Source: an uncultured Erythrobacter sp.
GTDB lineage: Bacteria > Pseudomonadota > Alphaproteobacteria > Sphingomonadales > Sphingomonadaceae
Reading direction: 5' to 3'
NCBI GenBank assembly: GCA_947501215.1
Contig: CANMUS010000005.1
Coordinates: forward strand, 1 to 64,000
DNA length: 64,000 nucleotides
In this document: in pieces, positions 1 through 64,000 of the stretch
Layout of the letters: each line of letters begins with the position of its first letter
Position numbering within the stretch: the first letter of the stretch is position 1
The notes under the pieces: model-generated
Database searches by the model: none
Told to the model about the DNA's origin: nothing
What the model saw: only the letters and a program-made list of their open reading frames with translations
Program-made: the position numbers and the translations under genes

Positions 1-249
1 ATAGCTCATCGCGTGCGGCCCGCGGGTTCGGGCACCGTCGACTTTCCGACGCCTCACGGCGTCCGAAACTCTAAACGCTAGCGGTCCGTCTGCTTCCAAG
101 CCATTTGATGTATTTAGCGGACGTTCCAGCTGTGCAGGCTTTATACAAACTGACAGGCAGTGTTTGGCTCTCAGAAGCGAACCGCCTCACTCACAGAATG
201 ATAAAAGCTTTCGGGCAACGAGCGGCGGGAGGTTCCGACGACTATGGAT

Positions 250-597
250 TTACTCCACGATTGCGCATGCGGTATCCGGCTCAGCGAGGACCCATTTTCC
301 ATCTGACATCGTCAGATCTGCACTGTAACGACGATACTCATCGTCTCCGAAGGCAAAGTCGCACGTGAAGTCCGGGTCGCCAAAGCCCTTAGATTTACAA
401 AGCCCCTTGTTGGCCGGTTCCGCTTCGGGACACGCTTCCGCCCAGGCGGCGGCGAGCTCCTCACGCTGCGGTGGCGGAATGGTCGGAGTTAATGGCTCTG
501 CCGTTGCCTGCGTTTCTGGAACTTCTTCAGGAGTGGTTTCATCCTGAGAACTGCAGGCAGCAACAGCCAAGGCACACACCACGATTGCAAATCGCAT
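250..597 (-). CDS. Small hypothetical lipoprotein
   Basis: The product is about 115 residues. It begins MRFAIVVCALAVAACSSQD, a short hydrophobic signal ending in an AAC lipobox, so it is probably lipidated and membrane-anchored. A Glu/Pro/Thr-rich linker follows. The mature part has several Cys residues (ACPEAEP, KGLCKSKG, FTCDFAFGD, TACAIVE), which suggests disulfides in the periplasm. I chose the ATG at 597 because GAAGGA lies 9 bases upstream; the TTG two codons earlier is less likely. I do not recognise the family. It is transcribed away from the metal-resistance genes. Confidence 0.7.
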   Translation of the reverse strand: MRFAIVVCALAVAACSSQDETTPEEVPETQATAEPLTPTIPPPQREELAAAWAEACPEAEPANKGLCKSKGFGDPDFTCDFAFGDDEYRRYSADLTMSDGKWVLAEPDTACAIVE

Positions 598-847
598 GAT
601 CAAGATTCCTTCGGGTCAGTCAGACATCAACCAGACCGCTAATTGGCAGCTCGTTGGTTCCGTTACAGGCACGACGAATTCGCCCGCTCTAGGTTCCAGC
701 TAAAGCATCTCCCGCATTGGCCAAGATGCTTACGATCGCTGCTGCTCGACGCATCTATTCAAGATGTCCTGAGCAAATTACCGCTGCCACAAACGACCAG
801 CGCAGCGACATTGCTGCCCGCGCCTCATTGTGCGACATCGTGTCCGG

Positions 848-1171
848 ATGACCTATATTATCTACGTCGGTGCGGCCTTGGCCGAGATCGCCGGTTGCTT
901 CGCATTCTGGGCGTGGCTTCGGCTTGACCGGTCCCCGCTCTGGCTCTTGCCCGGCATCGTCGCACTGTGCATCTTCGCATGGTTGCTGACCCTGATCGAG
1001 GCTGAGCACGCAGGCCGAACCTATGCCGCTTACGGCGGAATATACATTCTCTCGGCGCTCGGGTGGCTCTGGCTCGCCGAGGGAGTAAAGCCTGATCGAT
1101 GGGATCTCACGGGCGCACTGATTTGCCTCTTAGGCGCATCAATTATCCTGTGGGGGCCTAGGCCTGCCTAA
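848..1171 (+). CDS. YnfA/UPF0060 family small membrane protein
   Basis: The product is about 107 residues with four predicted membrane segments. Family hallmarks are an early [10 protein letters not shown] stretch, a central loop with [18 protein letters not shown], and a D/W-containing segment before the last helix. UPF0060 (YnfA) proteins resemble small multidrug-resistance transporters in size and topology; the substrate here is unknown. The start at 848 gives the usual family N-terminus ([14 protein letters not shown]). An in-frame Met at 830 would add six unlikely charged residues. It is the first plus-strand gene before the metal-resistance genes. Confidence 0.88.
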
Positions 1172-1223
1172 CACTATATGAGAGACCTAAAGTGTTCGAG
1201 CAGGCGCATCGGGAAGCTGGTTT

Positions 1224-1595
1224 ATGACTGAGGTCCAATCATCCGGCGCGGCCGCATTTCTCGCCGAGGAATATCGGCTTGCCAATGCGGCGGCGAAAGC
1301 TGGCGAAACTGATCTAGCCTGGCACCATCTTGAGCGAGCCCATATCGTTGCGCAAACTCGGACGTGGCCACATTGCCAGTCTCACTTGCGCATGTTGGGT
1401 TTTGCGTTTGAATTGCGCGATTTCCGGGAAGCCTTTGGGCAAATTTTTCGGCTAGCTCTCGCACCTATTGGCAATATCACAGGCAGGCTTCCGCGCGGAA
1501 ATACCGGGCGCTCCAATGTCAGCGCTTTTGCCGCGATGGACATTCCTTCCGATCTTCAAGCGCTCGTCCAATCCGACCGAGGTGGCCGGCGGTGA
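1224..1595 (+). CDS. DUF3703 family protein
   Basis: The product has 123 residues. It matches the DUF3703 pattern: an N-terminal helix (EEYRLANAAAKAGETDLAWHHLERAHI), QTRTWPHCQSHLRML, then a C-terminal half with LPRGNTGRSNVSAFAAM-IP. The function is not known. DUF3703 genes are often found beside heavy-metal resistance genes, as here, just upstream of the Czc operon. There is no signal peptide, so it is probably cytoplasmic. The family call rests on recalled motif similarity. Confidence 0.8.
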   Translation: MTEVQSSGAAAFLAEEYRLANAAAKAGETDLAWHHLERAHIVAQTRTWPHCQSHLRMLGFAFELRDFREAFGQIFRLALAPIGNITGRLPRGNTGRSNVSAFAAMDIPSDLQALVQSDRGGRR

Positions 1596-1721
1596 CGAAG
1601 CGGCGCCTGTTAGGCTGCGCAAACTTCCAACTACCCGTGGCAGCACTGATTTGCTGACCGTAAGACGATGTTTTGGAGTTCATGCTTTCGAATTTCGTGC
1701 TTGCCTGCTATCGGCCCGCCT

Positions 1722-2060
1722 ATGGCCCGGCTCTTTGCCCGAACTTTCCTGCTGCAGCTCGTCACGCTGTGCACTGCTTTCGGCGTCCTGTGGGCGCCGG
1801 TAGCGGAGGCTGCTGAGTGCGGTGAAGAGCCGGAGGTCGCGTCCCTGCTGGAACAGCACGGCGAGCCTGGAGACGAAAATACCGGACCAGAGAAGCACGG
1901 CACATGTGCCCACGGCCACTGTCATCACGCATCTCACGCGGTTAACAAATCGGGTGACGACATAAGTTCGATGCCGATTGCCACGCTAGCTACCGGCATA
2001 GGCCACGCGGCGCTGAATTCCGGCGTTACCGAACTGGCTACGCCTCCTCCTCGAGCCTGA
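1722..2060 (+). CDS. Putative exported His-rich protein upstream of czcC
   Basis: The product is about 112 residues from the Met at 1722. It starts MARLFARTFLLQLVTLCTAF and continues with an apparent signal peptide ending near EAAECG, so it should be periplasmic. The mature part carries HGTCAHGHCHHASH, five His and two Cys in a 14-residue run, which would suit binding of a soft metal. It ends TPPPRA. It lies 64 bases before czcC on the same strand. I infer a periplasmic metal-binding accessory role. A longer reading from 1668 is open but would put 18 non-signal residues first. No clear ribosome binding site was seen. Confidence 0.62.
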   Translation: MARLFARTFLLQLVTLCTAFGVLWAPVAEAAECGEEPEVASLLEQHGEPGDENTGPEKHGTCAHGHCHHASHAVNKSGDDISSMPIATLATGIGHAALNSGVTELATPPPRA

Positions 2061-2124
2061 CATTCTTCGCGCATCGGAATTTGCTCCGATGCGGTTCTGA
2101 ACGTCAGTAGAGGAAATTACCGAA

Positions 2125-3393
2125 ATGTTCGCCATTTTGAGGCGGAGCGCTCTGATTCCAGGGCTCGCTCTCGCCATGGTCACTGGGCCTGTCTTTGCGC
2201 AGGACCCGACCGCCGTGTCGCCTGAAGTCGTGTCTCTTGAGGATGCGCTCAATCGCTCGGGGATCGCAAGCGGCTCGTCACCCGCCAGCACTAATTCTCG
2301 TATCGTAGGTCCCGTTGCCGAAGCCGAAGCGGCACAGGCGCTGGTCGGCCAGGCGGGCCTGAGACCAAACCCAGAGGTTTCGTTTGAGGTCGAGAATATC
2401 GCTGGCAGCGGAGCTTTTTCGGGGCTGAACGCTACCGAATACACGTTGGCGGTAGGTCAGCGGATCGAGCTGGGAGACAAACGCGCGGCGCGTGTCAGTT
2501 CCGCCCAAGCGCAGGCGGATTTGGCGCAGCTGAAAGCAGATCTCGCCGAAGCCGAATTGGGTTTCCTAGTCCGTCAGCGCTACGTATCCGCAGCAGCTGC
2601 AGCTGCCCGGGTCGGACTTGCGCGAGACGTGGTGGTCCGCAACGAGGAACTCGCCCGGATCGCAGGCGTGCTTGTTGAAGTTGGCCGCGAGCCGCCGCTA
2701 AGGGCATTGCGGGCCGATGCAGCCTTAGCAGAGGCACGCGCCGAGCTTCAGGCTGCGGAGGCTTCCAGCCTTGCCGCGCGCACCGCCTTGGCTTCTCTTT
2801 GGAACGACCAGGCGACCCCGCCGCTCGTTCAAAGCGAGTTTCCGCAAATCGAGCCGCCAGCATTTGCGCTGACAGCACCTACGGGTTTGCAGTTTGAAAT
2901 GGCGCAAGCCGAAAGCCGAGCTGCAGAAGCTGAAATAGTTCGCGAACGCAGCCTGCGCATTCCTGACCCAGTAGTGTCTGCGGGTGTGCGGCGCTTCGAG
3001 GAAAGCAACGACAGTGCATTCCTTGTCGGAGTGTCGGTCCCTTTGCCCTTCATCAACCGCAACCAAGGCAATATCGCTGCCGCCGAAGCCAGACTGCGCG
3101 CGGCCAATGCCCGCGAGAGGGTCGCCCTAGCTGATTTTGAACAGGCAGTGACAAGTGCCCGGGCCCGATATTTTGCGTCGGAAGCCCGAGCTGAAACCCT
3201 GGCGACAACATCCCTCCCCCAAGCCGAAGAGGCCTTGAGGCTCGTCCGCATCGGTTACCGCAATGGTCGTTTCCCGCTGATCGAAGTGTTGAGTGCTGCT
3301 GAAGCTCGCGATGCCATCCGCGAGGCATTGATCGCCGCGCAGGAAGACCGGGGACAGGCGGCCGCCGAACTCATCAGGCTGGCCGCACAATGA
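2125..3393 (+). CDS. czcC: CzcC-type outer-membrane efflux protein (TolC family)
   Basis: The product has 422 residues. A signal peptide (MFAILRRSALIPGLALAMVTG, cut near VFAQD) is followed by two long coiled-coil outer-membrane efflux repeats rich in Ala, Glu and Arg. The first begins near SLEDALNRS and the second includes VSAGVRRFEESNDSAFLVGVSVPLPF, typical of CzcC/CnrC. It forms the outer-membrane channel of the CzcCBA pump. AGAGGAAA lies upstream of the ATG. Its stop overlaps or abuts the czcB start, so the genes should be translated together. The metal preference cannot be read from this subunit. Confidence 0.9.
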   Translation: MFAILRRSALIPGLALAMVTGPVFAQDPTAVSPEVVSLEDALNRSGIASGSSPASTNSRIVGPVAEAEAAQALVGQAGLRPNPEVSFEVENIAGSGAFSGLNATEYTLAVGQRIELGDKRAARVSSAQAQADLAQLKADLAEAELGFLVRQRYVSAAAAAARVGLARDVVVRNEELARIAGVLVEVGREPPLRALRADAALAEARAELQAAEASSLAARTALASLWNDQATPPLVQSEFPQIEPPAFALTAPTGLQFEMAQAESRAAEAEIVRERSLRIPDPVVSAGVRRFEESNDSAFLVGVSVPLPFINRNQGNIAAAEARLRAANARERVALADFEQAVTSARARYFASEARAETLATTSLPQAEEALRLVRIGYRNGRFPLIEVLSAAEARDAIREALIAAQEDRGQAAAELIRLAAQ

Positions 3394-3404
3394 GGAATCT
3401 CCAA

Positions 3405-4571
3405 ATGAACCGCAGAAATCTGGCGATTGCCGCCGGGATTATTGTTCTCACTGCAGCGCTGCTGCTGTTCCTGTGGCAGCAAGGTGGAAGCGACGATCAC
3501 GCTGATGACGATGCACATGCCGCAGAGGCCGGAGGCGAATCTGATCTTCCCGAAGGGCTCGTTCTGCTCGACGAGGAGCAGATTAGAGCTGCCGATATCG
3601 AACTCGCAACGGTGCAGACGGGCGCTGCAATCGAATTGGTATTCCCAGCTACGGTTGCTGCAAGTCCAACCTCCAGCGCCCGTATCGATGCGCGAGCTTC
3701 GGGCGTTGTCCGAAGCGTCGGCAAAACGCTTGGCGACTATGTCCAGCAGGGTGAGGCGGTCGCACGGATCGAAAGCGCCGATGCAGCAGCGCTTGCATCA
3801 CAGCTGAGTGCAGCCCGTGCCAGAGTGACCGAGCTGTCGGCTGCCTATGAACGCGAACGACGTCTGTTCGAGGCGAATGTGACCGCGCGGCAAGATTTGG
3901 AGGCCGCAAGGGCCAACCTCGATGTCGCACGCTCCGAACTCAACCGAGCGCAAGCGGCCGTGGCGGCGGCCGGAGTGAGCGGCGATGGCCGTTCGCTCGC
4001 CGTCACCAGTCCGCTTTCTGGCCGCGTTACCGCTGCCCCGATAGTTCTCGGCGCTTTCGTCGATGCCGGCGAGGAGCTCTACCGCGTGGTGAATCCGAAC
4101 GGCTTGCAGATCGAGGTCGCCCTGCCTTCAGAGGATGCGTCACGGATCCAGCCTGGCGACGAGGCGGCGTTGATCATGGGGGATGAGCGCGAAATTGGTG
4201 CGCGTGTGCGTTCGGTTACGCCGGCGCTCGATCCCGAAAGTCGTAGTGCTACAGCAGTGCTGAGTCTGACGCGGGCGATACCGGGGCTCCAACCGGGAGC
4301 CTTTCTCCAGGCGCGTATTCGTCCTTCGGGTGAAGTCGACCAGACCCGCATTGCGGTCCCGGAAGACGCTGTTCAAGTCATTGAAGGCCGGGATGTCGTA
4401 TTCGTGCGAACGCAGCGCGGCTTCCAGGCCCGCGAAGTTGAAACCGGTAGCCGGTCCGCCGGCATGGTGACGATCCTCTCCGGTCTCCAGCCTGGCTGGC
4501 GAATCGCGTCCGACAATGCCTTCCTCCTGAAAGCTGAACTCGAGAAGGAGGGTGCAACCCATGGACACTGA
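3405..4571 (+). CDS. czcB: CzcB-type periplasmic adaptor (HlyD/RND membrane fusion protein)
   Basis: The product has 388 residues. One N-terminal membrane anchor (LAIAAGIIVLTAALLLFLW) is followed by an acidic and His-containing patch (DDHADDDAHAAE) that could bind metal. Then come a barrel-sandwich lipoyl-like part (DARASGVVRSVGKTLGDYVQ), a coiled-coil hairpin (about residues 130-190), and the beta-barrel and membrane-proximal domains. It links CzcA to CzcC. GAGGA at 3392-3396 lies 8 bases before the ATG at 3405. An ATG at 3390 overlapping the czcC stop is an alternative start and adds five residues. It ends GATHGH. Confidence 0.9.
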   Translation: MNRRNLAIAAGIIVLTAALLLFLWQQGGSDDHADDDAHAAEAGGESDLPEGLVLLDEEQIRAADIELATVQTGAAIELVFPATVAASPTSSARIDARASGVVRSVGKTLGDYVQQGEAVARIESADAAALASQLSAARARVTELSAAYERERRLFEANVTARQDLEAARANLDVARSELNRAQAAVAAAGVSGDGRSLAVTSPLSGRVTAAPIVLGAFVDAGEELYRVVNPNGLQIEVALPSEDASRIQPGDEAALIMGDEREIGARVRSVTPALDPESRSATAVLSLTRAIPGLQPGAFLQARIRPSGEVDQTRIAVPEDAVQVIEGRDVVFVRTQRGFQAREVETGSRSAGMVTILSGLQPGWRIASDNAFLLKAELEKEGATHGH

Positions 4572-7500
4572 TCCAACGGCCGTGCCTTCATCGTATTTGC
4601 CAGAAGGGGCTCCACATCGCCACGGTTTCATCGGAATGATACTTGATGTGGCCGTTCGCTTTCGCTGGGCCATCATCGTTCTGACCGCATTGGCGGCAAT
4701 CTATGGCGCCTTCAATCTGTTGCGCCTGCCGATCGATGCGGTGCCGGATATCACGAATACGCAGGTTCAGATCAATACCAGCGCGCCAGCGCTTTCACCC
4801 TCACAGGTGGAGACGCAGGTTACCTTCCCGATTGAGACCGGACTTGCCGGGATCGACGGATTGAAGATGACCCGTTCGATTTCTCGCAATGGCTTCAGCC
4901 AAGTCACCGCAATCTTCGAAGAAGACACCGACATCTACTTCGCTCGGCAGCAGGTGAACGAGCGCCTGGCGCCGATTGGCGCTTCGCTGCCCGAAGGAGC
5001 AGACCCCACGATGGGGCCAATCTCCACCGGTCTCGGCGAAGTCCTGATGTATACTATCGAATACGAACATCCTTCCGGGAGGGGTGCTGCGGTCGGCGGA
5101 CGAATTGGCTGGCAACCGGACGGCAGCTTCATCACCGAACGCAGTGACCGGCTCGATAGCGAGGTCGCAAAGGCGGCCTACCTGCGCACCGTGCAGGATT
5201 GGGTCGTGGCCCCCCTAATGCGTTCGATCGATGGTGTTGCGGGTGTCGACTCCATCGGCGGATACGAGAAGCAGTTCCTCGTTCAGCCCGATCCCGCTCG
5301 CCTCACCGGCTATGGCCTGTCCTTCGATTCCCTGATTGATGCGCTCGAGGCCGCCAATCTGGCAGCAGGGGCTAACTTCGTCGATCGGGCAGATGAAGCC
5401 TTGTTGGTCAGAGTTGATGCAAGGCTGGGCGGCATCGCCGATATCGAGGAAGCCGTCATAGCCACTCGCGAAGGCGTGCCAATCCGGATCGGAGATGTCG
5501 CGAACGTCAGTATTGGCGGCGACTTGCGAACAGGTGCTGCCTCGCTGAACGGCGAGGAAGCCGTGGTCGGCACAGTGCTGATGCGCAGCGGCGAGAATAG
5601 CCGCACGGTTTCGGCGCAGGCTGCTGAACGACTGGCCGAGGTGCGCGCCTCGCTTCCGGCGGGGGTAGTTGCTGAGATCGTCTACAATCGCTCTTCGCTG
5701 GTAGATGCGACAATTGCCACAGTAGAGAAAAACCTCGTCGAAGGTGCGCTCCTCGTAATCGCGGTCCTGTTTCTCATGCTCGGAAATATCCGTGCAGCTA
5801 TTATCGCAGCGCTGGTCATCCCGATCTCCATGCTCATGGCCGCGATCGGGATGAACCGTCTCGGAGTTTCAGGCAATCTGATGAGCCTCGGCGCTCTGGA
5901 TTTCGGTCTTATTGTCGACGGTGCGGTGATCATTGTCGAAAACAGCGTTGCTAGGCTGGCTGCCCGCCAGCACCGCGAAGGCAGGCTACTGAGTTTAGGC
6001 GAGCGTCTCACCGAAACGCGGCTTGCTGCGCAGGAGATGATCAAGCCCACCGTCTACGGCCAAGCTATCATTCTCCTCGTCTACGCTCCGCTGCTCACCT
6101 TTACCGGGGTAGAGGGCAAGACCTTTTCGCCGATGGCTATCACGGTCATGCTCGCCTTGGCCTCTGCTTTCGTTCTGTCGCTGACCTTCGTGCCGGCAAT
6201 GATCGCGGTGCTCCTCAATAAGAAACTGACTGAAAAGGAGGTGAAGCCGGTCCGCTTGGCGAAAGAGCGCTACGGCCCGGCAGTGCGTAAAGCCATCGCC
6301 CGACCCTGGCCGGTTATCGGCACAGGCGTGGGCATCTTCGCTGTAGCGGTCTTTGTGTTCGGTTTTCTCGGTAGCGAGTTCACACCGCAACTCGACGAGC
6401 GGGACATTGCCGTGCAGTCGCTGCGTATTCCATCAACCTCGCTCGAACGATCCGTTGCCATGCAGCGGAGGGTCGAAGACAGATTGGAAGAATTCCCGCA
6501 AGTCGAGCTGGTTTTTTCGCGAACCGGGACGGCCGAGGTCGCCAGTGATCCGATGCCGCCCAACGCTTCGGACGCGTATGTCATACTCAAGCCAAGGGCA
6601 GAATGGCCAGATCCGGATTTGCCGAAAGATGAGCTCGTCGCGCAGATGGAAGAGGGGCTTAGCGGTCTCATCGGCAATCTTTACGAGTTCAGCCAACCCA
6701 TCGAGCTGCGTTTCAACGAGCTCATCGCGGGGGTTCGCGGAGATGTTGCCGTCAAGCTTTACGGGGATGACCTCACAGCGTTGACCGATTCTGCCGGGGA
6801 CGTTGCGCGAATTCTACGCGGGATCGAAGGTGCGGCTGACGTGAAAGTTCAGCAGGTGACCGGCTTCCCGACGCTCGACATAGTCTTCGATCGTCCGACC
6901 ATTGCTCGATATGGACTGACGGTCGAAGACGTGGCGCAATCGGTGGCGATCGCCCTTGGCGGTCGACCTGCCGGGTTGGTTTTCGAGGGTGATCGGCGGT
7001 TTGAGGTTGTCGTGCGCCTCGAGGACGCCGCGCGTGACAATTTCGACCAGCTTGGAGCGCTTCCGATCGTCCTTGAGAACGGAGTGACGGTTCCGTTACG
7101 GACGCTGGCTGATTTCGAGGTTGTCGACGGCCTTGCAGAAGTCCGTCGCGAGCAGGGGCGCAGGCTCGTGATCGTCTCGGCCAATGTGCGCGAACGCGAT
7201 CTCGGATCATTCGTCGAAGAAGCCCAAGCAGGTGTTGCTGCCGAGGTTGATTTGCCGCCAGCATCCTACATCGAATGGGGCGGCCAGTATCAAAATCTCC
7301 AGGAAGCTCAGGCTCGTTTGGCAATCGTGGTGCCTATTTGCTTCGCAGTAGTTCTCCTCCTGCTTTACATGGCACTTGGAGGTTGGGTGCCTGCACTCGC
7401 CGTGTTTAGCGCCATCCCATTGGCCTTGGCGGGCGGCGTATTTGCTCTGGCCTTGCGAGGGATGCCTTTCTCGGTTTCCGCCGCGGTGGGCTTCATCGCG

Positions 7501-7890
7501 CTTTCCGGAGTGGCAGTGCTCAATGGGCTCGTGATGATGACAGCCATTCGGCAGCGTCTCGAAGACAAGATGGAGATCGACGAAGCTATTGCGGATGGTG
7601 CGCTCGCGCGGCTGCGCCCAGTCTTGATGACAGCTCTGGTAGCTTCCCTTGGGTTCGTCCCGATGGCGATCGCAACGGGAACTGGCGCGGAGGTGCAGCG
7701 TCCTTTGGCAACGGTCGTGATTGGCGGACTAGTGACGGCAACAGCGCTGACCTTGTTCGTCTTGCCAGCGATTGCGCGGCTCGTTCTGCATCGATCTGAC
7801 GACGAGCGTGGTTGGCGCGAGAAGTGGTGGGACCGACTGCGGCGCAACGTGACGCGCGAAGAACAGCGCGAGCTAACCGACATCGCATGA
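4561..7890 (+). CDS. czcA: CzcA-type heavy-metal RND efflux pump
   Basis: The product is about 1109 residues, the normal length for HME-RND pumps. It has the first membrane helix near residue 35, a large periplasmic loop beginning RLPIDAVPDITNTQVQINT, a membrane block, a second large loop and a final block of helices. The motif DFGLIVDGAVIIVEN near residues 446-460 is the proton-relay signature of the metal-exporting (CzcA) branch. It should export divalent cations such as Zn, Co, Cd or Ni across the envelope. AAGGAGG at 4545-4551 places the start at 4561, overlapping the czcB stop. A GTG at 4552 is the alternative. Confidence 0.95.
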   Translation: MDTDPTAVPSSYLPEGAPHRHGFIGMILDVAVRFRWAIIVLTALAAIYGAFNLLRLPIDAVPDITNTQVQINTSAPALSPSQVETQVTFPIETGLAGIDGLKMTRSISRNGFSQVTAIFEEDTDIYFARQQVNERLAPIGASLPEGADPTMGPISTGLGEVLMYTIEYEHPSGRGAAVGGRIGWQPDGSFITERSDRLDSEVAKAAYLRTVQDWVVAPLMRSIDGVAGVDSIGGYEKQFLVQPDPARLTGYGLSFDSLIDALEAANLAAGANFVDRADEALLVRVDARLGGIADIEEAVIATREGVPIRIGDVANVSIGGDLRTGAASLNGEEAVVGTVLMRSGENSRTVSAQAAERLAEVRASLPAGVVAEIVYNRSSLVDATIATVEKNLVEGALLVIAVLFLMLGNIRAAIIAALVIPISMLMAAIGMNRLGVSGNLMSLGALDFGLIVDGAVIIVENSVARLAARQHREGRLLSLGERLTETRLAAQEMIKPTVYGQAIILLVYAPLLTFTGVEGKTFSPMAITVMLALASAFVLSLTFVPAMIAVLLNKKLTEKEVKPVRLAKERYGPAVRKAIARPWPVIGTGVGIFAVAVFVFGFLGSEFTPQLDERDIAVQSLRIPSTSLERSVAMQRRVEDRLEEFPQVELVFSRTGTAEVASDPMPPNASDAYVILKPRAEWPDPDLPKDELVAQMEEGLSGLIGNLYEFSQPIELRFNELIAGVRGDVAVKLYGDDLTALTDSAGDVARILRGIEGAADVKVQQVTGFPTLDIVFDRPTIARYGLTVEDVAQSVAIALGGRPAGLVFEGDRRFEVVVRLEDAARDNFDQLGALPIVLENGVTVPLRTLADFEVVDGLAEVRREQGRRLVIVSANVRERDLGSFVEEAQAGVAAEVDLPPASYIEWGGQYQNLQEAQARLAIVVPICFAVVLLLLYMALGGWVPALAVFSAIPLALAGGVFALALRGMPFSVSAAVGFIALSGVAVLNGLVMMTAIRQRLEDKMEIDEAIADGALARLRPVLMTALVASLGFVPMAIATGTGAEVQRPLATVVIGGLVTATALTLFVLPAIARLVLHRSDDERGWREKWWDRLRRNVTREEQRELTDIA

Positions 7891-7947
7891 GGGAGAACTG
7901 GAGGTTGGAACTCCCAAGACCGGAACACGAACTGAAGGGAGCGCCCG

Positions 7948-8586
7948 ATGAGCGGTGATGACAACATCAACCCTGACACCCCGGAGAAGCGAAAGACGCT
8001 CTGGATCGTCCTCTGGCTTAATGTAGCGATTGCGATAGGCTTTTTCGCTGTCGGCTATTTTGCCGATTCCAACGCGCTGCTTGCCAACGGGCTGGATAAC
8101 TCTTCGGATGCGTTCGTCTACGTTCTCAGTCTCCTTGCCCTTACGAGGTCGCGGAAGTGGAAGCGCGGTGCCGCACGGTTCTCCGGCATCATGCTGATGG
8201 TGTTTGCGGCCGGTGTGGTCGCCGATGCTATCCGGCGCTTTCTGGAAGGATCTGATCCCGGAGGCATCATGATGATGGCCATGGCTGCCGTGGCGGCAGT
8301 AGTGAATCTCATTTGCCTGCGACTACTGCAGAAACTGAATGGGAAAGGTGTCAATCTGCGGGCCGCGACGACGTTCAGTTTCAATGACTTCATTTCCAAC
8401 GGCGGGATCATTGTAGCCGGAATCGTGGTGATGCTGACCGGCGCAAACTGGCCTGATTTGCTGGTTGGGATCGCAGTTGCCGGCATCGCGCTCTACGGCG
8501 GCGTTGATATCCTCCGGGACGCACACAGGGATGTCCATGACCAGAAGAACACCAGGCACCAGACAGGCGACGGGATCAGCGGATGA
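7948..8586 (+). CDS. Cation diffusion facilitator family transporter, short form
   Basis: The product has 212 residues with about six membrane segments, the core size of CDF transporters, which exchange divalent cations for protons. The segment DNSSDAFVYVLSLLA fits the TM2 metal site (D-x3-D). TM5 carries FNDFISNGGIIVAG, where the usual His/Asp pair is replaced by Asn and Asp. The protein stops after TM6 with only about 20 polar residues, so it lacks the usual cytoplasmic metal-binding dimerisation domain. AAGGGAG precedes the start. It is in line with czcCBA upstream and the P-type ATPase downstream. It is probably a Zn/Co/Cd exporter, though the odd TM5 site leaves specificity open. Confidence 0.82.
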   Translation: MSGDDNINPDTPEKRKTLWIVLWLNVAIAIGFFAVGYFADSNALLANGLDNSSDAFVYVLSLLALTRSRKWKRGAARFSGIMLMVFAAGVVADAIRRFLEGSDPGGIMMMAMAAVAAVVNLICLRLLQKLNGKGVNLRAATTFSFNDFISNGGIIVAGIVVMLTGANWPDLLVGIAVAGIALYGGVDILRDAHRDVHDQKNTRHQTGDGISG

Positions 8587-8741
8587 ACGTCTCGCTTGAC
8601 CACCCTGGCCAAAAGACTCCGGTGGACGCAGGTCAGTTTGCATCCGGAGACACGGTCCCGCTTGCTCCCAAGCTCAACTCAGTTCGGCCATCGCGCGAGC
8701 GGTCCCTGCCGAACCATAAATCAGGAAGGGGACGGCCGTGA
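8583..8741 (+). CDS. Possible 52-residue coupled small ORF
   Basis: A small reading frame begins with an ATG that overlaps the CDF stop (ATGA at 8583). Its TGA (8739-8741) overlaps the start of the P-type ATPase. The product begins MNVSLDHPGQKTPVDAGQF and ends HKSGRGRP; it is polar and unrecognised. The perfect end-to-end overlap fills the only gap between two transport genes and suggests either a real coupled peptide or a reading frame that carries ribosomes to the ATPase gene. No independent strong ribosome binding site was seen. Confidence 0.3.
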   Translation: MNVSLDHPGQKTPVDAGQFASGDTVPLAPKLNSVRPSRERSLPNHKSGRGRP

Positions 8742-10732
8742 TGGCGGATCCAAAAGATAGTGCTACCGCGTCGAGCAATCACGACCATAGTCATGGCGGG
8801 ATATTTGGCGAACGCTCGGAGTTGATCTTTGCGATCCTGTCGGGTGCATTCCTCGCTGCCGGGTTCGCAGTAGACATTCTGGCCGAAAATGCAGCCGAGT
8901 GGCTGCCCCTTGCAGGCTATCTAGCAGCCTATTTCTTCGGTGGTTTCTATACGCTCAAGGAGGCCATCGACAACGCGCGTGCGCGTACATTCAAGATCGA
9001 CTCTCTGATGCTCGTTGCGGCGACCGGCGCGGCGATTCTCGGGGAGTTTGCAGAAGGTGCGCTGCTTCTCTTTCTCTTCAGTATCGGTCACGCGCTTGAA
9101 AATTTTGCCATGGGCCGGGCGAAGCGCGCCATCGATGCTTTGGCGGAATTAGCACCAGATACGGCTACGGTTCTACGCGGAGATGCCCAAGTCACGGTGC
9201 CGGTTGAGGAGCTGAAAGTCGGAGACACGGTCCTTGTCAGGCCGAACGAACGTCTGCCTGCTGACGGGTTTATCGTTGTAGGGGAATCTGCAATCAATCA
9301 GGCTCCGGTCACGGGCGAAAGCATACCGGTTGATAAACGCCCGGTTCCCGACGCAGCGATTGCCCGGCAGAGCATTGCCGCTATCTCATCATCTTCGCGA
9401 GCTTTTGCGGGGACAATTAACGGCAGCGGTGCGCTGCGCATCGAAGTTACCAAGAAGGCGAACGACAGCACGCTCAGCAAGGTGGCTGAACTCGTGGCAG
9501 CAGCCGAGACCGAGCGTTCCCCAACGCAGCGCATGACAGACAAATTCGAGCGCATATTCGTGCCGCTCGTGCTTGCGCTGGCAGTGCTGCTACTGTTCGC
9601 GCCGCTAGTCATAGACGAAACCTTCGGTGAAAGCTTCTACCGGTCGATGGCCGTGCTCGTGGCAGCCAGTCCCTGCGCCTTGGCAATAGCCACGCCTAGT
9701 GCTGTCCTTTCAGGGGTTGCACGGGCCGCACGCGGCGGTGTGCTCATTAAAGGAGGTGCAGCGCTCGAAGACCTTGGCACCCTCAAGGCGATGGCGTTCG
9801 ATAAGACCGGAACGCTCACCGAGGGCGAGCCGCGGGTAACCGAGGTAATCCCGACCGACGGTGCCGACGAGACGGAGCTTCTATCCGTAGCAGTTGCAGT
9901 GGAGAGATTGAGCGATCATCCTCTCGCTCAGGCCGTCGTGCGCGATGGAGTGGATAGGCTCGGCGACACCGACATTCCGGAAGCGTCTGACCTCAAGAGC
10001 CTGACGGGTAGAGGTGTGACTGCTAGGCTTGGCGACGAGGCCGTCTGGATCGGCAAGGCTGAGATGTTCGGTGTTGATGGGACGGCGCCCCTAAGCGACG
10101 CATCGGCTGAAGCGATCTCTGCTTTACGCCAGCAGGGTCGCACCACGATGGTTGTCCGACGCGGACAACGTGACCTGGGTGTCATCGGCATGATGGACAC
10201 CGCTCGCGAGGGCGCGAGGGAAGCTCTTGCCGAACTGCGCGCACTGGGTATCGAGCGAATGCTGATGATTTCCGGAGACCACGCCAATGTTGCTGCGGCG
10301 ATAGGCAAGGAAGTCGGTCTTGATGAAGCACGTGGCGATCTCATGCCGCAAGACAAGGTTGATACTATCGATGCGCTCAGCCGCAAGGCGAAAGTCGCCA
10401 TGGTGGGCGACGGTGTAAACGATGCGCCCGCAATGGCGAAGGCGACAGTCGGGATCGCCATGGGTGCGGCAGGATCTGATGTCGCGCTCGAAACGGCAGA
10501 TGTGGCACTGATGGCAGACGACCTGCGCCACTTGCCTTTCGTGGTGGGGCTTTCGCGAAAATCCCGCTCGATCATTAGGCAGAACGTATACGTCAGTTTG
10601 GGAGTAGTCGCTATCCTGGTCCCTGCGACCATACTCGGTCTAGGCATCGGTCCGGCTGTGATCATGCACGAAGGATCGACCCTGCTCGTAGTATTCAACG
10701 CGCTTCGACTACTCGGATATCGCGACGTCTGA
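8741..10732 (+). CDS. P1B-4-type heavy-metal translocating ATPase (CoaT/CtpD-like)
   Basis: The product is about 663 residues. A short His-rich N-terminus (SNHDHSHGG) replaces the usual N-terminal CxxC domain. The actuator has VTGES. The ion-site helix has SPC near residue 309 (AASPCALAIATPS). DKTGTLTEG is near residue 353, the nucleotide-binding HP is in SDHPLA, and GDGVND is near 555. The last helix carries HEGST near residue 643. SPC together with HEG(G/S)T is the signature of P1B-4 pumps, reported to export Co(II), Fe(II) or Zn(II). AGGAAGGGG lies upstream. A GTG at 8738 is a possible alternative start. It finishes the plus-strand metal-resistance run. Confidence 0.92.
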   Translation: MADPKDSATASSNHDHSHGGIFGERSELIFAILSGAFLAAGFAVDILAENAAEWLPLAGYLAAYFFGGFYTLKEAIDNARARTFKIDSLMLVAATGAAILGEFAEGALLLFLFSIGHALENFAMGRAKRAIDALAELAPDTATVLRGDAQVTVPVEELKVGDTVLVRPNERLPADGFIVVGESAINQAPVTGESIPVDKRPVPDAAIARQSIAAISSSSRAFAGTINGSGALRIEVTKKANDSTLSKVAELVAAAETERSPTQRMTDKFERIFVPLVLALAVLLLFAPLVIDETFGESFYRSMAVLVAASPCALAIATPSAVLSGVARAARGGVLIKGGAALEDLGTLKAMAFDKTGTLTEGEPRVTEVIPTDGADETELLSVAVAVERLSDHPLAQAVVRDGVDRLGDTDIPEASDLKSLTGRGVTARLGDEAVWIGKAEMFGVDGTAPLSDASAEAISALRQQGRTTMVVRRGQRDLGVIGMMDTAREGAREALAELRALGIERMLMISGDHANVAAAIGKEVGLDEARGDLMPQDKVDTIDALSRKAKVAMVGDGVNDAPAMAKATVGIAMGAAGSDVALETADVALMADDLRHLPFVVGLSRKSRSIIRQNVYVSLGVVAILVPATILGLGIGPAVIMHEGSTLLVVFNALRLLGYRDV

Positions 10733-10823
10733 CCCTGCCGCCGGCCTGTTATCAGACACGCAGCGAGTTTACGCCGAAGTTTCTGCTTACACCTCGCCAT
10801 GTGTTTGTGCGAAAGACAGTCAC

Positions 10824-12029
10824 ATGCCGTCCGTTAATCCTACGATCCTCAAGTGGGCGCGCGAAAGCGCGGGACTCTCCCTTGAGGAAGCGGCGGGTAA
10901 GGTCGGTATTAGGGGTGCGCGCGGCATTTCGGGCGAGGATCGCCTGCTTGCGTTGGAATCCGACGAGGGCGAGGTATCGCGCCCGGTCCTGCTTAAGATG
11001 GCAAAGGTTTACCGACGCCCGCTGGTTTCGTTCTATCTGGACAAGCCACCCGTGCGGGGAGACCGCGGCGAAGACTTTCGGACGCTACCAGACCAGCACA
11101 CCGCAGGCGAACCGCTGGTAGATGCCTTGGTCCGCGATATCCGAGCCCGGCAAACGATGGTGCGGGCTGTTCTGGTTGAGGAGGAGGAAGCGCAGCCGCT
11201 TGCCTTTGTTGGCTCGATGTCGCGCAACGATGGCGTCGGCGCGGTCCTGGATTCGATCCGCAGGACGCTTGGATTGGACCTTGCCGCGTTCCGTGCGCAG
11301 GGCTCCGCCGAGGCTGGCTTTAGCATGCTCCGACGGCAGGTAGAAATGGCAGGCGTCTATGTCCTGCTGATTGGCAATTTAGGAAGCCACCATTCCGCCA
11401 TCGACGTTGATGCGTTCCGAGGCTTCGCTCTGGCTGATCCTATCGCGCCCTTTGTTGTTATAAACGATCAGGACGCCAAAACCGCTTGGTCGTTCACCCT
11501 GCTTCATGAGGTTGCTCACCTCTGGATCGGAGCGACGGGAGTCAGCGGAGGGCACATCGAAGGCGCTACTGAGCAATTTTGCAATGATGTCGCCAGCAAA
11601 TTCCTGCTGCCCGAAGGAGAACTCGATCAGCTTCGCGTTAGGATCGATGGGGATGAAGCAGCGATCGCCCGGCTAATCACCGAGTTCGCCAATGAGCGGC
11701 TAGTTAGCCGATCGCTGGTCGCATACCGCCTTTTCCGCGCAGGCGCGCTCGATCAGACCGCGTGGCGCAATTTGACCGAAACATTCAAGGGCGAGTGGCT
11801 GCGTAACCGCGCTGCCCAGCGCGAGCGTGCGCGCGGTCAAGATGGCGGTCCGAATTACTACATCGTTCGCCGCCACCGGCTTGGCCCAGCATTGCTGAGC
11901 TTCGTTGCCCGAAATATGAGCGAAGGAGTGCTGACCCCGACGCGAGCCAGTAAGCTGCTCGGCGTCAAACCGCGCAGCGTTCACACACTGCTGAGTGGTG
12001 CCTCGCTATCAATCGAGCAAGGCGCCTGA
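10824..12029 (+). CDS. XRE-type HTH fused to ImmA/IrrE zinc metallopeptidase
   Basis: The product has 401 residues. An N-terminal helix-turn-helix region (about residues 5-55, LKWARESAGLSLEEAAGKVG) is followed by a linker and an ImmA/IrrE (COG2856) peptidase domain with HEVAH at residues 228-232 and a downstream acidic stretch (GHIEGATEQFCNDVASKFLLP) supplying the third ligand. Such proteins act as repressors, antitoxins or regulator-cleaving proteases in mobile elements. Only three bases separate it from the DUF4411 PIN gene, so the two form a toxin-antitoxin-like or stress-response pair. The pairing is seen; the function is inferred. Confidence 0.88.
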   Translation: MPSVNPTILKWARESAGLSLEEAAGKVGIRGARGISGEDRLLALESDEGEVSRPVLLKMAKVYRRPLVSFYLDKPPVRGDRGEDFRTLPDQHTAGEPLVDALVRDIRARQTMVRAVLVEEEEAQPLAFVGSMSRNDGVGAVLDSIRRTLGLDLAAFRAQGSAEAGFSMLRRQVEMAGVYVLLIGNLGSHHSAIDVDAFRGFALADPIAPFVVINDQDAKTAWSFTLLHEVAHLWIGATGVSGGHIEGATEQFCNDVASKFLLPEGELDQLRVRIDGDEAAIARLITEFANERLVSRSLVAYRLFRAGALDQTAWRNLTETFKGEWLRNRAAQRERARGQDGGPNYYIVRRHRLGPALLSFVARNMSEGVLTPTRASKLLGVKPRSVHTLLSGASLSIEQGA

Positions 12030-12032
12030 CGA

Positions 12033-12542
12033 ATGCTCTATCTGCTCGATGCCAACGTCCTGATCACCGCGCACCACCTATATTACCCTGTCGATGCCGT
12101 GCCGGAATTCTGGGATTGGCTCGCGCACCAAGGCGAAGCTGGCAACATCAAGATGCCCATCGAGACCTTCGAAGAGGTCAAGGACGGCAGCAACGATGCA
12201 GATAGAGATTTACTCTACGCGTGGGTGCAGGACGACGCGAACAAGGCAGCGATCCTTTTCGATGGCGACGTCCAACCTCCGTTGGTTCAACAGGTAACCG
12301 GTCACTACGCTCCCGATCTAACCGACGACGAACTTGAAGCGATCGGCCGCGACCCCTTCCTTATCGCTCATGCTCTGGCCGATACTCACAACCGCTGTGT
12401 GGTGACCACAGAGGTCTCGAAGCCTCGCCTTCAAAGACAAAACAGGCGTGTGCCGGATGTCTGCGCCGACGCCGGCGTGCAATGGTGCGACACTTTCGCC
12501 ATGCTACGCGTGCTTCAGTTCTCGACCCGTTGGCGCGGATGA
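12033..12542 (+). CDS. DUF4411 family PIN-domain protein
   Basis: The product has 169 residues. It opens with MLYLLDANVLITAHHLYYP, carrying the first PIN acidic residue (LDAN), then has IETFEEVKDG, a central D-rich stretch, and ends with DPFLIAHALADTHNRCVVTTE, where the remaining PIN acidic residues lie. DUF4411 proteins are predicted metal-dependent RNases and are common partners of ImmA-type regulators. It follows the ImmA gene by three bases. It probably acts as the toxin or effector of the pair; this is inferred from domain and context. Confidence 0.85.
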   Translation: MLYLLDANVLITAHHLYYPVDAVPEFWDWLAHQGEAGNIKMPIETFEEVKDGSNDADRDLLYAWVQDDANKAAILFDGDVQPPLVQQVTGHYAPDLTDDELEAIGRDPFLIAHALADTHNRCVVTTEVSKPRLQRQNRRVPDVCADAGVQWCDTFAMLRVLQFSTRWRG

Positions 12543-12566
12543 ATTTTTTGAAAGAGCGCTAACCTT

Positions 12567-12591
12567 GGGGCGCGAGCTAGCATCGCGCCCC
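12567..12591. terminator. Hairpin between convergent genes
   Basis: A perfect 9-bp stem (GGGGCGCGA / TCGCGCCCC) with a 7-base loop sits between the convergent DUF4411 gene and the exonuclease gene. There is no clear T run on either side, so it is either a weak bidirectional terminator or a simple structural hairpin. Confidence 0.5.
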
Positions 12592-12612
12592 TCTGAATGG
12601 CGAGCGTTTATT

Positions 12613-13362
12613 TCACCATGCCAATTCGCGCATTTCGCGCTCCAGCTCGGTCAAGAAGTCCGCGAGTAAAGGCACCAGTGCATGATCCGGCCGCCGACGC
12701 AGGAAACCAGAAATCAGACCAATCGCCGCTGCCTTGAAACGCAAGCCGTCGTGTCCTTGCGCAATGAGCCATCCGACCTTAGCGAGCGAAAGCAGCAGGC
12801 AATCGAGCTCGACATGATCACGCAACGCTACCCATTCGCCATCCCGTCTGGGACGTGCGACCCCTGGTTTCGCCGACACTAGCTCTTCCGGGATGCCGAG
12901 CCGAAGAAGAACCTGGCTCAAATGCGACCATGTTCGCCCGCCTCCTTTCAACATCAAGCCCAAGTCGAGATGCGGGCGCGGCCCTTTGCGTCCGGGTTGA
13001 TCGAGCAACTGCGGAGGCAGTGGCAACCCGTGCGCCATACTTGCAAGCACGAGCACTGGAATATCGGTGGCCAAGCCGCCGAACGTTAGCACGGGCTTAT
13101 CGCCACGGGCACGCAGATAGTCGAAAAGCTGTGCGATGATCGCTTCTTCATCACCCCAGTCGTGCTCAGTCCAAGATGCAATTTCACCAGTGGTTATGCA
13201 GCCTTCGTTGTCGATGGAGAATTCGAACACGGATGCCGCCATCACGCGTTTGACGGCTGTTGCCCGCCGGTCCGATTTCGGATCAATCGCGCGGTGAGCT
13301 TCAAAGAGGTGCTCGTCCCAATACATTTCGAGATCAAGCGCGAGGTAAGTATTCGTTTTCAT
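12613..13362 (-). CDS. Predicted 3'-5' exonuclease, PolB-exo2-like DEDD fold
   Basis: The product has 249 residues. YLALDLEMYW near the start gives the first D-x-E acidic pair of DEDD exonucleases. PVLTFGGLATDIPVL matches the second motif, where the family usually has TFNGxxFDIPVL, and RDHVELDCLLLSL carries the third Asp. This fits the predicted 3'-5' exonucleases related to the PolB proofreading domain. GAAAGGAAAAGG precedes the ATG. It belongs to a minus-strand run of four genes, two of them exonucleases, beside relaxase and recombinase genes. A role in processing plasmid DNA or repair is likely; the exact substrate is unknown. Confidence 0.68.
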   Translation of the reverse strand: MKTNTYLALDLEMYWDEHLFEAHRAIDPKSDRRATAVKRVMAASVFEFSIDNEGCITTGEIASWTEHDWGDEEAIIAQLFDYLRARGDKPVLTFGGLATDIPVLVLASMAHGLPLPPQLLDQPGRKGPRPHLDLGLMLKGGGRTWSHLSQVLLRLGIPEELVSAKPGVARPRRDGEWVALRDHVELDCLLLSLAKVGWLIAQGHDGLRFKAAAIGLISGFLRRRPDHALVPLLADFLTELEREMRELAW

Positions 13363-13404
13363 GTGCCTTTTCCTTTCAATTCGTCTTCGGCACTTTCAAC
13401 TTCT

Positions 13405-13977
13405 TCAGAAAGGTAGCGGTCGCGCTCGCTCCAAGGCCCGCCAGGCTTCCCACGCGGCGTAGAGATGGGCTCGCTCCTCCTGATTGCGGACAAACCCAAG
13501 CGCCATCAGCCAGGCCGCCTGTGCGCGATCGGCTGCTTCGCGCTGGGCCTGCAGAAGGTGGGGAGGTCGGTCGCTAACCGTCAGGCCGTGGTCGCGGGCG
13601 AGCCTTGCCAGCGTCTTCTCGCGTGCGCGGATCACGTGGCGCTGGATGGAGGGTAGATGTGCTGTGCCCGGTAGCTCCTCGTAGGATGGGCATCGGTTAC
13701 GCCGGTATGCCTCTCGATTGTTGTGCGAGAACGACCGGCATCCAATCGCAAACGTGTGACGGTGCAACAGGCAGCGAATATGTGCGCCCGGGAACCGCCA
13801 GTCCGCCCCCGGCTCGAAGGTTACATGGGTCGATGCGAACCGAGCTTCATCGTCATTGGTGCGCTCGACCGAGAATGTGGCGACACAGACAATCGGTCCT
13901 GCGGGATATTCAAGTTCGGTGGCGCTGGCCGTCCGCACCGTTGAAATGGCCAGCACGTGGTTTGGGTGTTCCAGCAT
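13405..13977 (-). CDS. Hypothetical protein
   Basis: The product has 190 residues and I do not recognise it. The N-terminal half is beta-like (VLAISTVRTASATELEYPAGPIVCVATFSVE). The C-terminal half is helical, Arg/Ala-rich and ends EAWRALERARPLPF. His and Cys residues cluster at HIRCLLHRHTFAIGC, which may bind metal. GGGGGAG lies 6-7 bases before the ATG. This ribosome binding site is embedded in one arm of a 9-bp inverted repeat (13979-14024), so expression may be controlled there. It sits 42 bases before the exonuclease gene and is probably in the same operon. Confidence 0.6.
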   Translation of the reverse strand: MLEHPNHVLAISTVRTASATELEYPAGPIVCVATFSVERTNDDEARFASTHVTFEPGADWRFPGAHIRCLLHRHTFAIGCRSFSHNNREAYRRNRCPSYEELPGTAHLPSIQRHVIRAREKTLARLARDHGLTVSDRPPHLLQAQREAADRAQAAWLMALGFVRNQEERAHLYAAWEAWRALERARPLPF

Positions 13978-13978
13978 T

Positions 13979-14024
13979 GGTGTCTCCCCCGATGCGCCGC
14001 GGGCGGCATCTCCGAGGAGACACC
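13979..14024 (-). promoter_or_regulatory. Inverted repeat overlapping the ribosome binding site of the 190-residue ORF
   Basis: GGTGTCTCC at 13979-13987 pairs perfectly with GGAGACACC at 14016-14024, with a GC-rich palindromic spacer. On the coding (minus) strand the gene-proximal arm contains the GGAG of the ribosome binding site. It could be a repressor operator or an RNA hairpin that hides the site. Confidence 0.5.
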
Positions 14025-14062
14025 GCCCGCAAGCGACTGGGTTTTCAGGATGGGGTTGTGGG

Positions 14063-14590
14063 TTACGCGGTCACGCTGGCGGGGCCGCGCTCGAAGATCA
14101 CGACCTGCGGATCCCACCCGGCATGATTACCGAACGTGTCCGCCAGGGCAGCATCGTAACGCGCCTGTGCAGCCAAGATGGCCTTCGGAAGCTTCGCCGC
14201 CGATGGAACCCGTGTCTGCTGGAGAAGCCACCGGCTATCGAGGCGGAAGCAGCGCGTGCGATCCTTGGTGATCAGCTGCAGGGGCTTTGCCGCTCTGCGC
14301 TGGACGATCTCCACCGGCAGCAGCTCTGCCCCATTCGCTGTTCGCAGCACTAGGACGGTCAAGAAAGGATCTGTGGCTGCGATGTTGGGATAGCAATGGA
14401 TCAGTGTATCCTGCCTTTCGGCGATCGCCTTCTGGGCGATGGCGCACAGAATTTCATCGTTGGGGTCGTCAATCGCTGCGAATGCCAGCCCGCTCGTAAT
14501 AGGCGCCTCCTTGGGGAAGCCGAGCTCCTTGCGCAGCGCCATCATGCGGCGCTTGCGTTGCTGTAGGCCGCGATCGTTCGTATTCGTCAT
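14063..14590 (-). CDS. Hypothetical protein
   Basis: The product is about 175 residues from the Met at 14590, which has AAGGA 8 bases upstream. A longer reading from 14734 overlaps the next gene and has a polar, unlikely N-terminus. The sequence starts MTNTNDRGLQQRKRRMMALRK, a basic helix. It continues with a compact domain containing QDTLIHCYPNIAATDPFLTVLVLRT and a repeated QRRAAKPLQLITKDRTRCF segment. I do not recognise the family. It lies between two exonuclease genes and is likely transcribed with them. Confidence 0.6.
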   Translation of the reverse strand: MTNTNDRGLQQRKRRMMALRKELGFPKEAPITSGLAFAAIDDPNDEILCAIAQKAIAERQDTLIHCYPNIAATDPFLTVLVLRTANGAELLPVEIVQRRAAKPLQLITKDRTRCFRLDSRWLLQQTRVPSAAKLPKAILAAQARYDAALADTFGNHAGWDPQVVIFERGPASVTA

Positions 14591-14720
14591 TTCCGTAATC
14601 CTTCGCTTGAGGTTGCGGCCGTATTCGGCCGGAGCATTTTCCCTTCTCGGATCCTGCTCACCCTCTTCGACCCTTCCGAACCTGACGCCGCTGGTTGCCC
14701 AGCGACGCCAGCCATCGGTC

Positions 14721-15587
14721 TCAGTCCTGCCCATGGCGCGTATGCCACGTCATGGTTTGCTGAACGGGCCGGGCATCTGGTGCGATGCGCAGAAGCAAAG
14801 CCAGCTCCGCGTGCACATCCGCCTTTGCGACTTCCGTCCACCAGACCTTCTTGACCGGGTTCCAGCGATAGCCGAACCGCTTGAGTTCGTGCCGCGTCTC
14901 GTAGGGCGCGCGCTCGGCGAAGATACGGACGGTCGGCACCTGCGCGGTGCGCATTGCCTCGGCCAATACGGTTTCTCCGGTCGGTAATTCGCTGTCGAGC
15001 AATGCCAGCAGTGCTTCGACGTCGGCGATCGCATCATGAGCGGTAGGTGCGAATAGGCCCTGCTGCATCAGCAGGTGGCCGAGCTTCGCGCCGTCGAACC
15101 CGTGGCCCAACCAGTCGACGTCGCGGAAGGAGCAGATCCATGGCAGGTGCTCGATGCCAGGCAATAAGCGCCTGCAAAATCCAGCATCGAACCCGGCGTT
15201 GTGGGCGAGCACCACGTCGGCCTGACAAATGAACTTGGTCAGCGCGGCATGCCTGATCCTTTTGCCGCGCACTGCGACGTTATCAATGCCAGTAAGTTTG
15301 GCGATCCTCGGTGGAATTTGTCGTCCCGGGTCCGCGAGGGCTGTGCCGTGGTCCACGACCCGCAGGATGCGTCCGTCCTGTGATACATCGACGAGCGCGA
15401 CGGCGATTTGGATCACATTGTCCCGCGAAGGATCAAGGCCATCGGTTTCGACATCGACGATAGCAAGCCGGGTTGCCACGGATTCGTTGGTGGTATTCGG
15501 CCACTCATGGATGTGCGGTATCCTACTAAGAGTGCGCACAGATGCGGCGCTGTCCGTGCGTGGCCGTTCGATTGGTATTGTATTCAT
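14721..15587 (-). CDS. DnaQ-like DEDDh 3'-5' exonuclease with C-terminal DUF5710-like module
   Basis: The product is about 288 residues from the Met at 15587, with GAGG 7-9 bases upstream. VDVETDGLDP (motif I), AHNAGFDAGF (motif II) and HDAIADV (motif III with the catalytic His) mark a DEDDh exonuclease of the DnaQ/epsilon type. After the nuclease (about residue 215 on) comes PYETRHELKRFGYRWNPVKKVWW, resembling the small DUF5710 module found in primases and conjugation proteins. This suggests an exonuclease adapted to mobile-element DNA processing. Upstream lies a cluster of CCTCAT/ATGAGG repeats shared with the parB-like gene. The fused module call is by motif resemblance. Confidence 0.82.
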   Translation of the reverse strand: MNTIPIERPRTDSAASVRTLSRIPHIHEWPNTTNESVATRLAIVDVETDGLDPSRDNVIQIAVALVDVSQDGRILRVVDHGTALADPGRQIPPRIAKLTGIDNVAVRGKRIRHAALTKFICQADVVLAHNAGFDAGFCRRLLPGIEHLPWICSFRDVDWLGHGFDGAKLGHLLMQQGLFAPTAHDAIADVEALLALLDSELPTGETVLAEAMRTAQVPTVRIFAERAPYETRHELKRFGYRWNPVKKVWWTEVAKADVHAELALLLRIAPDARPVQQTMTWHTRHGQD

Positions 15588-15594
15588 CTTCAAT

Positions 15595-15657
15595 CCTCAT
15601 CTTGATGATGAGGACAGCCGAAGGCATTTTCCCTCTCATACTGTCCTCATGGGACAG
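15595..15657 (-). promoter_or_regulatory. Repeat cluster upstream of the DnaQ-like gene, shared with the parB-like gene
   Basis: ATGAGGACAG at 15608-15617 is perfectly complementary to CTGTCCTCAT at 15641-15650. Extra half-sites are CCTCAT at 15595-15600 and GGACAG at 15652-15657. The same CTGTCCTC/GAGGACAG arms flank the start of the parB-like gene at 21172-21198. This looks like an operator for a common regulator, possibly the ParB-like protein. Confidence 0.6.
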
Positions 15658-15779
15658 CGCTGCTCTTCAGCTCAGTGGCGCACCTGCCGGTGCGGAATTT
15701 TCCTGATGTGGATCCATGCTCCGGGGAAATGTTCAACGACAGCGTTAAGGCACAAGTTAATCCGATTCCGATAAGGGAT

Positions 15780-18005
15780 TTACTGGAGGTCGTTGCCGCC
15801 GTTTTCCCAAGGCCAGGACGGCGATCCCTTCGAGCGCTGCGATGTCTTGCTCGATTTCGTTTCGCTTTTTCGCTTCCGGCGTCTTTCGCTCATGCCAGAG
15901 CCTTCGAGCCCAGTAGCGCCACTCGCACTGCGAACGGTCGGCGTTGAACGACCGCTTTCATCCGCTTTTGGGTCATCGGTCAGGTCGATGGGATATGCTG
16001 GCCTGTCTGGCTTTAGTCTACTAAAGTGGCTTTCGAAATCTTGGTCCGGCGAAGTCCCTTCAGGCTGGCTGGGCCGGGAGACAGCTGGCTCGTGCAAACT
16101 TAAGCTATTAGCGTCCGAGTTCGTAACTAACGCTTCAGGATATAGCGGCGCGCGGCGATGGAAGCTCCACGTAGCGCTTGAATTCAACGATACCTGCCCA
16201 TCCGGGCCGAGCTGGGCGGGAAGCTGCGGCGCGCACTCGGCACTGGAAGACGTGTTGAACGCCCACGCTGGTGAACTCTCGGCACTTTTGGCCAGAGGCG
16301 CTGGCTGTCGCGGGGCTGTTTCGGCCACTCGACACTCATTATCGGCCTCGGTTTTCGCATCTTCAATCGGTTCAGGCGTAATTGGCGTCGCTAGGGCGCT
16401 GGTAGCCAGCCACCAAACGGAGGGTGTTTCTTCTTCGTCCTCGACCAAAGGCATGGGCAATGCGGGTGCTATCCATGGTGCCTTCCACATCGTGTCTGGC
16501 GGCACCACCTCGGTTAGGCTGTCCGGTAAAGCAGGTGCCCCTGCAATTATTGTTGCCGGCCGGAACTTTGGCTCAACCAGCGCCTCCGGCAGGGTCGGCG
16601 GTGATGTATGAGCAAAGCGGGATGTGCCAGGCCGCACGCCGTCCAACGGGGCCCGTGGATCAGGAACTATAGTTCCGAAAGCAACCTGGGATGGCGTTTC
16701 ACCCCGATCCGGTGCTGCGATATCATCATTGGCTGGGTCGACGCCGTCTCGATGGTTGCCGTCTTCCAAGGTCGGCGGCATCACCGGGATACGGACACCA
16801 CGAATATCGAATGCCCTGGTGCCCCTCGCCGGTGTAGCAGGCTGGATCGCCATTGCCGCGAGAAGTGCATTGCGCTCGGTCCGGACGAAGTCAGCAACTG
16901 CGGCCACCCCTGCTCGCAAGACGCTGCGCATTTCCCGCACTGCCTGAAGAGCTGAATTACGTGCGACCACCGCCAGGTTTTGCTCGTTCAGCTCAACCCT
17001 CTCACCGCGCCTGACCTTCTCTGTGAGGCCTGCGCCAAGATGCTCCTGGGGGATGTAGTCTATTCCCGCCGCTGCATAAGATAGGTGCGTGTAACGCTTG
17101 TCGACGCCGTGCATTTCGGCTGTCCGATTGAGTTCCTCGGACAAAAGGAATCGCATCCGGGTCCATTGCTCCGGGCAGTCGAGGTCAGTCCGGATTGCTC
17201 GACCGATCTGCCACTCTGCCTCATCAGTGCGCACCATGGGCCGATAGGAAAATACGACATGGGCGTGCCAATTACGCTGATCACCTTGCTCCGATGGCGC
17301 GTGCAGACAGACGGAATAGGGGAGATCCTGGCTGCCGAATGTCTGGTCACAATAACGTAGCAGCATCGCCCATTGCTCTTCCGGCGGCAATTCGTGCATC
17401 GACTGGATGATCATGTGATGGACGACCTTTGCATTGGCAGCCGCCGACCGGTTCACGCGCTCAAGTTCGTCAAAAGCTTCGGCTGTCTCCTCGACTGACA
17501 GGCCGACGGAACTGAAGAACGCCAGGCCGCCGTCATCGAATTCATGCGCGCCATCGGCGCCGTAGAGAACCAAATCCTTTGCGGCGCCCTGCTTGCTCGA
17601 TTTTGCGTTCCGGTAGACCGTGCGCTGGAAGGGGAAGAGCAGCCCCTGTGAGGTTCGTATCGGCGTCGTGTAACGTGGCATCCAGCCCCTCGTATTGCCG
17701 ATACGGATCGCCCGTGAAGATGTGCTAGCCTTGTATCCTTGGCCCTTCTCTTCGCCCCAGTTCTTCGCCTTGATCCGAAACCAGAAGAAGGCACGTTCAC
17801 GCGCCCGATGCCGGATTTCAGCTTCCCTCTCCAACTTCTTCATCGACTTGATGTGCTGCGCTTCGCTCCAGGCCGCGCGTAACCTCGCTTGTTCAGCTTG
17901 CCATTCGATCCGCAGCCAAGGATCGCGCGAAGCCCGCACGAGACTCGCGCATTGCTTCGATCCCGCTTCGACATATTGGCATTTGCGATCTTGCTTGATC
18001 TTCAT
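15780..18005 (-). CDS. MobA/MobL-like putative relaxase with long Pro/Ser-rich tail
   Basis: The product is about 741 residues from the ATG at 18005; a TTG at 18053 would add 16. The central part resembles MobA/MobL relaxases: NRSAAANAKVVHHMIIQSMHELPPEEQW, then LPYSVCLHAP and NWHAHVVFSYRP near residues 245-258, the HxH metal motif of the nicking domain. The N-terminal 100 residues are charged and unusual. The C-terminal 340 or so are low-complexity, Pro/Glu/Ser-rich, with no helicase or primase motifs. It should nick and carry the DNA strand in transfer. It diverges from an unknown operon across a candidate oriT. The catalytic Tyr was not pinned down. Confidence 0.72.
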   Translation of the reverse strand: MKIKQDRKCQYVEAGSKQCASLVRASRDPWLRIEWQAEQARLRAAWSEAQHIKSMKKLEREAEIRHRARERAFFWFRIKAKNWGEEKGQGYKASTSSRAIRIGNTRGWMPRYTTPIRTSQGLLFPFQRTVYRNAKSSKQGAAKDLVLYGADGAHEFDDGGLAFFSSVGLSVEETAEAFDELERVNRSAAANAKVVHHMIIQSMHELPPEEQWAMLLRYCDQTFGSQDLPYSVCLHAPSEQGDQRNWHAHVVFSYRPMVRTDEAEWQIGRAIRTDLDCPEQWTRMRFLLSEELNRTAEMHGVDKRYTHLSYAAAGIDYIPQEHLGAGLTEKVRRGERVELNEQNLAVVARNSALQAVREMRSVLRAGVAAVADFVRTERNALLAAMAIQPATPARGTRAFDIRGVRIPVMPPTLEDGNHRDGVDPANDDIAAPDRGETPSQVAFGTIVPDPRAPLDGVRPGTSRFAHTSPPTLPEALVEPKFRPATIIAGAPALPDSLTEVVPPDTMWKAPWIAPALPMPLVEDEEETPSVWWLATSALATPITPEPIEDAKTEADNECRVAETAPRQPAPLAKSAESSPAWAFNTSSSAECAPQLPAQLGPDGQVSLNSSATWSFHRRAPLYPEALVTNSDANSLSLHEPAVSRPSQPEGTSPDQDFESHFSRLKPDRPAYPIDLTDDPKADESGRSTPTVRSASGATGLEGSGMSERRRKRKSETKSSKTSQRSKGSPSWPWENGGNDLQ

Positions 18006-18053
18006 GGGGGCGGTCTTTGCAAACGGGGGCGGCGGAGCTGCATTAAGTGGCAA

Positions 18054-18154
18054 ACATTATTTCGCGTACCGCCCCCACTTCATCCTTTAGTGCGCTAAAC
18101 TTGTCTGCGTATTGTCCGCTGCTCCCACCTCCGCCGCAATCCCCATTTGCTTAA
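18054..18154. other. Candidate oriT / divergent promoter region
   Basis: This lies between the relaxase and the divergent unknown genes. TTTAG-TGCG-CTAAA at 18086-18099 forms a small hairpin and resembles the TAAGTGCGC core of MobA/MobL-type nic sites. A TTAAGTGGCA element occurs at 18044-18053 and again at 18151-18160. The location next to the relaxase gene is typical of oriT. This is a candidate from pattern only. Confidence 0.35.
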
Positions 18155-18226
18155 GTGGCAGCACAATCTGCCCCTTACCGCGCTGACCTGTTTGGATATT
18201 TCGGCCAACCGGAATATAACTGGTCG

Positions 18227-18856
18227 ATGGAACACGACTTCAATCCCAGCTCGGGCACTGACCTTGAGCACCTAGCCTCTCAACTCGATCGGGCGATGGC
18301 AACGCTTGCGAGAACCGAGCAGAGGCTAGCCTCTCCGCAAATCTTACCCGGTGAGACAGTCTTTCGCGATCCTAAGGATGCTTATCATCAGATCACACTC
18401 GGTGCTGTTCTGATTCAGTATGGGTTGAACGCGCATCATGCTTGCGCACTCGATGGCCTGCTCTCGATGACCTTCGAGCAGTTGAAGGCTCTTGCGGCCG
18501 AAGCTTTACAAATCGTCGACAAGGAAAGCGATGACGATGACGAGACCATGGGCTCAGGGCTTCTCAAACTGCTGGAGCTGATGCCCACCCGGCTCGAACA
18601 GTTCGGCCGGTATGCGGAGTGGCGGCGAGGCTTTGATCGCTACATGGAGAAAACGAGACCGTATCTCGACGGACTGACCGATGGGGACCTTCACCGGCTT
18701 GCCGGACGGCCGCCTTCCAAAAAACAGATGCATCTGATCCGAGTGACTTGCGCCTATCACGGCATAGCATTCCCCGCCGTGCCTGATCGTAGGGCTGCCT
18801 TCGAATGGCTGCGCGATATTGGTGCCAACGTCAAATACCGGGAGGTTCGGTCATGA
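18227..18856 (+). CDS. Hypothetical protein, first gene of an unknown trio
   Basis: The product is about 209 residues from the ATG at 18227; a GTG at 18155 would add 24 residues, and neither start has a good ribosome binding site. It is mostly helical and acidic in the middle (VDKESDDDDETMGSG), then has a compact domain (RRGFDRYMEKTRPYLDGLTDGDLHRLAGRPPSKKQMHLIRV). I do not recognise it. Its stop overlaps the next start as ATGA, so it is translationally coupled to the 199-residue protein. It lies downstream of the candidate oriT, diverging from the relaxase. Confidence 0.62.
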   Translation: MEHDFNPSSGTDLEHLASQLDRAMATLARTEQRLASPQILPGETVFRDPKDAYHQITLGAVLIQYGLNAHHACALDGLLSMTFEQLKALAAEALQIVDKESDDDDETMGSGLLKLLELMPTRLEQFGRYAEWRRGFDRYMEKTRPYLDGLTDGDLHRLAGRPPSKKQMHLIRVTCAYHGIAFPAVPDRRAAFEWLRDIGANVKYREVRS

Positions 18857-19452
18857 AATTCGAGTGGAGAAAGCCCGATAGGACCGAAGTCGTGATCAAC
18901 CATCCCGACAAAGTTACGGAGGTCATGAACGACCTGAAGGCGCGGCATGACGATGCAACGAAAGCCGGATTGAAGATGAAAGCTGCCGCCTTGGAAGTTC
19001 AATACGACCAGCAATACGAACAGTGGCTCTTATGCATGGCCTTATATTATCAAGACGAGCGTAAGGAGCTTGGCGACCTGATTAAGCGAAGCAAGCAGGC
19101 ACTAGCTTGGTGGAATCATTCGGCTGCACAAGATGAAGGTGTAGCCGAAGTGTCTGAGCTTCAGCGATCGCTACTAAAGGGGCTCCCAGCAGATCTCTGG
19201 CCTCACTCATGGGCAGAAGCTGCCGCGATCATCAATCGTAATCCGGAGTTCCGAGTGCCCGTCCCTGATCTCGGGATTGCAATTCAATACCTAACTGAGG
19301 TCATTGCGAGTGCTTCTTCCTGCCTTGAAATGGCCGGGGATCTGGCAACGAAGTTTTACCAAGGGGAAAACCCGGGACAGCACGACCTCAATAACTACCG
19401 TGCGAAGCGCATGCAGCTAAACAAGGAATTGGCCAATGTCGCGGGCTCATAA
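18853..19452 (+). CDS. Hypothetical protein, second gene of an unknown trio
   Basis: The product has 199 residues, starting MKFEWRKPDRTEVVI at an ATG that overlaps the preceding stop, with GGGAGG upstream. It is helical throughout, with coiled-coil-like stretches (VMNDLKARHDDATKAGLKMK, ERKELGDLIKRSKQALAWW) and no membrane segment. I do not recognise it. The next gene starts 17 bases before its stop, so all three form one translation unit. Confidence 0.65.
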   Translation: MKFEWRKPDRTEVVINHPDKVTEVMNDLKARHDDATKAGLKMKAAALEVQYDQQYEQWLLCMALYYQDERKELGDLIKRSKQALAWWNHSAAQDEGVAEVSELQRSLLKGLPADLWPHSWAEAAAIINRNPEFRVPVPDLGIAIQYLTEVIASASSCLEMAGDLATKFYQGENPGQHDLNNYRAKRMQLNKELANVAGS

Positions 19453-21142
19453 TCGCAAGCCGTCCGCGCCTTCAGCGACGAGCCCGGCTCGGTCGATCAT
19501 CGCAGCTGCGTGCAGTGGTCTCGACCGCCGGATACCATCATATCACTGGGATACGAAAGGCGCGCGTCGCGCTGGCCATTTCGCGGCAACGGACGGATTG
19601 GAAGAGTTGCTTTACCCCTGGGGCTCGAGAATCATTCTATTCTCCGATGCGCCATCGACTGAGCGCTACAAGACGGCGCTCGTTGCAATTCAGTGGCCGA
19701 GCTGCGGGCTGGATACGCCGTCCCATGCACTCGCCTGTTGCGAGGATGACAGCGCCACGCGACTGATAAGGCAATTGGCGGCGGCACGCTGGCAGTGGTT
19801 CTTCGATCATGCCGAGAAGCCCGATCTGGCACTCGAGATCATCCAGCCCTTAGATATGAAACAGGTCACACGGTATCTGTCCGGTTTCGATTTCGATACC
19901 GTGTGCGAAGCGCTCGAAATCGAATATCGCAACCGCATTCATGGCGGACGGAGCGGAGAAAGCTCATTCGACCTGCTGTGGAAGCGCGACATCCGAGGTT
20001 ACCTCAATCGCCACGCGGCAAGCACAGCTTTTCCGAAGGGGTGCCTGAAGCGTTACGCCAAGCTAGTTGGCATTCGCGGCAAGCGCCACGAGATCATCGC
20101 CCATCTCTTTACGCGAGTGATCGAGCTCGAAAGGGCTTGCGAGTATGTCGAGGGCTATCTCAAGCGTAGGGCAAATGACGGTTGGCGCTCGAGCGGAGCA
20201 CACCTTGCCGACCTGTCCCCGCTGTCGATCCTGTCCGCTGTTTACCGCGCCGATCGGCTGGCGACCGGCGAACCATCGGATCACGCCGAACGCAGCATGA
20301 CGATATTGGACAGTCTCCGGCTTCGGCAGCAAGGGGTGCGAGAGGACGAAAGCTACGAGCAATGCCTTGGCACCGATGAACTCGGATATCTGATACGCGT
20401 GCTGCTTTCGATGCTTGCTGAATGCCCCAACGGCCGTGCGCTTTCGCGCGGTCGTGCTTCGAGCGTATTCCGCTTCGCGCTCAACATGCTGGCGGGCATC
20501 AGCCAGACTCGCACGGCCCTCCACATGAACCGGCGTCTGCGTGGTGAGAAACACGAAGAGCTGCGCATCGAAATTGAGCGGATGGGTCCGCCTAGCGTGT
20601 TCGCGGAGAATTCGAAAGGAGTGCCCGCGTGGAACGAGTTCGTCGCTGACGATGGGCTTACCTTCTTTGGAACCGACCTTGTCCTGCGACTGCGCGAGGC
20701 AGAAGAGGCAATGGTTGAGACCGGACTCCGAGATCCAGACCGCAACCCGCTAATCAGGGCCGGGTATTGCCCCGACGCCTGGACCAGCGATACTGGCAGC
20801 GAGGCGATGATTGACGCATGGATTTGCACCAATGCCGAATTGCGGACGCTCGATCTGAACTACGCCTCGCCATGGTTGAAGGGTAAGGAACTGAAGGATG
20901 CGCGCAATCGCGCTCTGATCCTCAGCGAAACCCCGATCCCGCCCATGACCGATTTCGTATTCGCGAACGATCTGGAACTTCCTTGCCTGTTCGCCGGGAG
21001 ATTAATCGGCATCGATGATGACCTGACAAAATTTCATTTCGGACAAAAATCGGACATTCGCGGTTTGCCCGCTTCGAAGAAATGCCTGAATTCCAACATT
21101 TTCGGCGCACAACCCTATATTGAGCCGCTTCGAAATCACTAG
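19436..21142 (+). CDS. Hypothetical 568-residue protein, third gene of an unknown trio
   Basis: This large soluble protein has no motif I can assign. AAGGA lies 8 bases before its ATG, inside the end of the preceding gene. It contains Trp/His-rich aromatic patches early (SYHWDTKGARRAGHF), a helical middle with RIHGGRSGESSFDLLWKRDI, and a C-terminal part with ELPCLFAGRLIGIDDDLTKF. There is no signal peptide or membrane helix. Its position between the relaxase and the ParB-like gene, with a palindrome right after it, suggests a role in replication or maintenance of the element (inference only). Confidence 0.68.
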   Translation: MSRAHNRKPSAPSATSPARSIIAAACSGLDRRIPSYHWDTKGARRAGHFAATDGLEELLYPWGSRIILFSDAPSTERYKTALVAIQWPSCGLDTPSHALACCEDDSATRLIRQLAAARWQWFFDHAEKPDLALEIIQPLDMKQVTRYLSGFDFDTVCEALEIEYRNRIHGGRSGESSFDLLWKRDIRGYLNRHAASTAFPKGCLKRYAKLVGIRGKRHEIIAHLFTRVIELERACEYVEGYLKRRANDGWRSSGAHLADLSPLSILSAVYRADRLATGEPSDHAERSMTILDSLRLRQQGVREDESYEQCLGTDELGYLIRVLLSMLAECPNGRALSRGRASSVFRFALNMLAGISQTRTALHMNRRLRGEKHEELRIEIERMGPPSVFAENSKGVPAWNEFVADDGLTFFGTDLVLRLREAEEAMVETGLRDPDRNPLIRAGYCPDAWTSDTGSEAMIDAWICTNAELRTLDLNYASPWLKGKELKDARNRALILSETPIPPMTDFVFANDLELPCLFAGRLIGIDDDLTKFHFGQKSDIRGLPASKKCLNSNIFGAQPYIEPLRNH

Positions 21143-21171
21143 CGCCACCCGCAGAAAACCGCGGAATAAGT

Positions 21172-21198
21172 GCTGTCCTCATCAATCCCGAGGACAGC
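21172..21198 (+). promoter_or_regulatory. Palindrome overlapping the ribosome binding site of the parB-like gene
   Basis: GCTGTCCTC at 21172-21180 and GAGGACAGC at 21190-21198 are perfect 9-bp inverted arms around a 9-base spacer, ending directly at the ATG (21199). The right arm holds the only AGGA ribosome binding site. The arms match those at 15608-15650. It is either a DNA operator for autorepression or an RNA hairpin blocking translation. Confidence 0.65.
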
Positions 21199-22191
21199 AT
21201 GCAAGACGAATTCGACTACGGACAGAACGACGCCAATGGAGTGAACGGCAAACCCGCTGCTTCCAATGGCGGTGAACTCGCCGAAGCCGAGACACATGCC
21301 GGCTCCATTCAGAGTATCGCGCGAGATGTCGGCGCAAACTATGTTTTGGCGCGGGACATCCAGCTTGATGCTGCGCTGCACGAGCGTCGGGCATTTTCCG
21401 ATGATGATCTGGCACACGCTAAGGCCGTCGTTGCGCACGAGCACCTTGTGGCGCCCTTCCCGGTCGTGGAGCGCGGGAACGAACTGATTCTTCTTGATGG
21501 GTTTGTCACCCTTCAGGCTCTGATCGCTCGCGACCCTGATGCGATGGTCAAGGTCGTTCGCTTCGACGAAAAGGACGCCCTCGCGATACGGCTCGCCGAC
21601 ACCCGGCATCGCCGCAAACGTGAGCCGATGGGTCCGGCCCGCCAAGCGCTCGCGCGTCACCGGGAGGGCGTGGCGCAGGACGCGATCGCGAGAGAGCTTT
21701 GCGTCAGTGCCGGAAATGTCTCGCAGATGATTTCGGCAGCAGAAGCCGAAGAGGAATTCGAAGGTCTCGCAGACCTGCTGGTCGATCGTTCCAAAATTCC
21801 CCGCAGTTTCTGGTTCGATCTCTACACGACGCTAGAGCGGCTGAAGAAAGTCGATGCGACTGATGCTGACGGCAGTTCGCCTAACGCAGATCGGTTCAGG
21901 AAGTTGGTCGAAGACCTGATCGCTGCGGATAAGCCGATTAGCGCCGACGACCTCCGCGCGAAGCTCGGGATCAACGCTAAGCGTGGCCAGCCCAAGCGGC
22001 GCAACCGTGTGCTCGGGACACCGGTCAGGCGGCCCGGCTTGAAGACCAAGATCTGCGTCGACAGAAAGCGCCAAGGTGGGCCGGTCATCAACTTCGAGCC
22101 CGGCTATCCCGCTAAAGACTTCGACGCCGCGCTCGAAGCGCTTCTCACTTTCCTGACGAATCCGGACGCGGCTTCGCCGCCGCGGATCTGA
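21199..22191 (+). CDS. ParB/RepB-like DNA-binding partition protein
   Basis: The product has 330 residues. After an acidic N-terminus comes a ParB-type domain (about 60-140): FSDDDLAHAKAVVAHEHLVAP, then VVERGNELILLDGFVTLQAL, matching the xGxxRxxA-like recycling loop position, and RLADTRHRRKREPM. A helix-turn-helix follows near AIARELCVSAGNVSQMISAA (about 165-190), then a helical middle and a basic tail (NAKRGQPKRRNR). ParB-like proteins bind palindromic sites for partition or regulation. No ParA gene is present. The palindrome at its start and at the DnaQ-like gene is a natural candidate target. Confidence 0.8.
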   Translation: MQDEFDYGQNDANGVNGKPAASNGGELAEAETHAGSIQSIARDVGANYVLARDIQLDAALHERRAFSDDDLAHAKAVVAHEHLVAPFPVVERGNELILLDGFVTLQALIARDPDAMVKVVRFDEKDALAIRLADTRHRRKREPMGPARQALARHREGVAQDAIARELCVSAGNVSQMISAAEAEEEFEGLADLLVDRSKIPRSFWFDLYTTLERLKKVDATDADGSSPNADRFRKLVEDLIAADKPISADDLRAKLGINAKRGQPKRRNRVLGTPVRRPGLKTKICVDRKRQGGPVINFEPGYPAKDFDAALEALLTFLTNPDAASPPRI

Positions 22192-22211
22192 CTCGGATCG
22201 GGACGGTAGTG

Positions 22212-22394
22212 ATGGATCGGATGCTGGCGAAAGCAGGGTGTGATAGACCCCGTCGCGCGCGCACGACGTCTCTGTCGCTCGAGAATGCACATGCAGAAAT
22301 CGAGTGGCTGGCGCCTCCTTCGGAGGATGACCTCGCCCGCCTGTTGCTCGAACTTATTGGCGAGGACGCTATCAAGGAGATATTTAATGACTAA
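22212..22394 (+). CDS. Small hypothetical protein coupled to a recombinase
   Basis: The product is about 60 residues from the ATG at 22212; a GTG at 22209 is possible. It starts MDRMLAKAGCDRPRRARTTS and ends with an acidic helical part (PPSEDDLARLLLELIGEDAIKEIFND). Its last codons overlap the start of the stand-alone recombinase domain at 22387. I do not recognise it. Its size, charge and coupling to two recombinases would suit a recombination directionality factor or accessory protein, but this is inference. Confidence 0.5.
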   Translation: MDRMLAKAGCDRPRRARTTSLSLENAHAEIEWLAPPSEDDLARLLLELIGEDAIKEIFND

Positions 22395-22704
22395 GGCTTT
22401 TGGATATGTGCGCTGTTCTTCGAACTCTCAGAGCGCGGCGGCTTCTATCGCGACTCAGAACGACGCGATTACACGGGCAGCAGCTTCCTGTGGAGTGCAT
22501 CTGCAGCGTATGTTCGCCGACGTTGGTCCGGCGCACTCCGGCCAGTCCGAGCTCGAGCATCTCGTGAAGACTGCGGAAAGCAGCGGCGTGCGTGCGATCG
22601 TAGTCGCGAACAAAACCCGTCTCTCGCGGTCTATTGCGGAACTGCGGAGGCTGGAGGAAAAGTTCAGTGCTGCTGGCATCGAGATTATCAGCTCGGAAGG
22701 ATAG
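22387..22704 (+). CDS. Stand-alone serine recombinase catalytic domain
   Basis: The product has 105 residues. AAGGAGA precedes the ATG. It matches only the resolvase N-terminal domain: FGYVRCSSNSQ (catalytic Ser region), SIATQNDAI, DVGPAHSGQSELEHLVKTAE and VANKTRLSRS with the conserved Arg. It ends at EIISSEG, where the dimer-forming E helix and DNA-binding domain would begin, so these are missing. It is followed by 92 bases and then a full-length large serine recombinase. It may regulate that enzyme by forming mixed dimers, or be a remnant. Confidence 0.82.
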   Translation: MTKAFGYVRCSSNSQSAAASIATQNDAITRAAASCGVHLQRMFADVGPAHSGQSELEHLVKTAESSGVRAIVVANKTRLSRSIAELRRLEEKFSAAGIEIISSEG

Positions 22705-22796
22705 GATTGGTCTGACGGACGAGATTTTTGCTTGGTCCACAAGCGGATTTTGGTCCTATCTAGGAACGACGGCCGGACATGACGGAGGTGCACAGA

Positions 22797-24446
22797 ATGA
22801 TCGCTGAAAATTCGAGGAAGAAGCGCGCATTCGGATATGTCCGCGTCAGCACGAGCGAGCAAGCGGAGCACAAAACCTCTCTGCGTCAGCAGAAAGTCGA
22901 CCTGCAGAACTACTGTGACAAGCAGGGAATCGAGCTCATCGAAATCTTCGTTGAACCTGGCCTTTCCGGCTCGGACTGGAAAAGGCCTGAGTTCAACCGG
23001 ATGATGCTCTTGGCCACGGGTGATGACCATCCGGTGGACTTTGTCGTTGCAGCCGACATGGCGCGCCTCGCACGCGATGTTGAATTGATTGTTACCACCC
23101 AAGGGCAACTGAAACGAGCCGGCGTTAAATGTCTGTTTGCCTACCAGACCTTCGAAGAAAGCCATTTTGGCATGCTCCACCAGTTGCTGACCGGTTGGCA
23201 GGACCAAGACGCGATTGTGAAGGCGTCAATGAATACTCGCCGGGGTCTCAGGGGCACTGCCGAAGAGGGGTTCTGGCCAGGCGGAACCGTTCCGCTCGGT
23301 TACGAATCTCGCACGGTGGAAATCAGAGGGAAGAAAGAAAAGAAGAAACTCTTTATCAACGAGGAAGAGGCGCTGATCGTTCGCAAGATCTTCGACCTCG
23401 CAAGGCTCGGTATCGACGGAACTCCGATGGGAGGCCGAGCGATTGCTGAATATCTGAATCAGCACGGCTATACGCGTCGTGGCGGCAAGTTCCACAACTC
23501 GAACATCGCGGGCATCCTCTCGCGGCCTCATTATTTGGGAGAGTTTCCGGGCAACAAGTTCGACGAGCGGGGAAATCTTTTGCCGGAAGCTGAGTGGACC
23601 ATGGTCAAATGCCCTCAGCTTATATCGAAAGAGAATTTCGATCACGTGGCCGCCCTTCGCGCCACCCGCGCTCCGAGAACCACTGCTCCGCGCATCGTCA
23701 ACGGTCCCACGCTGCTGATCGGCCTCACCCACTGCGCCATGCCAAACTGTGGTGCGGGAATGACCGTCGCGACCGGAGGCTCCGGTAGATATCGCTACTA
23801 CAAGTGCAATGAACGCACGAACCGCGGCGCTTCCTCCTGTCGCTGCCCTAATGTGCGCACGGACAAGCTCGACCCGCTCGTTATGGGAGAGATTGTCGAA
23901 AAGATCTTTGATCAAGACAAACTCGAGAGTTTGCTCGGTCGCGTCCTCGACACATCCGACGAGGCTCGCAAGCGCAAGCAGCTTGAACTTCAACAGTGCG
24001 AAGAGAGGATCGCCGAAGCACGTAAGCGGCTTTCCAACTTACACGATGGGATCGAGATCGGCACGATCTCCGCCCGTGATCCGGACATCGCTTTGCGGAT
24101 CAAGGAGCGAAAGGCGGAAATTGATAGTCTGAACAGCACCGCGAAAGTGCTGCGCCAGCAGCTGGATCGAGGACCAGCCCGGATCACGCCGACTGCTGTT
24201 CGCAATTTCGGAAAGATCATTCGCCAGAACCTCATCCACGGCGATAGCGACGTGAAGCAGCGCATCGCGCGAGCTTTCATCAGCCGCATTCAGATTGGAT
24301 CCATGATTGAGATTAAGGGCGAGACCGCAGCGCTTGAGCATGGAGTTGCTGCAGTCGCGCGGTCGAAGGGTGGATTGCCCACCTTTGACCGGAAATGGTG
24401 CCAGAAGAGGCATCACATTCGAACTTCTTTTCCGTTTAATTTCTGA
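22797..24446 (+). CDS. Large serine recombinase
   Basis: The product is about 549 residues. The start at 22797 has GGAGG 8 bases upstream; an ATG at 22779 is less likely. Resolvase catalytic domain (residues 10-150): FGYVRVSTSEQ with the nucleophilic Ser, EPGLSGSDWKRPEF, ADMARLARD. Recombinase domain: GGRAIAEYLNQHGYTRRGGKFHNSNIAGILSRPHYLGE. A zinc ribbon (CAMPNCGAGM ... YYKC ... SSCRCP) and a coiled coil (KRKQLELQQCEERIAEARKRL) follow, with a basic C-terminus. Such enzymes integrate and excise mobile elements at att sites. It probably mobilises the 10.8-24.5 kb module; an att site usually lies just outside the gene. Confidence 0.92.
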   Translation: MIAENSRKKRAFGYVRVSTSEQAEHKTSLRQQKVDLQNYCDKQGIELIEIFVEPGLSGSDWKRPEFNRMMLLATGDDHPVDFVVAADMARLARDVELIVTTQGQLKRAGVKCLFAYQTFEESHFGMLHQLLTGWQDQDAIVKASMNTRRGLRGTAEEGFWPGGTVPLGYESRTVEIRGKKEKKKLFINEEEALIVRKIFDLARLGIDGTPMGGRAIAEYLNQHGYTRRGGKFHNSNIAGILSRPHYLGEFPGNKFDERGNLLPEAEWTMVKCPQLISKENFDHVAALRATRAPRTTAPRIVNGPTLLIGLTHCAMPNCGAGMTVATGGSGRYRYYKCNERTNRGASSCRCPNVRTDKLDPLVMGEIVEKIFDQDKLESLLGRVLDTSDEARKRKQLELQQCEERIAEARKRLSNLHDGIEIGTISARDPDIALRIKERKAEIDSLNSTAKVLRQQLDRGPARITPTAVRNFGKIIRQNLIHGDSDVKQRIARAFISRIQIGSMIEIKGETAALEHGVAAVARSKGGLPTFDRKWCQKRHHIRTSFPFNF

Positions 24447-24645
24447 TGTTTAGATATTTCGGTCAAGCTGAAAAGCCCGCAAAAGGCCCGCAAAATCCCT
24501 CTAATGTATTGGTTCGATGCCTTTTTTAGGACTCGGAATTTCAATTTCAAACTTGACCGCGGAGTAGGTCGTTATCCGCTTTGCGCTCCAATCTCCGCTA
24601 TTTTACGGGCTGCGCGCTCTGCCCGGAAGCAGTCATCCGTTCGGT

Positions 24646-25596
24646 TTACTTTAAATCATCGATATTCGTTCCAGCTTCTCTTCTTTTTGGCCGATAGTCT
24701 GGGAGGGGAGGATTTGATGTAATTCCCTCAACCTGAATATCTTCGATTTTTTCACTGAGAGGAGCAAGTTCGCGACTAAGTTCGCGAAGGTCCGTTTCAC
24801 CTTCAACCAAAGAATCTTCGACCGCCGGAATGCCACTCCTTATCTGGGAAAGTTTGTTTTCAGCGTTCTGCACCCCCTCCCTGAATTGGCGAAGGCGTAG
24901 TTGCGCGATAGCAGAAGCGCTCCGCCCTGAGATCCGCCGATCTGCATCTCGAAGATTATTTCCCCATCCACCAACCCTTTGCCCTAAGTCTAACAATCTT
25001 CCTTTTGTTGAGGCCAATCGTTCGTCCCAACCTTCGGCGTCCGATGCGAGTGCGGCCGTCGTGACTCGAAGCCGGACAAGATCGGAGGTGATCACCCGTT
25101 GCTTTTCTGGCTCCAGTCCTTCGTTCAGAGCGCGAATGCTATTTGCCACGGTCTCTACAGTGGCGGTCGCATCCCTCCCCAATAGTCCGGTTTCGTCCGC
25201 GGCGGGAATGATCTTTTTTCCTGACTTGTCGGTGTAAATGCCCTCACGACCCCGTCGGCCCTCGAGCACGAGCGCAGCCTCTCCAGTTATCAGATCCGTG
25301 CTGATTGTCGCTTCAAGGCCGTGGACTTTCGCCGCAGAAGGATCGAGAGTCAGAACAACGACCACGTTTTCCGGTTCATTTTCCGCCAGACGGACCGATG
25401 TTACCTGTCCCACAGGGACTCCCAATAGTGTTACAGTCGATCCCGACTGAAGGCCTTCCACGGAGCGATCAAACTTGATCTGATATGTTTCCTGATTTGG
25501 TCTGGGATCGATTAGCCACATCGCGAAAGCGATGGTCGTAAGCATCAGAATGCCAACGATCCACGCCACTAGGGAGAAGTTTGCGTTAGTTTCCAT
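24646..25596 (-). CDS. MCE/MlaD family membrane-anchored protein
   Basis: The product has 316 residues. It opens with an N-terminal anchor (VAWIVGILMLTTIAFAMWLI). The MCE domain follows (about residues 38-115: YQIKFDRSVEGLQSGSTVTLLGVPVGQVTSVRL). The remaining 200 residues are helical and coiled-coil-like with a Pro-rich end. MCE proteins form periplasmic lipid-transport rings, usually with MlaE and MlaF. Neither is nearby, so this one is an orphan. It ends 200 bases from the converging serine recombinase gene. Base composition is visibly lower in GC than its neighbours, hinting at a different origin. Confidence 0.82.
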   Translation of the reverse strand: METNANFSLVAWIVGILMLTTIAFAMWLIDPRPNQETYQIKFDRSVEGLQSGSTVTLLGVPVGQVTSVRLAENEPENVVVVLTLDPSAAKVHGLEATISTDLITGEAALVLEGRRGREGIYTDKSGKKIIPAADETGLLGRDATATVETVANSIRALNEGLEPEKQRVITSDLVRLRVTTAALASDAEGWDERLASTKGRLLDLGQRVGGWGNNLRDADRRISGRSASAIAQLRLRQFREGVQNAENKLSQIRSGIPAVEDSLVEGETDLRELSRELAPLSEKIEDIQVEGITSNPPLPDYRPKRREAGTNIDDLK

Positions 25597-25904
25597 CTAG
25601 CACGCCGCCAGCGGTTTGTTCGTCCGGCAGAGGGCCGGTGCAATGAAAGTTCGCGTCCCGCATGCTCCATTCGGTTGTCCGCTATAGAACATGACCGAGG
25701 TTCGTCCCCTGGCGCAATCGCCACGAGCGGGGCATCCGGGCGCGTCGAATGTGTTTTGGTTTGAGATCGGCCTAGTCCCAACACGGGCGTGATGCCGCCC
25801 CGCCCGTGGCGACCGAATATTGCTATGACTTGCGCAAGCCGCGTCCGGTCACTCAAGCGCGAAGGCGTCATGTCTTCCAGGCCGCTGCTGGAGGATGTGA
25901 TTTC

Positions 25905-26114
25905 AAGTCTCCTGGCGATGTCCGTCTGGTTCAGGGCAGGAGCTCTGATGAGCTGCGCCAACACACGCCACTGCGTACGATTGAGGCTCAGCGGCTGTGC
26001 TCGGTCATCGAATGCCTTGCGCGCGGCGCGGCTGATCTGGTCCATCATGAAGATCGCTCGATCATCGTGGGTGATGACATTGTCGAGTGCGAGAGTGCCC
26101 TCATCTTCTGGCAT
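25905..26114 (-). pseudogene. MarR-family regulator, C-terminally truncated
   Basis: The first 70 or so codons read as a MarR regulator: AIFMMDQISRAARKAFDDRAQPLSLNRTQWRVLAQLIRAPALNQTDIARRLEI. At about 25905 the homology stops; the recognition helix and wing are absent. The frame runs on with unrelated low-complexity sequence to 25569, overlapping the MCE start. A deletion or rearrangement has probably removed the 3' half. It diverges from emrA, the usual place for an efflux regulator. Loss of the DNA-binding part would leave emrAB without this repressor. Confidence 0.65.
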
Positions 26115-26222
26115 GAGACATTCCTATCGATCGGAGAAAAATAGTAAAGGACTTTCGCATTTTGTTTTGGCCGCTATATCGCTCGCGCAGCGGCTCAAAC
26201 GATGGCGAGGAGCGAAATAATC

Positions 26223-27350
26223 ATGGCGGACGAGACAGCAGGGGCTAGCGATGAAGGCGCACGTCCGACGGGGTTGTCCAGTCCGCGGGTCCGGCTGGGT
26301 CTGCTGATCGCCGGCATTCTGGTCCTGCTCGCCGGGAGCTACTGGTATTACAATCATCAGACGTACGGCAGATTCCAGCAGTCCACCGACAACGCTTATA
26401 TTGCCGCCGACAGCGTCATCATCTCCCCCAAAATTGCGGGCTACGTCGAGCGCGTATTAGTGACGGAGAATCAAACGGTCGCGTCGGGCGATGCACTTGT
26501 CCAGCTGGACGTGCGAGATTATCGTGCCCAAACGAACCAGGTCGAAGCCCAGATCGCCGCGTCGCTCGCCGGAGCAGATACGGTACGCGCCCAGCAACAA
26601 GAGCAGGACGCGGCAATTGCCCAGGCCCGTGCACAGCTCGCAGCAGCATCTGCACAGGCTGGTCTCGCTGCTGAGCAGGTTGTCCGGTACCGCCCCCTTG
26701 CCGCTTCGGGAGCGGAGCCGCGCGAGAGGCTCGATCAGCTGGAGGCCCAGGCCAGAGAAGCGCAGGCTCAAGTCGCGGCAGCGCGCGCCGCGCTCACGGC
26801 GGCACAGCGCCGACAGAACACGCTTAGCGAGCAGATAGACCAGGCCAATTCGCAAGCCAACGCCGCTCGTGCGCAACTCGAGGCCGCCCGTCTGAACCTG
26901 TCATCGACCACGCTCCAGGCCAGTATTTCCGGGCGGGTGGGTGACCTCACGGTCCGACCTGGACAATTTGTCCAGCCTGGCCAACGCCTTATGAGCCTCG
27001 TACCGACCGACCGCCTCTACGTGACAGCAAATTTCAAGGAAACGCAGCTCGGACTTGTCCGCCCGGGGCAACCCGTCACCTTGGAAATCGACGCGCTGCC
27101 GGACCTCGAGCTATTAGGAAGAGTGGAAAGCATCGCCCCCGGGACCGGGGCAGAATTCTCAATCCTTCCGCCACAGAACGCGACGGGTAATTTCACCAAG
27201 ATCGTTCAGCGCGTCCCGGTGCGCATATCCATTCAGGCTTCGCCCGAGATCCTGCGTCTGCTGGTGCCGGGCATGTCTGTTGTCGCGAGTGTCGATACGC
27301 GCGCCGCTAGAGACCAACTCGATTCGATCCGCAACGCGGCCGGAGACTGA
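26223..27350 (+). CDS. emrA: EmrA/HlyD-type membrane fusion protein
   Basis: The product is about 375 residues. The start at 26223 has GAGGAG 10 bases upstream. One N-terminal membrane helix (LLIAGILVLLAGSYWYYN) is followed by a biotinyl-lipoyl half (TDNAYIAADSVIISPKIAGYVERVLV), a long Ala/Gln-rich coiled coil (about 95-225), then the second lipoyl half (STTLQASISGRVGDLTVRPGQFVQPG) and a beta barrel. TDNAYIxxD is typical of EmrA. It joins the EmrB pump to an outer-membrane factor, here the NodT-like gene two genes downstream. Confidence 0.9.
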   Translation: MADETAGASDEGARPTGLSSPRVRLGLLIAGILVLLAGSYWYYNHQTYGRFQQSTDNAYIAADSVIISPKIAGYVERVLVTENQTVASGDALVQLDVRDYRAQTNQVEAQIAASLAGADTVRAQQQEQDAAIAQARAQLAAASAQAGLAAEQVVRYRPLAASGAEPRERLDQLEAQAREAQAQVAAARAALTAAQRRQNTLSEQIDQANSQANAARAQLEAARLNLSSTTLQASISGRVGDLTVRPGQFVQPGQRLMSLVPTDRLYVTANFKETQLGLVRPGQPVTLEIDALPDLELLGRVESIAPGTGAEFSILPPQNATGNFTKIVQRVPVRISIQASPEILRLLVPGMSVVASVDTRAARDQLDSIRNAAGD

Positions 27351-27353
27351 CCG

Positions 27354-28907
27354 ATGGCAGGCGCCGCTGCAGCGGTTTCGCCGCCGGTCGAAAAGGCCGA
27401 TGCTACGGCCTGGATCGCCGTAGCCGCCGGTGCGCTGGGGGCGATGCTGGCAACGCTTGACATCTCGATCGTCAATTCGGCGCTGCCGACGATCCAGGGG
27501 GAAATCGGCGCGACCGGAACCGAAGGCACCTGGATCGCGACAGCCTTCCTTGTTGCCGAGATCATCATCATCCCTCTGAGCGCGTGGCTGGAAAGACTGC
27601 TCGGCCTTCGCACGCTGCTCATCGTCGCGGTTTCTGCCTTCACGGCCTTTTCGGTGTTGTGCGGCATTGCCACCGATCTGACGACGATGATCATCGGTCG
27701 CACCGGTCAAGGGTTCATGGGCGGCGCGCTTATTCCAACCGCCATGACCATCGTCGCAAAGCGACTGCCTCCATCGCAACAGCCGATTGGCATGGCGCTC
27801 TTCGGAATGACCGTGGTTCTTGGGCCGGTAATGGGCCCGTTGGTGGGGGGCTGGCTTACCGAGAACCTGAGCTGGCACTACGCCTTCTTCGTCAACGTGC
27901 CCGTCTGCGCGTTGCTCCTTGCTTTACTATTCATCGGGTTACCCCATGAAAAGCCCGACTGGGTTTACCTGCGCGAGGCTGATTGGGCGGGAATAGCTGG
28001 TATGATCCTTGGGTTGGGTGGGCTGACCATCGTTCTGGAAGAAGGCCACCGTGAGGAGTGGTTCGATTCCACGCTGATCGTCCAGCTCACACTGATGACG
28101 GTCGTGGGTTTTGCACTTCTGACCTACGGACAGCTTTACGCGCGCAAACCCGTGCTCAAATTGCGCCTGATGCTCAGCAGGCAGTTTGCCAGCGTCGTGG
28201 TGATGGCACTGGCGCTTGGCATGGTCATGTATGGCTCGACCTACGTGATCCCGCAATTTCTCGCGATAATTTCCGATTATAATGCCTTGCAGACCGGACT
28301 TGTGATCTTCTGGATGGGCGTTCCGGCTTTCCTGTTGATGCCCGTTCTCCCGTTCATGATCCGCAGGATTCACATCCGCATTGCGGTCGGCGCGGGCATG
28401 TTCATCATGGCGCTAAGCTGTTTCGTCAGCATAAATCTGACAGCGGAATCGGGAGGTGGAGTGTTCACCGAAAGCCAGTTCCTGCGCGGCATCGGCATGA
28501 TCCTCACGATGATGTTCCTCAACCAGGCGACGGTAGCTTCGGTTGCCAAGGAGGATGCCGGCGATGCTTCGGGCATCTTCAACGCGGCGCGAAACCTAGG
28601 GGGCTCTTTCGCGCTCGCCGGGCTTGCTTCGTTCCAGGACCAGCGCCTGTGGCATCATAGTCGGCGGATGGAAGAAACTCTCAACGCCAACAGCCCCCGG
28701 CTACAGGAATACCTGGACACCATGACGGCGTCGTTGGGCAATCCACAGGCCGCGCTGGAGATGCTTTCCGGCATCATTCAGCGCGATGCGTTCGTGATGA
28801 CCTACAACGATGTCTTTTTCGCCATGGGCGCGATTACCCTGGTCACGGTGCCGCTGGTACTGTTCCTCAAGCCTCTCCCGAAGAACTTATCCCTTTCGAT
28901 GCACTGA
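27354..28907 (+). CDS. emrB: EmrB/DHA2-family drug efflux MFS transporter
   Basis: The product has 517 residues with about 14 membrane helices. DISIVNSALPTIQGEIG in helix 1, GTWIATAFLVAEIIIIPLSAWL, the loop motif after GLRTLL, and the antiporter motif C region (MGPLVGGWLTENLSWHYAFFVNVPV) mark the DHA2 drug-proton antiporters of the EmrB type. It starts three bases after emrA. It expels lipophilic compounds across the inner membrane and, with EmrA and an outer-membrane channel, out of the cell. In this setting it may protect against hydrocarbons or solvents (inference). Confidence 0.92.
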   Translation: MAGAAAAVSPPVEKADATAWIAVAAGALGAMLATLDISIVNSALPTIQGEIGATGTEGTWIATAFLVAEIIIIPLSAWLERLLGLRTLLIVAVSAFTAFSVLCGIATDLTTMIIGRTGQGFMGGALIPTAMTIVAKRLPPSQQPIGMALFGMTVVLGPVMGPLVGGWLTENLSWHYAFFVNVPVCALLLALLFIGLPHEKPDWVYLREADWAGIAGMILGLGGLTIVLEEGHREEWFDSTLIVQLTLMTVVGFALLTYGQLYARKPVLKLRLMLSRQFASVVVMALALGMVMYGSTYVIPQFLAIISDYNALQTGLVIFWMGVPAFLLMPVLPFMIRRIHIRIAVGAGMFIMALSCFVSINLTAESGGGVFTESQFLRGIGMILTMMFLNQATVASVAKEDAGDASGIFNAARNLGGSFALAGLASFQDQRLWHHSRRMEETLNANSPRLQEYLDTMTASLGNPQAALEMLSGIIQRDAFVMTYNDVFFAMGAITLVTVPLVLFLKPLPKNLSLSMH

Positions 28908-28914
28908 GAACTCT

Positions 28915-30432
28915 ATGCGCAAGACCCTAACCCTCCTCGCTCCCATGGCGCTCCTCGCGGGTTGCATGTCCGGTCCCGACTATGCCGGCCCCCCGCAACT
29001 TGCGACCGACGCAGGCAATGCGTTCGTACGGGCCGGCCCCGAAATCGATCCGTTGGCGCCGATTGCCGGCGACTGGTGGACGCTGCTCGGCGATCCGGTT
29101 CTCAATGAACTTGAGGCGCGTGCGCTGGCCGGCAATCCGGGCGTGGCCGCAGCGCGCGCTCGCATCGAACAGGCAAGGGCTTCTGTCCGCCAGGAGCGCG
29201 CCAACCGGCTACCCGCCGTGGCTGCGCAGGCGACTGCGGTCCAGGCGAATATCCCAGGGCTAGATATCGGCAGCGGCCCGCCCCCGGGATCGCCCGGCGC
29301 TCCTGCAGACACCGAAGAGCAGGACAGCCTCAGCGTCTACAACCTCGGGCTCAACGCAAACTGGGAGATCGATTTCGCTGGGGGGCAGGCACGGCGTGTC
29401 GAGGCCATTAACGCTCAGGCTGCGGCCTCGGTGGCGAACGCCGAGGATGCGAAAGTCCAGCTCGCCGCCGAAATCGCGCGGGCGTATGTGAGCCTGCGAG
29501 AAGCGCAAGGGCGGCTCGAGCTTGTCCAGCGAGAGCGCGACTTGCAGCAGCAAATTCTCGAATTGACCTATCAGCGCTATACACAGGGCGCTCTCGCGCT
29601 GTTCCCGGTCGGTAACGCGAACGCCGAGCTCGAACTGCTCAAGTCGCAGATCGCGGAAGCTCAAGCGGACATCGATGTATTCAAAGACACGCTCGCGGTG
29701 CTGACGGGCGAAGCGCCCGGCGCACTCGACGGGCTCCTGGCGGCTCAGGCCGAAATTCCGCTTCCCCCCGAACGGGTCGCGGTGGGCGATCCCGCAGCGC
29801 TAATAGCGCGGCGGCCGGATGTTCGAGCCGCCGAACGCATGCTGGCCGCGGCGAATGCGCGGATTGGCGTGGCAGAGGCTGCTCGCTTCCCCAAGATTTC
29901 CTTCATGGGGATTCTCGGTTTGGGCGGATCGGAGCCCGACGACATCCTGGACCCGGGCAACTTATCGGCAATCGCTTTGCCGCGGCTACAGTGGAACCTG
30001 CTTGATTTCGGCCGCACGGCAGCATCGATCGATCAGGCCGAGAGTGCGCGCGACGAGGCCGAAGCGCGTTATGTTGAAGTGGTCCTTGGCGCACTGCGCG
30101 ACGCCGAACAATCGCTTGCCCGGTTCGGGCAACAAAGAGCCAACGTAGCCGCGCTGGCGCAGATCAGTCGACAGGCCGACACGGCTGCGGAGCTTAACGA
30201 GCAACGCCGCGCCGCGGGGGTAATCTCGCAAGGCGAACTCAACACTTCGATCCGCAAGCGCGAACAGGCCAGAGCAAATCTCGATCGGGCGATCGCCGCC
30301 ATGACAAATGGCTGGATCGCGATCCAGAAGTCGCTTGGGTTGGGATGGGTCGAATTGTCTCGCGACAATCGCACGTCGGTTGAGCCTGCTCCGGTCGATC
30401 GAAAATCAGTTATGAAACCTGAACAGAGTTAG
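28915..30432 (+). CDS. NodT-family outer-membrane efflux lipoprotein
   Basis: The product is about 505 residues. A signal ending LLAGC (Cys near residue 17) makes it a lipoprotein. It then has the NodT/OprM family opening (PLAPIAGDWWTLLGDPVLNELEARALAGNPGVAAARARI) and two outer-membrane efflux repeats, with DVRAAERMLAAANARIGVAEAARFP in the second. It starts seven bases after emrB, completing an EmrA-EmrB-outer-membrane channel operon. The last 25 residues are polar. No terminator was seen directly after it. Confidence 0.9.
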   Translation: MRKTLTLLAPMALLAGCMSGPDYAGPPQLATDAGNAFVRAGPEIDPLAPIAGDWWTLLGDPVLNELEARALAGNPGVAAARARIEQARASVRQERANRLPAVAAQATAVQANIPGLDIGSGPPPGSPGAPADTEEQDSLSVYNLGLNANWEIDFAGGQARRVEAINAQAAASVANAEDAKVQLAAEIARAYVSLREAQGRLELVQRERDLQQQILELTYQRYTQGALALFPVGNANAELELLKSQIAEAQADIDVFKDTLAVLTGEAPGALDGLLAAQAEIPLPPERVAVGDPAALIARRPDVRAAERMLAAANARIGVAEAARFPKISFMGILGLGGSEPDDILDPGNLSAIALPRLQWNLLDFGRTAASIDQAESARDEAEARYVEVVLGALRDAEQSLARFGQQRANVAALAQISRQADTAAELNEQRRAAGVISQGELNTSIRKREQARANLDRAIAAMTNGWIAIQKSLGLGWVELSRDNRTSVEPAPVDRKSVMKPEQS

Positions 30433-30713
30433 GATAAGTTTTCTCAGAAGTCTGCCCCGCAGCCCCTTCCAACTTTTCCTAACGCGTCAGCACCTCGTGC
30501 ACTTTGACCCAATCTTGGATCATAGGGGTCAGCATGTTTCCGCCTTTCGCAGAGTGCGTTTGCCAGTATCACCATCGGATATCCCGATTGCACTATTCGG
30601 TGACTCTTCATTGTCGTATCTATGTAAGGCCTTAAGCTTTCCGCGAGCATCTCGTAGCGACATCAACGAGCGATCGTAAAAGCATTTCGAGTGCAGCTCG
30701 CATTTGGCCGGTT

Positions 30714-30753
30714 CGATGACCGCCTTGTCGGTAGGCTTACGAGGCGGTCATCG
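30714..30753. repeat. 12-bp perfect inverted repeat in a 440-bp gene-free stretch
   Basis: CGATGACCGCCT at 30714-30725 pairs with AGGCGGTCATCG at 30742-30753 around a 16-base loop. It lies between the convergent nodT and TonB-receptor genes. There is no T run, so it may be a transcription stop without poly-U, or a scar. The rest of 30433-30872 holds no gene that I can support. Confidence 0.55.
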
Positions 30754-30872
30754 AGCATTACGCCGCTCTGGAAAAGCTATAAAGTCATGGGTCGAAATAC
30801 GAACTAGCTGGCACTGTCCGTTCGGGTCGTTGGGAGGACCACCAATCTCCCCGCCAACACGATCTGGACCTG

Positions 30873-33809
30873 TTAGAAACTGAACCCCAAAGCAACACCA
30901 TATCTACGAGGATCCAAAGTGTAGATATTGGTAAAATTCCCCGAGGATGCGTCGGTCAAGTACAAGCCTGTCACCGAGCTGCTGTCGAAAATGTTCTGAA
31001 CAAATCCGCGCACGAACCAACGCTCATCCGCACTGTTCAACTGCACGATCGCGTTGGCTTGCACGAATGGCTCGATCCGGTTGACCCTGCCGTTAAAGAT
31101 ATTGCCGTATTGCTCACCAGTCAGCGCTACGTCCACGCGAGGAACCAGAGTCATGCCATTGTCGAAAGTGGCGGTGTACTGCACACCCATCGAAACCTTC
31201 ATTTCGGGGGCCTGCGGCAACTTGTTCCCTTTTAAGTTGACCTCTACGCCAGGGCTTAATACCGCAAGGCCGCTGCCCGCCGGAACGGCTCCGGCCAAGA
31301 CATCGCAAATGCTGAATGCGCCGCTTGACGCAAGATTGCCGTCGTTAGGAAATTCTTCGGGACCACGAAGACCCAGAGCTGCGTTCACTCCGGCGACGAA
31401 TGCGTCGGCCACGCCGGGGGCTGGCCCGGTTACGGCACAATTAGCACCGTTGCTGATATCCTTGATGATGACGGCATCAGGATCGCCGCCACCCGGGTCG
31501 CGCGGATTGGAGAAGAACTGGTCGCCGGCAACTTCCGCGTTGAGATAACTGAACGTCAAGTTGACAAGCCAATCGGGATCGGGCCGGATAACGGACTCTA
31601 GTTCCACACCCCAGATATCGGCATCGATAGTATCATTAACTGAGGTACGGGCGACGATGCGGCTAAGCTGCAACCCGCTATACTTATAGTAGAATGCAGT
31701 AGCGTTTAATTGCAGTGCGCCATTCGCAAAGGTATTTTTCGATCCGATTTCAAATGCGTCGATGGTTTCTGATCCGAAGCTTTCAGCCACATCGAAAACG
31801 GGCGAAAGGGGCGGGTTGATACCCCCGGATTTATAGCCCCTGGCATAAGATGCGTAAATCGAATTGTCAGGCGTAACTTCGTAGTCGAGCACCGCACGCC
31901 CGGTTATTTCATCGAAACCTACTTCTCTAAATTGCGTCAGCTGCTCACCTGGCGTACCAGGATCGGCATCAAAAAGACCAGAGGGACCGGTTAAGGGAGT
32001 GATCGGGCTGTCGAACGGCTCCCCGTCATTCGCGTAAGGATTGAGGAAGCTAATCAAGGTCGTGCGCGCAGTCACGTCTTTCTTGTCGTCGTTATACCGC
32101 AAACCTCCGGTGAAGGTCAGACGCTCGGTCAGGTCGACGTAGATCTCCCCGAACACACCGAAGCTCTCAAGATTAGCCTCGAGAGAATTGTTGCGGTACA
32201 TGGATGTTGCGAAGTAGGATGGCGGTGCACCGCCTGCCAAAGTACCAAACGATCCCAGAATGGCACTGGCGTAGTCAAGCGCGAATGAGTTTACATAGTA
32301 ACTGTTGTCGGTAGTCTTGGACTTTGCATAGATCCCTCCGAGCAGGAAATTGAATGCTCCGTCGAAATCACTGGAAAGGAGGATTTCGCCGCTCCAGGAT
32401 TCGCGTTGCTCTGAAGACCTGTCGAAGGATAGCGGCGTTTCGCCGCACAATACATTACCTTCGAACGCGCCCCTGTTCCCATCATCGTTATCGGAGGTGC
32501 ACAATACGCCCCCTGGGCCATTGGGGATGAGAGCCTCCACAATCGGGGTAAAATACGCCGACGAACCTGGCACGAACGCCGGTGCAGGTGCGGGGAGGCC
32601 GGTAGGCAAACCGTTGGCCGCGAAGCCGGACAACACGTTCAAGGCCGTAGCAAAGGCGGTACGATCCTGAATGCCCAGAAAGTAGTCCTGCCGGGAATCG
32701 ACTTCGGTGTCCTGATAAAGACCGGTTGCAGTCAGTGTCATAGCTCCGATGCGCTGCTCGAGACGGGCCTGTAGCTGCACTTCATCGGCAAAATAGAATG
32801 GAGTATACGCCGTGTTTACCGTGCGCACATCGTCGGGCTTATCGAATCCTGCAAATGCATCGGGGCCGTACAGGCTTCCCAATCCCAGTACTGAGGGAAT
32901 TCCCTGAATAGCGAAGAACTCTTGCGAACTGAGCGTTGCGCCGACTGTGGAATTGGCATTGGTGATGTCAAAGTCGCGGCGATTGTTCAGACAACCCAGC
33001 ACGCCGAGCGGGTCACGCTGGCAGGCCTGCTTTTGATTACGTAAACGGGTGTCATCTTCCCTGAAATAATATGCCATGAAGTCGAGAGTGGTATCGGCAC
33101 CGGGTTCAAAACGAAGAGAACCACGAACAGCGTACATGTCTCGGTCGTCGACATCCGAATTGTCGAAAAGGTTTGTGGTGTAACCGTCGCGATTCAGAAA
33201 GAATCCGGCTACCCGAACGCCGATAGAATCGCCGATCGGGACATTGACCACCCCCTCGGCCTTGATGCTGTTGTAATTCCCATACTCGAACTCTCCGGCC
33301 GCGCCGAAAGAACCGAGGTCAGGCTTGGCTGTCACAAGGTTGACAACACCCGAGGTAGCGTTGCGGCCGAAGAGGGTGCCCTGCGGCCCCCGTAGGACCT
33401 CAATTCGCTCAAGGTCAAAATATTCTGTTTCGAACAGCCGGGTACCAAAAAGAGGGGAACCATTGATATGGATAGCCGTCGCTGCGTCACACGTCACACC
33501 AACACAAAGATCGCCGATACCACGGATGGTGAAGGACGACCCGGTGAAGTTGCCCTTCGAAAATGAGACGTTCGGGAGCGTCAATTGAAGGTCAGCAGCG
33601 TTTTCGATCTGCTGGCTTTCGAGAGCCGTAGCATCGAAGGCACTGACCGCGATCGGCACCTCTTGCAGACTTTGAGATTGGCGTTGGGCCGTCACGATGA
33701 TTACGGATCCTTGGGGTTCCGCCTCATCAGTTGTGGAATCCTGCGCTAAAGCCATCTGCGGCCAAGCCAAGATGGCCGAAGTGGCGAGCACCATCGCTCT
33801 CAGTGTCAT
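30873..33809 (-). CDS. TonB-dependent receptor
   Basis: The product has 978 residues. A signal peptide (MTLRAMVLATSAILAWPQMALA) is followed by a putative TonB box (SVIIVTAQRQ), then the plug (PIAVSAFDATALESQQIENA ... SFTIRGIG ... LRGPQGTLFGRNATSGVVNL) and a long beta barrel ending in YGVALGFSF with a terminal Phe. It imports a bulky or hydrophobic ligand across the outer membrane using TonB energy. The plug resembles the large sphingomonad receptors that accompany catabolic clusters. It lies at the end of the minus-strand catabolic operon but behind a terminator, so it has its own promoter in 33810-33865. The ligand is unknown. Confidence 0.92.
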   Translation of the reverse strand: MTLRAMVLATSAILAWPQMALAQDSTTDEAEPQGSVIIVTAQRQSQSLQEVPIAVSAFDATALESQQIENAADLQLTLPNVSFSKGNFTGSSFTIRGIGDLCVGVTCDAATAIHINGSPLFGTRLFETEYFDLERIEVLRGPQGTLFGRNATSGVVNLVTAKPDLGSFGAAGEFEYGNYNSIKAEGVVNVPIGDSIGVRVAGFFLNRDGYTTNLFDNSDVDDRDMYAVRGSLRFEPGADTTLDFMAYYFREDDTRLRNQKQACQRDPLGVLGCLNNRRDFDITNANSTVGATLSSQEFFAIQGIPSVLGLGSLYGPDAFAGFDKPDDVRTVNTAYTPFYFADEVQLQARLEQRIGAMTLTATGLYQDTEVDSRQDYFLGIQDRTAFATALNVLSGFAANGLPTGLPAPAPAFVPGSSAYFTPIVEALIPNGPGGVLCTSDNDDGNRGAFEGNVLCGETPLSFDRSSEQRESWSGEILLSSDFDGAFNFLLGGIYAKSKTTDNSYYVNSFALDYASAILGSFGTLAGGAPPSYFATSMYRNNSLEANLESFGVFGEIYVDLTERLTFTGGLRYNDDKKDVTARTTLISFLNPYANDGEPFDSPITPLTGPSGLFDADPGTPGEQLTQFREVGFDEITGRAVLDYEVTPDNSIYASYARGYKSGGINPPLSPVFDVAESFGSETIDAFEIGSKNTFANGALQLNATAFYYKYSGLQLSRIVARTSVNDTIDADIWGVELESVIRPDPDWLVNLTFSYLNAEVAGDQFFSNPRDPGGGDPDAVIIKDISNGANCAVTGPAPGVADAFVAGVNAALGLRGPEEFPNDGNLASSGAFSICDVLAGAVPAGSGLAVLSPGVEVNLKGNKLPQAPEMKVSMGVQYTATFDNGMTLVPRVDVALTGEQYGNIFNGRVNRIEPFVQANAIVQLNSADERWFVRGFVQNIFDSSSVTGLYLTDASSGNFTNIYTLDPRRYGVALGFSF

Positions 33810-33865
33810 ATAGCATCCCTTCCCATCTCTTCAGTGCGACGATAATTGGCTCCGCCGCTTACTGC

Positions 33866-33893
33866 AAAATGGGGCGACCTCGAGGGTCGCCCC
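33866..33893 (-). terminator. Intrinsic terminator of the minus-strand catabolic operon
   Basis: GGGGCGACC at 33871-33879 and GGTCGCCCC at 33885-33893 form a 9-bp stem with a 5-base loop, followed on the minus strand by ATTTT. It lies downstream of the hydrolase gene and before the TonB receptor. The stretch 33894-34228 holds no supported gene. Confidence 0.65.
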
Positions 33894-34228
33894 TTAGTCT
33901 GTGGAGAGGAGAGGGAAAGAATTAGCCCAATCCCCGTCCATGGGCATATACGTCCGCGTGATATTAGTAAAGCGCCTTATCTTTTGACCCCATGGGCCAC
34001 GATCCAGATCGCACGCGGAGTGAACGTTTGCTAAAGATCAGCAATGGTTGGCGCGCTAAGCGAGTTGCTCCCGATAAAGCTTTTGCCCCAGCTGGCATCG
34101 AGACCAACGAAGCGTTCGTCGTGCCGACGGCGACAATGGTTCGGATATAGTACAAGATGAATATGAACGCCCTTTGCCCCCATCTCGCTGGCCTCTGACC
34201 AGGAACCAGCCTCTTAGTATGGGGGATC

Positions 34229-35200
34229 TCAGAGGCTCCAAAAGGCCAGTACCGCCCGAAGCGCAGCGACGAACGCGAGCGGCTGATCCAGCATGAGATG
34301 ATGGCGTGCATCGGGCACTGCAACAATTGGTATCTTTCCCCCTCCCAGTTCCCGGATATAGCGGGCGGAATCGCGATCAAAGAGCTGACTTTTCTCGCCG
34401 TACACAATCGCTTTGCGCCCGGGCGCATCGACCAGCCTCTGGCCTACTGTCAGCCATTCGTCGGGCTTGTTGCTGCGCCGGAACACTTCGGGAGAAAACT
34501 TCCATGTCCACTCCTCGCCATCGCGGCGGAGAGAGTGATAGGCCATGTAATCCATCAGGAACGGCTCACCAACTGCCTGCGGCGGCGACAGGATATACCT
34601 CTCGCGCGCCGCTTCGTAGGTGGGGTAGCGTCGCACCGGTTTGTCAGGATTACCCGACCCGGGGCTCGATCTGCCCATGGTCCAGTATTTCTCCAGCTTT
34701 TCGGGCCGCATCACCATGAGATCGCAGACAATAACGCCGGCGAAGGCATCCGGCGATTGGGAAACGGCGGTCAGCGCTGCACCCGAGCCGAAGCTATGGG
34801 CGATGATCGTCGGTCTGCTTCCATCCGCAAACAAATCGAGCGCTTCGCTGATCTCGACAAATTCCTTTCCCCGCGCAGCTATATCGGCCACGCCGCGCAT
34901 CTCGCTATCGCCCATACCGGCCAGATCGAACGCCACCACGTCGTAGTCTTCGGCAAGGTACGGTGCGATGAAGGCAAAGCAGCGGGCATGGGCGAGAAAA
35001 CCGTGAGTCATGAGCAATTTGGGCCGGTCACGCCTGCCCCAGCGAAGATAATGCACCCGCGCGCCACCAACCTCTACGAAGCCTTCCTCACGGGGCACGC
35101 TCAGCGCCCAGGCGAACCATTCGGGTATATCCGCCCCGTCGCCGGCCCATACGGGATCAATATCTGTTGACCCGTCGTGGATTGGTTTCATTTCATTCAT
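34229..35200 (-). CDS. Alpha/beta hydrolase (putative esterase)
   Basis: The product is about 323 residues from the ATG at 35200, which overlaps the stop of the monooxygenase gene. It is an alpha/beta-hydrolase fold: the oxyanion region MTHGFLAHARC, FDLAGMGDSEM, the nucleophile in IIAHSFGSG (Ser near residue 136), and the catalytic His in DARHHLML near the end. It is the last gene of the catabolic operon, directly after a Baeyer-Villiger monooxygenase. Hydrolases in this position commonly cleave the ester or lactone made by that enzyme, which is the likely job here (inference from context). Confidence 0.85.
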   Translation of the reverse strand: MNEMKPIHDGSTDIDPVWAGDGADIPEWFAWALSVPREEGFVEVGGARVHYLRWGRRDRPKLLMTHGFLAHARCFAFIAPYLAEDYDVVAFDLAGMGDSEMRGVADIAARGKEFVEISEALDLFADGSRPTIIAHSFGSGAALTAVSQSPDAFAGVIVCDLMVMRPEKLEKYWTMGRSSPGSGNPDKPVRRYPTYEAARERYILSPPQAVGEPFLMDYMAYHSLRRDGEEWTWKFSPEVFRRSNKPDEWLTVGQRLVDAPGRKAIVYGEKSQLFDRDSARYIRELGGGKIPIVAVPDARHHLMLDQPLAFVAALRAVLAFWSL

Positions 35201-36834
35201 TTCGGCGCAGTCTCCATACCGGATAGTGTATTCCTGATAAAACCACGATAATCGTGCCGTGCGACATCGTGGCATAGATCGGCGTAACCAGATACGCTGG
35301 GGAAATTGATCAGTTGTCGGGGTTTGCCGGGAATATTGGCGCCCATGTACCACGATTCAGCCTTGGGGAAGAGCGTCATCGACCCTACTTGGGCGACCAT
35401 ATCGGTCCAGCTTCGCTCGGCCAGCGCATCGGCTTCGAAAAGGCCGATCCTGTTATCGCGCAGCCAGATCAGGAAATCGCAGATCCAGTCACCCTGGATT
35501 TCGGCGCTTGTCGGACCGTTGGAAAAGCCTGAAGGGCTGAGCGGGCCGTAGGCGAACAGCATGTTCGGAAATTGGGCGACGGCCATGCCCAGATAGGCTT
35601 TGATCTCACTCTTCCATGCTTCTGCCAGCGCCAGCCCACCGCGGCCGGTGATGTTCATGTCGATGAGCCCGCCACGACCGGCATCGAAGCCGGTCGCGAA
35701 GACAATGAGATCGCACGGGATCATGCCAGTGGCTGTTTCTATCCCGGCCTCGGTGACGCGAGTGATCGCGGTGTCGTTCAGATCGACCAGCGTCACATTG
35801 TCTTGTGCGAAGATCTCGTAATAATTCTGTTCGAGCGATGGTCGCTTGGTCCCGAAGGGATGTGGCGGCTCATCGGGAGCGAGCTTCTCGGCAATGGTCG
35901 GGTCGCAGATCCGCTCGCGCACCTCGTCACGCCAGAACTCGTAGGCGTGGCGATTGGCGTCCTCGTTCGTCAGTATGTCAGCGAAATTATGATACCAGAA
36001 GCGCAACCCTCCTCGCTGCCACAAATCCTCGAAATGCGTAGTCCGCTCTTCCTCGGTCACAGCCAGGGCCGAGATGTCCAGCGATTGGCATTCGAAACCG
36101 CCACTTGTCGTAAGCCTTTTCTGGAAGACAGCGGGATATTCGGATTTTTCGCGAAGCTGACGATCAGCGTCCAGTTTTTCCTGCCGCATGGGAAGGGCGA
36201 GAATCGGGGTTCGCTGAAAAAGCGTCAGCTGCTCCGCACAGCTTGCCGCCTCCTGCGCCACCTGTACGCCGCTGGCACCCGTGCCGATCAGGGCGATCCG
36301 GCGGCCGGAAAGGTCGATGCCTTCCTGCGGCCAGCGGGCGGTATGGCACCATTCGCCTTCGAAATCGCTAAGGCCCGGGATATCGGGAATGTAGGGTTTC
36401 GAGGCGAACCCCAGCGCCGGCAAGAGGAAACGCGCGCTTACTTTTCCGCCATCGTCGAGCTTCAATCGCCAGCAGGCGGTGTCTTCATCGAACGGCGCGC
36501 TTTCGACCCGTGTTTTCATTCGCATTGCCGGCCAGAGGTCGAGCGTATCGCAGACGTGGAGGAAATAGGCGCGCAGTTCTTCCCAGCCTGGAAATCGTTC
36601 GCTCCACGTCCAGCTTTTCCATACTTCCGCAATGGAAAATTCGTAAAGTGGAACCTGGGAATCGACCCGTGCTCCCGGATAGCGGTTCCAGTACCAGATT
36701 CCGCCCGGCTGCTCCGCTGCGTCTACCAGCAGAACATCGAACCCCGCCTGACGCAGCTTGTAAAGCAGGTATATTCCGCTGAACCCGGCCCCGACGATTA
36801 CGACATCATAGTCAGGAGGGGGCGAATGGCTCAC
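35197..36834 (-). CDS. Type I Baeyer-Villiger flavin monooxygenase
   Basis: The product has 545 residues. The FAD-binding GAGFSG is at residues 15-20, then GGIWYWNRYPGARVD. The Baeyer-Villiger fingerprint FEGEWCHTARWP lies at residues 158-169, and a second nucleotide motif GTGASG at 184-189 binds NADPH. The length fits cyclohexanone or phenylacetone-type enzymes. It converts ketones to esters or lactones with O2. The start is a GTG overlapping the stop of the acyl-CoA synthetase; the downstream hydrolase overlaps its stop. The substrate is not readable from sequence. Confidence 0.93.
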   Translation of the reverse strand: MSHSPPPDYDVVIVGAGFSGIYLLYKLRQAGFDVLLVDAAEQPGGIWYWNRYPGARVDSQVPLYEFSIAEVWKSWTWSERFPGWEELRAYFLHVCDTLDLWPAMRMKTRVESAPFDEDTACWRLKLDDGGKVSARFLLPALGFASKPYIPDIPGLSDFEGEWCHTARWPQEGIDLSGRRIALIGTGASGVQVAQEAASCAEQLTLFQRTPILALPMRQEKLDADRQLREKSEYPAVFQKRLTTSGGFECQSLDISALAVTEEERTTHFEDLWQRGGLRFWYHNFADILTNEDANRHAYEFWRDEVRERICDPTIAEKLAPDEPPHPFGTKRPSLEQNYYEIFAQDNVTLVDLNDTAITRVTEAGIETATGMIPCDLIVFATGFDAGRGGLIDMNITGRGGLALAEAWKSEIKAYLGMAVAQFPNMLFAYGPLSPSGFSNGPTSAEIQGDWICDFLIWLRDNRIGLFEADALAERSWTDMVAQVGSMTLFPKAESWYMGANIPGKPRQLINFPSVSGYADLCHDVARHDYRGFIRNTLSGMETAPK

Positions 36835-38441
36835 GAGGCCCCGGCACCCGCTTTCGCGATGTCTTTAGCCGTAGTATAATCCGCCTTGCCGTTTGACGCG
36901 CGCAAGGCGGTTTGCGTTGGGCAAATCGCCTTGGGCGTTTTGTAACCTGCCAGTTGCTGGCGCACGTGATCCTTGATCGCTTGCGCGTCGAAGTCCGCAT
37001 CCTGGGTCAAATGCACCACAGCGGTCACCGCTTCGCCCCATTTTTCGTCAGGCACCCCGACGACAAGCGCGTCGGCAATGGCGGGATGGGTTTTGAGCAC
37101 TTCCTCCACCTCCTCGGGGTAAACCTTTTCACCTGCGGTGTTGATGCAGACGCTGCCGCGGCCCAGCAAGGTCAGGCTTCCATCGGATTCCACCCGGCAC
37201 CAGTCGCCCGGGATGGAGTAACGCACGCCATCGATCGTCCTGAAAGTCTTGGCCGACTTTTCCGGGTCCTTGTAGTATCCTGTGGGGATTGCGCCCTTGC
37301 GGGCAATAAAGCCGGGCACGCCGCTCCCCGCCTCGACCTTCCGGTCGTTCTCGTCGAATACGTCGCAAAATTCCCCGATCCCGAATTTCGCGGTGTTGGT
37401 GCCGCCCTGTGCGGTCGTCACCGACAAGCCGTAGCCCAGCCCTTCCGAAGCGCCAAAACTGTCCATGAGGATGACCTGGGGGATATGTTTGCACAGGCCC
37501 GCCTTTACCTGTTTACTCCACATGACGCCGGACGAGATGATCGAAATCAGGCTGCTCGTGTCCCAGCGCTTCGGGTGGGCGTCCAGCGCCTGCAGCATGG
37601 GTTTGGCAAAAGCGTCACCGACAATGGCGATGCTCTGCACCTTGTGCTGGTCCACCGCATCCCACAATTCTTCCGCGTCGAAGGATGGATCGGACAGCGT
37701 GACGATGGCCCCGCCCGACATGAGCGTGCCGATAGCAGTAATGAACCCGGTTCCATGCATCAGCGGGCACGCCGGCAAAGTGATGCGCGCAAGCTCGCCC
37801 TGCTTCACCAGGGCCACCATTTCCTCCATGGTCTGGGGAACCGGACCCAGCAGCTTTTGCGCGTCGAGCTGAGCCTTGCGCATATCATCGTGTCGCCACA
37901 TCACGCCCTTGGGCATGCCGGTGGTACCGCCTGTATATATGAACAGCAGGTCATCGGGAGAACGCTCGATATCGAGAGGCGCGCCGTTACCTTCTACAAG
38001 TTTTTCGTAAGGAAGCGCGAAGGAAGCGATCTGCGAAGCATCGCCGATTTCTACAAATGTATGAACCTTGGTCAACCGTTCCTTCAGTTCAAGAATGCAG
38101 TCGCGGAACTCGGAACTGTAAACAATTACCTCGCTATCGGAATCGTCGAAGATGTAGAAAACCTCCTCGGGACGGTAACGATAATTGATGTTCACGTGCG
38201 TGAGGCGGCCCTTGAAGCACGCGGCCATCAATTCCCCGTATTCGGAACGGTTGCGCATGTAGAAGGCTATCTTCGCCCCGTCGCCTGCACCTTGCGCGCG
38301 CAGATTGCGCGCCAAATTGTTCGAACGCTTCGACATTTCGGGCCAGCTAATGATCCGGTCGCCGTGAATCAGCGCCGGAGCATCTTCCGGGACCGCAGGT
38401 TCGATTGCATCAAGGATGTCGCCAAGGTTCCAGTCGATCAC
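36831..38441 (-). CDS. AMP-binding acyl-CoA synthetase
   Basis: The product has 536 residues. The adenylation P-loop YTGGTTGMPKG is at residues 169-179. Later motifs include DSFGASEGLGYG (A5), PGDWCRVESDGSLTLLGRG (A7), and a C-terminal domain with EKVYPEEVEEVL and the acyl-adenylate Lys in NGKADY. It activates a carboxylic acid as a CoA thioester. It resembles FadD-type ligases from steroid and isoprenoid catabolic operons. It is coupled to the monooxygenase gene by an overlapping stop and GTG start, and follows the acyl-CoA dehydrogenase genes by 63 bases. Confidence 0.92.
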   Translation of the reverse strand: MIDWNLGDILDAIEPAVPEDAPALIHGDRIISWPEMSKRSNNLARNLRAQGAGDGAKIAFYMRNRSEYGELMAACFKGRLTHVNINYRYRPEEVFYIFDDSDSEVIVYSSEFRDCILELKERLTKVHTFVEIGDASQIASFALPYEKLVEGNGAPLDIERSPDDLLFIYTGGTTGMPKGVMWRHDDMRKAQLDAQKLLGPVPQTMEEMVALVKQGELARITLPACPLMHGTGFITAIGTLMSGGAIVTLSDPSFDAEELWDAVDQHKVQSIAIVGDAFAKPMLQALDAHPKRWDTSSLISIISSGVMWSKQVKAGLCKHIPQVILMDSFGASEGLGYGLSVTTAQGGTNTAKFGIGEFCDVFDENDRKVEAGSGVPGFIARKGAIPTGYYKDPEKSAKTFRTIDGVRYSIPGDWCRVESDGSLTLLGRGSVCINTAGEKVYPEEVEEVLKTHPAIADALVVGVPDEKWGEAVTAVVHLTQDADFDAQAIKDHVRQQLAGYKTPKAICPTQTALRASNGKADYTTAKDIAKAGAGAS

Positions 38442-38504
38442 GTATTAATTCCTCTCTCCTTGGTGGCCACGATTTTGTCGGTAGCGTGCGCCTAATTCAT
38501 CGTC

Positions 38505-39596
38505 TCATGCGACCTGCGTCCACCCCTGCAAGGCCGCTGCTTCGGCCCGGACCGCTTCGGGACTTCCCAGAACCTGGCGGTCGAAACCGATTCGCTTGAA
38601 CCAGAAATGCAGACCTAGGAGATCGGTAAAACCCATCCCCCCATGCACCTCGGTTGAGGTTCGGGCGACAAAACGGTGGACTTCGCCCGTATGTGATTTG
38701 GCATGGCATGCCACCAGCGAAGCCTCGTCGGGCGTCGCATCGAACGCATGGGCGGCATACCAGACCAGCGAACGGCATGGTTCATGGCGGGCAGCCATTT
38801 CCGCGCACATATGCTTGACCGCCTGGAAGCTGCCGATCACTCGTCCGAACTGTTCGCGCTGCCCGGCATAGTCGACCGCTTTTTCGATCATAGCCTGGCC
38901 CGCACCGAGGCTATCGGCGGCCAGGAGCACCCGGCCGGCGTCCCGCAGGCGCCTGACTGTGGCCCCACCATCGTCCGCGAGAGCCTCGCCCGCTACGCCA
39001 GAAAACCGCAGCTCCCCTACGCTCCGGGTGCGGTCGATCGTTTTGAGAGCAACCTTCTCCAGACCCGCAGCATCGCCAGCTACGAAGTGCATACGACCGG
39101 CGGTATCGGCTACCAGAAACGCGTCGGCTTCCAGGAAGTCGAGCGCGAACAAAGCCGTTCCGTCGAGCTTTGCGCCGTCGAAGTCCACGCCTGCCCGGTC
39201 CCGGATCTCCACCGTTTCCGCGATCGCGACGGCGATTTGCGCCTCGCCCTTCGCTATCCTCGGCAGCCAGTGCGCCTTCAACTCCTCGCTACCGCCCTGT
39301 GCCAGCGCAAGGGGTGCCAGTACATGGGCACCGATAAAAGGCACCGGCGCGACGGCATAGCCGAGCTGCTCGGCCACAGCGGCGGCATCGAGCATTGTCA
39401 TCCCGAGCCCGTCATGTTGCTCGGGAACCATCATTCCCCAAATGCCGATTTCGCCCAGCGCCGAACGCACGTTGTCGCTGAAGGGAACCGAGCCCTCCGC
39501 GCATTCGCGCACATGATCGAGCGGACAAGTATCAGCAAGAGTGCGGCTGATCGCGTCGCAGAGCATCTCTTGGTCTTGCGAAAGTCCGAAATCCAT
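38505..39596 (-). CDS. Acyl-CoA dehydrogenase, small-subunit type
   Basis: The product has 363 residues. It has an N-terminal helical domain (MDFGLSQDQEMLCDAISRTL), a degenerate middle beta domain and a C-terminal domain with QREQFGRVIGSFQAVKHMCAEM and EVHGGMGFTDLLGLH. These features fit the partner subunit of two-gene (alpha2beta2) acyl-CoA dehydrogenases known from steroid side-chain degradation. Its start overlaps the stop of the larger partner (TGATG). The middle domain is divergent, so FAD contacts probably come mainly from the other subunit (inference from the family). Confidence 0.88.
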   Translation of the reverse strand: MDFGLSQDQEMLCDAISRTLADTCPLDHVRECAEGSVPFSDNVRSALGEIGIWGMMVPEQHDGLGMTMLDAAAVAEQLGYAVAPVPFIGAHVLAPLALAQGGSEELKAHWLPRIAKGEAQIAVAIAETVEIRDRAGVDFDGAKLDGTALFALDFLEADAFLVADTAGRMHFVAGDAAGLEKVALKTIDRTRSVGELRFSGVAGEALADDGGATVRRLRDAGRVLLAADSLGAGQAMIEKAVDYAGQREQFGRVIGSFQAVKHMCAEMAARHEPCRSLVWYAAHAFDATPDEASLVACHAKSHTGEVHRFVARTSTEVHGGMGFTDLLGLHFWFKRIGFDRQVLGSPEAVRAEAAALQGWTQVA

Positions 39597-40846
39597 CAGG
39601 CGGCTCCCTTATTCTGCCCGCTTGCAACGGCCGTCGCCTGTTCGACGGCGGGAGGCGTTGCGAACTTGGGTTCGCGCGGCATTTCCAGCCCGCGTTCGGC
39701 GATGATGTTCTTCTGGATCTGGGCGGTGCCTCCACCGATGATCAGACCAAGCTGGAACATGTAGTTCCACTGCCAGGCACCGTCTTCGCGCTCGCGCTCG
39801 CTTCCGTGATAGAGTATGCCCATCTCGCCCATTGCGTCGATCGCGAGCGCGGAAATCTGATGGGCGAGCTCACAGCTCTGCAGCTTCACGACAAGTTTCG
39901 CCATGCCGCCGGCATCCCCCCTAAGGCTGTTCGACAGGATGCGCATGCCGTTGAATTTCATCGCCGCGACTTCGGCTTGCAATGCAACCAGCCGGTCACG
40001 CAGAACGGCGTTGTCCATTGCGCAACCCTGGCCGATGCGTTCTTTTTGCATCAGCCTGACCAGCGCCTGGAGCCGGTTTTCCAGTGCATCGGGGTCGCCC
40101 AGCATGCCACGTTCATGGCCCAGTGTGGCATTGGCCACGTACCACCCCTGCCCGCGCTGCCCGACGATCTGATCCAGGGGAACCCGCACGTCGGTAAAGA
40201 ACGTTTCATTGAACTCGGCATGACCGGTCATGGTCTTGAGTGGTCGGACCTCGATCCCTGGTGTGTCCATCGAGAAGATCAAGTAGGAGATGCCGCCGTG
40301 CTTGGGCGCGTCCGGTTCGGTCCGAACAAGGCAAAAGATCATGTCCGCCTGCTTGGCCGTGCTGGTCCAGATCTTCTGTCCGTTGATGACAAAGTCGCCA
40401 TTTTCGACGCGGGCGCTGGTCTTGAGCGCGGCGAGGTCCGATCCCGCTCCAGGTTCCGAATATCCCTGACACCAGACTATCTCGCCATTTAGGGTCGGCT
40501 CGATCCATTGCCGTTTCTGGGCTTCGGTTCCGAGTTCCAGCAGCGTGGGAACGAGCATGGAAATGCCCTGGTTCGCAAGGCCTGCGGGGATGCCAGCGCG
40601 CGAAAATTCCTCGGCAATGATCCGCGATTTCAGGATGTCCGGCTCGGCTCCGTATCCGCCGTATTCCTTGGGAATCGTACGCGCCGTGTAACCATGCAGG
40701 ATCAACAGCTTTTGCCATTCGACGGCTTCGGGGGAAGGGCGCGCGGCACGGCCTTGGCCATCGGGTGCGCGGTGACCGTGGGTTTGCAGGAACTGGCGCA
40801 CTTCCTCGCGAAACGCGTCATACTGGGGTCCGTAGTCGAGATCCAT
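39596..40846 (-). CDS. Acyl-CoA dehydrogenase, large-subunit type
   Basis: The product has 416 residues. WCQGYSEPGAGSDLAALKTSA and INGQKIWTSTAKQADMIFCLVRT are the acyl-CoA and FAD loops. GHERGMLGDPDALENRLQAL and the C-terminal GGGTAQIQKNIIAERGLEMPRE are typical of the large partner in heteromeric acyl-CoA dehydrogenases. It introduces the alpha-beta double bond in an acyl-CoA, passing electrons to ETF. It lies six bases after the DUF35 gene and overlaps the small partner. A second such pair is at 47.1-49.4 kb. Confidence 0.9.
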   Translation of the reverse strand: MDLDYGPQYDAFREEVRQFLQTHGHRAPDGQGRAARPSPEAVEWQKLLILHGYTARTIPKEYGGYGAEPDILKSRIIAEEFSRAGIPAGLANQGISMLVPTLLELGTEAQKRQWIEPTLNGEIVWCQGYSEPGAGSDLAALKTSARVENGDFVINGQKIWTSTAKQADMIFCLVRTEPDAPKHGGISYLIFSMDTPGIEVRPLKTMTGHAEFNETFFTDVRVPLDQIVGQRGQGWYVANATLGHERGMLGDPDALENRLQALVRLMQKERIGQGCAMDNAVLRDRLVALQAEVAAMKFNGMRILSNSLRGDAGGMAKLVVKLQSCELAHQISALAIDAMGEMGILYHGSEREREDGAWQWNYMFQLGLIIGGGTAQIQKNIIAERGLEMPREPKFATPPAVEQATAVASGQNKGAA

Positions 40847-40852
40847 CTTGGT

Positions 40853-41329
40853 CTATCCTTCTGCGCGCGCGATCGCGACGGGTCGGAATACTGGCAGGCG
40901 AAAATCTTCGGAGATCGGCTCGAAATCCAGCGTGACCGGCAGATCGAGCTCAAGCTCGTCGAGCGCGCAATCGACCAGCCGGGTTGCCATGCGCACTCCC
41001 TCCTCCAGTTCCACCACCGCAGCGATGAAGGGAATCTCGCCGGCGAAGGCGGGATGCAGTGCCTGATGGGTCACCGTCCAGGAAAACAGCGTGCCATTGC
41101 CGGTGCTACGCTCCCACGACCATTCAGGAGAACCGCATCGGGCGCACATATAGCGCGGCAAATGCCGAAAACTGCCGCATCCTTCGCACTGCTGGAAGTA
41201 AAGGTTGCCGTCCTGACACCGGTTCCAGAATTCCTGCTCCACCGGATCCTGCGGGCGCGGCTTTGGCTTGGCTGGTGCGGCCTGCGCCGAGGGGCGCATC
41301 TTGGGCGGCAGATCTTTCTCGTCGCTCAC
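40853..41329 (-). CDS. DUF35 OB-fold/zinc-ribbon acyl-CoA-binding protein
   Basis: The product has 158 residues. [19 protein letters not shown] forms a four-Cys zinc ribbon near residues 50-68, followed by an OB fold ([23 protein letters not shown]). DUF35 proteins partner thiolase-fold enzymes such as Ltp2 aldolases and are needed for their activity. Its GTG start overlaps the stop of the thiolase-fold gene, supporting a complex. Pro/Lys-rich residues precede the ribbon. Confidence 0.88.
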
Positions 41330-42498
41330 GCAAACCTCCTCAAAATCGCTATACTGCCGTCACCCAGATCGCCCCAGCCGGTCACCAGGCCGGTCTGGGC
41401 GCCTTCGACCTGCCGCTCCCCACAATCGTGGCGCAACTGACGCACCGCCTCGACGACATGGTTCAGTCCCCAAACATGGGCCTCGCTCAGCAGGCCGCCA
41501 TGGGTGTTGACGGGATAGCGCCCGCCCAGCTCGATCTGGCCATTCGCGACGAACTCTGCCTGTCCACCTGGTTCGCAATAGCCCAGGGCCTCCAGCTGAA
41601 GGAGAACCACGTAGGTGAAGCAGTCGTAGATCTGCAGAAAATCCATGTCTTCGCGATCGACCCCCGCCATTTCGAACGCGCGCGGCGCGGCGTAGCTCAG
41701 GCCGATCTTGAAGGGGTCGGGACGCGAAGGGATATCGTCGGCGGGGTAAGGATGCCCTTCAGCCGCACCGGCGATGCTCACGGGAACATGCGGCATGTCC
41801 CTGGCGCGGTCTATTCGCGAAACCACGACTGCGCATGCCCCGTCAGTCTCCAGACAGCAATCGTAGAGGCGAAAGGGTTCGGATATCCAGCGCGCGGAAT
41901 GGTAGGTTTCGGCATCCAGTTCCCGGCCATAAGTGAAGGCCTGCGGATTCATCTGCGCATGGCGACGGCACGCCAGTGCAACGGCCGCCATCGCTTCCGG
42001 GCCGATATCGTAAATTCGGGAGTGCCGGGTGGCGAGCCAGGCATACATCTGCACCGGCAGGAACACGCCATACGGAATGTAATAGCCTTGGATCGTATTC
42101 GTCAGGGTGTTCATGTTCATCGGCCGCGTCGGCGGTGCGCCAGGCTTGGGCCGCAAGGCGGAATAACCGTTCCACCCGAGCGTCACCAGCACATGGTCGC
42201 ATAAGCCGCTGGCAATTGCCATCGCGGCGTTCTGGAGTGCCGTGGTAGGGCTCGCCCCGCCCATGTGGACCGTAGAGGCATAGCGCAGAACTTCGATACC
42301 GAGGTTAGCCGCCATCTCTTCCGAGGTGGTGTAGATCGGCGGAGGAACCATGCCGTCGATATCCGACGGCTTCAGCCCTGCATCTGCTATGGCTTTGCGC
42401 GATGCTTCCAGCATCATGTCGACCGCGGTTTTCTCGGTGCCTTTCACGAAAGCGGTTTCGCCCACTCCGGTGATGGCCGATTTGTCGCTTAAGCTCAT
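41326..42498 (-). CDS. Thiolase-fold (SCP2/Ltp2-like) protein, possible retro-aldolase
   Basis: The product is about 390 residues from the ATG at 42498, which overlaps the coq4-like stop. The fold is that of thiolases ([22 protein letters not shown] ... [14 protein letters not shown] ... [22 protein letters not shown]). Where thiolases carry the nucleophilic Cys it reads [16 protein letters not shown], with no Cys. The same loss is known in Ltp2, a steroid-degradation aldolase that works with a DUF35 partner; here the DUF35 gene follows directly. It may therefore cleave a beta-hydroxyacyl-CoA by retro-aldol reaction, giving a ketone and a short acyl-CoA. The family is seen; the reaction is inferred. 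Confidence 0.82.
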
Positions 42499-43187
42499 GC
42501 CTGCCTGACCGCCTGGTAATCGCGTTCGAGCTGTTCGGAAAGAGCGCGCACCCTCTGATAGGTCTCCGGCGGACGCAGTCGCAACTCGCGGCGGACATCC
42601 TCCAACGGACGATCGAGATTTTCTTCCCAGTAGAAGGTGGTCAGATCGGCTGCAGCCCGGCCCCGGCGCCACGCTTCAAATGCAGCGCGCGCCACTGGCA
42701 ACTGGGCAGCTTCCAGTTTCATCTTGGGAATGCCGACGCCCACGATGAAAGCGATCCCGTGATTATAGAATTGCGCGTTTCCGAAGGACAGCACGCACAA
42801 TTCGCCCAGTGCGTCCCTGCCGTATCCGGTGACGACATGAAACAGGTCATGCGAATCGCGAAGGCGCCGACGATAGAGGGAAACATCGGGGTCGCCGAGG
42901 TCCTCCAGACCTCCGGCCTCGCTGGCTTCCGCCAGACCTTCTGCTGTCAGACCCTCCCCGTAAACAAAATCGAGGTAGGCTCGGCCAAGCGTGCCAGACG
43001 CACAGGTCGCAAGGCGTTTGCGATCGCACAAGGTTTCAAGTAGGTCGGCCCGGTCGGAAGCGATACGCCGCCCATCGCTCGACTTCATGAAGCGATTGAA
43101 ATTCCGATAATAGGAATTGCCCGACAATGCCTTGACGATACGGAACACCTGCGCCGTATCCTCCTTGTCGGCAATCAACTGCCTCAT
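42495..43187 (-). CDS. Coq4 family protein
   Basis: The product has 230 residues. [20 protein letters not shown] carries the HDxxH-x11-E metal motif of Coq4, near residues 112-128. Coq4 is needed for ubiquinone synthesis; bacterial paralogues also occur in catabolic operons, where their role is unclear. It overlaps the thiolase-fold gene by ATGA, so it belongs to the operon. It may bind a hydrophobic intermediate (inference). Confidence 0.87.
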
Positions 43188-43267
43188 TGCCCCAGCGCTC
43201 TGAGAGGCTCTACGGGGCGGCGCAATTCATGACCTTTGGCGTAAGCCATCTTCTTGCCTCCTGCGCT

Positions 43268-44410
43268 TCACTTGTAGATACCAGCGGACGCCAACGCCTT
43301 CTCGGCTCCATCGACCAGGTCGCGCATCACTTCGGCGGCAGGCCGGATCGAATCGATCAGGCCGATGCCTTGCCCCGCGAAGCCGGGGATGACATCCTTG
43401 CGCTCGGCCTTGATCCCGGAGGCCATGACCGGGCCGGAGATCATCGACTGATAGGGCATCGGCAGAGGTTCCTTTCCGGCCTGCACCCAGGCGTCGGCCC
43501 ATTTGTTCCGGATCATGCGCGCCGGTTTGCCGGTAAGCGATCGACTAACGACCGTATCGGTATCGCCGCTTTCGGTGATCGCCTCTTTCTGGAAGCGCTC
43601 GATGCCCGCTTCCTCGGTCGCGAGAAATGCCGTGCCGACCCACGCGCCCTCTGCCCCCAGCATCATCGCAGCGGCAACACCCCGGCCATCCGAGATACCG
43701 CCGGCCCCAAGGACAGGAACACGATCGCCAACGGCGTCGACCACCTGGGGAATCAAGGAAATAGTCCCGATCGGCGAGTTGTGACCTCCGCCATCGTGCC
43801 CTTGCGCGACGATCATGTCGATGCCCGACCCGACGACCTGTTCGGCGTGCTTGACCTTGCCGATCACCGCCATGACCTTGGTGCCATTGGCATGGAGCCG
43901 ATCCATCCAGGGTTCAGGATTGCCAAGGCCGGCAGCATAAACCGGCACCTTTTCCTCGATCACCACTTCCATCTGCGCCTCAAAGAATTCCTTCGAGAAC
44001 AACTGCGGGCCGCCCTTGCCCATTTCAGGCGCGCCCGCCGCCCGCATGGCGGCGGCAGCATCGACCTCCGGAAGCTCTTCACGATCCATGAAGTCGCGCG
44101 CGAACTGCTGATATTCACCCATCAGATCCATGGGATTTTGGGGTGCAGCACCGCTTTGAGGGGCAGAGCCGCGCCTGACCGACGCGGGGAGCAGCGTATC
44201 GACACCGAAAGGTTTGTCGGTCAATTCCCGGGTCTGGCGAATCCAGTCACGCAACTGATCGGGCGAACACGCCGCGGCACCCAGGACCCCGAGCCCGCCG
44301 GCATTCGAAACCGCAGCCGCCAGCGCCGGAACGCTCGCTCCGCCCATCCCGGCAAGCAGGATCGGGTACCGGATCCCCAGCATTTCGCATATTCGGCTCT
44401 TCAACGCCAT
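43268..44410 (-). CDS. Nitronate monooxygenase / 2-nitropropane dioxygenase-like flavoprotein
   Basis: The product has 380 residues. It is an FMN TIM barrel: ICEMLGIRYPILLAGMGG at the N-terminus, AQGHDGGGHNSPIGTISLIP around the catalytic His, and LGAGGISDGRGVAAAMMLGA for phosphate binding. It ends in DGAEKALASAGIYK. The family oxidises nitronates, but many members in lipid and hydrocarbon operons act as NADH:quinone reductases or enoyl reductases. GAGAGGAAG precedes the start. An 80-base gap separates it from coq4. Confidence 0.87.
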   Translation of the reverse strand: MALKSRICEMLGIRYPILLAGMGGASVPALAAAVSNAGGLGVLGAAACSPDQLRDWIRQTRELTDKPFGVDTLLPASVRRGSAPQSGAAPQNPMDLMGEYQQFARDFMDREELPEVDAAAAMRAAGAPEMGKGGPQLFSKEFFEAQMEVVIEEKVPVYAAGLGNPEPWMDRLHANGTKVMAVIGKVKHAEQVVGSGIDMIVAQGHDGGGHNSPIGTISLIPQVVDAVGDRVPVLGAGGISDGRGVAAAMMLGAEGAWVGTAFLATEEAGIERFQKEAITESGDTDTVVSRSLTGKPARMIRNKWADAWVQAGKEPLPMPYQSMISGPVMASGIKAERKDVIPGFAGQGIGLIDSIRPAAEVMRDLVDGAEKALASAGIYK

Positions 44411-44460
44411 TCTTCCTCTCCAGCCACTTGCCTAAACGCACACTCAAACTATTGAAAATT

Positions 44461-45189
44461 CTACAGCTGCCCCCACCGCACCCGCTGCGAGACCAGCTCG
44501 GGACTGCGCTCCGAAAGATAGACGGCAGAGCCGGCCACCAACCGGCTCATTGCTTGACGGGCCGCGGCGCTGTCGCCAGTCCGCACTGCCTCGAGCACCC
44601 GCACCAGAAACTTCATCTGCACCGCCCGTTCCTGTGCCGAATATCCCAGCGAATGGGAAAACTCGCGGGTCAACAGATGCATCGCAGAGGTCAGCAAACC
44701 GAACAGCGGATTGCCGCTCGCCCAACCCAACAAGTCGTGAAATCTGCGATTAAGTTCCTCGAATTGATCAGAGGCTTCATGATGCCTCAATTCCGCCAGA
44801 CACCCTGCCAACGCGCTGAGATCAGCGGTAGTTGCACGCTGGGCTGCATACCCTGCGACATCGGGAGCAATTGCTTCGCGCAATTCAAGCAAACCACGCA
44901 AATCGGCTTCCATGAAATGCAGAATCAATGACAAACTGCTTGCAAAATCGCCGGTCTGCGGACGGGCTACGACGGGACCTCCACCACGGCCGAGCTGGAG
45001 ATGGATGACCCCTTGCAATTCCAGGAACCGCAAAGCCTCCCGCAAAGTTGCGCGCGCAACCTCGTAACGCGCGAGCATTTCATCCTCGCGCGGAAGCCTG
45101 TCACCCGGGTTATGGCGACCCGCCTCGATGTCCCTCACGATGCTTTGCGCAAGAGAAAGGGCACGCTTGGCCTTCTTCATCGCCGGCAT
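44461..45189 (-). CDS. GntR/FadR-family transcriptional regulator
   Basis: The product is about 242 residues from the Met at 45189; a Met at 45180 is also possible. An N-terminal winged helix (SIVRDIEAGRHNPGDRLPREDEMLARYEVARATLREALRFLELQG) is followed by a helical FadR C-terminal domain (LLELREAIAPDVAGYAA ... NRRFHDLLGWASGN) that usually binds an acid or acyl-CoA. It diverges from the CYP153 gene across about 200 bases, and heads the minus-strand catabolic genes. It is the obvious regulator of both sides. Confidence 0.9.
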   Translation of the reverse strand: MPAMKKAKRALSLAQSIVRDIEAGRHNPGDRLPREDEMLARYEVARATLREALRFLELQGVIHLQLGRGGGPVVARPQTGDFASSLSLILHFMEADLRGLLELREAIAPDVAGYAAQRATTADLSALAGCLAELRHHEASDQFEELNRRFHDLLGWASGNPLFGLLTSAMHLLTREFSHSLGYSAQERAVQMKFLVRVLEAVRTGDSAAARQAMSRLVAGSAVYLSERSPELVSQRVRWGQL

Positions 45190-45390
45190 CCGCCACTCAT
45201 CAGCACACCCGCACCTCTCGAATAAACAGTATAAGGATATTAGCAAACCTTCGCTGGATCGGCACACTATCCGATGGGATTGGTGTCTGCAAGGGACTAA
45301 AAGAGTATACGATTTATTGACTGCACGAGATGTCTCCCTTAAGGATGACTGAAGGCCGATCAGGCCTGAGATGTAGAAGGAATAGTTCTT

Positions 45391-46653
45391 ATGGACAGCC
45401 AGATCGCCGAGCCGGATGCCGCGGCGAGGATCGCGTCAATTCCGATCGAGGAAATCGACGTGGCCCGGCCAAGCCTGTTTCAGAACGATACCATCGGTCT
45501 ATTTTTTGACAGGTTGCGCGCCGAAGAACCTGTCCACTACTGCCGCGAGAGCTATGTCGGCCCTTACTGGTCCATTACCAAGTTCGACGACATCATGTCG
45601 GTGGACACCAATCATAAGGTCTTCTCTTCGGAAGCGAAGCTAGGCGGAATTGCAATCCAGGACATGCATTCGGTGGAAGGCGCGCTCGAACTTGAAATGT
45701 TCATAGCGATGGACCCGCCCAAGCACGATCAGCAGCGCAAGGCGGTGACTCCGGCAGTGGCTCCGTCCAACCTGCAACTGCTCGAGCCGATCATCCGCAA
45801 GCGCGCGGGAGAGATTCTCGATGAACTCCCGATTGGCGAAGATTTCGACTGGGTGGATAAGGTTGCGATCGAGTTGACGACGATGACGCTGGCAACCTTG
45901 TTTGATTTCCCTTGGGAGGAGCGGCGCAAGCTGACGCGCTGGTCCGATGTAGCAACTGCGGCACCTGAAACCGGGATCGTCGAATCCTACGAGGCGCGGC
46001 GCGAAGAACTCATCGGTTGCGCGATGTATTTCAAGACTCTGTGGGACGAACGGATAAACGAGGAGCCGAAGAACGACCTCATCTCGATGATGGCTCATTC
46101 TCCCGCCACGCGCGACATGCCGTTCCTCGAGTTTCTCGGCAATCTTATGCTGCTGATCGTCGGTGGAAACGACACAACACGCAATTCCATCAGCGGCGGC
46201 GTGCTCGCCTTGAACCAAAGCCCGGACGAGTACGCGAAACTCGACGCGGATCCTTCGCTCATTAGCAAAATGGTTCCGGAAATCATCCGTTGGCAGACCC
46301 CCCTCACTCATATGCGCCGCACCGCGCTGGAAGATTGGGAGATCGGCGGCAAACAGATCAAGAAGGGCGACAAGGTGGTGATGTGGTACCTGTCAGGCAA
46401 CCGCGACGAGAGTGCTATCGAGCGCGCGGACCAGTTCATCATCGACCGCAAAAATCCGCGCCATCACCTCTCATTCGGCTATGGCATTCACCGCTGCATG
46501 GGAAACCGGCTCGCGGAACTGCAGCTGCGGATCATCTGGGAAGAAATTCACAAGCGCTTTTCCCGGGTCGAGGTTACAGGTGAACCAGAGCGTCTTTTTT
46601 CAAACCTCGTCCGCGGAATCACCAGGCTGCCGGTGCGGCTCCGCGCCCGCTGA
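45391..46653 (+). CDS. CYP153-family cytochrome P450 hydroxylase
   Basis: The product has 420 residues. The I-helix oxygen site is VGGNDTTRNSISGG (near residue 258), followed by EIIRWQTPLTHMRRTA with the ExxR. The heme ligand loop is HLSFGYGIHRCMGNRLAELQ (Cys near residue 369). TPLTHMRRTALEDWEIGG, GNRDESAI and NPRHHLSFGYGIHRCMG closely match the CYP153 family, which hydroxylates the ends of alkanes, cycloalkanes and some terpenes. AAGGA lies 9 bases upstream. A 2Fe-2S ferredoxin follows; no ferredoxin reductase is in the window. Confidence 0.92.
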   Translation: MDSQIAEPDAAARIASIPIEEIDVARPSLFQNDTIGLFFDRLRAEEPVHYCRESYVGPYWSITKFDDIMSVDTNHKVFSSEAKLGGIAIQDMHSVEGALELEMFIAMDPPKHDQQRKAVTPAVAPSNLQLLEPIIRKRAGEILDELPIGEDFDWVDKVAIELTTMTLATLFDFPWEERRKLTRWSDVATAAPETGIVESYEARREELIGCAMYFKTLWDERINEEPKNDLISMMAHSPATRDMPFLEFLGNLMLLIVGGNDTTRNSISGGVLALNQSPDEYAKLDADPSLISKMVPEIIRWQTPLTHMRRTALEDWEIGGKQIKKGDKVVMWYLSGNRDESAIERADQFIIDRKNPRHHLSFGYGIHRCMGNRLAELQLRIIWEEIHKRFSRVEVTGEPERLFSNLVRGITRLPVRLRAR

Positions 46654-46681
46654 CTCTCGAGATCGAAATGCGGAGTTCAAG

Positions 46682-47008
46682 ATGATCAAAATTACGTTCG
46701 TGGCTAGCGATGGTGAGCGACGGGAGGTCGAAATAGAAGAAGGCGAGACAGCCAGGGAAGCGGCGCTATACAATGACGTGCCGGGTATCGATGGCGATTG
46801 CGGAGGGGTATGTGCTTGCGCGACCTGTCATGTGCATGTCGATCCCGAATGGATCGACAAGGTGGGTCGGCTTATGCATGATGGAATGGAGGCCGACCTC
46901 TTGCAGTTCGCCGAAGGCACCACTGAATACAGTCGCCTTGCCTGTCAGATTCCGATGAAGCCGATGCTGGATGGATTGGTTCTTCACCTACCCGAACAAC
47001 AATACTGA
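46682..47008 (+). CDS. Adrenodoxin-type 2Fe-2S ferredoxin
   Basis: The product has 108 residues. CGGVCACATC gives the C-x5-C-x2-C cluster ligands and the fourth Cys is in RLACQIPM. This is the vertebrate/adrenodoxin-type layout that donates electrons to class I bacterial P450s. It starts 29 bases after the P450 stop, as usual for CYP153 operons. GGAG precedes the start. Confidence 0.93.
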   Translation: MIKITFVASDGERREVEIEEGETAREAALYNDVPGIDGDCGGVCACATCHVHVDPEWIDKVGRLMHDGMEADLLQFAEGTTEYSRLACQIPMKPMLDGLVLHLPEQQY

Positions 47009-47076
47009 CGGAGGGATCCTCGTCCCCGTAGCCTACATTCTTATCTGTCTTTCCTTGATTCTTCGAGAAAACACCC

Positions 47077-48288
47077 ATGGCCACACAAATCGAGCCCGCA
47101 ACCCAGACCGACGAAGACGCCTTCCGCGCGGAAGTGCAGCAGTTTCTGGCGGACAATTTTCCCGCCGAACTCAAGGGCCAGTCGAACGCGCTGGCCGGCG
47201 TGGACGGCCCCACCAATGAAACGCCGGCGCAGACCAAGTGGCGCGAAGCCGTGGGCGCGCGCGGCTGGGGCACCCCCACCTGGCCGAAGGAATACGGCGG
47301 CGGCGGCCTCACCAAGGCGCAGGCCAAGATCATCGACCAGGAATTCGCCAAGGCGGGTGCCTACAACCCGATCGGCGGCATGGGCGTCATGATGTTCGGG
47401 CCGACGCTGCTCGAATACGGGAACGAGGCGCAGAAAAAGGAACACATCCCGCCGATCACCCGCGGCGAGATCCGCTGGTGCCAGGGCTATTCGGAACCCA
47501 ATGCCGGCTCCGACCTTGCCAACCTCCAGACCTTTGCCGAGGACAAGGGGGACCACTACCTCGTCAACGGCCAGAAGACCTGGACCAGCGGCGGCCAATG
47601 GGCCGACAAGTGCTTTGCAATTGTGCGAACCGACAAGAGCGACAAGCACAAGGGCATCAGCTTCATGCTGATCGACATGGACAAGCCCGGTGTCGAAGTT
47701 CGCCCGATCACCATGATCAGCGGGACCAGCCCGTTCTGCGAAACCTTTTTCACCGACGTGAAGGTGCCCAAGGAAAACCTCGTCGGCGAGGAAGGCCAGG
47801 GCTGGACCATCGGCAAGCGCCTGCTGCAGCACGAGCGCACCAATATCTCGGGCGGCGGCAGCCTCGCCCGTCTCATGGGCCAGAGCCTTGGCGATATCGC
47901 CAAGAAGTACCAGCCGACGGGCGCCGACGGCGAACTCGCCGATGCGGTGCTGCGCGACAAGATCGCTGATTTCGAAATCCGCTGGAACAGCTTCCTGCTC
48001 ACCGCGCGCCGCGCGATGGAAGAGAGCAAGGCAGCTGGCGGCGTCTCCGAAATCAGCTCTGTGCTCAAGAAGCTCGGCACCAAGCTGAGCCAGGAACGCA
48101 GCGAATTGCTGATCGAAATCCGCGGGTTGCAGGGCCTCGGCTGGGAAGGCGACGGCTTTTCGGACGGCGAGCTGGAGGCCGTGCGCGCGTGGCTCTTCGG
48201 CAAGGCGACCACCATCTATGGCGGCTCGACCGAAATCCAGAACAACATCATCGCCAAGCGCGTGCTCGGCATGCTCGACCACCAGTAA
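47077..48288 (+). CDS. Acyl-CoA dehydrogenase, large-subunit type (second pair)
   Basis: The product has 403 residues. WCQGYSEPNAGSDLANLQTFA, VNGQKTWTSGGQWADKCFAIVRT, LLQHERTNISGGGSLARL and the end YGGSTEIQNNIIAKRVLGM fit the large partner of a heteromeric acyl-CoA dehydrogenase. It resembles the protein at 39.6-40.8 kb but is clearly distinct. Codons here are almost all G- or C-ending, more so than in the P450 upstream, hinting at a different history or high expression. It is 68 bases after the ferredoxin and 18 before its partner. Confidence 0.9.
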   Translation: MATQIEPATQTDEDAFRAEVQQFLADNFPAELKGQSNALAGVDGPTNETPAQTKWREAVGARGWGTPTWPKEYGGGGLTKAQAKIIDQEFAKAGAYNPIGGMGVMMFGPTLLEYGNEAQKKEHIPPITRGEIRWCQGYSEPNAGSDLANLQTFAEDKGDHYLVNGQKTWTSGGQWADKCFAIVRTDKSDKHKGISFMLIDMDKPGVEVRPITMISGTSPFCETFFTDVKVPKENLVGEEGQGWTIGKRLLQHERTNISGGGSLARLMGQSLGDIAKKYQPTGADGELADAVLRDKIADFEIRWNSFLLTARRAMEESKAAGGVSEISSVLKKLGTKLSQERSELLIEIRGLQGLGWEGDGFSDGELEAVRAWLFGKATTIYGGSTEIQNNIIAKRVLGMLDHQ

Positions 48289-48306
48289 GAGAGGGGAGCA
48301 AGGACA

Positions 48307-49377
48307 ATGGCCGTTCTCAACGAAGAACAGGAAATGCTGCGCGACATGGCGCGCGAATGGACCGTCAACGAAAGCCCGGTCACCGAATTCCGCAAGGTCC
48401 GCGCCAGCGGCGAGCCCGAAGCCTTCAACCGCGACGCCTATGCGACGATGGCACAGATGGGCTGGGCCGGGGTCATCATCCCCGAAGAGCATGGCGGGTC
48501 GGACTTCGGCTTCCTGTCCGCGGGCCTCGTCGTCGAGGAACTCGGCAAGACGCTCACCGCCAGCCCGCTGGTGATGAACACCGTCGCCGCCTCGGCGATC
48601 GTTCTTGGCGGCAGCGACGAGCAGAAGGCCAGGTGGCTGCCCAGGCTGGCGAGCGGCGAGGCCATCGCCACCCTCGCCGTCGACGAAGGGCCGAGCCACG
48701 ATCCTGCGAAGATCGAGACCAGTGTGTCCGACGGCAAGCTGAGCGGCACCAAGGCCTTCGTCCATGAAGCGCATGGTGCGGACCTGTTCGTCGTCGCGGC
48801 GAAGGACGGGCTTTACCTGGTCGAGAAAGGCGACGGCGTCGCGCTCACCACCCGCAAGCTGACCGACCAGCGCAGCCATGCCGACGTCACCTTCGACGGC
48901 GCGGCGGCGGAGAAGCTCGCCAATGGCGGCGACAGCCTGCTCGATGACGTGCTCGACCGCGCGCGCGTGCTCACCGCAGCCGAAATGCTCGGCATGGCGC
49001 AGCAGGTGTTCGACGACACGCTCGACTATCTGAAGCAGCGCGTGCAGTTCAACCAGGTGCTGGCGAGCTTACAGGCGCTGCAACACCGCATGGCGGACCT
49101 CTTCGCCGATCTCGCCCAGATGCGCAGCGCGGTCGAGGCGGGCCTGCAAGCCGTCGATGCCGGCTTCGGCGTGGCGCGCGCGGCGACCATCGCCAAGACG
49201 GAAGCCAACCGCGTTATGCACACCATGGCAAACGAGGGCATCCAGCTGCACGGCGGGATCGGCATGACCGATGAGTACGACGTCGGCTTCTATCTCAAGC
49301 GCGCCCGCGTGCTGGAGCAGAGCTTCGGTTCGTCGAGCTGGTTAAAGGACCGATTTTCCAAGCTTTCTGGCTACTAG
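48307..49377 (+). CDS. Acyl-CoA dehydrogenase, small-subunit type (second pair)
   Basis: The product has 356 residues. MAVLNEEQEMLRDMAREW begins the helical domain. The middle domain is shortened, and the C-terminal domain has KQRVQFNQVLASLQALQHRMADL and QLHGGIGMTDEYDVGFYLKR. This is the small-partner form, pairing with the preceding gene. GAGAGGGGAGCAAGGA lies before the start. It shares the extreme GC-ending codon use of its partner. The pair should act on an acyl-CoA made from the P450 product. Confidence 0.88.
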   Translation: MAVLNEEQEMLRDMAREWTVNESPVTEFRKVRASGEPEAFNRDAYATMAQMGWAGVIIPEEHGGSDFGFLSAGLVVEELGKTLTASPLVMNTVAASAIVLGGSDEQKARWLPRLASGEAIATLAVDEGPSHDPAKIETSVSDGKLSGTKAFVHEAHGADLFVVAAKDGLYLVEKGDGVALTTRKLTDQRSHADVTFDGAAAEKLANGGDSLLDDVLDRARVLTAAEMLGMAQQVFDDTLDYLKQRVQFNQVLASLQALQHRMADLFADLAQMRSAVEAGLQAVDAGFGVARAATIAKTEANRVMHTMANEGIQLHGGIGMTDEYDVGFYLKRARVLEQSFGSSSWLKDRFSKLSGY

Positions 49378-49543
49378 AAACCTGCATGTAGTGACCTGCA
49401 TGGCATTTTTGCCACATGCTTGTCGACAATGTGAAATAATCCGTCAATTCATCTACCAAGTCTTGAAATGAAACGCGCTTATCGGCATCGTTTCTAACAT
49501 CGACTAGTGCCTAGGATGGGGCACATTCTTAGAGGAGAGGCAC

Positions 49544-52276
49544 ATGAAAAGATTTCCATCACGCCACCATTGCGCCCTTGGTGCATTGGCAGCGGCACTT
49601 GCCTTCACACCGACAGCCGCCTTCGCCCAGGATGTTGGCGAACCCGATGCGGATCTGGTTGAAGGGGCCGATGTCGAAGACCAAAACGTAATCATTGTTA
49701 CCGCGCAAGGGCGATCGCAGGTCTTGGCGGATGTTCCAGTCGCCGTGTCAGCTGTTTCCGGAGAAACCCTCCAGAATTCGGGCGCCAGCGACATACGTGA
49801 GCTGAACCAGGTTGCACCGTCCCTGCTGGTGTCTTCCACCGGCAACGAAGCTAACGGTTCCGCGCGTATTCGCGGTATCGGCACGGTCGGCGACAACCCT
49901 GGTCTGGAAAGTTCGGTCGCGGTTTTTGTCGATGGAGTCTATCGCTCTCGTTCGGGAAGCGCCCTGAGTGAGCTCGGCCCTATCGACAGGGTCGAAATCC
50001 TTCGCGGTCCCCAAGGTACTCTGGGCGGGCGGAACTCATCGGCAGGCCTGATCAATATCTACACCGCACCGCCCGAGTTCGATTTCAGCGCATACGGGGC
50101 CTTCACTTATGGCAACTATGATGCGATCCGCGTCGAAGGTGGCATAAACGCTCCGCTTGGCGACACCGTAGCTGCGCGTGTGGACGGCGTTTACTTTGAG
50201 CGCGACGGCTTCTACAACGATATTACCAACGGCGGGACGATCAACAATCGCGATCGTTATCTGGTCCGCGGTCAGCTCCTGTTCGAACCCAATGACGACC
50301 TGTCCATTCGCCTTGTCGGGGATTATTCCAAAAAGGACGAAGCGTGCTGTGCCGCGACGTTCGTCCAGCCCGAGTTTGCTCCGCTTGCACGGATCAGCGC
50401 TGGATTTGATCCCTTTACGAGGCCATCGGATGGGGCCGCCCTGACGAGTACCGCAAATCCGATCGTTCCCGTGTTGCTTGCGCTTGGGCAGGATCCGCGT
50501 GCCCTCACCCAGGATACATTCAACCGCGACCTGTACCCTACGCCGGGCAGAAGCTATGAAGGCGAAACCGAAGACTACGGTATTTCGGCTGAGATCAATT
50601 GGGATTTCGGGAACGTCACGTTGACGTCTATCACGGGCTACCGTGAATATGCCAACAGCCAGGGATCTGACACCGATTACACTACTGTCGATATTCTCTA
50701 CCGCGCTCCGACCGAGAATGCTCTTGCTCGAGACTTTGAAACATTCACTCAGGAACTGCGCCTTACCGGTGAGGCCTTCGATGGCAAACTCGATTGGTTG
50801 ATCGGCGCGTATTACGCCAATGAAGAACTGCAGGTGCGTGACAATCTGCGGTTCGGCACCCAGTACGGCAATTTCGTAGCGTGCCGCATCGCTATCGCGA
50901 TCAACCCGGCTTTGGTCAATCCGGGGGCTTCCAATTGCCTGGGTGCCAACGTGGCGGCATTGGACGGTACGCTGACCGGAAGCCCGGCATTCGGCGCTGC
51001 AACCCCGGCGATCCTCGCAGGTATCAACAACCTTGCAAGCATCAGCGATTTGGGAACGGTCAGCGAGGTCTACAATCAGACGAGTGAGAACTTCGCGTTC
51101 TTCACGCATAATATCTTTGCGATCACGGATACGCTCGATTTGACGCTGGGGCTTCGTTATACAAACGAAACCAAGGACTTCGACGCAACTTTCCGCAACG
51201 ACAACACGGTTTGTCCGACAAACCGCAATCTGCTCGGAGGCTTTCTGGGTGTTCCGACTTTGGCACCTCTGGCCGGTGGTATCATCAGCCTTTCCTGCCA
51301 AGGCAATTCGACATCGGAGCTCGATGGAGTTTCTCTCGAAGACTCGCGCGAAGAAGAGGAGTTTACCGGCACGGCTATCCTGAGCTGGAAGCCAACTCCC
51401 GATCTGCTAGTCTACGGTTCGTATTCACGCGGCTACAAGGCGGGCGGTTTCAACCTCGACAGGTCTGCACTGTCAAATCCGCTTGCGTTCGATCCGGCCA
51501 ATATCTCGGCAGCCGCGCTGCAGTTCGATGAAGAAACAGTCGATGCATATGAGATCGGCCTCAAATACTCGACACGCGAGTTCGGGGTTAGCATTGCAGG
51601 CTTCCGGCAAGAGTTCAGTAACTTCCAGTTGAACACGTTCAATGGGGCGTTCTACATTGTGCAGACGGTCAATAGTTGCGATAGCGATCTCGGCGGGGCC
51701 GACAGAGACGCAAGCGCGACAACCGGTGCATGCTCTTCCGATGAAGTTGCACCAGGTCTGATCGCTCAAGGTGTCGAGATCGAAACCTATCTACGGCCCG
51801 CTCGTGATTTGGATATTACCCTTGGCGTCACCTATTCTGATACGAGCTTTGAAGACAATCTTATCGGGGACGATACCGGGGCACCGCTCGACCCCGCACT
51901 ACGCTTGCTGCCAGGCGACAACCTGTCGAATGCACCAGAGATCGTGGCAACATCGTCGCTTACGTGGACGCCGCCAATCGGCGACAGTGGGCTCGAAGGC
52001 CTGGTCTTCGTGAACGCTCGTATGGCTGGTGATTACAACACCGGCTCCGACCTGCTCTTCGGCAAGGAACAGGACAGCTTCGTCGTAGTGAACGGGCGTG
52101 TGGGTCTGACCAATATTGCGGATCGCTTCGCGATCGAGGGATGGGTCAATAATTTGTTTGACGTTGGGTATACGCAGGTGGCCTTCAACACGCCTTTCGT
52201 GGCTCCGCAACAAACGTTCTCCGCTTTTCTTGCGGAACCCCGGACTTACGGCATCACCGTGCGCGGCAAGTTTTAA
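49544..52276 (+). CDS. TonB-dependent receptor
   Basis: The product has 910 residues. A signal peptide (HHCALGALAAALAFTPTAAFA) is followed by a TonB box-like NVIIVTAQGRSQ, the plug (PVAVSAVSGETLQNSGASDI ... SARIRGIGTVGDNPGLESSV ... LRGPQGTLGGRNSSAGLINIY) and a beta barrel ending YGITVRGKF. AGAGGAGAGG precedes the start. It closes the P450 side of the cluster and is followed by a terminator. It probably imports the hydrocarbon or a related hydrophobic ligand (inference). Confidence 0.92.
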   Translation: MKRFPSRHHCALGALAAALAFTPTAAFAQDVGEPDADLVEGADVEDQNVIIVTAQGRSQVLADVPVAVSAVSGETLQNSGASDIRELNQVAPSLLVSSTGNEANGSARIRGIGTVGDNPGLESSVAVFVDGVYRSRSGSALSELGPIDRVEILRGPQGTLGGRNSSAGLINIYTAPPEFDFSAYGAFTYGNYDAIRVEGGINAPLGDTVAARVDGVYFERDGFYNDITNGGTINNRDRYLVRGQLLFEPNDDLSIRLVGDYSKKDEACCAATFVQPEFAPLARISAGFDPFTRPSDGAALTSTANPIVPVLLALGQDPRALTQDTFNRDLYPTPGRSYEGETEDYGISAEINWDFGNVTLTSITGYREYANSQGSDTDYTTVDILYRAPTENALARDFETFTQELRLTGEAFDGKLDWLIGAYYANEELQVRDNLRFGTQYGNFVACRIAIAINPALVNPGASNCLGANVAALDGTLTGSPAFGAATPAILAGINNLASISDLGTVSEVYNQTSENFAFFTHNIFAITDTLDLTLGLRYTNETKDFDATFRNDNTVCPTNRNLLGGFLGVPTLAPLAGGIISLSCQGNSTSELDGVSLEDSREEEEFTGTAILSWKPTPDLLVYGSYSRGYKAGGFNLDRSALSNPLAFDPANISAAALQFDEETVDAYEIGLKYSTREFGVSIAGFRQEFSNFQLNTFNGAFYIVQTVNSCDSDLGGADRDASATTGACSSDEVAPGLIAQGVEIETYLRPARDLDITLGVTYSDTSFEDNLIGDDTGAPLDPALRLLPGDNLSNAPEIVATSSLTWTPPIGDSGLEGLVFVNARMAGDYNTGSDLLFGKEQDSFVVVNGRVGLTNIADRFAIEGWVNNLFDVGYTQVAFNTPFVAPQQTFSAFLAEPRTYGITVRGKF

Positions 52277-52294
52277 ACTTACTCGCTAATTGCA

Positions 52295-52332
52295 AGAGGG
52301 TTCGGCGCTTCGCTGTGTCGAGCCCTCTTTTT
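52295..52332 (+). terminator. Rho-independent terminator after the TonB receptor
   Basis: AGAGGGtTCG pairs with CGAgCCCTCT around a 14-base loop and is followed by a run of T. It lies 20 bases after the receptor stop. Confidence 0.8.
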
Positions 52333-52444
52333 CGAACTTTTATTTGCTCACGACTAGGTGGCGTCCGAACAAAAGTTCCGTGTGCTCAATATCGTCGATG
52401 ATGTGATAGGGAGAGGCCGGCAGCGGTGTTCGCTGCAGGAATCC

Positions 52445-52595
52445 CTCTTCGCTGGGCTACCAGCCGCCGGCCCCACAAACAATCTTGCCTCGTCCTGCCA
52501 TGCTGCCTTACGCTGCGCTCCAGGCCGCCCAGCAGGGCGACCCCAACCGCCGGAACTCTAACTTAACCGGTGGACCACCCTGATGGGGCAGGTCA
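52445..52595 (+). mobile_element. 3' remnant of the same IS3-family element found complete at 57.3-58.6 kb
   Basis: About 150 bases from the end of orfB and the terminal repeat match, in inverted orientation, the low-coordinate end of the complete element (57277-57426). They end at the same terminal bases (GGGGCAGGTCA). The rest of the copy is gone. It encodes the tail [14 protein letters not shown] seen in the complete orfB. Confidence 0.88.
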
Positions 52596-52797
52596 GGTGG
52601 AAGACTACAACCGAGAGAGACCGCCCTCATCCCTTGGCTACGCGACACCGGCGGCGTTCGCCGCCGAACTAGATAAGCAATGGCCTGCTTCGCCACGCCC
52701 TACGGGCTCCGCTGCGCAGCCCATTGCTTCAACCGCGCTCATACGCATCAACGCGGCTCGGCTCTAATCCCGGCTGGGGGGAAGATCAGGGGGTCAC
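52596..52797 (+). mobile_element. Remnant of a second IS3-family element
   Basis: The frame VEDYNRERPPSSLGYATPAAFAA is the conserved end of an IS3-type orfB (normally [18 protein letters not shown]). It is followed by GGGGGTCA-like terminal sequence near 52790-52797. The first remnant abuts it inside the reading frame, so one element had inserted into the other before both decayed. Confidence 0.7.
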
Positions 52798-52923
52798 GTC
52801 ACTCATTGGAAGGCGGCTATCGCGACGCAATTCGCTCTGAAAGTCGTGGGACTATTTTGCAGGTCTTCGAGGAACAGACCTGCTAATTTTCGCCCTGCAG
52901 TTAGTTCCATTAGGATAACGCTG

Positions 52924-53337
52924 TTAGCATACGTAGGCACCGCGGCCGCTAGCCAAAAGGTTGCCAGTAGGACCGTATACACGTGTTTCAGCGACCGAGA
53001 TATTTTTACCGATCTTGATTATTTTGCCCGATGCTACGAGTGGTCCCGAGGTTGCCGGGCGGTGGTAGTCGACCCTCAGATCGGCGGTCGCCTTGGCCCC
53101 TGTACCTTGCGACAATAAGGTGTAGAGCCCGGTTAAATCGATCAGAGAGGCGAGCACGCCGCCATGCGCTGAACCGATTGCCGGGTTTGACACGATCTCG
53201 TCGCGCCAAGGCATCTCCAGTTCAAGCTGCTCGTTCGAGCATGACCGTAAAGTGAGGCCAAGCCACCGGTGAAACGGGGCAATCTGCAGGATCTCTTCGA
53301 GGCGCTTAGGATCGATCCTTGTCAGATTATCGGTCAT
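52924..53337 (-). CDS. PaaI-family hotdog thioesterase
   Basis: The product has 137 residues. NPAIGSAHGGVLASLIDLTGLYTLLS gives the hotdog HGG motif and helix, with the catalytic acid region in IDLTG; ATADLRVDYHRPA is the next strand pair. PaaI-type enzymes hydrolyse aryl- or acyl-CoA thioesters and release free CoA. Its ATG overlaps the stop of the hydrolase gene upstream, so the two are co-translated. Confidence 0.88.
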   Translation of the reverse strand: MTDNLTRIDPKRLEEILQIAPFHRWLGLTLRSCSNEQLELEMPWRDEIVSNPAIGSAHGGVLASLIDLTGLYTLLSQGTGAKATADLRVDYHRPATSGPLVASGKIIKIGKNISVAETRVYGPTGNLLASGRGAYVC

Positions 53338-54221
53338 GTAACGGCTCCCTGCGGACTGTGATTACGCTTGAGAAAATCGAGTATCGCTGCCGAAAAGGCA
53401 TCGTTGGCATCGCCAACCACCATATGTGTTGCCTCTGCGATGTCGGTGTATTCAGCGTGTGGAACAAGTTCGAGCAATTGCGCGACCGCGTCTTCGGAAA
53501 CCAGATCGCTCGATCCGCCGCGAATAATATGCAATGGCAGCGAAAGCCTGCTGGCTGCATCGTTCAGCGCATCAAACTGGCGTTCCTGATGAGCCGGATC
53601 GCTTCGCTTGGCTAGTGTGATGTTGCGGATAAAGGCCGGATCCCAATGCCAGTAGTAGCGGCCGTCTTCCTTCTCTCGCAGATAGCGCCGTAAGCCCTTG
53701 CCGGCTCCGCGCTTGCGGCGATGTGGCATGTAGCGCGCGATGACCTCTGCCGCTTCGTCCGGTGAAGAGAAACCGGTCTCCACGTGCTCCTCCATAAAGC
53801 CGACTACGCGCATAACGCCCCCCGTCTCCATACGCGGCGCGATGTCGACGAGAGTGAGCGACGCGAAGCGGCCCGGCGCAAGGTGTCCTTCGGCGATCAG
53901 TCCGGCCAACCCGCCAAGGGAGGCCCCGACGAGCGCTGGCTTGCGGTCCATTTTTGAAGCGATCGCAACGAGATCTGAAGCGAAGTCGCGCGTTTCGTAA
54001 GCGCCCTCGGCAGACCATTCGCTGTCGCCATGACCGCGCATATCAATTGCGATCGGACGAAATCCCGCATTGGCGAGATCGGCTGTGACACGTTTCCATG
54101 CGTGACGGGTCTGGCCGCCCCCATGCGCGAGCAAGACCGGTAAAGCATCGGCATTTCCGGTCGCTTCGGCTGCTATGGAGATGCCACCATTTCCCCCGAT
54201 ATGGAAAGTTTGCGACTGCAT
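53334..54221 (-). CDS. Alpha/beta hydrolase
   Basis: The product has 295 residues. LLAHGGGQTRHAWKRV gives the oxyanion HGG loop. IDMRGHGDSEW and the nucleophile elbow LVGASLGGLAGL (Ser) follow, and EATHMVVGD carries the catalytic His. The N-terminus is GNGGISIAAEATGNADALP. It is coupled to the thioesterase and diverges from a broken MarR gene, which probably once controlled it. The substrate is unknown. Confidence 0.88.
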   Translation of the reverse strand: MQSQTFHIGGNGGISIAAEATGNADALPVLLAHGGGQTRHAWKRVTADLANAGFRPIAIDMRGHGDSEWSAEGAYETRDFASDLVAIASKMDRKPALVGASLGGLAGLIAEGHLAPGRFASLTLVDIAPRMETGGVMRVVGFMEEHVETGFSSPDEAAEVIARYMPHRRKRGAGKGLRRYLREKEDGRYYWHWDPAFIRNITLAKRSDPAHQERQFDALNDAASRLSLPLHIIRGGSSDLVSEDAVAQLLELVPHAEYTDIAEATHMVVGDANDAFSAAILDFLKRNHSPQGAVT

Positions 54222-54315
54222 ACCGCAACCTCATATTGTAAATCGATTTACAGTAAACGGCTTTATTTCCTGATCCGCTATGGTAGGTTGCCCTAGATGG
54301 CTGCCATGACGGGCT

Positions 54316-54773
54316 ATGACGCGGATACAAAGGGGGGCAAGTTCCCTCACCGATACCGATCGGCTGTTCTTTCTTATGGAGGAAGTGACCCGGCGTTTGC
54401 GCAGGACCGCCGATTCTTCGGTTGAACAATTCGGGCTCACGCGGACGCAATGGAGTATATTGGCTTATCTTTCGGAGCCCAGGCATGACCCAGACAGAGC
54501 TGGCTCGGGAACTGAAGCTAGAGCGCGCTAGCATCGGCCAGACTATTGATCGCCTGGAAGAACTTGAGCTGGTGGAAAGACGCAGGCGCGAAGAACGACA
54601 GGCGCGTTTGGCGGGTTCATTTACGCCCTGCCGCAATCGAGCTACTTCCCAAGATGCGAGTAGAAGCTGATGCAATGTATGCTCGCTTGCTCGGGGGGAT
54701 CCGTTTTGGGGAACTGGAGCGCTTACGCGGATCGCTGGCTAGGATGCATGACAATCTGGGCAGCGAGCCATAA
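54316..54773 (+). pseudogene. MarR-family regulator broken by two frameshifts
   Basis: A MarR protein can be followed across three frames: TDTDRLFFLMEEVTRRLRRT ... QFGLTRTQWSILAYLS in the first, PGMTQTELARELKLERASIGQTIDRLEELELVERR in the second (shift near 54478), and NDRRVWRVHLRPAAIELLPKM ... GSLARMHDNLGSEP in the third (shift near 54590). Both breaks lie in the DNA-binding wing region. Either the gene is dead or the assembly has two single-base errors. It diverges from the hydrolase-thioesterase pair. Confidence 0.85.
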
Positions 54774-55078
54774 TCACTCGAAATCGAGCCCATGCCCCGC
54801 GTTCACGCCCGCGTTTGCCCTTCAGGGGGTCTGATGCTCAGATGAGGGACGCCGAGCGCATGCGATCATAACATCCCGGCAGTCGTGGCAGGCGAGGTGG
54901 CCGGAGCCCCCGCACTCACCCAGCGCCGTTCGGTTCCTTATCAGCTTGAGCGACCATCGGATTCAGTTTCTGCTGTAGCGTGAAATCAGCGAGTGTTTGC
55001 ATGGCGGCACTGCTAGCGAATATGGTTGACGCTGAGCTTGAACACGCCAGGCATGCGCGAGCCTTCCAAGATAGCGCT
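54774..55078. other. Gene-free stretch
   Basis: These 305 bases between the broken and the intact MarR genes hold no supported gene. Longer readings of the next MarR gene begin at 54980 or 55001 but have unlikely N-termini. The promoter of the MarR-AarF pair is probably here. Confidence 0.5.
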
Positions 55079-55567
55079 ATGGATAAGCATATGCCGAAAG
55101 ATGAGATACGTGATTACGCCCCCAACGAAAAGGATGACATCCTTTATTTGCTAGAAGAGGTGAACAGGACCGCTCGGCGGACCTTCGACGCTCTGATCGT
55201 GGGGCTCGACCTCAATCAAACACAATGGCGGATCATCGCGTCCTTGTTGCGAGAACCTACGCTAACACAGACCGAGATTTCTCGCCTGCTCGAGCTTGAA
55301 TCGGCGACGATAGGACAGGCTGTCGCAGTTTTGGTTGAAAAAGGTTTGATCGAGCGAGAGCGGGCGGCGCACGATCGAAGGGTTTGGAACCTCCACCTCA
55401 CCGAGCAAGTAAGAACCATCTGGCCGGAACTGCGCGAAGCGGCTGATCGACTCCACGAAATTCTCTGGAAGGGAATGTCTGCGCCTCAAATCGACCTCCT
55501 GCGTACGATGCTTCGAAAAGTTGCGGAGAATCAGAAGCAGGCTGACACTTGCGAAGAAAGCCGATGA
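55079..55567 (+). CDS. MarR-family transcriptional regulator
   Basis: The product is about 162 residues from the Met at 55079; other in-frame starts are 54980, 55001 and 55091. The winged helix is complete: DILYLLEEVNRTARRTFDAL, LNQTQWRIIASLLREPTLTQTEISRLLELESATIGQAVAVLVEKGLIERE, AHDRRVWNLHLTEQ. It is related to the broken MarR just upstream and the truncated one at 26 kb. Its stop overlaps the AarF start (ATGA), so it is co-translated with and may regulate that gene. Confidence 0.88.
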   Translation: MDKHMPKDEIRDYAPNEKDDILYLLEEVNRTARRTFDALIVGLDLNQTQWRIIASLLREPTLTQTEISRLLELESATIGQAVAVLVEKGLIERERAAHDRRVWNLHLTEQVRTIWPELREAADRLHEILWKGMSAPQIDLLRTMLRKVAENQKQADTCEESR

Positions 55568-57150
55568 AGCATGATCTGGAAAACAGTGTCGGTGAACTGA
55601 CGCGGCTAGCAGAACTCGGTCAGATTTTCGCCCGGCACGGTCTGAAAAATCTCGGAAGCTTGCTTGGCTTTATGCCGGTTTCGGAGAATGAGCCAGATAC
55701 CGAGGACTTGCGTCCTGCATCGGTGGTGGCGCTGTTGCGCGATGTCGGCCCTGTCGGAATAAAGCTTGGCCAGCTCCTGGCGACCAGAAGCGATCTGTTT
55801 ACACAACCCTGGATTTCCGCGTTCGGCACTCTCCACGACCAGGTGGAACCGCTGCCGTTCGATAAGATCGAACCGGTGATTGTATCGGCTTGGGGCAGCG
55901 ACTGGGAACGTGAATTCGCCGCTTTCGAGAGAAACCCGATCGCCTCAGCCTCTATCGCGCAGACTTATGTCGCAACCCTGCTGGACGGAAGCGAGACTAT
56001 CGTGAAAATCCGCCGACCCGGCATGGCGTCCAGGATCGAGGCGGACATGAGGCTGTTGACACGGCTCGCGGGCCTCGCCGAGCGTCGGTCAAGCGACATT
56101 GCCCGCTATCGACCCGTGGAATTCCTTCAGACATTCGCCAAGAATTTAGCGCGGGAGATGGACCTGGCGGCAGAAGCACGTGCCTGTGAAAGGATTGGCG
56201 GTTATCTGGAGATGCTTGGGGTGAAGACGCCCGCGATCCACTGGGAACTCACAGGCTTGACGATCAATGTGCAGGAAGCCCTGGGCGGAAAGCCCGCGTC
56301 GCGGCACCCGGCAACTGATCCGGCAGGGAATGCCCAGTTCGCGAAGCGCTATGCCGATGCAGTGCTACGGATGATCCTTCTCAATGGAGAGTTTCATGGC
56401 GACCCGCATCCCGGCAACGTCTTCTGGATGGAAGGGAACCAGGTAGGCTTCATCGATTTCGGCTCGGTCGGCTTTCTCAGCGGCGCGCGGCGTCAGGAAA
56501 TCGTCCGACTGATTTTCGCTATCGCGAACGGACAGATAGACAAGGTGGCCGATCTGCTGCTCGACTGGGCAGGCAATCCACTCGTGGATCGCGCGCAATT
56601 GGTGATGGACCTGGATGAGCTGATCGCGGAATTTAGCGGCACAGCTCTTGCCGGGATAGAATTCGCGGCAATTTTCGATCGGGTTTTCGGATTGTTGCGC
56701 GATTATCGCCTCGTATTGCCGCCCGACCTCGCTATTTTGCTGCGCACCCTGCTGACCGCAGAGGGCTTCGTTCGCTCTTTGGCGCCGGACTACAATATCG
56801 CCGAAGAAACGAAGCCGATCGTGATGCAATTGTTTGCCGAGCGATTTTCGATCGGAGCCGCGCGGGATCATTTGGCCAAGGTCCGCAGTGGCCTGCTTGA
56901 TTTCTCGGCATCGCTGCCCGAGCTAATCGATAACGTTGCCTCGGTCGCTCGATCAGGTACGATTCAGGTATCCATCGACCCAGCCAGTCTGAACCATCTG
57001 ACGCGGGAAGAGGACCGCAGCACCCCCGTCAAGGGTCCGGTGGTGGCAGCGTTGATCATCTCTGCCGCATTGCTGGCCGACCAATCGTTGTTACTGGCAG
57101 GAATTGTTCTGGCTTTCGCGGGAATAGCACTCATTCCTAGATGGAACTGA
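55564..57150 (+). CDS. ABC1/AarF/UbiB-family atypical kinase
   Basis: The product has 528 residues. The KxGQ motif is in GIKLGQLLATRSDLF. The Ala-rich loop is ASASIAQTYVATL, ETIVKIRRPG carries the ATP-site Lys, FHGDPHPGN is the catalytic loop, and FIDFGSVGFLS the metal-binding DFG. Two hydrophobic segments at the C-terminus (PVVAALIISAALLADQSLLLAGIVLAFAG) anchor it in the membrane. UbiB-type proteins have ATPase activity and help ubiquinone synthesis or lipid handling. The coupling to MarR is unusual and suggests a specialised copy rather than housekeeping UbiB. Confidence 0.9.
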   Translation: MKHDLENSVGELTRLAELGQIFARHGLKNLGSLLGFMPVSENEPDTEDLRPASVVALLRDVGPVGIKLGQLLATRSDLFTQPWISAFGTLHDQVEPLPFDKIEPVIVSAWGSDWEREFAAFERNPIASASIAQTYVATLLDGSETIVKIRRPGMASRIEADMRLLTRLAGLAERRSSDIARYRPVEFLQTFAKNLAREMDLAAEARACERIGGYLEMLGVKTPAIHWELTGLTINVQEALGGKPASRHPATDPAGNAQFAKRYADAVLRMILLNGEFHGDPHPGNVFWMEGNQVGFIDFGSVGFLSGARRQEIVRLIFAIANGQIDKVADLLLDWAGNPLVDRAQLVMDLDELIAEFSGTALAGIEFAAIFDRVFGLLRDYRLVLPPDLAILLRTLLTAEGFVRSLAPDYNIAEETKPIVMQLFAERFSIGAARDHLAKVRSGLLDFSASLPELIDNVASVARSGTIQVSIDPASLNHLTREEDRSTPVKGPVVAALIISAALLADQSLLLAGIVLAFAGIALIPRWN

Positions 57151-57227
57151 TAAGACCACACACAATGAACGCTTAGACCACGGCCGCCCGGCACCGATAT
57201 TGGCTACATCAAGGGAGAAGAGTGGAA

Positions 57228-57276
57228 ATGACCGAACAGAAACCTGCCGAAGCGGTGCCTGCCGCCACCATGCTGC
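57228..57276 (+). pseudogene. Start of an unidentified gene cut by the IS element
   Basis: AGGGAGAAG precedes an ATG at 57228. The frame reads MTEQKPAEAVPAATMLL before running into the IS terminal sequence at 57277. The AVPAATxLL opening resembles NUDIX hydrolase N-termini (weak). The remainder is not found on the other side of the IS. Confidence 0.5.
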
Positions 57277-57288
57277 TGACCTGCCCCA

Positions 57289-58170
57289 TCAGGGTGGTCC
57301 ACCGGTTAAGTTAGAGTTCCGGCGGTTGGGGTCGCCCTGCTGGGCGGCCTGGAGCGCAGCGTAAGGCAGCATGGCAGGACGAGGCAAGATCGTTTGTGGG
57401 GCCGGCGGCTGGTAGCCCAGCGAAGAGTGTGGCCGGACGGTGTTGTAGTGGATACGCCAGCGCTCGATCAGGATGATTGCCTCCTTCAGAGTGTAGAAGA
57501 TCTCCCCGTTGAGAAGCTCATCCCTGAGCTTGCCGTTGAAGGATTCGTTGTAGCCATTCTCCCATGGTGATCCGGGTTCGATGTAGAGGGTCTTCACACC
57601 AATCCGCCAGAGCCAGTCGCGCACGGCATGAGAAGTGAACTCAGCGCCATTATCGCTACGGATGTGATCAGGCGGACCATGGCGTTGGAACAGCTCGGTC
57701 AGCACGGCCAGGACATCATCGCTCTTGAGCTTGCGCTGGACATGGATCGCCAGGCACTGGCGGCTGTACTCGTCGATCACGGTAAGCATGCGGAAGGCCT
57801 TGCCGTCATGGGTGCGATCCATGACGAAGTCGTAGCTCCACACATGGCCACTATATTGCGGACGCAGCCTCACGCATGATCCATCGTTGAACCACAGACG
57901 CCCGCGCTTTGGCTGTCTCTGCGGAACCTTGAGCCCTTCACGGCGCCAGATCCGCTCGACCCGCTTGGCGTTCACCAACCAACTTTCATTGCGCAGCAGC
58001 GCCGTGATCCGGCGATAGCCGTAGCGACCATATTGCTGGGCCAGCCGGATGATTGCAGCTGTCAGCGGCTTCTCGTCGGCTGGTGGTGCGGGCAGCTTGC
58101 GCTGGGTCGAGCGGTGCTGGGCAACGACCCGGCAGGCACGGCGCTGGCAGATATCCAATGCCTCCTGCAC
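57289..58170 (-). CDS. IS3-family transposase OrfB (DDE integrase domain)
   Basis: The open frame is 293 codons from an internal GTG. The HTH_21-like opening is [24 protein letters not shown]. The DDE residues sit in [28 protein letters not shown] and [18 protein letters not shown]. It ends [21 protein letters not shown] plus a tail. It is normally made as an OrfAB fusion by -1 frameshifting near GGGAAAG just before the orfA stop; the -1 frame is open through the overlap ([13 protein letters not shown]). All catalytic residues are present. Confidence 0.93.
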
Positions 58171-58202
58171 ATGGTCGATGGCCAGCCGACGCCGTGAAGG
58201 GC

Positions 58203-58481
58203 TCAGTACTTTCCCTCGACAACCTCCTTCAGGATCAGCGCATCGAGCGTAAGATCAGACACCGCCTTCCTGAGCCGCTGGTTCTCCTTCTTGAGATCCT
58301 TCAATCGCCGAGCCTGGCTGACCTTCAGCCCACCGTACTCGCGTCGCCAGCGATAGTAACTCTGCTCCGAAATCCCCAGCGATCGGCTGATCTCCCCGAT
58401 CTTCTCTCCGTGCGAGAGCCGAACTTCGGCCTCACGCAGTATCCCGATAATCTGTTCCGGCGTGTATCTCTTCCGTGCCAT
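58203..58481 (-). CDS. IS3-family transposase OrfA
   Basis: The product has 92 residues. A helix-turn-helix ([45 protein letters not shown]) binds the IS ends, and a leucine-zipper-like tail ([21 protein letters not shown]) mediates pairing. It ends at a TGA just after the candidate slippery site GGGAAAG used to make the OrfAB fusion. Confidence 0.93.
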
Positions 58482-58556
58482 TCATCAGCCCCTTTCAAGC
58501 CGTAAATAGCCGAAATCCTAACTCTCAAAACGGACCACTTTTCGGGGGGAAGGTCA

Positions 58557-59025
58557 CCTCTGGCCGATGGGAAGGACGCTGACAGGCTGGAAACCGCAGT
58601 TGGGCGGTTGGGGCTTGATCGACCTTAGAAACGCGCAATCGGTCGATCCGTTTTCCCTGGCCTCAGATGAACTCATTGAGGTTACCGACTGGGAACTACT
58701 TGATTTTGCAGTTCAAGTTGTCAAGCAATGGCTCCAAAGGAAGGGTTTCGAGATCATGTCCACTCACTCAAATCCCAACGTCGATCCGAACATCTGATTT
58801 GTCGGAGACAATGGACCCGAGTGGGTAATCGTACGAGCAGCGCGATATCCAGAAAAGGTGGCTCAGATCCCGAGCAACGTAGAGGCCATCGCTAAGCAAT
58901 GCGAAGCTCTCAGTCACTTGGGGAATTTCGCATCTTTTGGCTTTGCGTTGGCGGAAAACGTTGAAAGGCCCATCTGGCGGGGACACGCTGCCGATGTCCA
59001 ATTCGAAGGCATTAAGCCGATCTGA
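58557..59025 (+). pseudogene. Unidentified gene, 5'-truncated by the IS and with an internal TGA
   Basis: A coherent frame starts at the IS edge (LTGWKPQLGGWGLIDLRNAQ) and runs through FSLASDELIEVTDWELLDFAV and MSTHSNPNVDPNI to a TGA at 58795-58797. It then continues in the same frame as FVGDNGPEWVIVRAARYPEK to a second stop at 59023. The break could be a TGG-to-TGA change (Trp before FVGDNGPEW). I do not recognise the family. The opposite-strand frame over 58768-59076 is taken as a shadow. Confidence 0.65.
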
Positions 59026-59219
59026 TCCGGAAGCTCTCATTGCTCCACGCAGGTGTGCGATCTCTTGAAGAATCATGCGGCCATATTCGTGCTCGGCGGT
59101 CGCTTTTGGGGTGTAATATAGCCGCCGCTCTGCGCCAAAACACCAGACGTCCAGACCGGTAACGGCGTGGGCTGTAGACTGGAGTTCGTTCGACCTGAGG
59201 CCGGTCGGATTACGACTTC

Positions 59220-59778
59220 TTACCAGTCGTCGAAACTTTGAATTTTGCTCAGATTGGAAACCTCATTCAAGTGCGTTTCCAAGTGATGGCGTTCCTCATC
59301 CCAAACCGCAAACAGATGTTCTGCGCCAGAATTCTCAATGTTGTTTAATTCGAAATCGTACACATCGAGAAACAATTGCTCGTAGTACTTAGAGAGACGA
59401 TTCTCCATGCTGGTGAATGTCACGTATAGCTGGGCATTCTTCGGCCATTTTTTTGACGTGGCTATCAACGCGAAGCTCAGCAAACCCTTTCCCGACATAC
59501 ACGCATAACATCGTGTAATTGCCATGGTCGTCGCAGGCGTCATAGTCTACCCACAGGTGATAGAGGCCTGTCTGACCACGGAGGAATTTAAGATAGAGCT
59601 TGTACGTTATGTTCCCAATACGAAGTTCGTCGTCGACCGGCAGTTCCGCACAAAATGCGCTCTCGTTCACCAACTCATGGGCAGAAATTGGCTGGCTTAG
59701 TTCTAAGAGCGCTATTTGATCGAACGCATCGTACTCTTGATTTTGACACGGGAAATCTTGTTCGATGCACTTTGTCAT
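59220..59778 (-). pseudogene. Hypothetical gene frameshifted at an A7 run
   Basis: Two overlapping frames join into one protein of about 185 residues at a run of seven A on the coding strand (about 59448-59454). Upstream it reads DDELRIGNITYKLYLKFLRGQ and TMLCVYVGKGFAELRVDSHVKK. After a one-base shift it continues WPKNAQLYVTFTSMENRLSK to SNLSKIQSFDDW. The family is not recognised. It may be dead, a sequencing slip at the homopolymer, or a real slippage site. Confidence 0.65.
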
Positions 59779-59987
59779 GATCGGCTCGACCTACTCAATA
59801 TTGTATGTTCCTTAATAGGCGCCGGTGGCTTCCGAAATCAGCTCGGTTCTTGCAGCGACGAGCGCTCCCAATACTCGAGGGTATCGGGCCGACTGCTTCG
59901 ATCCGGCGACCGCGCAAAGGATGCCTTTGACTGCCCCTGTCGATGGCACGTCCGCCTCCAACCAGTCAGCTCCAGACCAATAAGCGG

Positions 59988-60203
59988 TCACTTCAGGCGG
60001 TCCGAAATCCAGGCCTCCACTTCGTCTTCTGCCCATGCGACCGCATATCCACCCAGCTGCACGGGCTTCGGAAACTTGCCCTCGGCCATCCAGCGATAGA
60101 TTGTCGAACGGCCAAGCCCGACGCGATGCTGAACTTCGGGCAGGCGAATGAGCCGCGTCACCCGCCGGGTTTCGGTCGCTCCTTTGTCTATCTCTTCACC
60201 CAC
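59988..60203 (-). CDS. AlpA-family excisionase-like regulator
   Basis: The product is about 71 residues from a GTG at 60203 that has GGGAGG upstream. It has a MerR-like helix-turn-helix: TRLIRLPEVQHRVGLGRSTIYRWMAEGKFPKPVQLGGYAVAWAEDEVEAWI. AlpA-type proteins regulate or excise mobile elements and are common beside sphingomonad transfer genes. It overlaps the end of the helix-turn-helix gene upstream. A longer reading to 60248 lies inside that gene. The stretch 59779-59987 has no supported gene. Confidence 0.85.
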   Translation of the reverse strand: MGEEIDKGATETRRVTRLIRLPEVQHRVGLGRSTIYRWMAEGKFPKPVQLGGYAVAWAEDEVEAWISDRLK

Positions 60204-60687
60204 GATGGCCTCCCTCGGCACCGGCAAAGACATCGCCAAGCAGCGCATCCTTGCGTTCGAGCTCGTCGATGTGGTCGGAGAGCAAGCGGGCGACGCGGTG
60301 CGCGGTCCCCTTGGCCCAGCGCGGCTTCACATCGTGAACCTGGTTGCCCAAGACACGCTCGAGCGCTGAAGGCAGTTCGCCGGAAAAGTCCTCGAAGAAT
60401 TGCGCGAGGTCCGATTGCAGCCACGCAATCGCGTGATCGCCGCCGCTGACGAGGAACAGGAGCAGGTGTGCGTGCGGCGCGACGCCGCTCGCGGCAAGAA
60501 TGCGCAAGGCTTCGCCGAGGCTGGCCGAGCGTTCGCCCGCAAGAACACGGCGCAGGGCATCCTTATGGATCTGCGCGTCGCGAGCGATGTCGCAGCGGGC
60601 ACGGCCGCTGGCTTCGACGGCGGCCAAAAGCAGCCGGGCGAGGTCGGCGCGAACCTGTTGTTCGGCAAAGAGCGCCATGTTGGTCAT
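60196..60687 (-). CDS. Helix-turn-helix regulator diverging from the tra operon
   Basis: The product has 163 residues. AAGGA lies 7 bases upstream. The N-terminal half has a lambda-repressor-like HTH (DLARLLLAAVEASGRARCDIARDAQIHKDALRRVLAGERSASLGEALRILAASG). The C-terminal half is helical and unrecognised (ALERVLGNQVHDVKPRWAKGTAHRVARLLSDHIDELERKDALL). It is transcribed away from traA and overlaps AlpA. It probably represses transfer genes or its own promoter. A GAAC-N7-GAAC element lies 72 bases upstream. Confidence 0.78.
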   Translation of the reverse strand: MTNMALFAEQQVRADLARLLLAAVEASGRARCDIARDAQIHKDALRRVLAGERSASLGEALRILAASGVAPHAHLLLFLVSGGDHAIAWLQSDLAQFFEDFSGELPSALERVLGNQVHDVKPRWAKGTAHRVARLLSDHIDELERKDALLGDVFAGAEGGHRG

Positions 60688-60758
60688 CGACGAATCCTTA
60701 TCTCCAGAGTGATCGACTCTCCGGCTAACCGCGAAGGAAGCCTGTAGGAAAACAAAAA

Positions 60759-60773
60759 GAACATTTAGAGAAC
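60759..60773. promoter_or_regulatory. GAAC-N7-GAAC element, candidate LexA (SOS) box
   Basis: GAAC-ATTTAGA-GAAC matches the direct-repeat SOS box of alphaproteobacteria (GTTC-N7-GTTC on the other strand). It sits in the 364-base region between the HTH regulator and traA, which holds no supported gene. About one or two chance matches are expected in a window this size, so location is the main support. Confidence 0.45.
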
Positions 60774-61051
60774 ATAGAGGAAGGAACGATCAGCTTCCTC
60801 CGACGATTCGCGCGAATTTCGGTCGCCTGCGCGCATATCGCGGCTCTCTTCGCTCAGATGCCGGCACAGTCAGCGCTGTTGCGCGATCAGCCTGCGCGAA
60901 TCCCGTGCATCGCACCTCCCGATGTCGCTTTTTGCTTGGTCGAAAGCCCCAAAATCCAATTCCCGATTTCCTACAGCCCGGCTCCGGGGAGAGGAAAGAA
61001 CATACAGCGAACGCATCGCTGGCTGATGTTCAATCCTCGGAGTTTCCATCC

Positions 61052-61384
61052 ATGACCACCAAGACTGCCCTTCCGGTCCAGCAGCGCTCGCCCAACGGGG
61101 CTCGCGGCCGCGACTACATTCTTCCCGCCTGCGTGGCGCTGGCCTGCGCCGGTGCCGCCTTTGCCGGGGCCGATACCACCTTCGATCCCGCGTTGACCAA
61201 GTTCACCGACTTCCTCGAAGGTTCGGGCGGCAAGATCATCACTGTGCTCAGCCTTGCGGGCGGCCTGATCGGTCTCGCCTCCGGGCGTTTCTCGCTCGGC
61301 CAGGTCGCGGTGCCGGTCGGCGTCGGCATCGGTGTCGGCACCGGCGTTCCGATCGTCACCTCGGTCGTGACCGCGGTCATCTGA
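61052..61384 (+). CDS. traA: TraA-like conjugative pilin
   Basis: The product has 110 residues. A long leader with a hydrophobic stretch (ILPACVALACAGAAFAG) ends near AFAGAD. The mature part has two hydrophobic helices (IITVLSLAGGLIGLASG and VAVPVGVGIGVGTGVPIVTS). Size and topology fit the F-type pilin, the subunit of the mating pilus. CGGAG precedes the start at 61052. It heads the tra run traA-L-E-K-B. Pilins vary strongly, so gene order is the main support. Confidence 0.8.
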   Translation: MTTKTALPVQQRSPNGARGRDYILPACVALACAGAAFAGADTTFDPALTKFTDFLEGSGGKIITVLSLAGGLIGLASGRFSLGQVAVPVGVGIGVGTGVPIVTSVVTAVI

Positions 61385-61415
61385 TCAGCGGATCCGGTCA
61401 CGACAGGAGGGCGGC

Positions 61416-61703
61416 ATGGCCGACAGGTACCTCGTTCCACGGCGGCTCGACGACCCGGAGCTCATCGGCTTCTGGACCATCGACGAGTTTGCAGGGATCC
61501 TTATTCCCTTCGCCTGGGGCATTCTCTCGCAGCATATCTTCATCGGTATCGGCCTGGCCGCCGGGGCCTGGCTTGCCTTGCGGAAGGCAAAGGCACGCGG
61601 CGCCGGTTCGGCACTGGTGCATGCTGCGTACTGGTACCTGCCCGGGAGCTTTCTCGGGTTGAAGGCCACGCCGCCCTCCCACTGCCGCCTGTTGGCGGGC
61701 TGA
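61416..61703 (+). CDS. traL: TraL, type IV conjugative transfer protein
   Basis: The product has 95 residues. YLVPRRLDDPELIGFWTIDEFAG is the conserved TraL opening, followed by two membrane helices. It is a small inner-membrane component of the F-type secretion channel (VirB3-like). AGGAGGGCGGC precedes the ATG. Confidence 0.9.
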   Translation: MADRYLVPRRLDDPELIGFWTIDEFAGILIPFAWGILSQHIFIGIGLAAGAWLALRKAKARGAGSALVHAAYWYLPGSFLGLKATPPSHCRLLAG

Positions 61704-61715
61704 GGGAGGCGAACC

Positions 61716-62285
61716 ATGCGAGCAGAATTCGCGCACGAACAGGCGCAGACCTACCTGCGGCAACGCAACCGCTTTGCCGTGCTGGCAGGTGTCCTGGGCC
61801 TGACCACGCTGGTCAGCCTCGGCGCCGCGGTCACCCGCGACGAGCAGGTTGTGCTGGTGCCGATCACCTCAGAGCGGATCACCGTCTCGAGCGGCGGGAT
61901 CGACGCGCCCTATCTCGAACTTGTCACCCGCGACACGGCACTGATGCTCCTCAACCGGGCGCCCGAAAGCCTCGATTACTGGATGACGAACATCCTGAAG
62001 CTCGCCGATCCCGCCGCGCACGGCCGCCTCAAGGCCGAGCTCGTCCAAATCGTCGAGGAACAGCGCGGCTCGGACATCAGCCAGGCCTTCGTGATCGCGG
62101 AAATGCACGTCGACCCCAAGGCCCTGACCTCGACCGTCACCGGCACGCTCAAGACCTTTGTCGGCACGCAGGTGATCGCGAGCCAGCGCCGCTCCTTCCG
62201 TTTCCGCTGGTCGAAGCGTGGCCTCAGCCTTGCGCTCGCCGGCTTTGAGCAACTTCCCACCGACAAGGAGGAACCCGGCCAATGA
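61716..62285 (+). CDS. traE: TraE, type IV conjugative transfer protein
   Basis: The product has 189 residues. One N-terminal membrane helix (FAVLAGVLGLTTLVSLGAAV) is followed by a periplasmic VirB5/VirB8-like domain (DTALMLLNRAPESLDYWMTNILKLADP ... VTGTLKTFVGTQVIASQRRSF). TraE belongs to the inner-membrane assembly platform and is required for pilus building. GAGGGAGGCG precedes the start. Its stop overlaps traK. Confidence 0.9.
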   Translation: MRAEFAHEQAQTYLRQRNRFAVLAGVLGLTTLVSLGAAVTRDEQVVLVPITSERITVSSGGIDAPYLELVTRDTALMLLNRAPESLDYWMTNILKLADPAAHGRLKAELVQIVEEQRGSDISQAFVIAEMHVDPKALTSTVTGTLKTFVGTQVIASQRRSFRFRWSKRGLSLALAGFEQLPTDKEEPGQ

Positions 62286-63097
62286 GCCTTCTCCCATCTC
62301 CCCTCGCTGCTGCGCTTGCCGGAACCGGCCTTGCCTGTTTCGCGATCGGCGCGACAAGGCGCCCCGATCCCGGGCTCAAGCTGACCGGCCTCGCCGTGCT
62401 TGCCTTCGCGCTCGCGCCGGTCCCGGCGTATGCCGACCAATTCGTCGAAGCGGCCGACAACGCGACCATCGACTGCGAGCTCGCTCGCGGCGAACTCACC
62501 CGGATCGCGCTTATCGATGACGGCTTTGCCAATGTCTCGAAGATCGCGAGCGGTTTTCCCTACAATGATTTCCAGGTGACGCACGAGCCAGTGCGCGGAG
62601 ACATCTATATCTCCGTGCCCCCGCAATTTGCCGCTGCCCGGGTCAGCTTCTTTGCGACCAGCAAGGCGGGCTACGTCTACAAGTTCGCCTGCCGTCTCGG
62701 CGGCGAGGAAGCGACCCAGCTCTTCATCACCAATCCCGCGCTCGCTAAAGCCGCGGCCACCGAATGGGAGACCGAGACCGGTCCCGAGGACGCCGCGATC
62801 CGCCTGATCGAGGCGATGGCGAGCGATGCCGTCCTGCCCGGATTCACTGCCCGCGCCGAACTGTCGGATCCGCGCCGTACCGGCGGGATCGAGGTCCAGC
62901 TGGTCGCCGAATACCAGGGCGATGAACTTACCGGACAGCGCTTCCTCGTGCGCAACCTCGGCCAGGAAAGCCTTGCGCTTGGCTCCGAGCGCGAAGGTGC
63001 CGCAGGCGCGCTCGCTTTTGCCTATGGCCGCGATGCACTCGCTCCCGGTGAAGCGACCAGTGCCTTCCTAGTCTTTGCCAAGGGAGGACTCGACTGA
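62282..63097 (+). CDS. traK: TraK, outer-membrane core secretin-like protein
   Basis: The product has 271 residues. Two hydrophobic segments at the N-terminus end in PVPAYADQ, a likely signal cut. The mature part holds FPYNDFQVTHEP and IYISVPPQF, and TraK C-terminal beta strands (GQRFLVRNLGQESLALGSE). TraK (VirB9-like) forms the outer ring of the channel with TraV and TraB. AAGGAGG precedes the ATG; the stop overlaps traB. Confidence 0.88.
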   Translation: MSLLPSPLAAALAGTGLACFAIGATRRPDPGLKLTGLAVLAFALAPVPAYADQFVEAADNATIDCELARGELTRIALIDDGFANVSKIASGFPYNDFQVTHEPVRGDIYISVPPQFAAARVSFFATSKAGYVYKFACRLGGEEATQLFITNPALAKAAATEWETETGPEDAAIRLIEAMASDAVLPGFTARAELSDPRRTGGIEVQLVAEYQGDELTGQRFLVRNLGQESLALGSEREGAAGALAFAYGRDALAPGEATSAFLVFAKGGLD

Positions 63098-64000
63098 TGG
63101 CCGAGGCACCACAGAAGGACGCCGGAAAGAGGCCTCTGCCGGGCTCGCCGGAAGCGCGAGAAAGCGGACGGCGCAACCTCAATTCGCAGATCGCACAGCG
63201 CCAGAAGATGCTGCTCGCCGGGATCGGGGCCATCGCGCTCATCGGCGGCGGCATGTTCATTTTCGGCGGCGACGGCGACGAGGCTGGCACCGATGCCAAT
63301 GGTGCGGCGACAATCGACACCGGCGGCCTCGTCAATCGTAACCTCTCGCAGCGCGAGTTCGTCGCGAGCTACGGTAACCGGCTCGATGCACAGGGCCGCG
63401 CGATCAAGGATCTCCAGCAGGCCCAGCTGCCGCGCCCCGAGATCGAACAGGAGCTCGAAGCCCTGCGCAGCGAGAACGCGCAGATGCGCTCCGACGGCCA
63501 GGCGGCGATCGACGCGATCTCGGCCGAGAATGCCAATCTGCGATCACAGCTGAGCGAAGCTGCGAAGGCACCTGCCGCCGCGCCGCCACTGCCACCGCCA
63601 CCTGCCTATGGACCCGGCGTCGGCACCGGCGGAGCTGTCCAGCCACCGCAAGGAGCGCCGGAAACGCAAGGCGGACAGCTCAGCCTGATGAGCTTCAGCG
63701 CGGAGACGGGCAAGGACGGCAAGCCGCGTGCGGCAGAGACTGCGCCAGCCTTGTTGCTCGAAGCGAGCCGCGATTACCTTCCGCCCAACAGCTACGCACC
63801 GGCAACGGTCATCGTGGGTGTCGATGCCTCGACCGGCGTTGCCAGCCAGAGCGATCCGCTTCCCGTGGTGCTCCGGATCACCGGTCCGGCCCGCTCGGTG
63901 ATGCGCGGCAACAAACTGCTCACCACCGACATCACCGGCTGTCTCGTCAATGGCGCGGCGCGCGGCGACCTCTCGGCGGAGAAGGTCTACGTCAAGCTGG
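63097..64000 (+). CDS. traB: TraB, VirB10-like channel protein (runs off the window)
   Basis: The first 301 residues are present and the gene is still open at the end. A cytoplasmic N-terminus with RRNLNSQIAQRQKM leads to one membrane helix (LLAGIGAIALIGGGMFIFGG), a coiled coil (EIEQELEALRSENAQM), a Pro-rich linker (APPLPPPPAYGPGVG) and the start of the VirB10 beta-barrel (LPPNSYAPATVIVGVDAS). It spans the periplasm, linking inner and outer membranes in the F-type channel. Its ATG overlaps the traK stop (TGATG). Confidence 0.9.
   Translation, partial: MAEAPQKDAGKRPLPGSPEARESGRRNLNSQIAQRQKMLLAGIGAIALIGGGMFIFGGDGDEAGTDANGAATIDTGGLVNRNLSQREFVASYGNRLDAQGRAIKDLQQAQLPRPEIEQELEALRSENAQMRSDGQAAIDAISAENANLRSQLSEAAKAPAAAPPLPPPPAYGPGVGTGGAVQPPQGAPETQGGQLSLMSFSAETGKDGKPRAAETAPALLLEASRDYLPPNSYAPATVIVGVDASTGVASQSDPLPVVLRITGPARSVMRGNKLLTTDITGCLVNGAARGDLSAEKVYVKL

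Follow-up and report, generated by a model that had tools for sequence, protein, structure and literature searches.

A mobile alphaproteobacterial operon that may join aldol cleavage of acyl-CoAs to Baeyer-Villiger oxidation

The locus belongs to an uncultured Erythrobacter sp. (assembly GCA_947501215.1, contig CANMUS010000005.1), of which positions 1 to 64,000 were analysed; this whole stretch of 64,000 nt is called the window hereafter and its features are listed in Table 1. A minus-strand operon encodes a CoA ligase, a two-subunit acyl-CoA dehydrogenase (ACAD), an Ltp2-like protein with a DUF35 partner, a Baeyer-Villiger monooxygenase (BVMO) and a hydrolase, and diverges from a CYP153 gene, all present and on the strands described in a previous sequence-only reading of this DNA. 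In addition to the genes named there, the operon includes those of an FCD/GntR regulator, a nitronate-monooxygenase-like (NMO-like) flavoprotein and a Coq4-like protein, while beyond CYP153 the divergent arm encodes a ferredoxin, a second ACAD pair and a TonB receptor. According to the ORF coordinates, adjacent operon genes overlap by 1–4 bases or are separated by 6–80 bases. The hydrolase and the Ltp2-like protein probably start at about 35200 and at 42498, both within the listed ORFs. We found no description of this operon in the open-licence literature, as judged by titles and abstract openings. The words "operon" and "acyl-CoA" are absent from the text of PMC5408260, and general background only was provided by PMC12697115, PMC11409719, PMC4547698, PMC3368416, PMC8751089 and PMC11921032.

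Table 1. Genes and other features of the window, with the evidence for each assignment
Feature	Position	Strand	Evidence or remark
Inferred integrative element, part in window	24397..64000	.	would run on to about 140892, 3' end of tRNA-Leu(CAG)
Second TonB-dependent receptor, downstream of hydrolase	30873..33809	-	
Alpha/beta hydrolase, candidate esterase/lactonase for BVMO product	34229..35200	-	Pfam Abhydrolase_6 1.2e-19; start inferred from frame
Type I BVMO	35197..36834	-	fingerprint FEGEWCHTARWP
Acyl-CoA synthetase (CoA ligase)	36831..38441	-	NF005863/PRK07798, 698 bits, cut-off 543
ACAD, small subunit	38505..39596	-	no middle-domain match
ACAD, large subunit	39596..40846	-	three ACAD domains; PDB matches
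Stand-alone DUF35/OB-fold partner	40853..41329	-	Pfam OB_ChsH2_C + zf-ChsH2; zinc-ribbon motif
Thiolase-fold aldolase candidate (Ltp2/Sal-like)	41326..42498	-	family match, active-site residues, tree
Coq4-like protein	42495..43187	-	Pfam Coq4 6.9e-22
NMO-like flavoprotein (NMO/FabK family)	43268..44410	-	Pfam NMO 4.8e-72
FCD-domain GntR-type regulator	44461..45189	-	first operon gene; Pfam FCD 7.5e-21, GntR 1.8e-13; start inferred
Operator-like site 1, TAAACAGTATAAGGATAT	45223..45240	+	
Operator-like site 2, AAAAGAGTATACGATTTA	45299..45316	+	adjoins TTGAC -35-like box ahead of CYP153
CYP153-family P450, candidate terminal hydroxylase	45391..46653	+	best PDB match CYP153A7, 622 bits
2Fe-2S ferredoxin	46673..47008	+	Pfam Fer2; within listed ORF 46412-47008, start inferred
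Second ACAD pair, large subunit	47077..48288	+	
Second ACAD pair, small subunit	48307..49377	+	
TonB-dependent receptor, candidate substrate uptake	49544..52276	+	
Conjugation genes: weak TrbC-like, TraE, TraK, TrbI-like	60905..63999	+	

The two ACAD genes of the operon have the hallmarks of a two-subunit enzyme, namely adjacent large and small genes, a small subunit with no match to the middle domain and relatives among the known two-subunit ACADs. The best PDB chains for the large subunit are 4x28_A and 6wy8_B, while 6wy8_A and 4x28_D rank third and eighth for the small one; both structures are of two-subunit ACADs, 4x28_A belonging to a steroid side-chain ACAD. Both subunits score far below the pimC/pimD cut-offs. 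The BVMO carries the fingerprint FxGxxxHxxxW(P/D), exact in 69 of the 75 near full-length relatives listed and one letter off in loci L027, L065–L068 and L078, and its closest solved homolog is PDB 6jdk (680 bits over 525 residues), presumably from Parvibaculum lavamentivorans. The P450 is closer to CYP153 chains than to those of CYP125/124 and scores 261 bits with the CYP125 ancestor.

The active site of the Ltp2-like protein is invariant at the positions compared: in all 85 aligned rows Gly occupies the position of the thiolytic Cys, the thiolase motif HDCF reads YDCF, with Tyr for His (codons 291–294 in the window protein), and His stands at the position of Tyr344 of TcLtp2. The protein thus has neither the nucleophilic Cys and HDCF of SCP2-type thiolases nor the YDHF motif and Tyr344 of Ltp2, a steroid C3 side-chain aldolase. 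In the alignment it does share with the C5 bile-acid aldolase Sal the pair of catalytic residues, given as Tyr302 and Cys304 in PMC12329534, as well as Gly at the thiolase nucleophile. The sequence-only reading had named thiolase activity in place of aldolase activity as a result that would speak against it, and such activity is unlikely because the nucleophile is Gly in 85/85 rows. Since the acid Tyr344 is replaced by His, the proton donor is not certain. In the tree, the protein falls in a clade of its own, sister to the Ltp2-bearing group, which is set apart with supports of 99/96 (100/100 for its four-row core), and does not group with TcLtp2; Sal falls in another branch (90/72), as a long row whose own placement is unsure. 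The best PDB match is Ltp2 (6ok1), and the DUF35 partner carries a C-x2-C-x10-C-x2-C zinc ribbon. The nearest clade is that of TcLtp2, but the protein lies outside the Ltp2 clade and has a Sal-like Tyr/Cys pair.

That a hydratase is missing from the window, as noted earlier, agrees with the genome, whose crotonase-family (nine), MaoC (four) and FAS1-DH matches (four, largely at the same places as those of MaoC) all lie on contigs other than that of the operon. The genome search had been suggested with a MaoC-type enzyme in mind; instead, the hydratase encoded with the operon in some relatives is of the crotonase type. Within the stretches compared, mostly 10 kb on either side, five of the 84 close loci listed (L082–L084, L104, L131) have a crotonase gene together with the operon, and one is also found near the more distant aldolases of L105 and L132. 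As it is seen in these five only, the hydratase would come from elsewhere in the window and in all remaining close loci. The relatives of the L104 crotonase in the window genome have at most 41% identity, and thus no orthologue was found. A MaoC partner was rejected as a candidate: the surroundings of three MaoC/FAS1-DH places and one crotonase contain no close homologues of window genes, with only weak matches (a crotonase at 32% in L145, ACAD and crotonase at 24–38% in L147).

For the comparison, the genome loci used were the best 80 of 281 confirmed, and loci were considered close (n = 84) when the Ltp2-like protein had about 79% identity or more, those with 34–59% serving as a distant control (n = 14). 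A BVMO gene accompanies the Ltp2-like gene in 73 of the 75 close loci with a long enough stretch and CYP153 in 75 of 78, compared with 1/14 and 0/14 in the control; the gene set is therefore more than a chance neighbourhood. DUF35 is present in 84/84 close loci listed and the NMO-like gene in all 82 of sufficient length, while the Coq4-like gene is optional (40/84) and a copy of the large subunit of the second ACAD pair at least 70% identical occurs in 29/84. BVMO (54–100% identity) and hydrolase (57–100%) are among the less conserved operon genes in the loci listed. L026 lacks both and has transport-like genes after that of the ligase; CYP153 is absent from L082–L084, and the aldolase gene of L131 is directly preceded by one for a zinc alcohol dehydrogenase. 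On a Rhodococcus plasmid (L105), a 58% identical aldolase, DUF35, crotonase, two BVMO-like proteins (36%) and a hydrolase are encoded in a single 29-kb stretch.

The operon genes are under purifying selection. In a design of 14 genes and six relatives, usable cells against five relatives gave dN/dS values of 0.02–0.17, with many dS values above 1. The sixth relative, L017, is nearly identical to the window and gave 0.0–0.97 on very few changes, and the values of 0.59 and 0.64 for acdL2 and acdS2 against L021 are cross-matches to the other ACAD pair. Cells were left out because of stops or negative dS for the hydrolase (L021, L022 and L039, stop, the start used being too far upstream; L028, negative dS), the BVMO (L028, stop) and GntR (L021, stop; L039 and L045, negative dS), so that the hydrolase value rests on L045 (and L017); coq4 had no match in L022 and L045.

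The region between the divergent promoters of the operon and CYP153 contains two operator-like sites at a distance of 76 bp. The best pair is spaced by 75 or 76 bp in 29 of 41 distinct regions, a difference of one base being enough for a region to count as distinct, so that near relatives are counted more than once; the other 12 have another best spacing, in some near 138–144 bp. The site scores are biased, since the palindrome was drawn by eye from the scored alignment and the later pattern was taken from the window's own sites. None of the classical FadR/GntR operator patterns occurs in the window. Given the position of site 1, the regulator likelier starts at Met 45189 or 45180 than at the listed ORF start, 45267. 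That the operon and the CYP153 arm form a co-regulated module is part of the best explanation, one that we hold with moderate confidence.

The DNA is 98.6–99.99% identical over 8–21 kb in 16 other genome records, nine of which were compared by rpoB and gave 82–96% identity. This near-identity reaches into other genera, and carriers of the operon include Qipengyuania and Hyphomonas. The hallmarks of an ICE are present, namely an integrase at a tRNA, flanking repeats and conjugation genes, and suggest that the operon sits in an ICE at tRNA-Leu. Other genomes match the window up to differing right ends.

On balance, the locus is probably a mobile, co-regulated catabolic module in which an aldol cut would yield a ketone that is then opened by Baeyer-Villiger oxidation, all reactions and substrates being predicted from the genes. 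CYP153 and the ferredoxin would oxidise a hydrocarbon at its chain end, host enzymes would convert the alcohol into the acid, the ligase would activate it to the acyl-CoA and the two-subunit ACAD would form the 2-enoyl-CoA. Hydration would then fall to a crotonase, which the host would supply and which a few relatives encode with the operon. The resulting beta-hydroxyacyl-CoA, being branched at its beta carbon, could not be oxidised to a beta-keto acid. The Sal/Ltp2-like protein with DUF35 may cleave it by retro-aldol reaction into acetyl-CoA (or propionyl-CoA) and a ketone, which the BVMO would turn into an ester or lactone for the hydrolase to open. We favour as substrates alkylcyclohexanes, where cyclohexylacetyl-CoA would lead to cyclohexanone and caprolactone, or 3-methyl-branched or phenyl-substituted chains, which would give methyl ketones and then acetate esters. 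The chain proposed in the sequence-only reading thus fits the genes present and their conservation, as well as the operator-like sites shared by both arms and the residues of the active site, while the clade of the aldolase candidate and the type of hydratase had to be corrected. The scheme assigns no role to the NMO-like gene (82/82) or to the Coq4-like gene.

Parts of such a route have precedents. In Arthrobacter CA1, cyclohexylacetate is reportedly degraded (Ougham and Trudgill 1982) through 1-hydroxycyclohexylacetyl-CoA, split into cyclohexanone and acetyl-CoA ahead of a Baeyer-Villiger step. This bacterium belongs to another phylum than the window organism. For Comamonas testosteroni KF-1, the first part of 3-(4-sulfophenyl)butyrate breakdown, from acid to ketone, is said to be an aldol cut. 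PMC3746432 describes a path from acid to ketone, ester and alcohol with SAPMO and an esterase, their genes framed by IS1071; the aldolase and Baeyer-Villiger combination noticed earlier is indeed present in the window, but a branched acid converted into a ketone for a BVMO and an esterase was already known from KF-1, on an arylsulfonate. Like the window, the igr-type ChsE1E2-ChsH1H2-Ltp2 modules of M. tuberculosis and C. testosteroni TA441 encode a two-subunit ACAD, DUF35 and an Ltp2-family aldolase together (PMC12502768). Loci of the present kind differ in that their DUF35 protein lacks a MaoC domain, that a hydratase gene is either missing or of the crotonase type, and that genes for BVMO, hydrolase and CYP153 come in addition. 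The bile-acid aldolase/hydratase Sal-Shy of C. testosteroni shares the YDC-motif Tyr and Cys and the Gly at the thiolase nucleophile, but Sal falls on a different branch, has Gln352 where the window protein has His and, as stated in PMC12329534, releases an aldehyde and not a ketone; the zinc ribbon is Cys3His in Shy and four-Cys in the window DUF35. As for the substrates, CYP153 is required for good growth of Dietzia CN-3 on the branched alkane pristane (PMC12472514), and cyclohexaneacetic acid was detected as a product of bacterial alkylcyclohexane breakdown (PMC10837267).

The operon could instead pack two pathways, with CYP153, BVMO and hydrolase performing subterminal alkane oxidation (alcohol, ketone, ester, then alcohol and acid) and the ligase, ACADs and aldolase-like protein taking up the resulting acids. 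In Thalassolituus oleivorans, n-C28 induces a BVMO and an esterase, which was interpreted as subterminal oxidation (PMC6304351), and in Dietzia CN-3 both hexadecane and pristane raise the expression of CYP153 and of one BVMO gene out of two (PMC12472514); moreover, the BVMO gene is close to the distal end of the operon, and L026 lacks it. However, a Pfam search found no alcohol dehydrogenase gene in the window's operon, unbranched acids need no aldolase-type protein, and BVMO and aldolase candidate go together in 73/75 close loci listed, which makes this explanation unlikely. Less probable still is a steroid or terpenoid side-chain pathway, where ACAD, hydratase and aldolase would trim a polycyclic substrate and the BVMO act on a ring ketone. 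The dehydrogenase, DUF35 and aldolase do resemble the igr-type set (ORF40–44 of TA441; PMC12502768), with Ltp2 and 4x28_A as best PDB matches, but the P450 is a CYP153 and not a CYP125, the operon has no MaoC hydratase, and the best genome match to HsaD (NF045632) reaches 71 bits against a cut-off of 400, although no control genome reaches this cut-off either and a single marker, weak evidence in itself, may miss proteobacterial forms. Equally improbable is another activity of the thiolase-fold protein with DUF35 and no retro-aldol step, such as thiolase or acylase as in BbsAB or PhlBC: its PDB matches include proteins with DUF35 partners, among them a thiolase subunit (7pxp) and PhlC (5m3k), the 2,4-diacetylphloroglucinol protein, but the thiolytic Cys and the HDCF His are replaced in all 85 rows and TcLtp2's clade is the nearest.

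Extending the preferred aldol and Baeyer-Villiger reading, we tentatively raise the possibility, which we consider rather doubtful, that, among the thiolase-fold aldolases, the Ltp2-like/DUF35 pairs make up a third clade, with a specificity for acyl-CoAs that are not steroids but alicyclic or beta-branched, and that the operon represents the missing aldol/Baeyer-Villiger genes, for alkylcyclohexanes via cyclohexanone, spread through Alphaproteobacteria by ICE and plasmids. If true, this would extend thiolase-fold aldolases beyond steroids. Alkylcyclohexanes are components of oil, and genes for the removal of the acids derived from them, with an aldolase open to assay, would give markers of this activity and show how it moves between genera.

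Located at the start of a 190-kb contig (C5) in a 3.04-Mb genome, the 64-kb window carries on its minus strand ten genes that overlap or lie at most 80 bases apart, opposite a divergent arm that includes CYP153 (see table). The genes listed in the sequence-only reading were correct but incomplete against this inventory, and the pathway it proposed holds in outline, while the family of the aldolase, the type of the hydratase and the novelty of the chemistry need correction. The route would start with terminal oxidation and activation, followed by dehydrogenation, hydration and an aldol cut, after which oxygen insertion and hydrolysis would release the products.

Features of the window and their positions
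Feature	Position	Strand	Remark
Second mobile-looking region	1-24396		
RND efflux	2125-7890		within second mobile-looking region
P-type ATPase	8738-10732		within second mobile-looking region
MobA/MobL	15780-18053		within second mobile-looking region
Serine recombinase	22779-24446		within second mobile-looking region; last ~50 bases extend into the putative integrative element
Operon	~45189 to 34229	-	in order: FCD/GntR regulator, nitronate monooxygenase (NMO)-like flavoprotein, Coq4-like protein, Ltp2/Sal-like thiolase-fold protein, DUF35 protein, acyl-CoA dehydrogenase (ACAD) large subunit, ACAD small subunit, CoA ligase, Baeyer-Villiger monooxygenase (BVMO), alpha/beta hydrolase
Coq4-like gene	42495-43187	-	no assigned role
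NMO-like gene	43268-44410	-	no assigned role
Operator-like site 1	45223-45240		
Operator-like site 2	45299-45316		followed by TTGAC, ahead of CYP153
Divergent arm			CYP153, ferredoxin, second ACAD pair, TonB receptor
Conjugation genes	60905-63999		

Genome contigs were scanned once with the Ltp2-like protein, which gave 281 confirmed places; the best 80 of these, together with three plasmids (L102-L104) and one more genome region (L131), make up 84 close loci. Presence was scored in all 84, no further than 12 kb from the Ltp2-like gene, the denominators being the loci long enough for each gene; gene order was viewed in the annotated plasmids and for 21 of the 80 genome loci. DUF35 (84/84), the large and small ACAD subunits (80/80 each), the ligase (77/77) and the NMO-like gene (82/82) are constant, and the regulator (78/79), BVMO (73/75), hydrolase (70/73) and CYP153 (75/78) nearly so. 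Among 14 control loci with 34-59% Ltp2-like proteins, a BVMO occurs in one (L105) and CYP153 in none, so that the operon first proposed from the sequence is a real grouping, beyond chance. The exceptions are L026, with transport-like genes after the ligase, L070, whose BVMO match spans only 72 residues, L131, with an IclR-type regulator and no hydrolase, and L082-L084, without CYP153. The Coq4-like gene (40/84) and the large subunit of the second ACAD pair (29/84) are therefore optional. dN/dS is about 0.02-0.17 in the usable codon comparisons of the window with L021, L022, L028, L039 and L045. In L021 (Pacificimonas), the NMO-like, Coq4, Ltp2-like and CYP153 products are 94-98% identical to those of the window and BVMO and small ACAD 77%, a mosaic that suggests recombination inside the operon.

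The two operator-like sites share a palindrome-like pattern. Among 41 distinct regions drawn from 75 loci, the members of the best-scoring pair are separated by 75 or 76 bp in 29 regions and differently spaced in the other 12. A degenerate pattern built from the two sites is found in the 64-kb window only there, with three matches (including both strands of one site) against a chance mean of 0.17. These results support a shared regulation of the operon and CYP153.

The top PDB matches of the Ltp2-like protein are 6ok1 (1.8e-70), 4u4e (5.3e-63) and 9myr (3.3e-47). The titles of 6ok1 and 9myr give only lipid-transfer protein, and both identities were assigned from residue positions: 6ok1 is taken as the steroid side-chain aldolase TcLtp2 because Tyr344 falls at the position given in the Sal paper, and 9myr as CtSal, the C. 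testosteroni bile-acid aldolase, because of YDCY and an even numbering offset. In that paper the catalytic residues are Tyr302 and Cys304 for Sal and Tyr294 and Tyr344 for TcLtp2, and Sal, with Gly at the position of the thiolases' nucleophilic Cys, is stated to be incapable of thiolysis for that reason (PMC12329534). In our alignment, 85/85 close rows, two of which (L064 and L130) originate from one contig, carry the motif Tyr-Asp-Cys-Phe, Gly where thiolases have the nucleophile, and His in the place of Tyr344. In a tree of 30 hand-chosen rows the window protein falls into a group of 16 rows (97/94) whose sister is the TcLtp2-bearing group (99/96; junction 99/95), with Sal apart. The protein has the Gly and the motif Tyr and Cys in common with Sal but sits on a separate branch; its family has His in place of the Tyr344 of TcLtp2. 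By these residues it should act as an aldolase, and it falls in neither of the two named families. The rival view, a non-aldol role for this thiolase-fold protein, has the Gly and the motif Tyr against it; a steroid or terpenoid pathway is another rival. In one distant genome (L092/L132), the Ltp2-like gene match contains one internal TGA.

For the hydratase, missing from the window, the sequence-only reading had suggested a genome search for a MaoC-type enzyme; related loci point elsewhere. In L082-L084 and in L104, a Sphingobium cloacae plasmid, a crotonase gene diverges from the regulator at the usual place of CYP153, which in L104 is located further down the operon. A crotonase adjoins the NMO-like gene in L131 and lies at most ~2.5 kb from a 58-59% aldolase in L105 (a Rhodococcus plasmid) and L132. 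The operon's own hydratase, where present, is thus crotonase-type. No crotonase of at least 35% identity was found in the stretches examined of the other loci among the 80 genome loci; the window genome has nine crotonase-family matches, the nearest 41% identical to the crotonase of L104. The L105 plasmid (Rhodococcus sp. DMU1) carries its 58% aldolase, DUF35, crotonase, two BVMO-like genes and a hydrolase amid several transposases.

The degradation of 4-sulfophenylbutyrate by C. testosteroni KF-1 reportedly includes CoA and aldol steps, and that of cyclohexylacetate by Arthrobacter CA1 is said to follow the same logic. The KF-1 route is reported to lead from a branched acid through a ketone and an ester to phenol and acetate, the genes for BVMO and esterase being adjacent (PMC3746432), a precedent for this series of steps. 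As a rival reading, the BVMO and hydrolase could perform subterminal alkane oxidation; the aldol route remains the reading we prefer.

Window DNA recurs at 98.6-99.99% identity over 8.3-21.2 kb in 16 loci (L005-L020) from Qipengyuania, Erythrobacter, Actirhodobacter, Pelagerythrobacter, Parapontixanthobacter, Sphingopyxis and one Sphingomonadales bacterium. As a comparison, rpoB was looked for in the window's genome and in 14 more; the near-identical DNA is present in 11 of the latter. In nine of these 11, rpoB is 81.9-96.3% identical (single alignment) against 98.8-99.99% for the 15-kb operon region; in L013 and L019 it aligned in two pieces at 84-90%, and in the remaining three of the 14 (L022, L023 and L039) the operon has also diverged (74-88%). 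Five genomes share one left end of their match to the window (24392-24395). The 16-base sequence at this end has a second copy, longer by one base, at 140892, where tRNA-Leu(CAG) has its 3' end, adjoining a tyrosine-integrase gene (Arm-DNA-bind/Phage_int_M). From these features and the conjugation genes at 60905-63999 we infer an integrative conjugative element of ~116 kb, from window 24397 to contig ~140892, at this tRNA gene. Against a single unit, two of the five genomes match only as far as 58030 and 62113; the matches of the remaining three reach ~79 kb, and in two of them a further piece matches at ~104-113 kb.

The occurrence of these genes together as a mobile unit may be new, and so may the clade of the aldolase: searches of an open-licence library brought up no paper on either, the tree figure of the Sal paper (PMC12329534) lying outside the comparison. 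The distribution of the Ltp2-like gene is sporadic, with 17/298 genomes of the family at E 1e-150 or better and 12/398 in a phylum-wide draw at 1e-60, the window's own included in both. Matches occur in 169 plasmid records, five of them at 80-90% identity. One genome of the family (G442) has two copies, 100% and 94% identical to that of the window.
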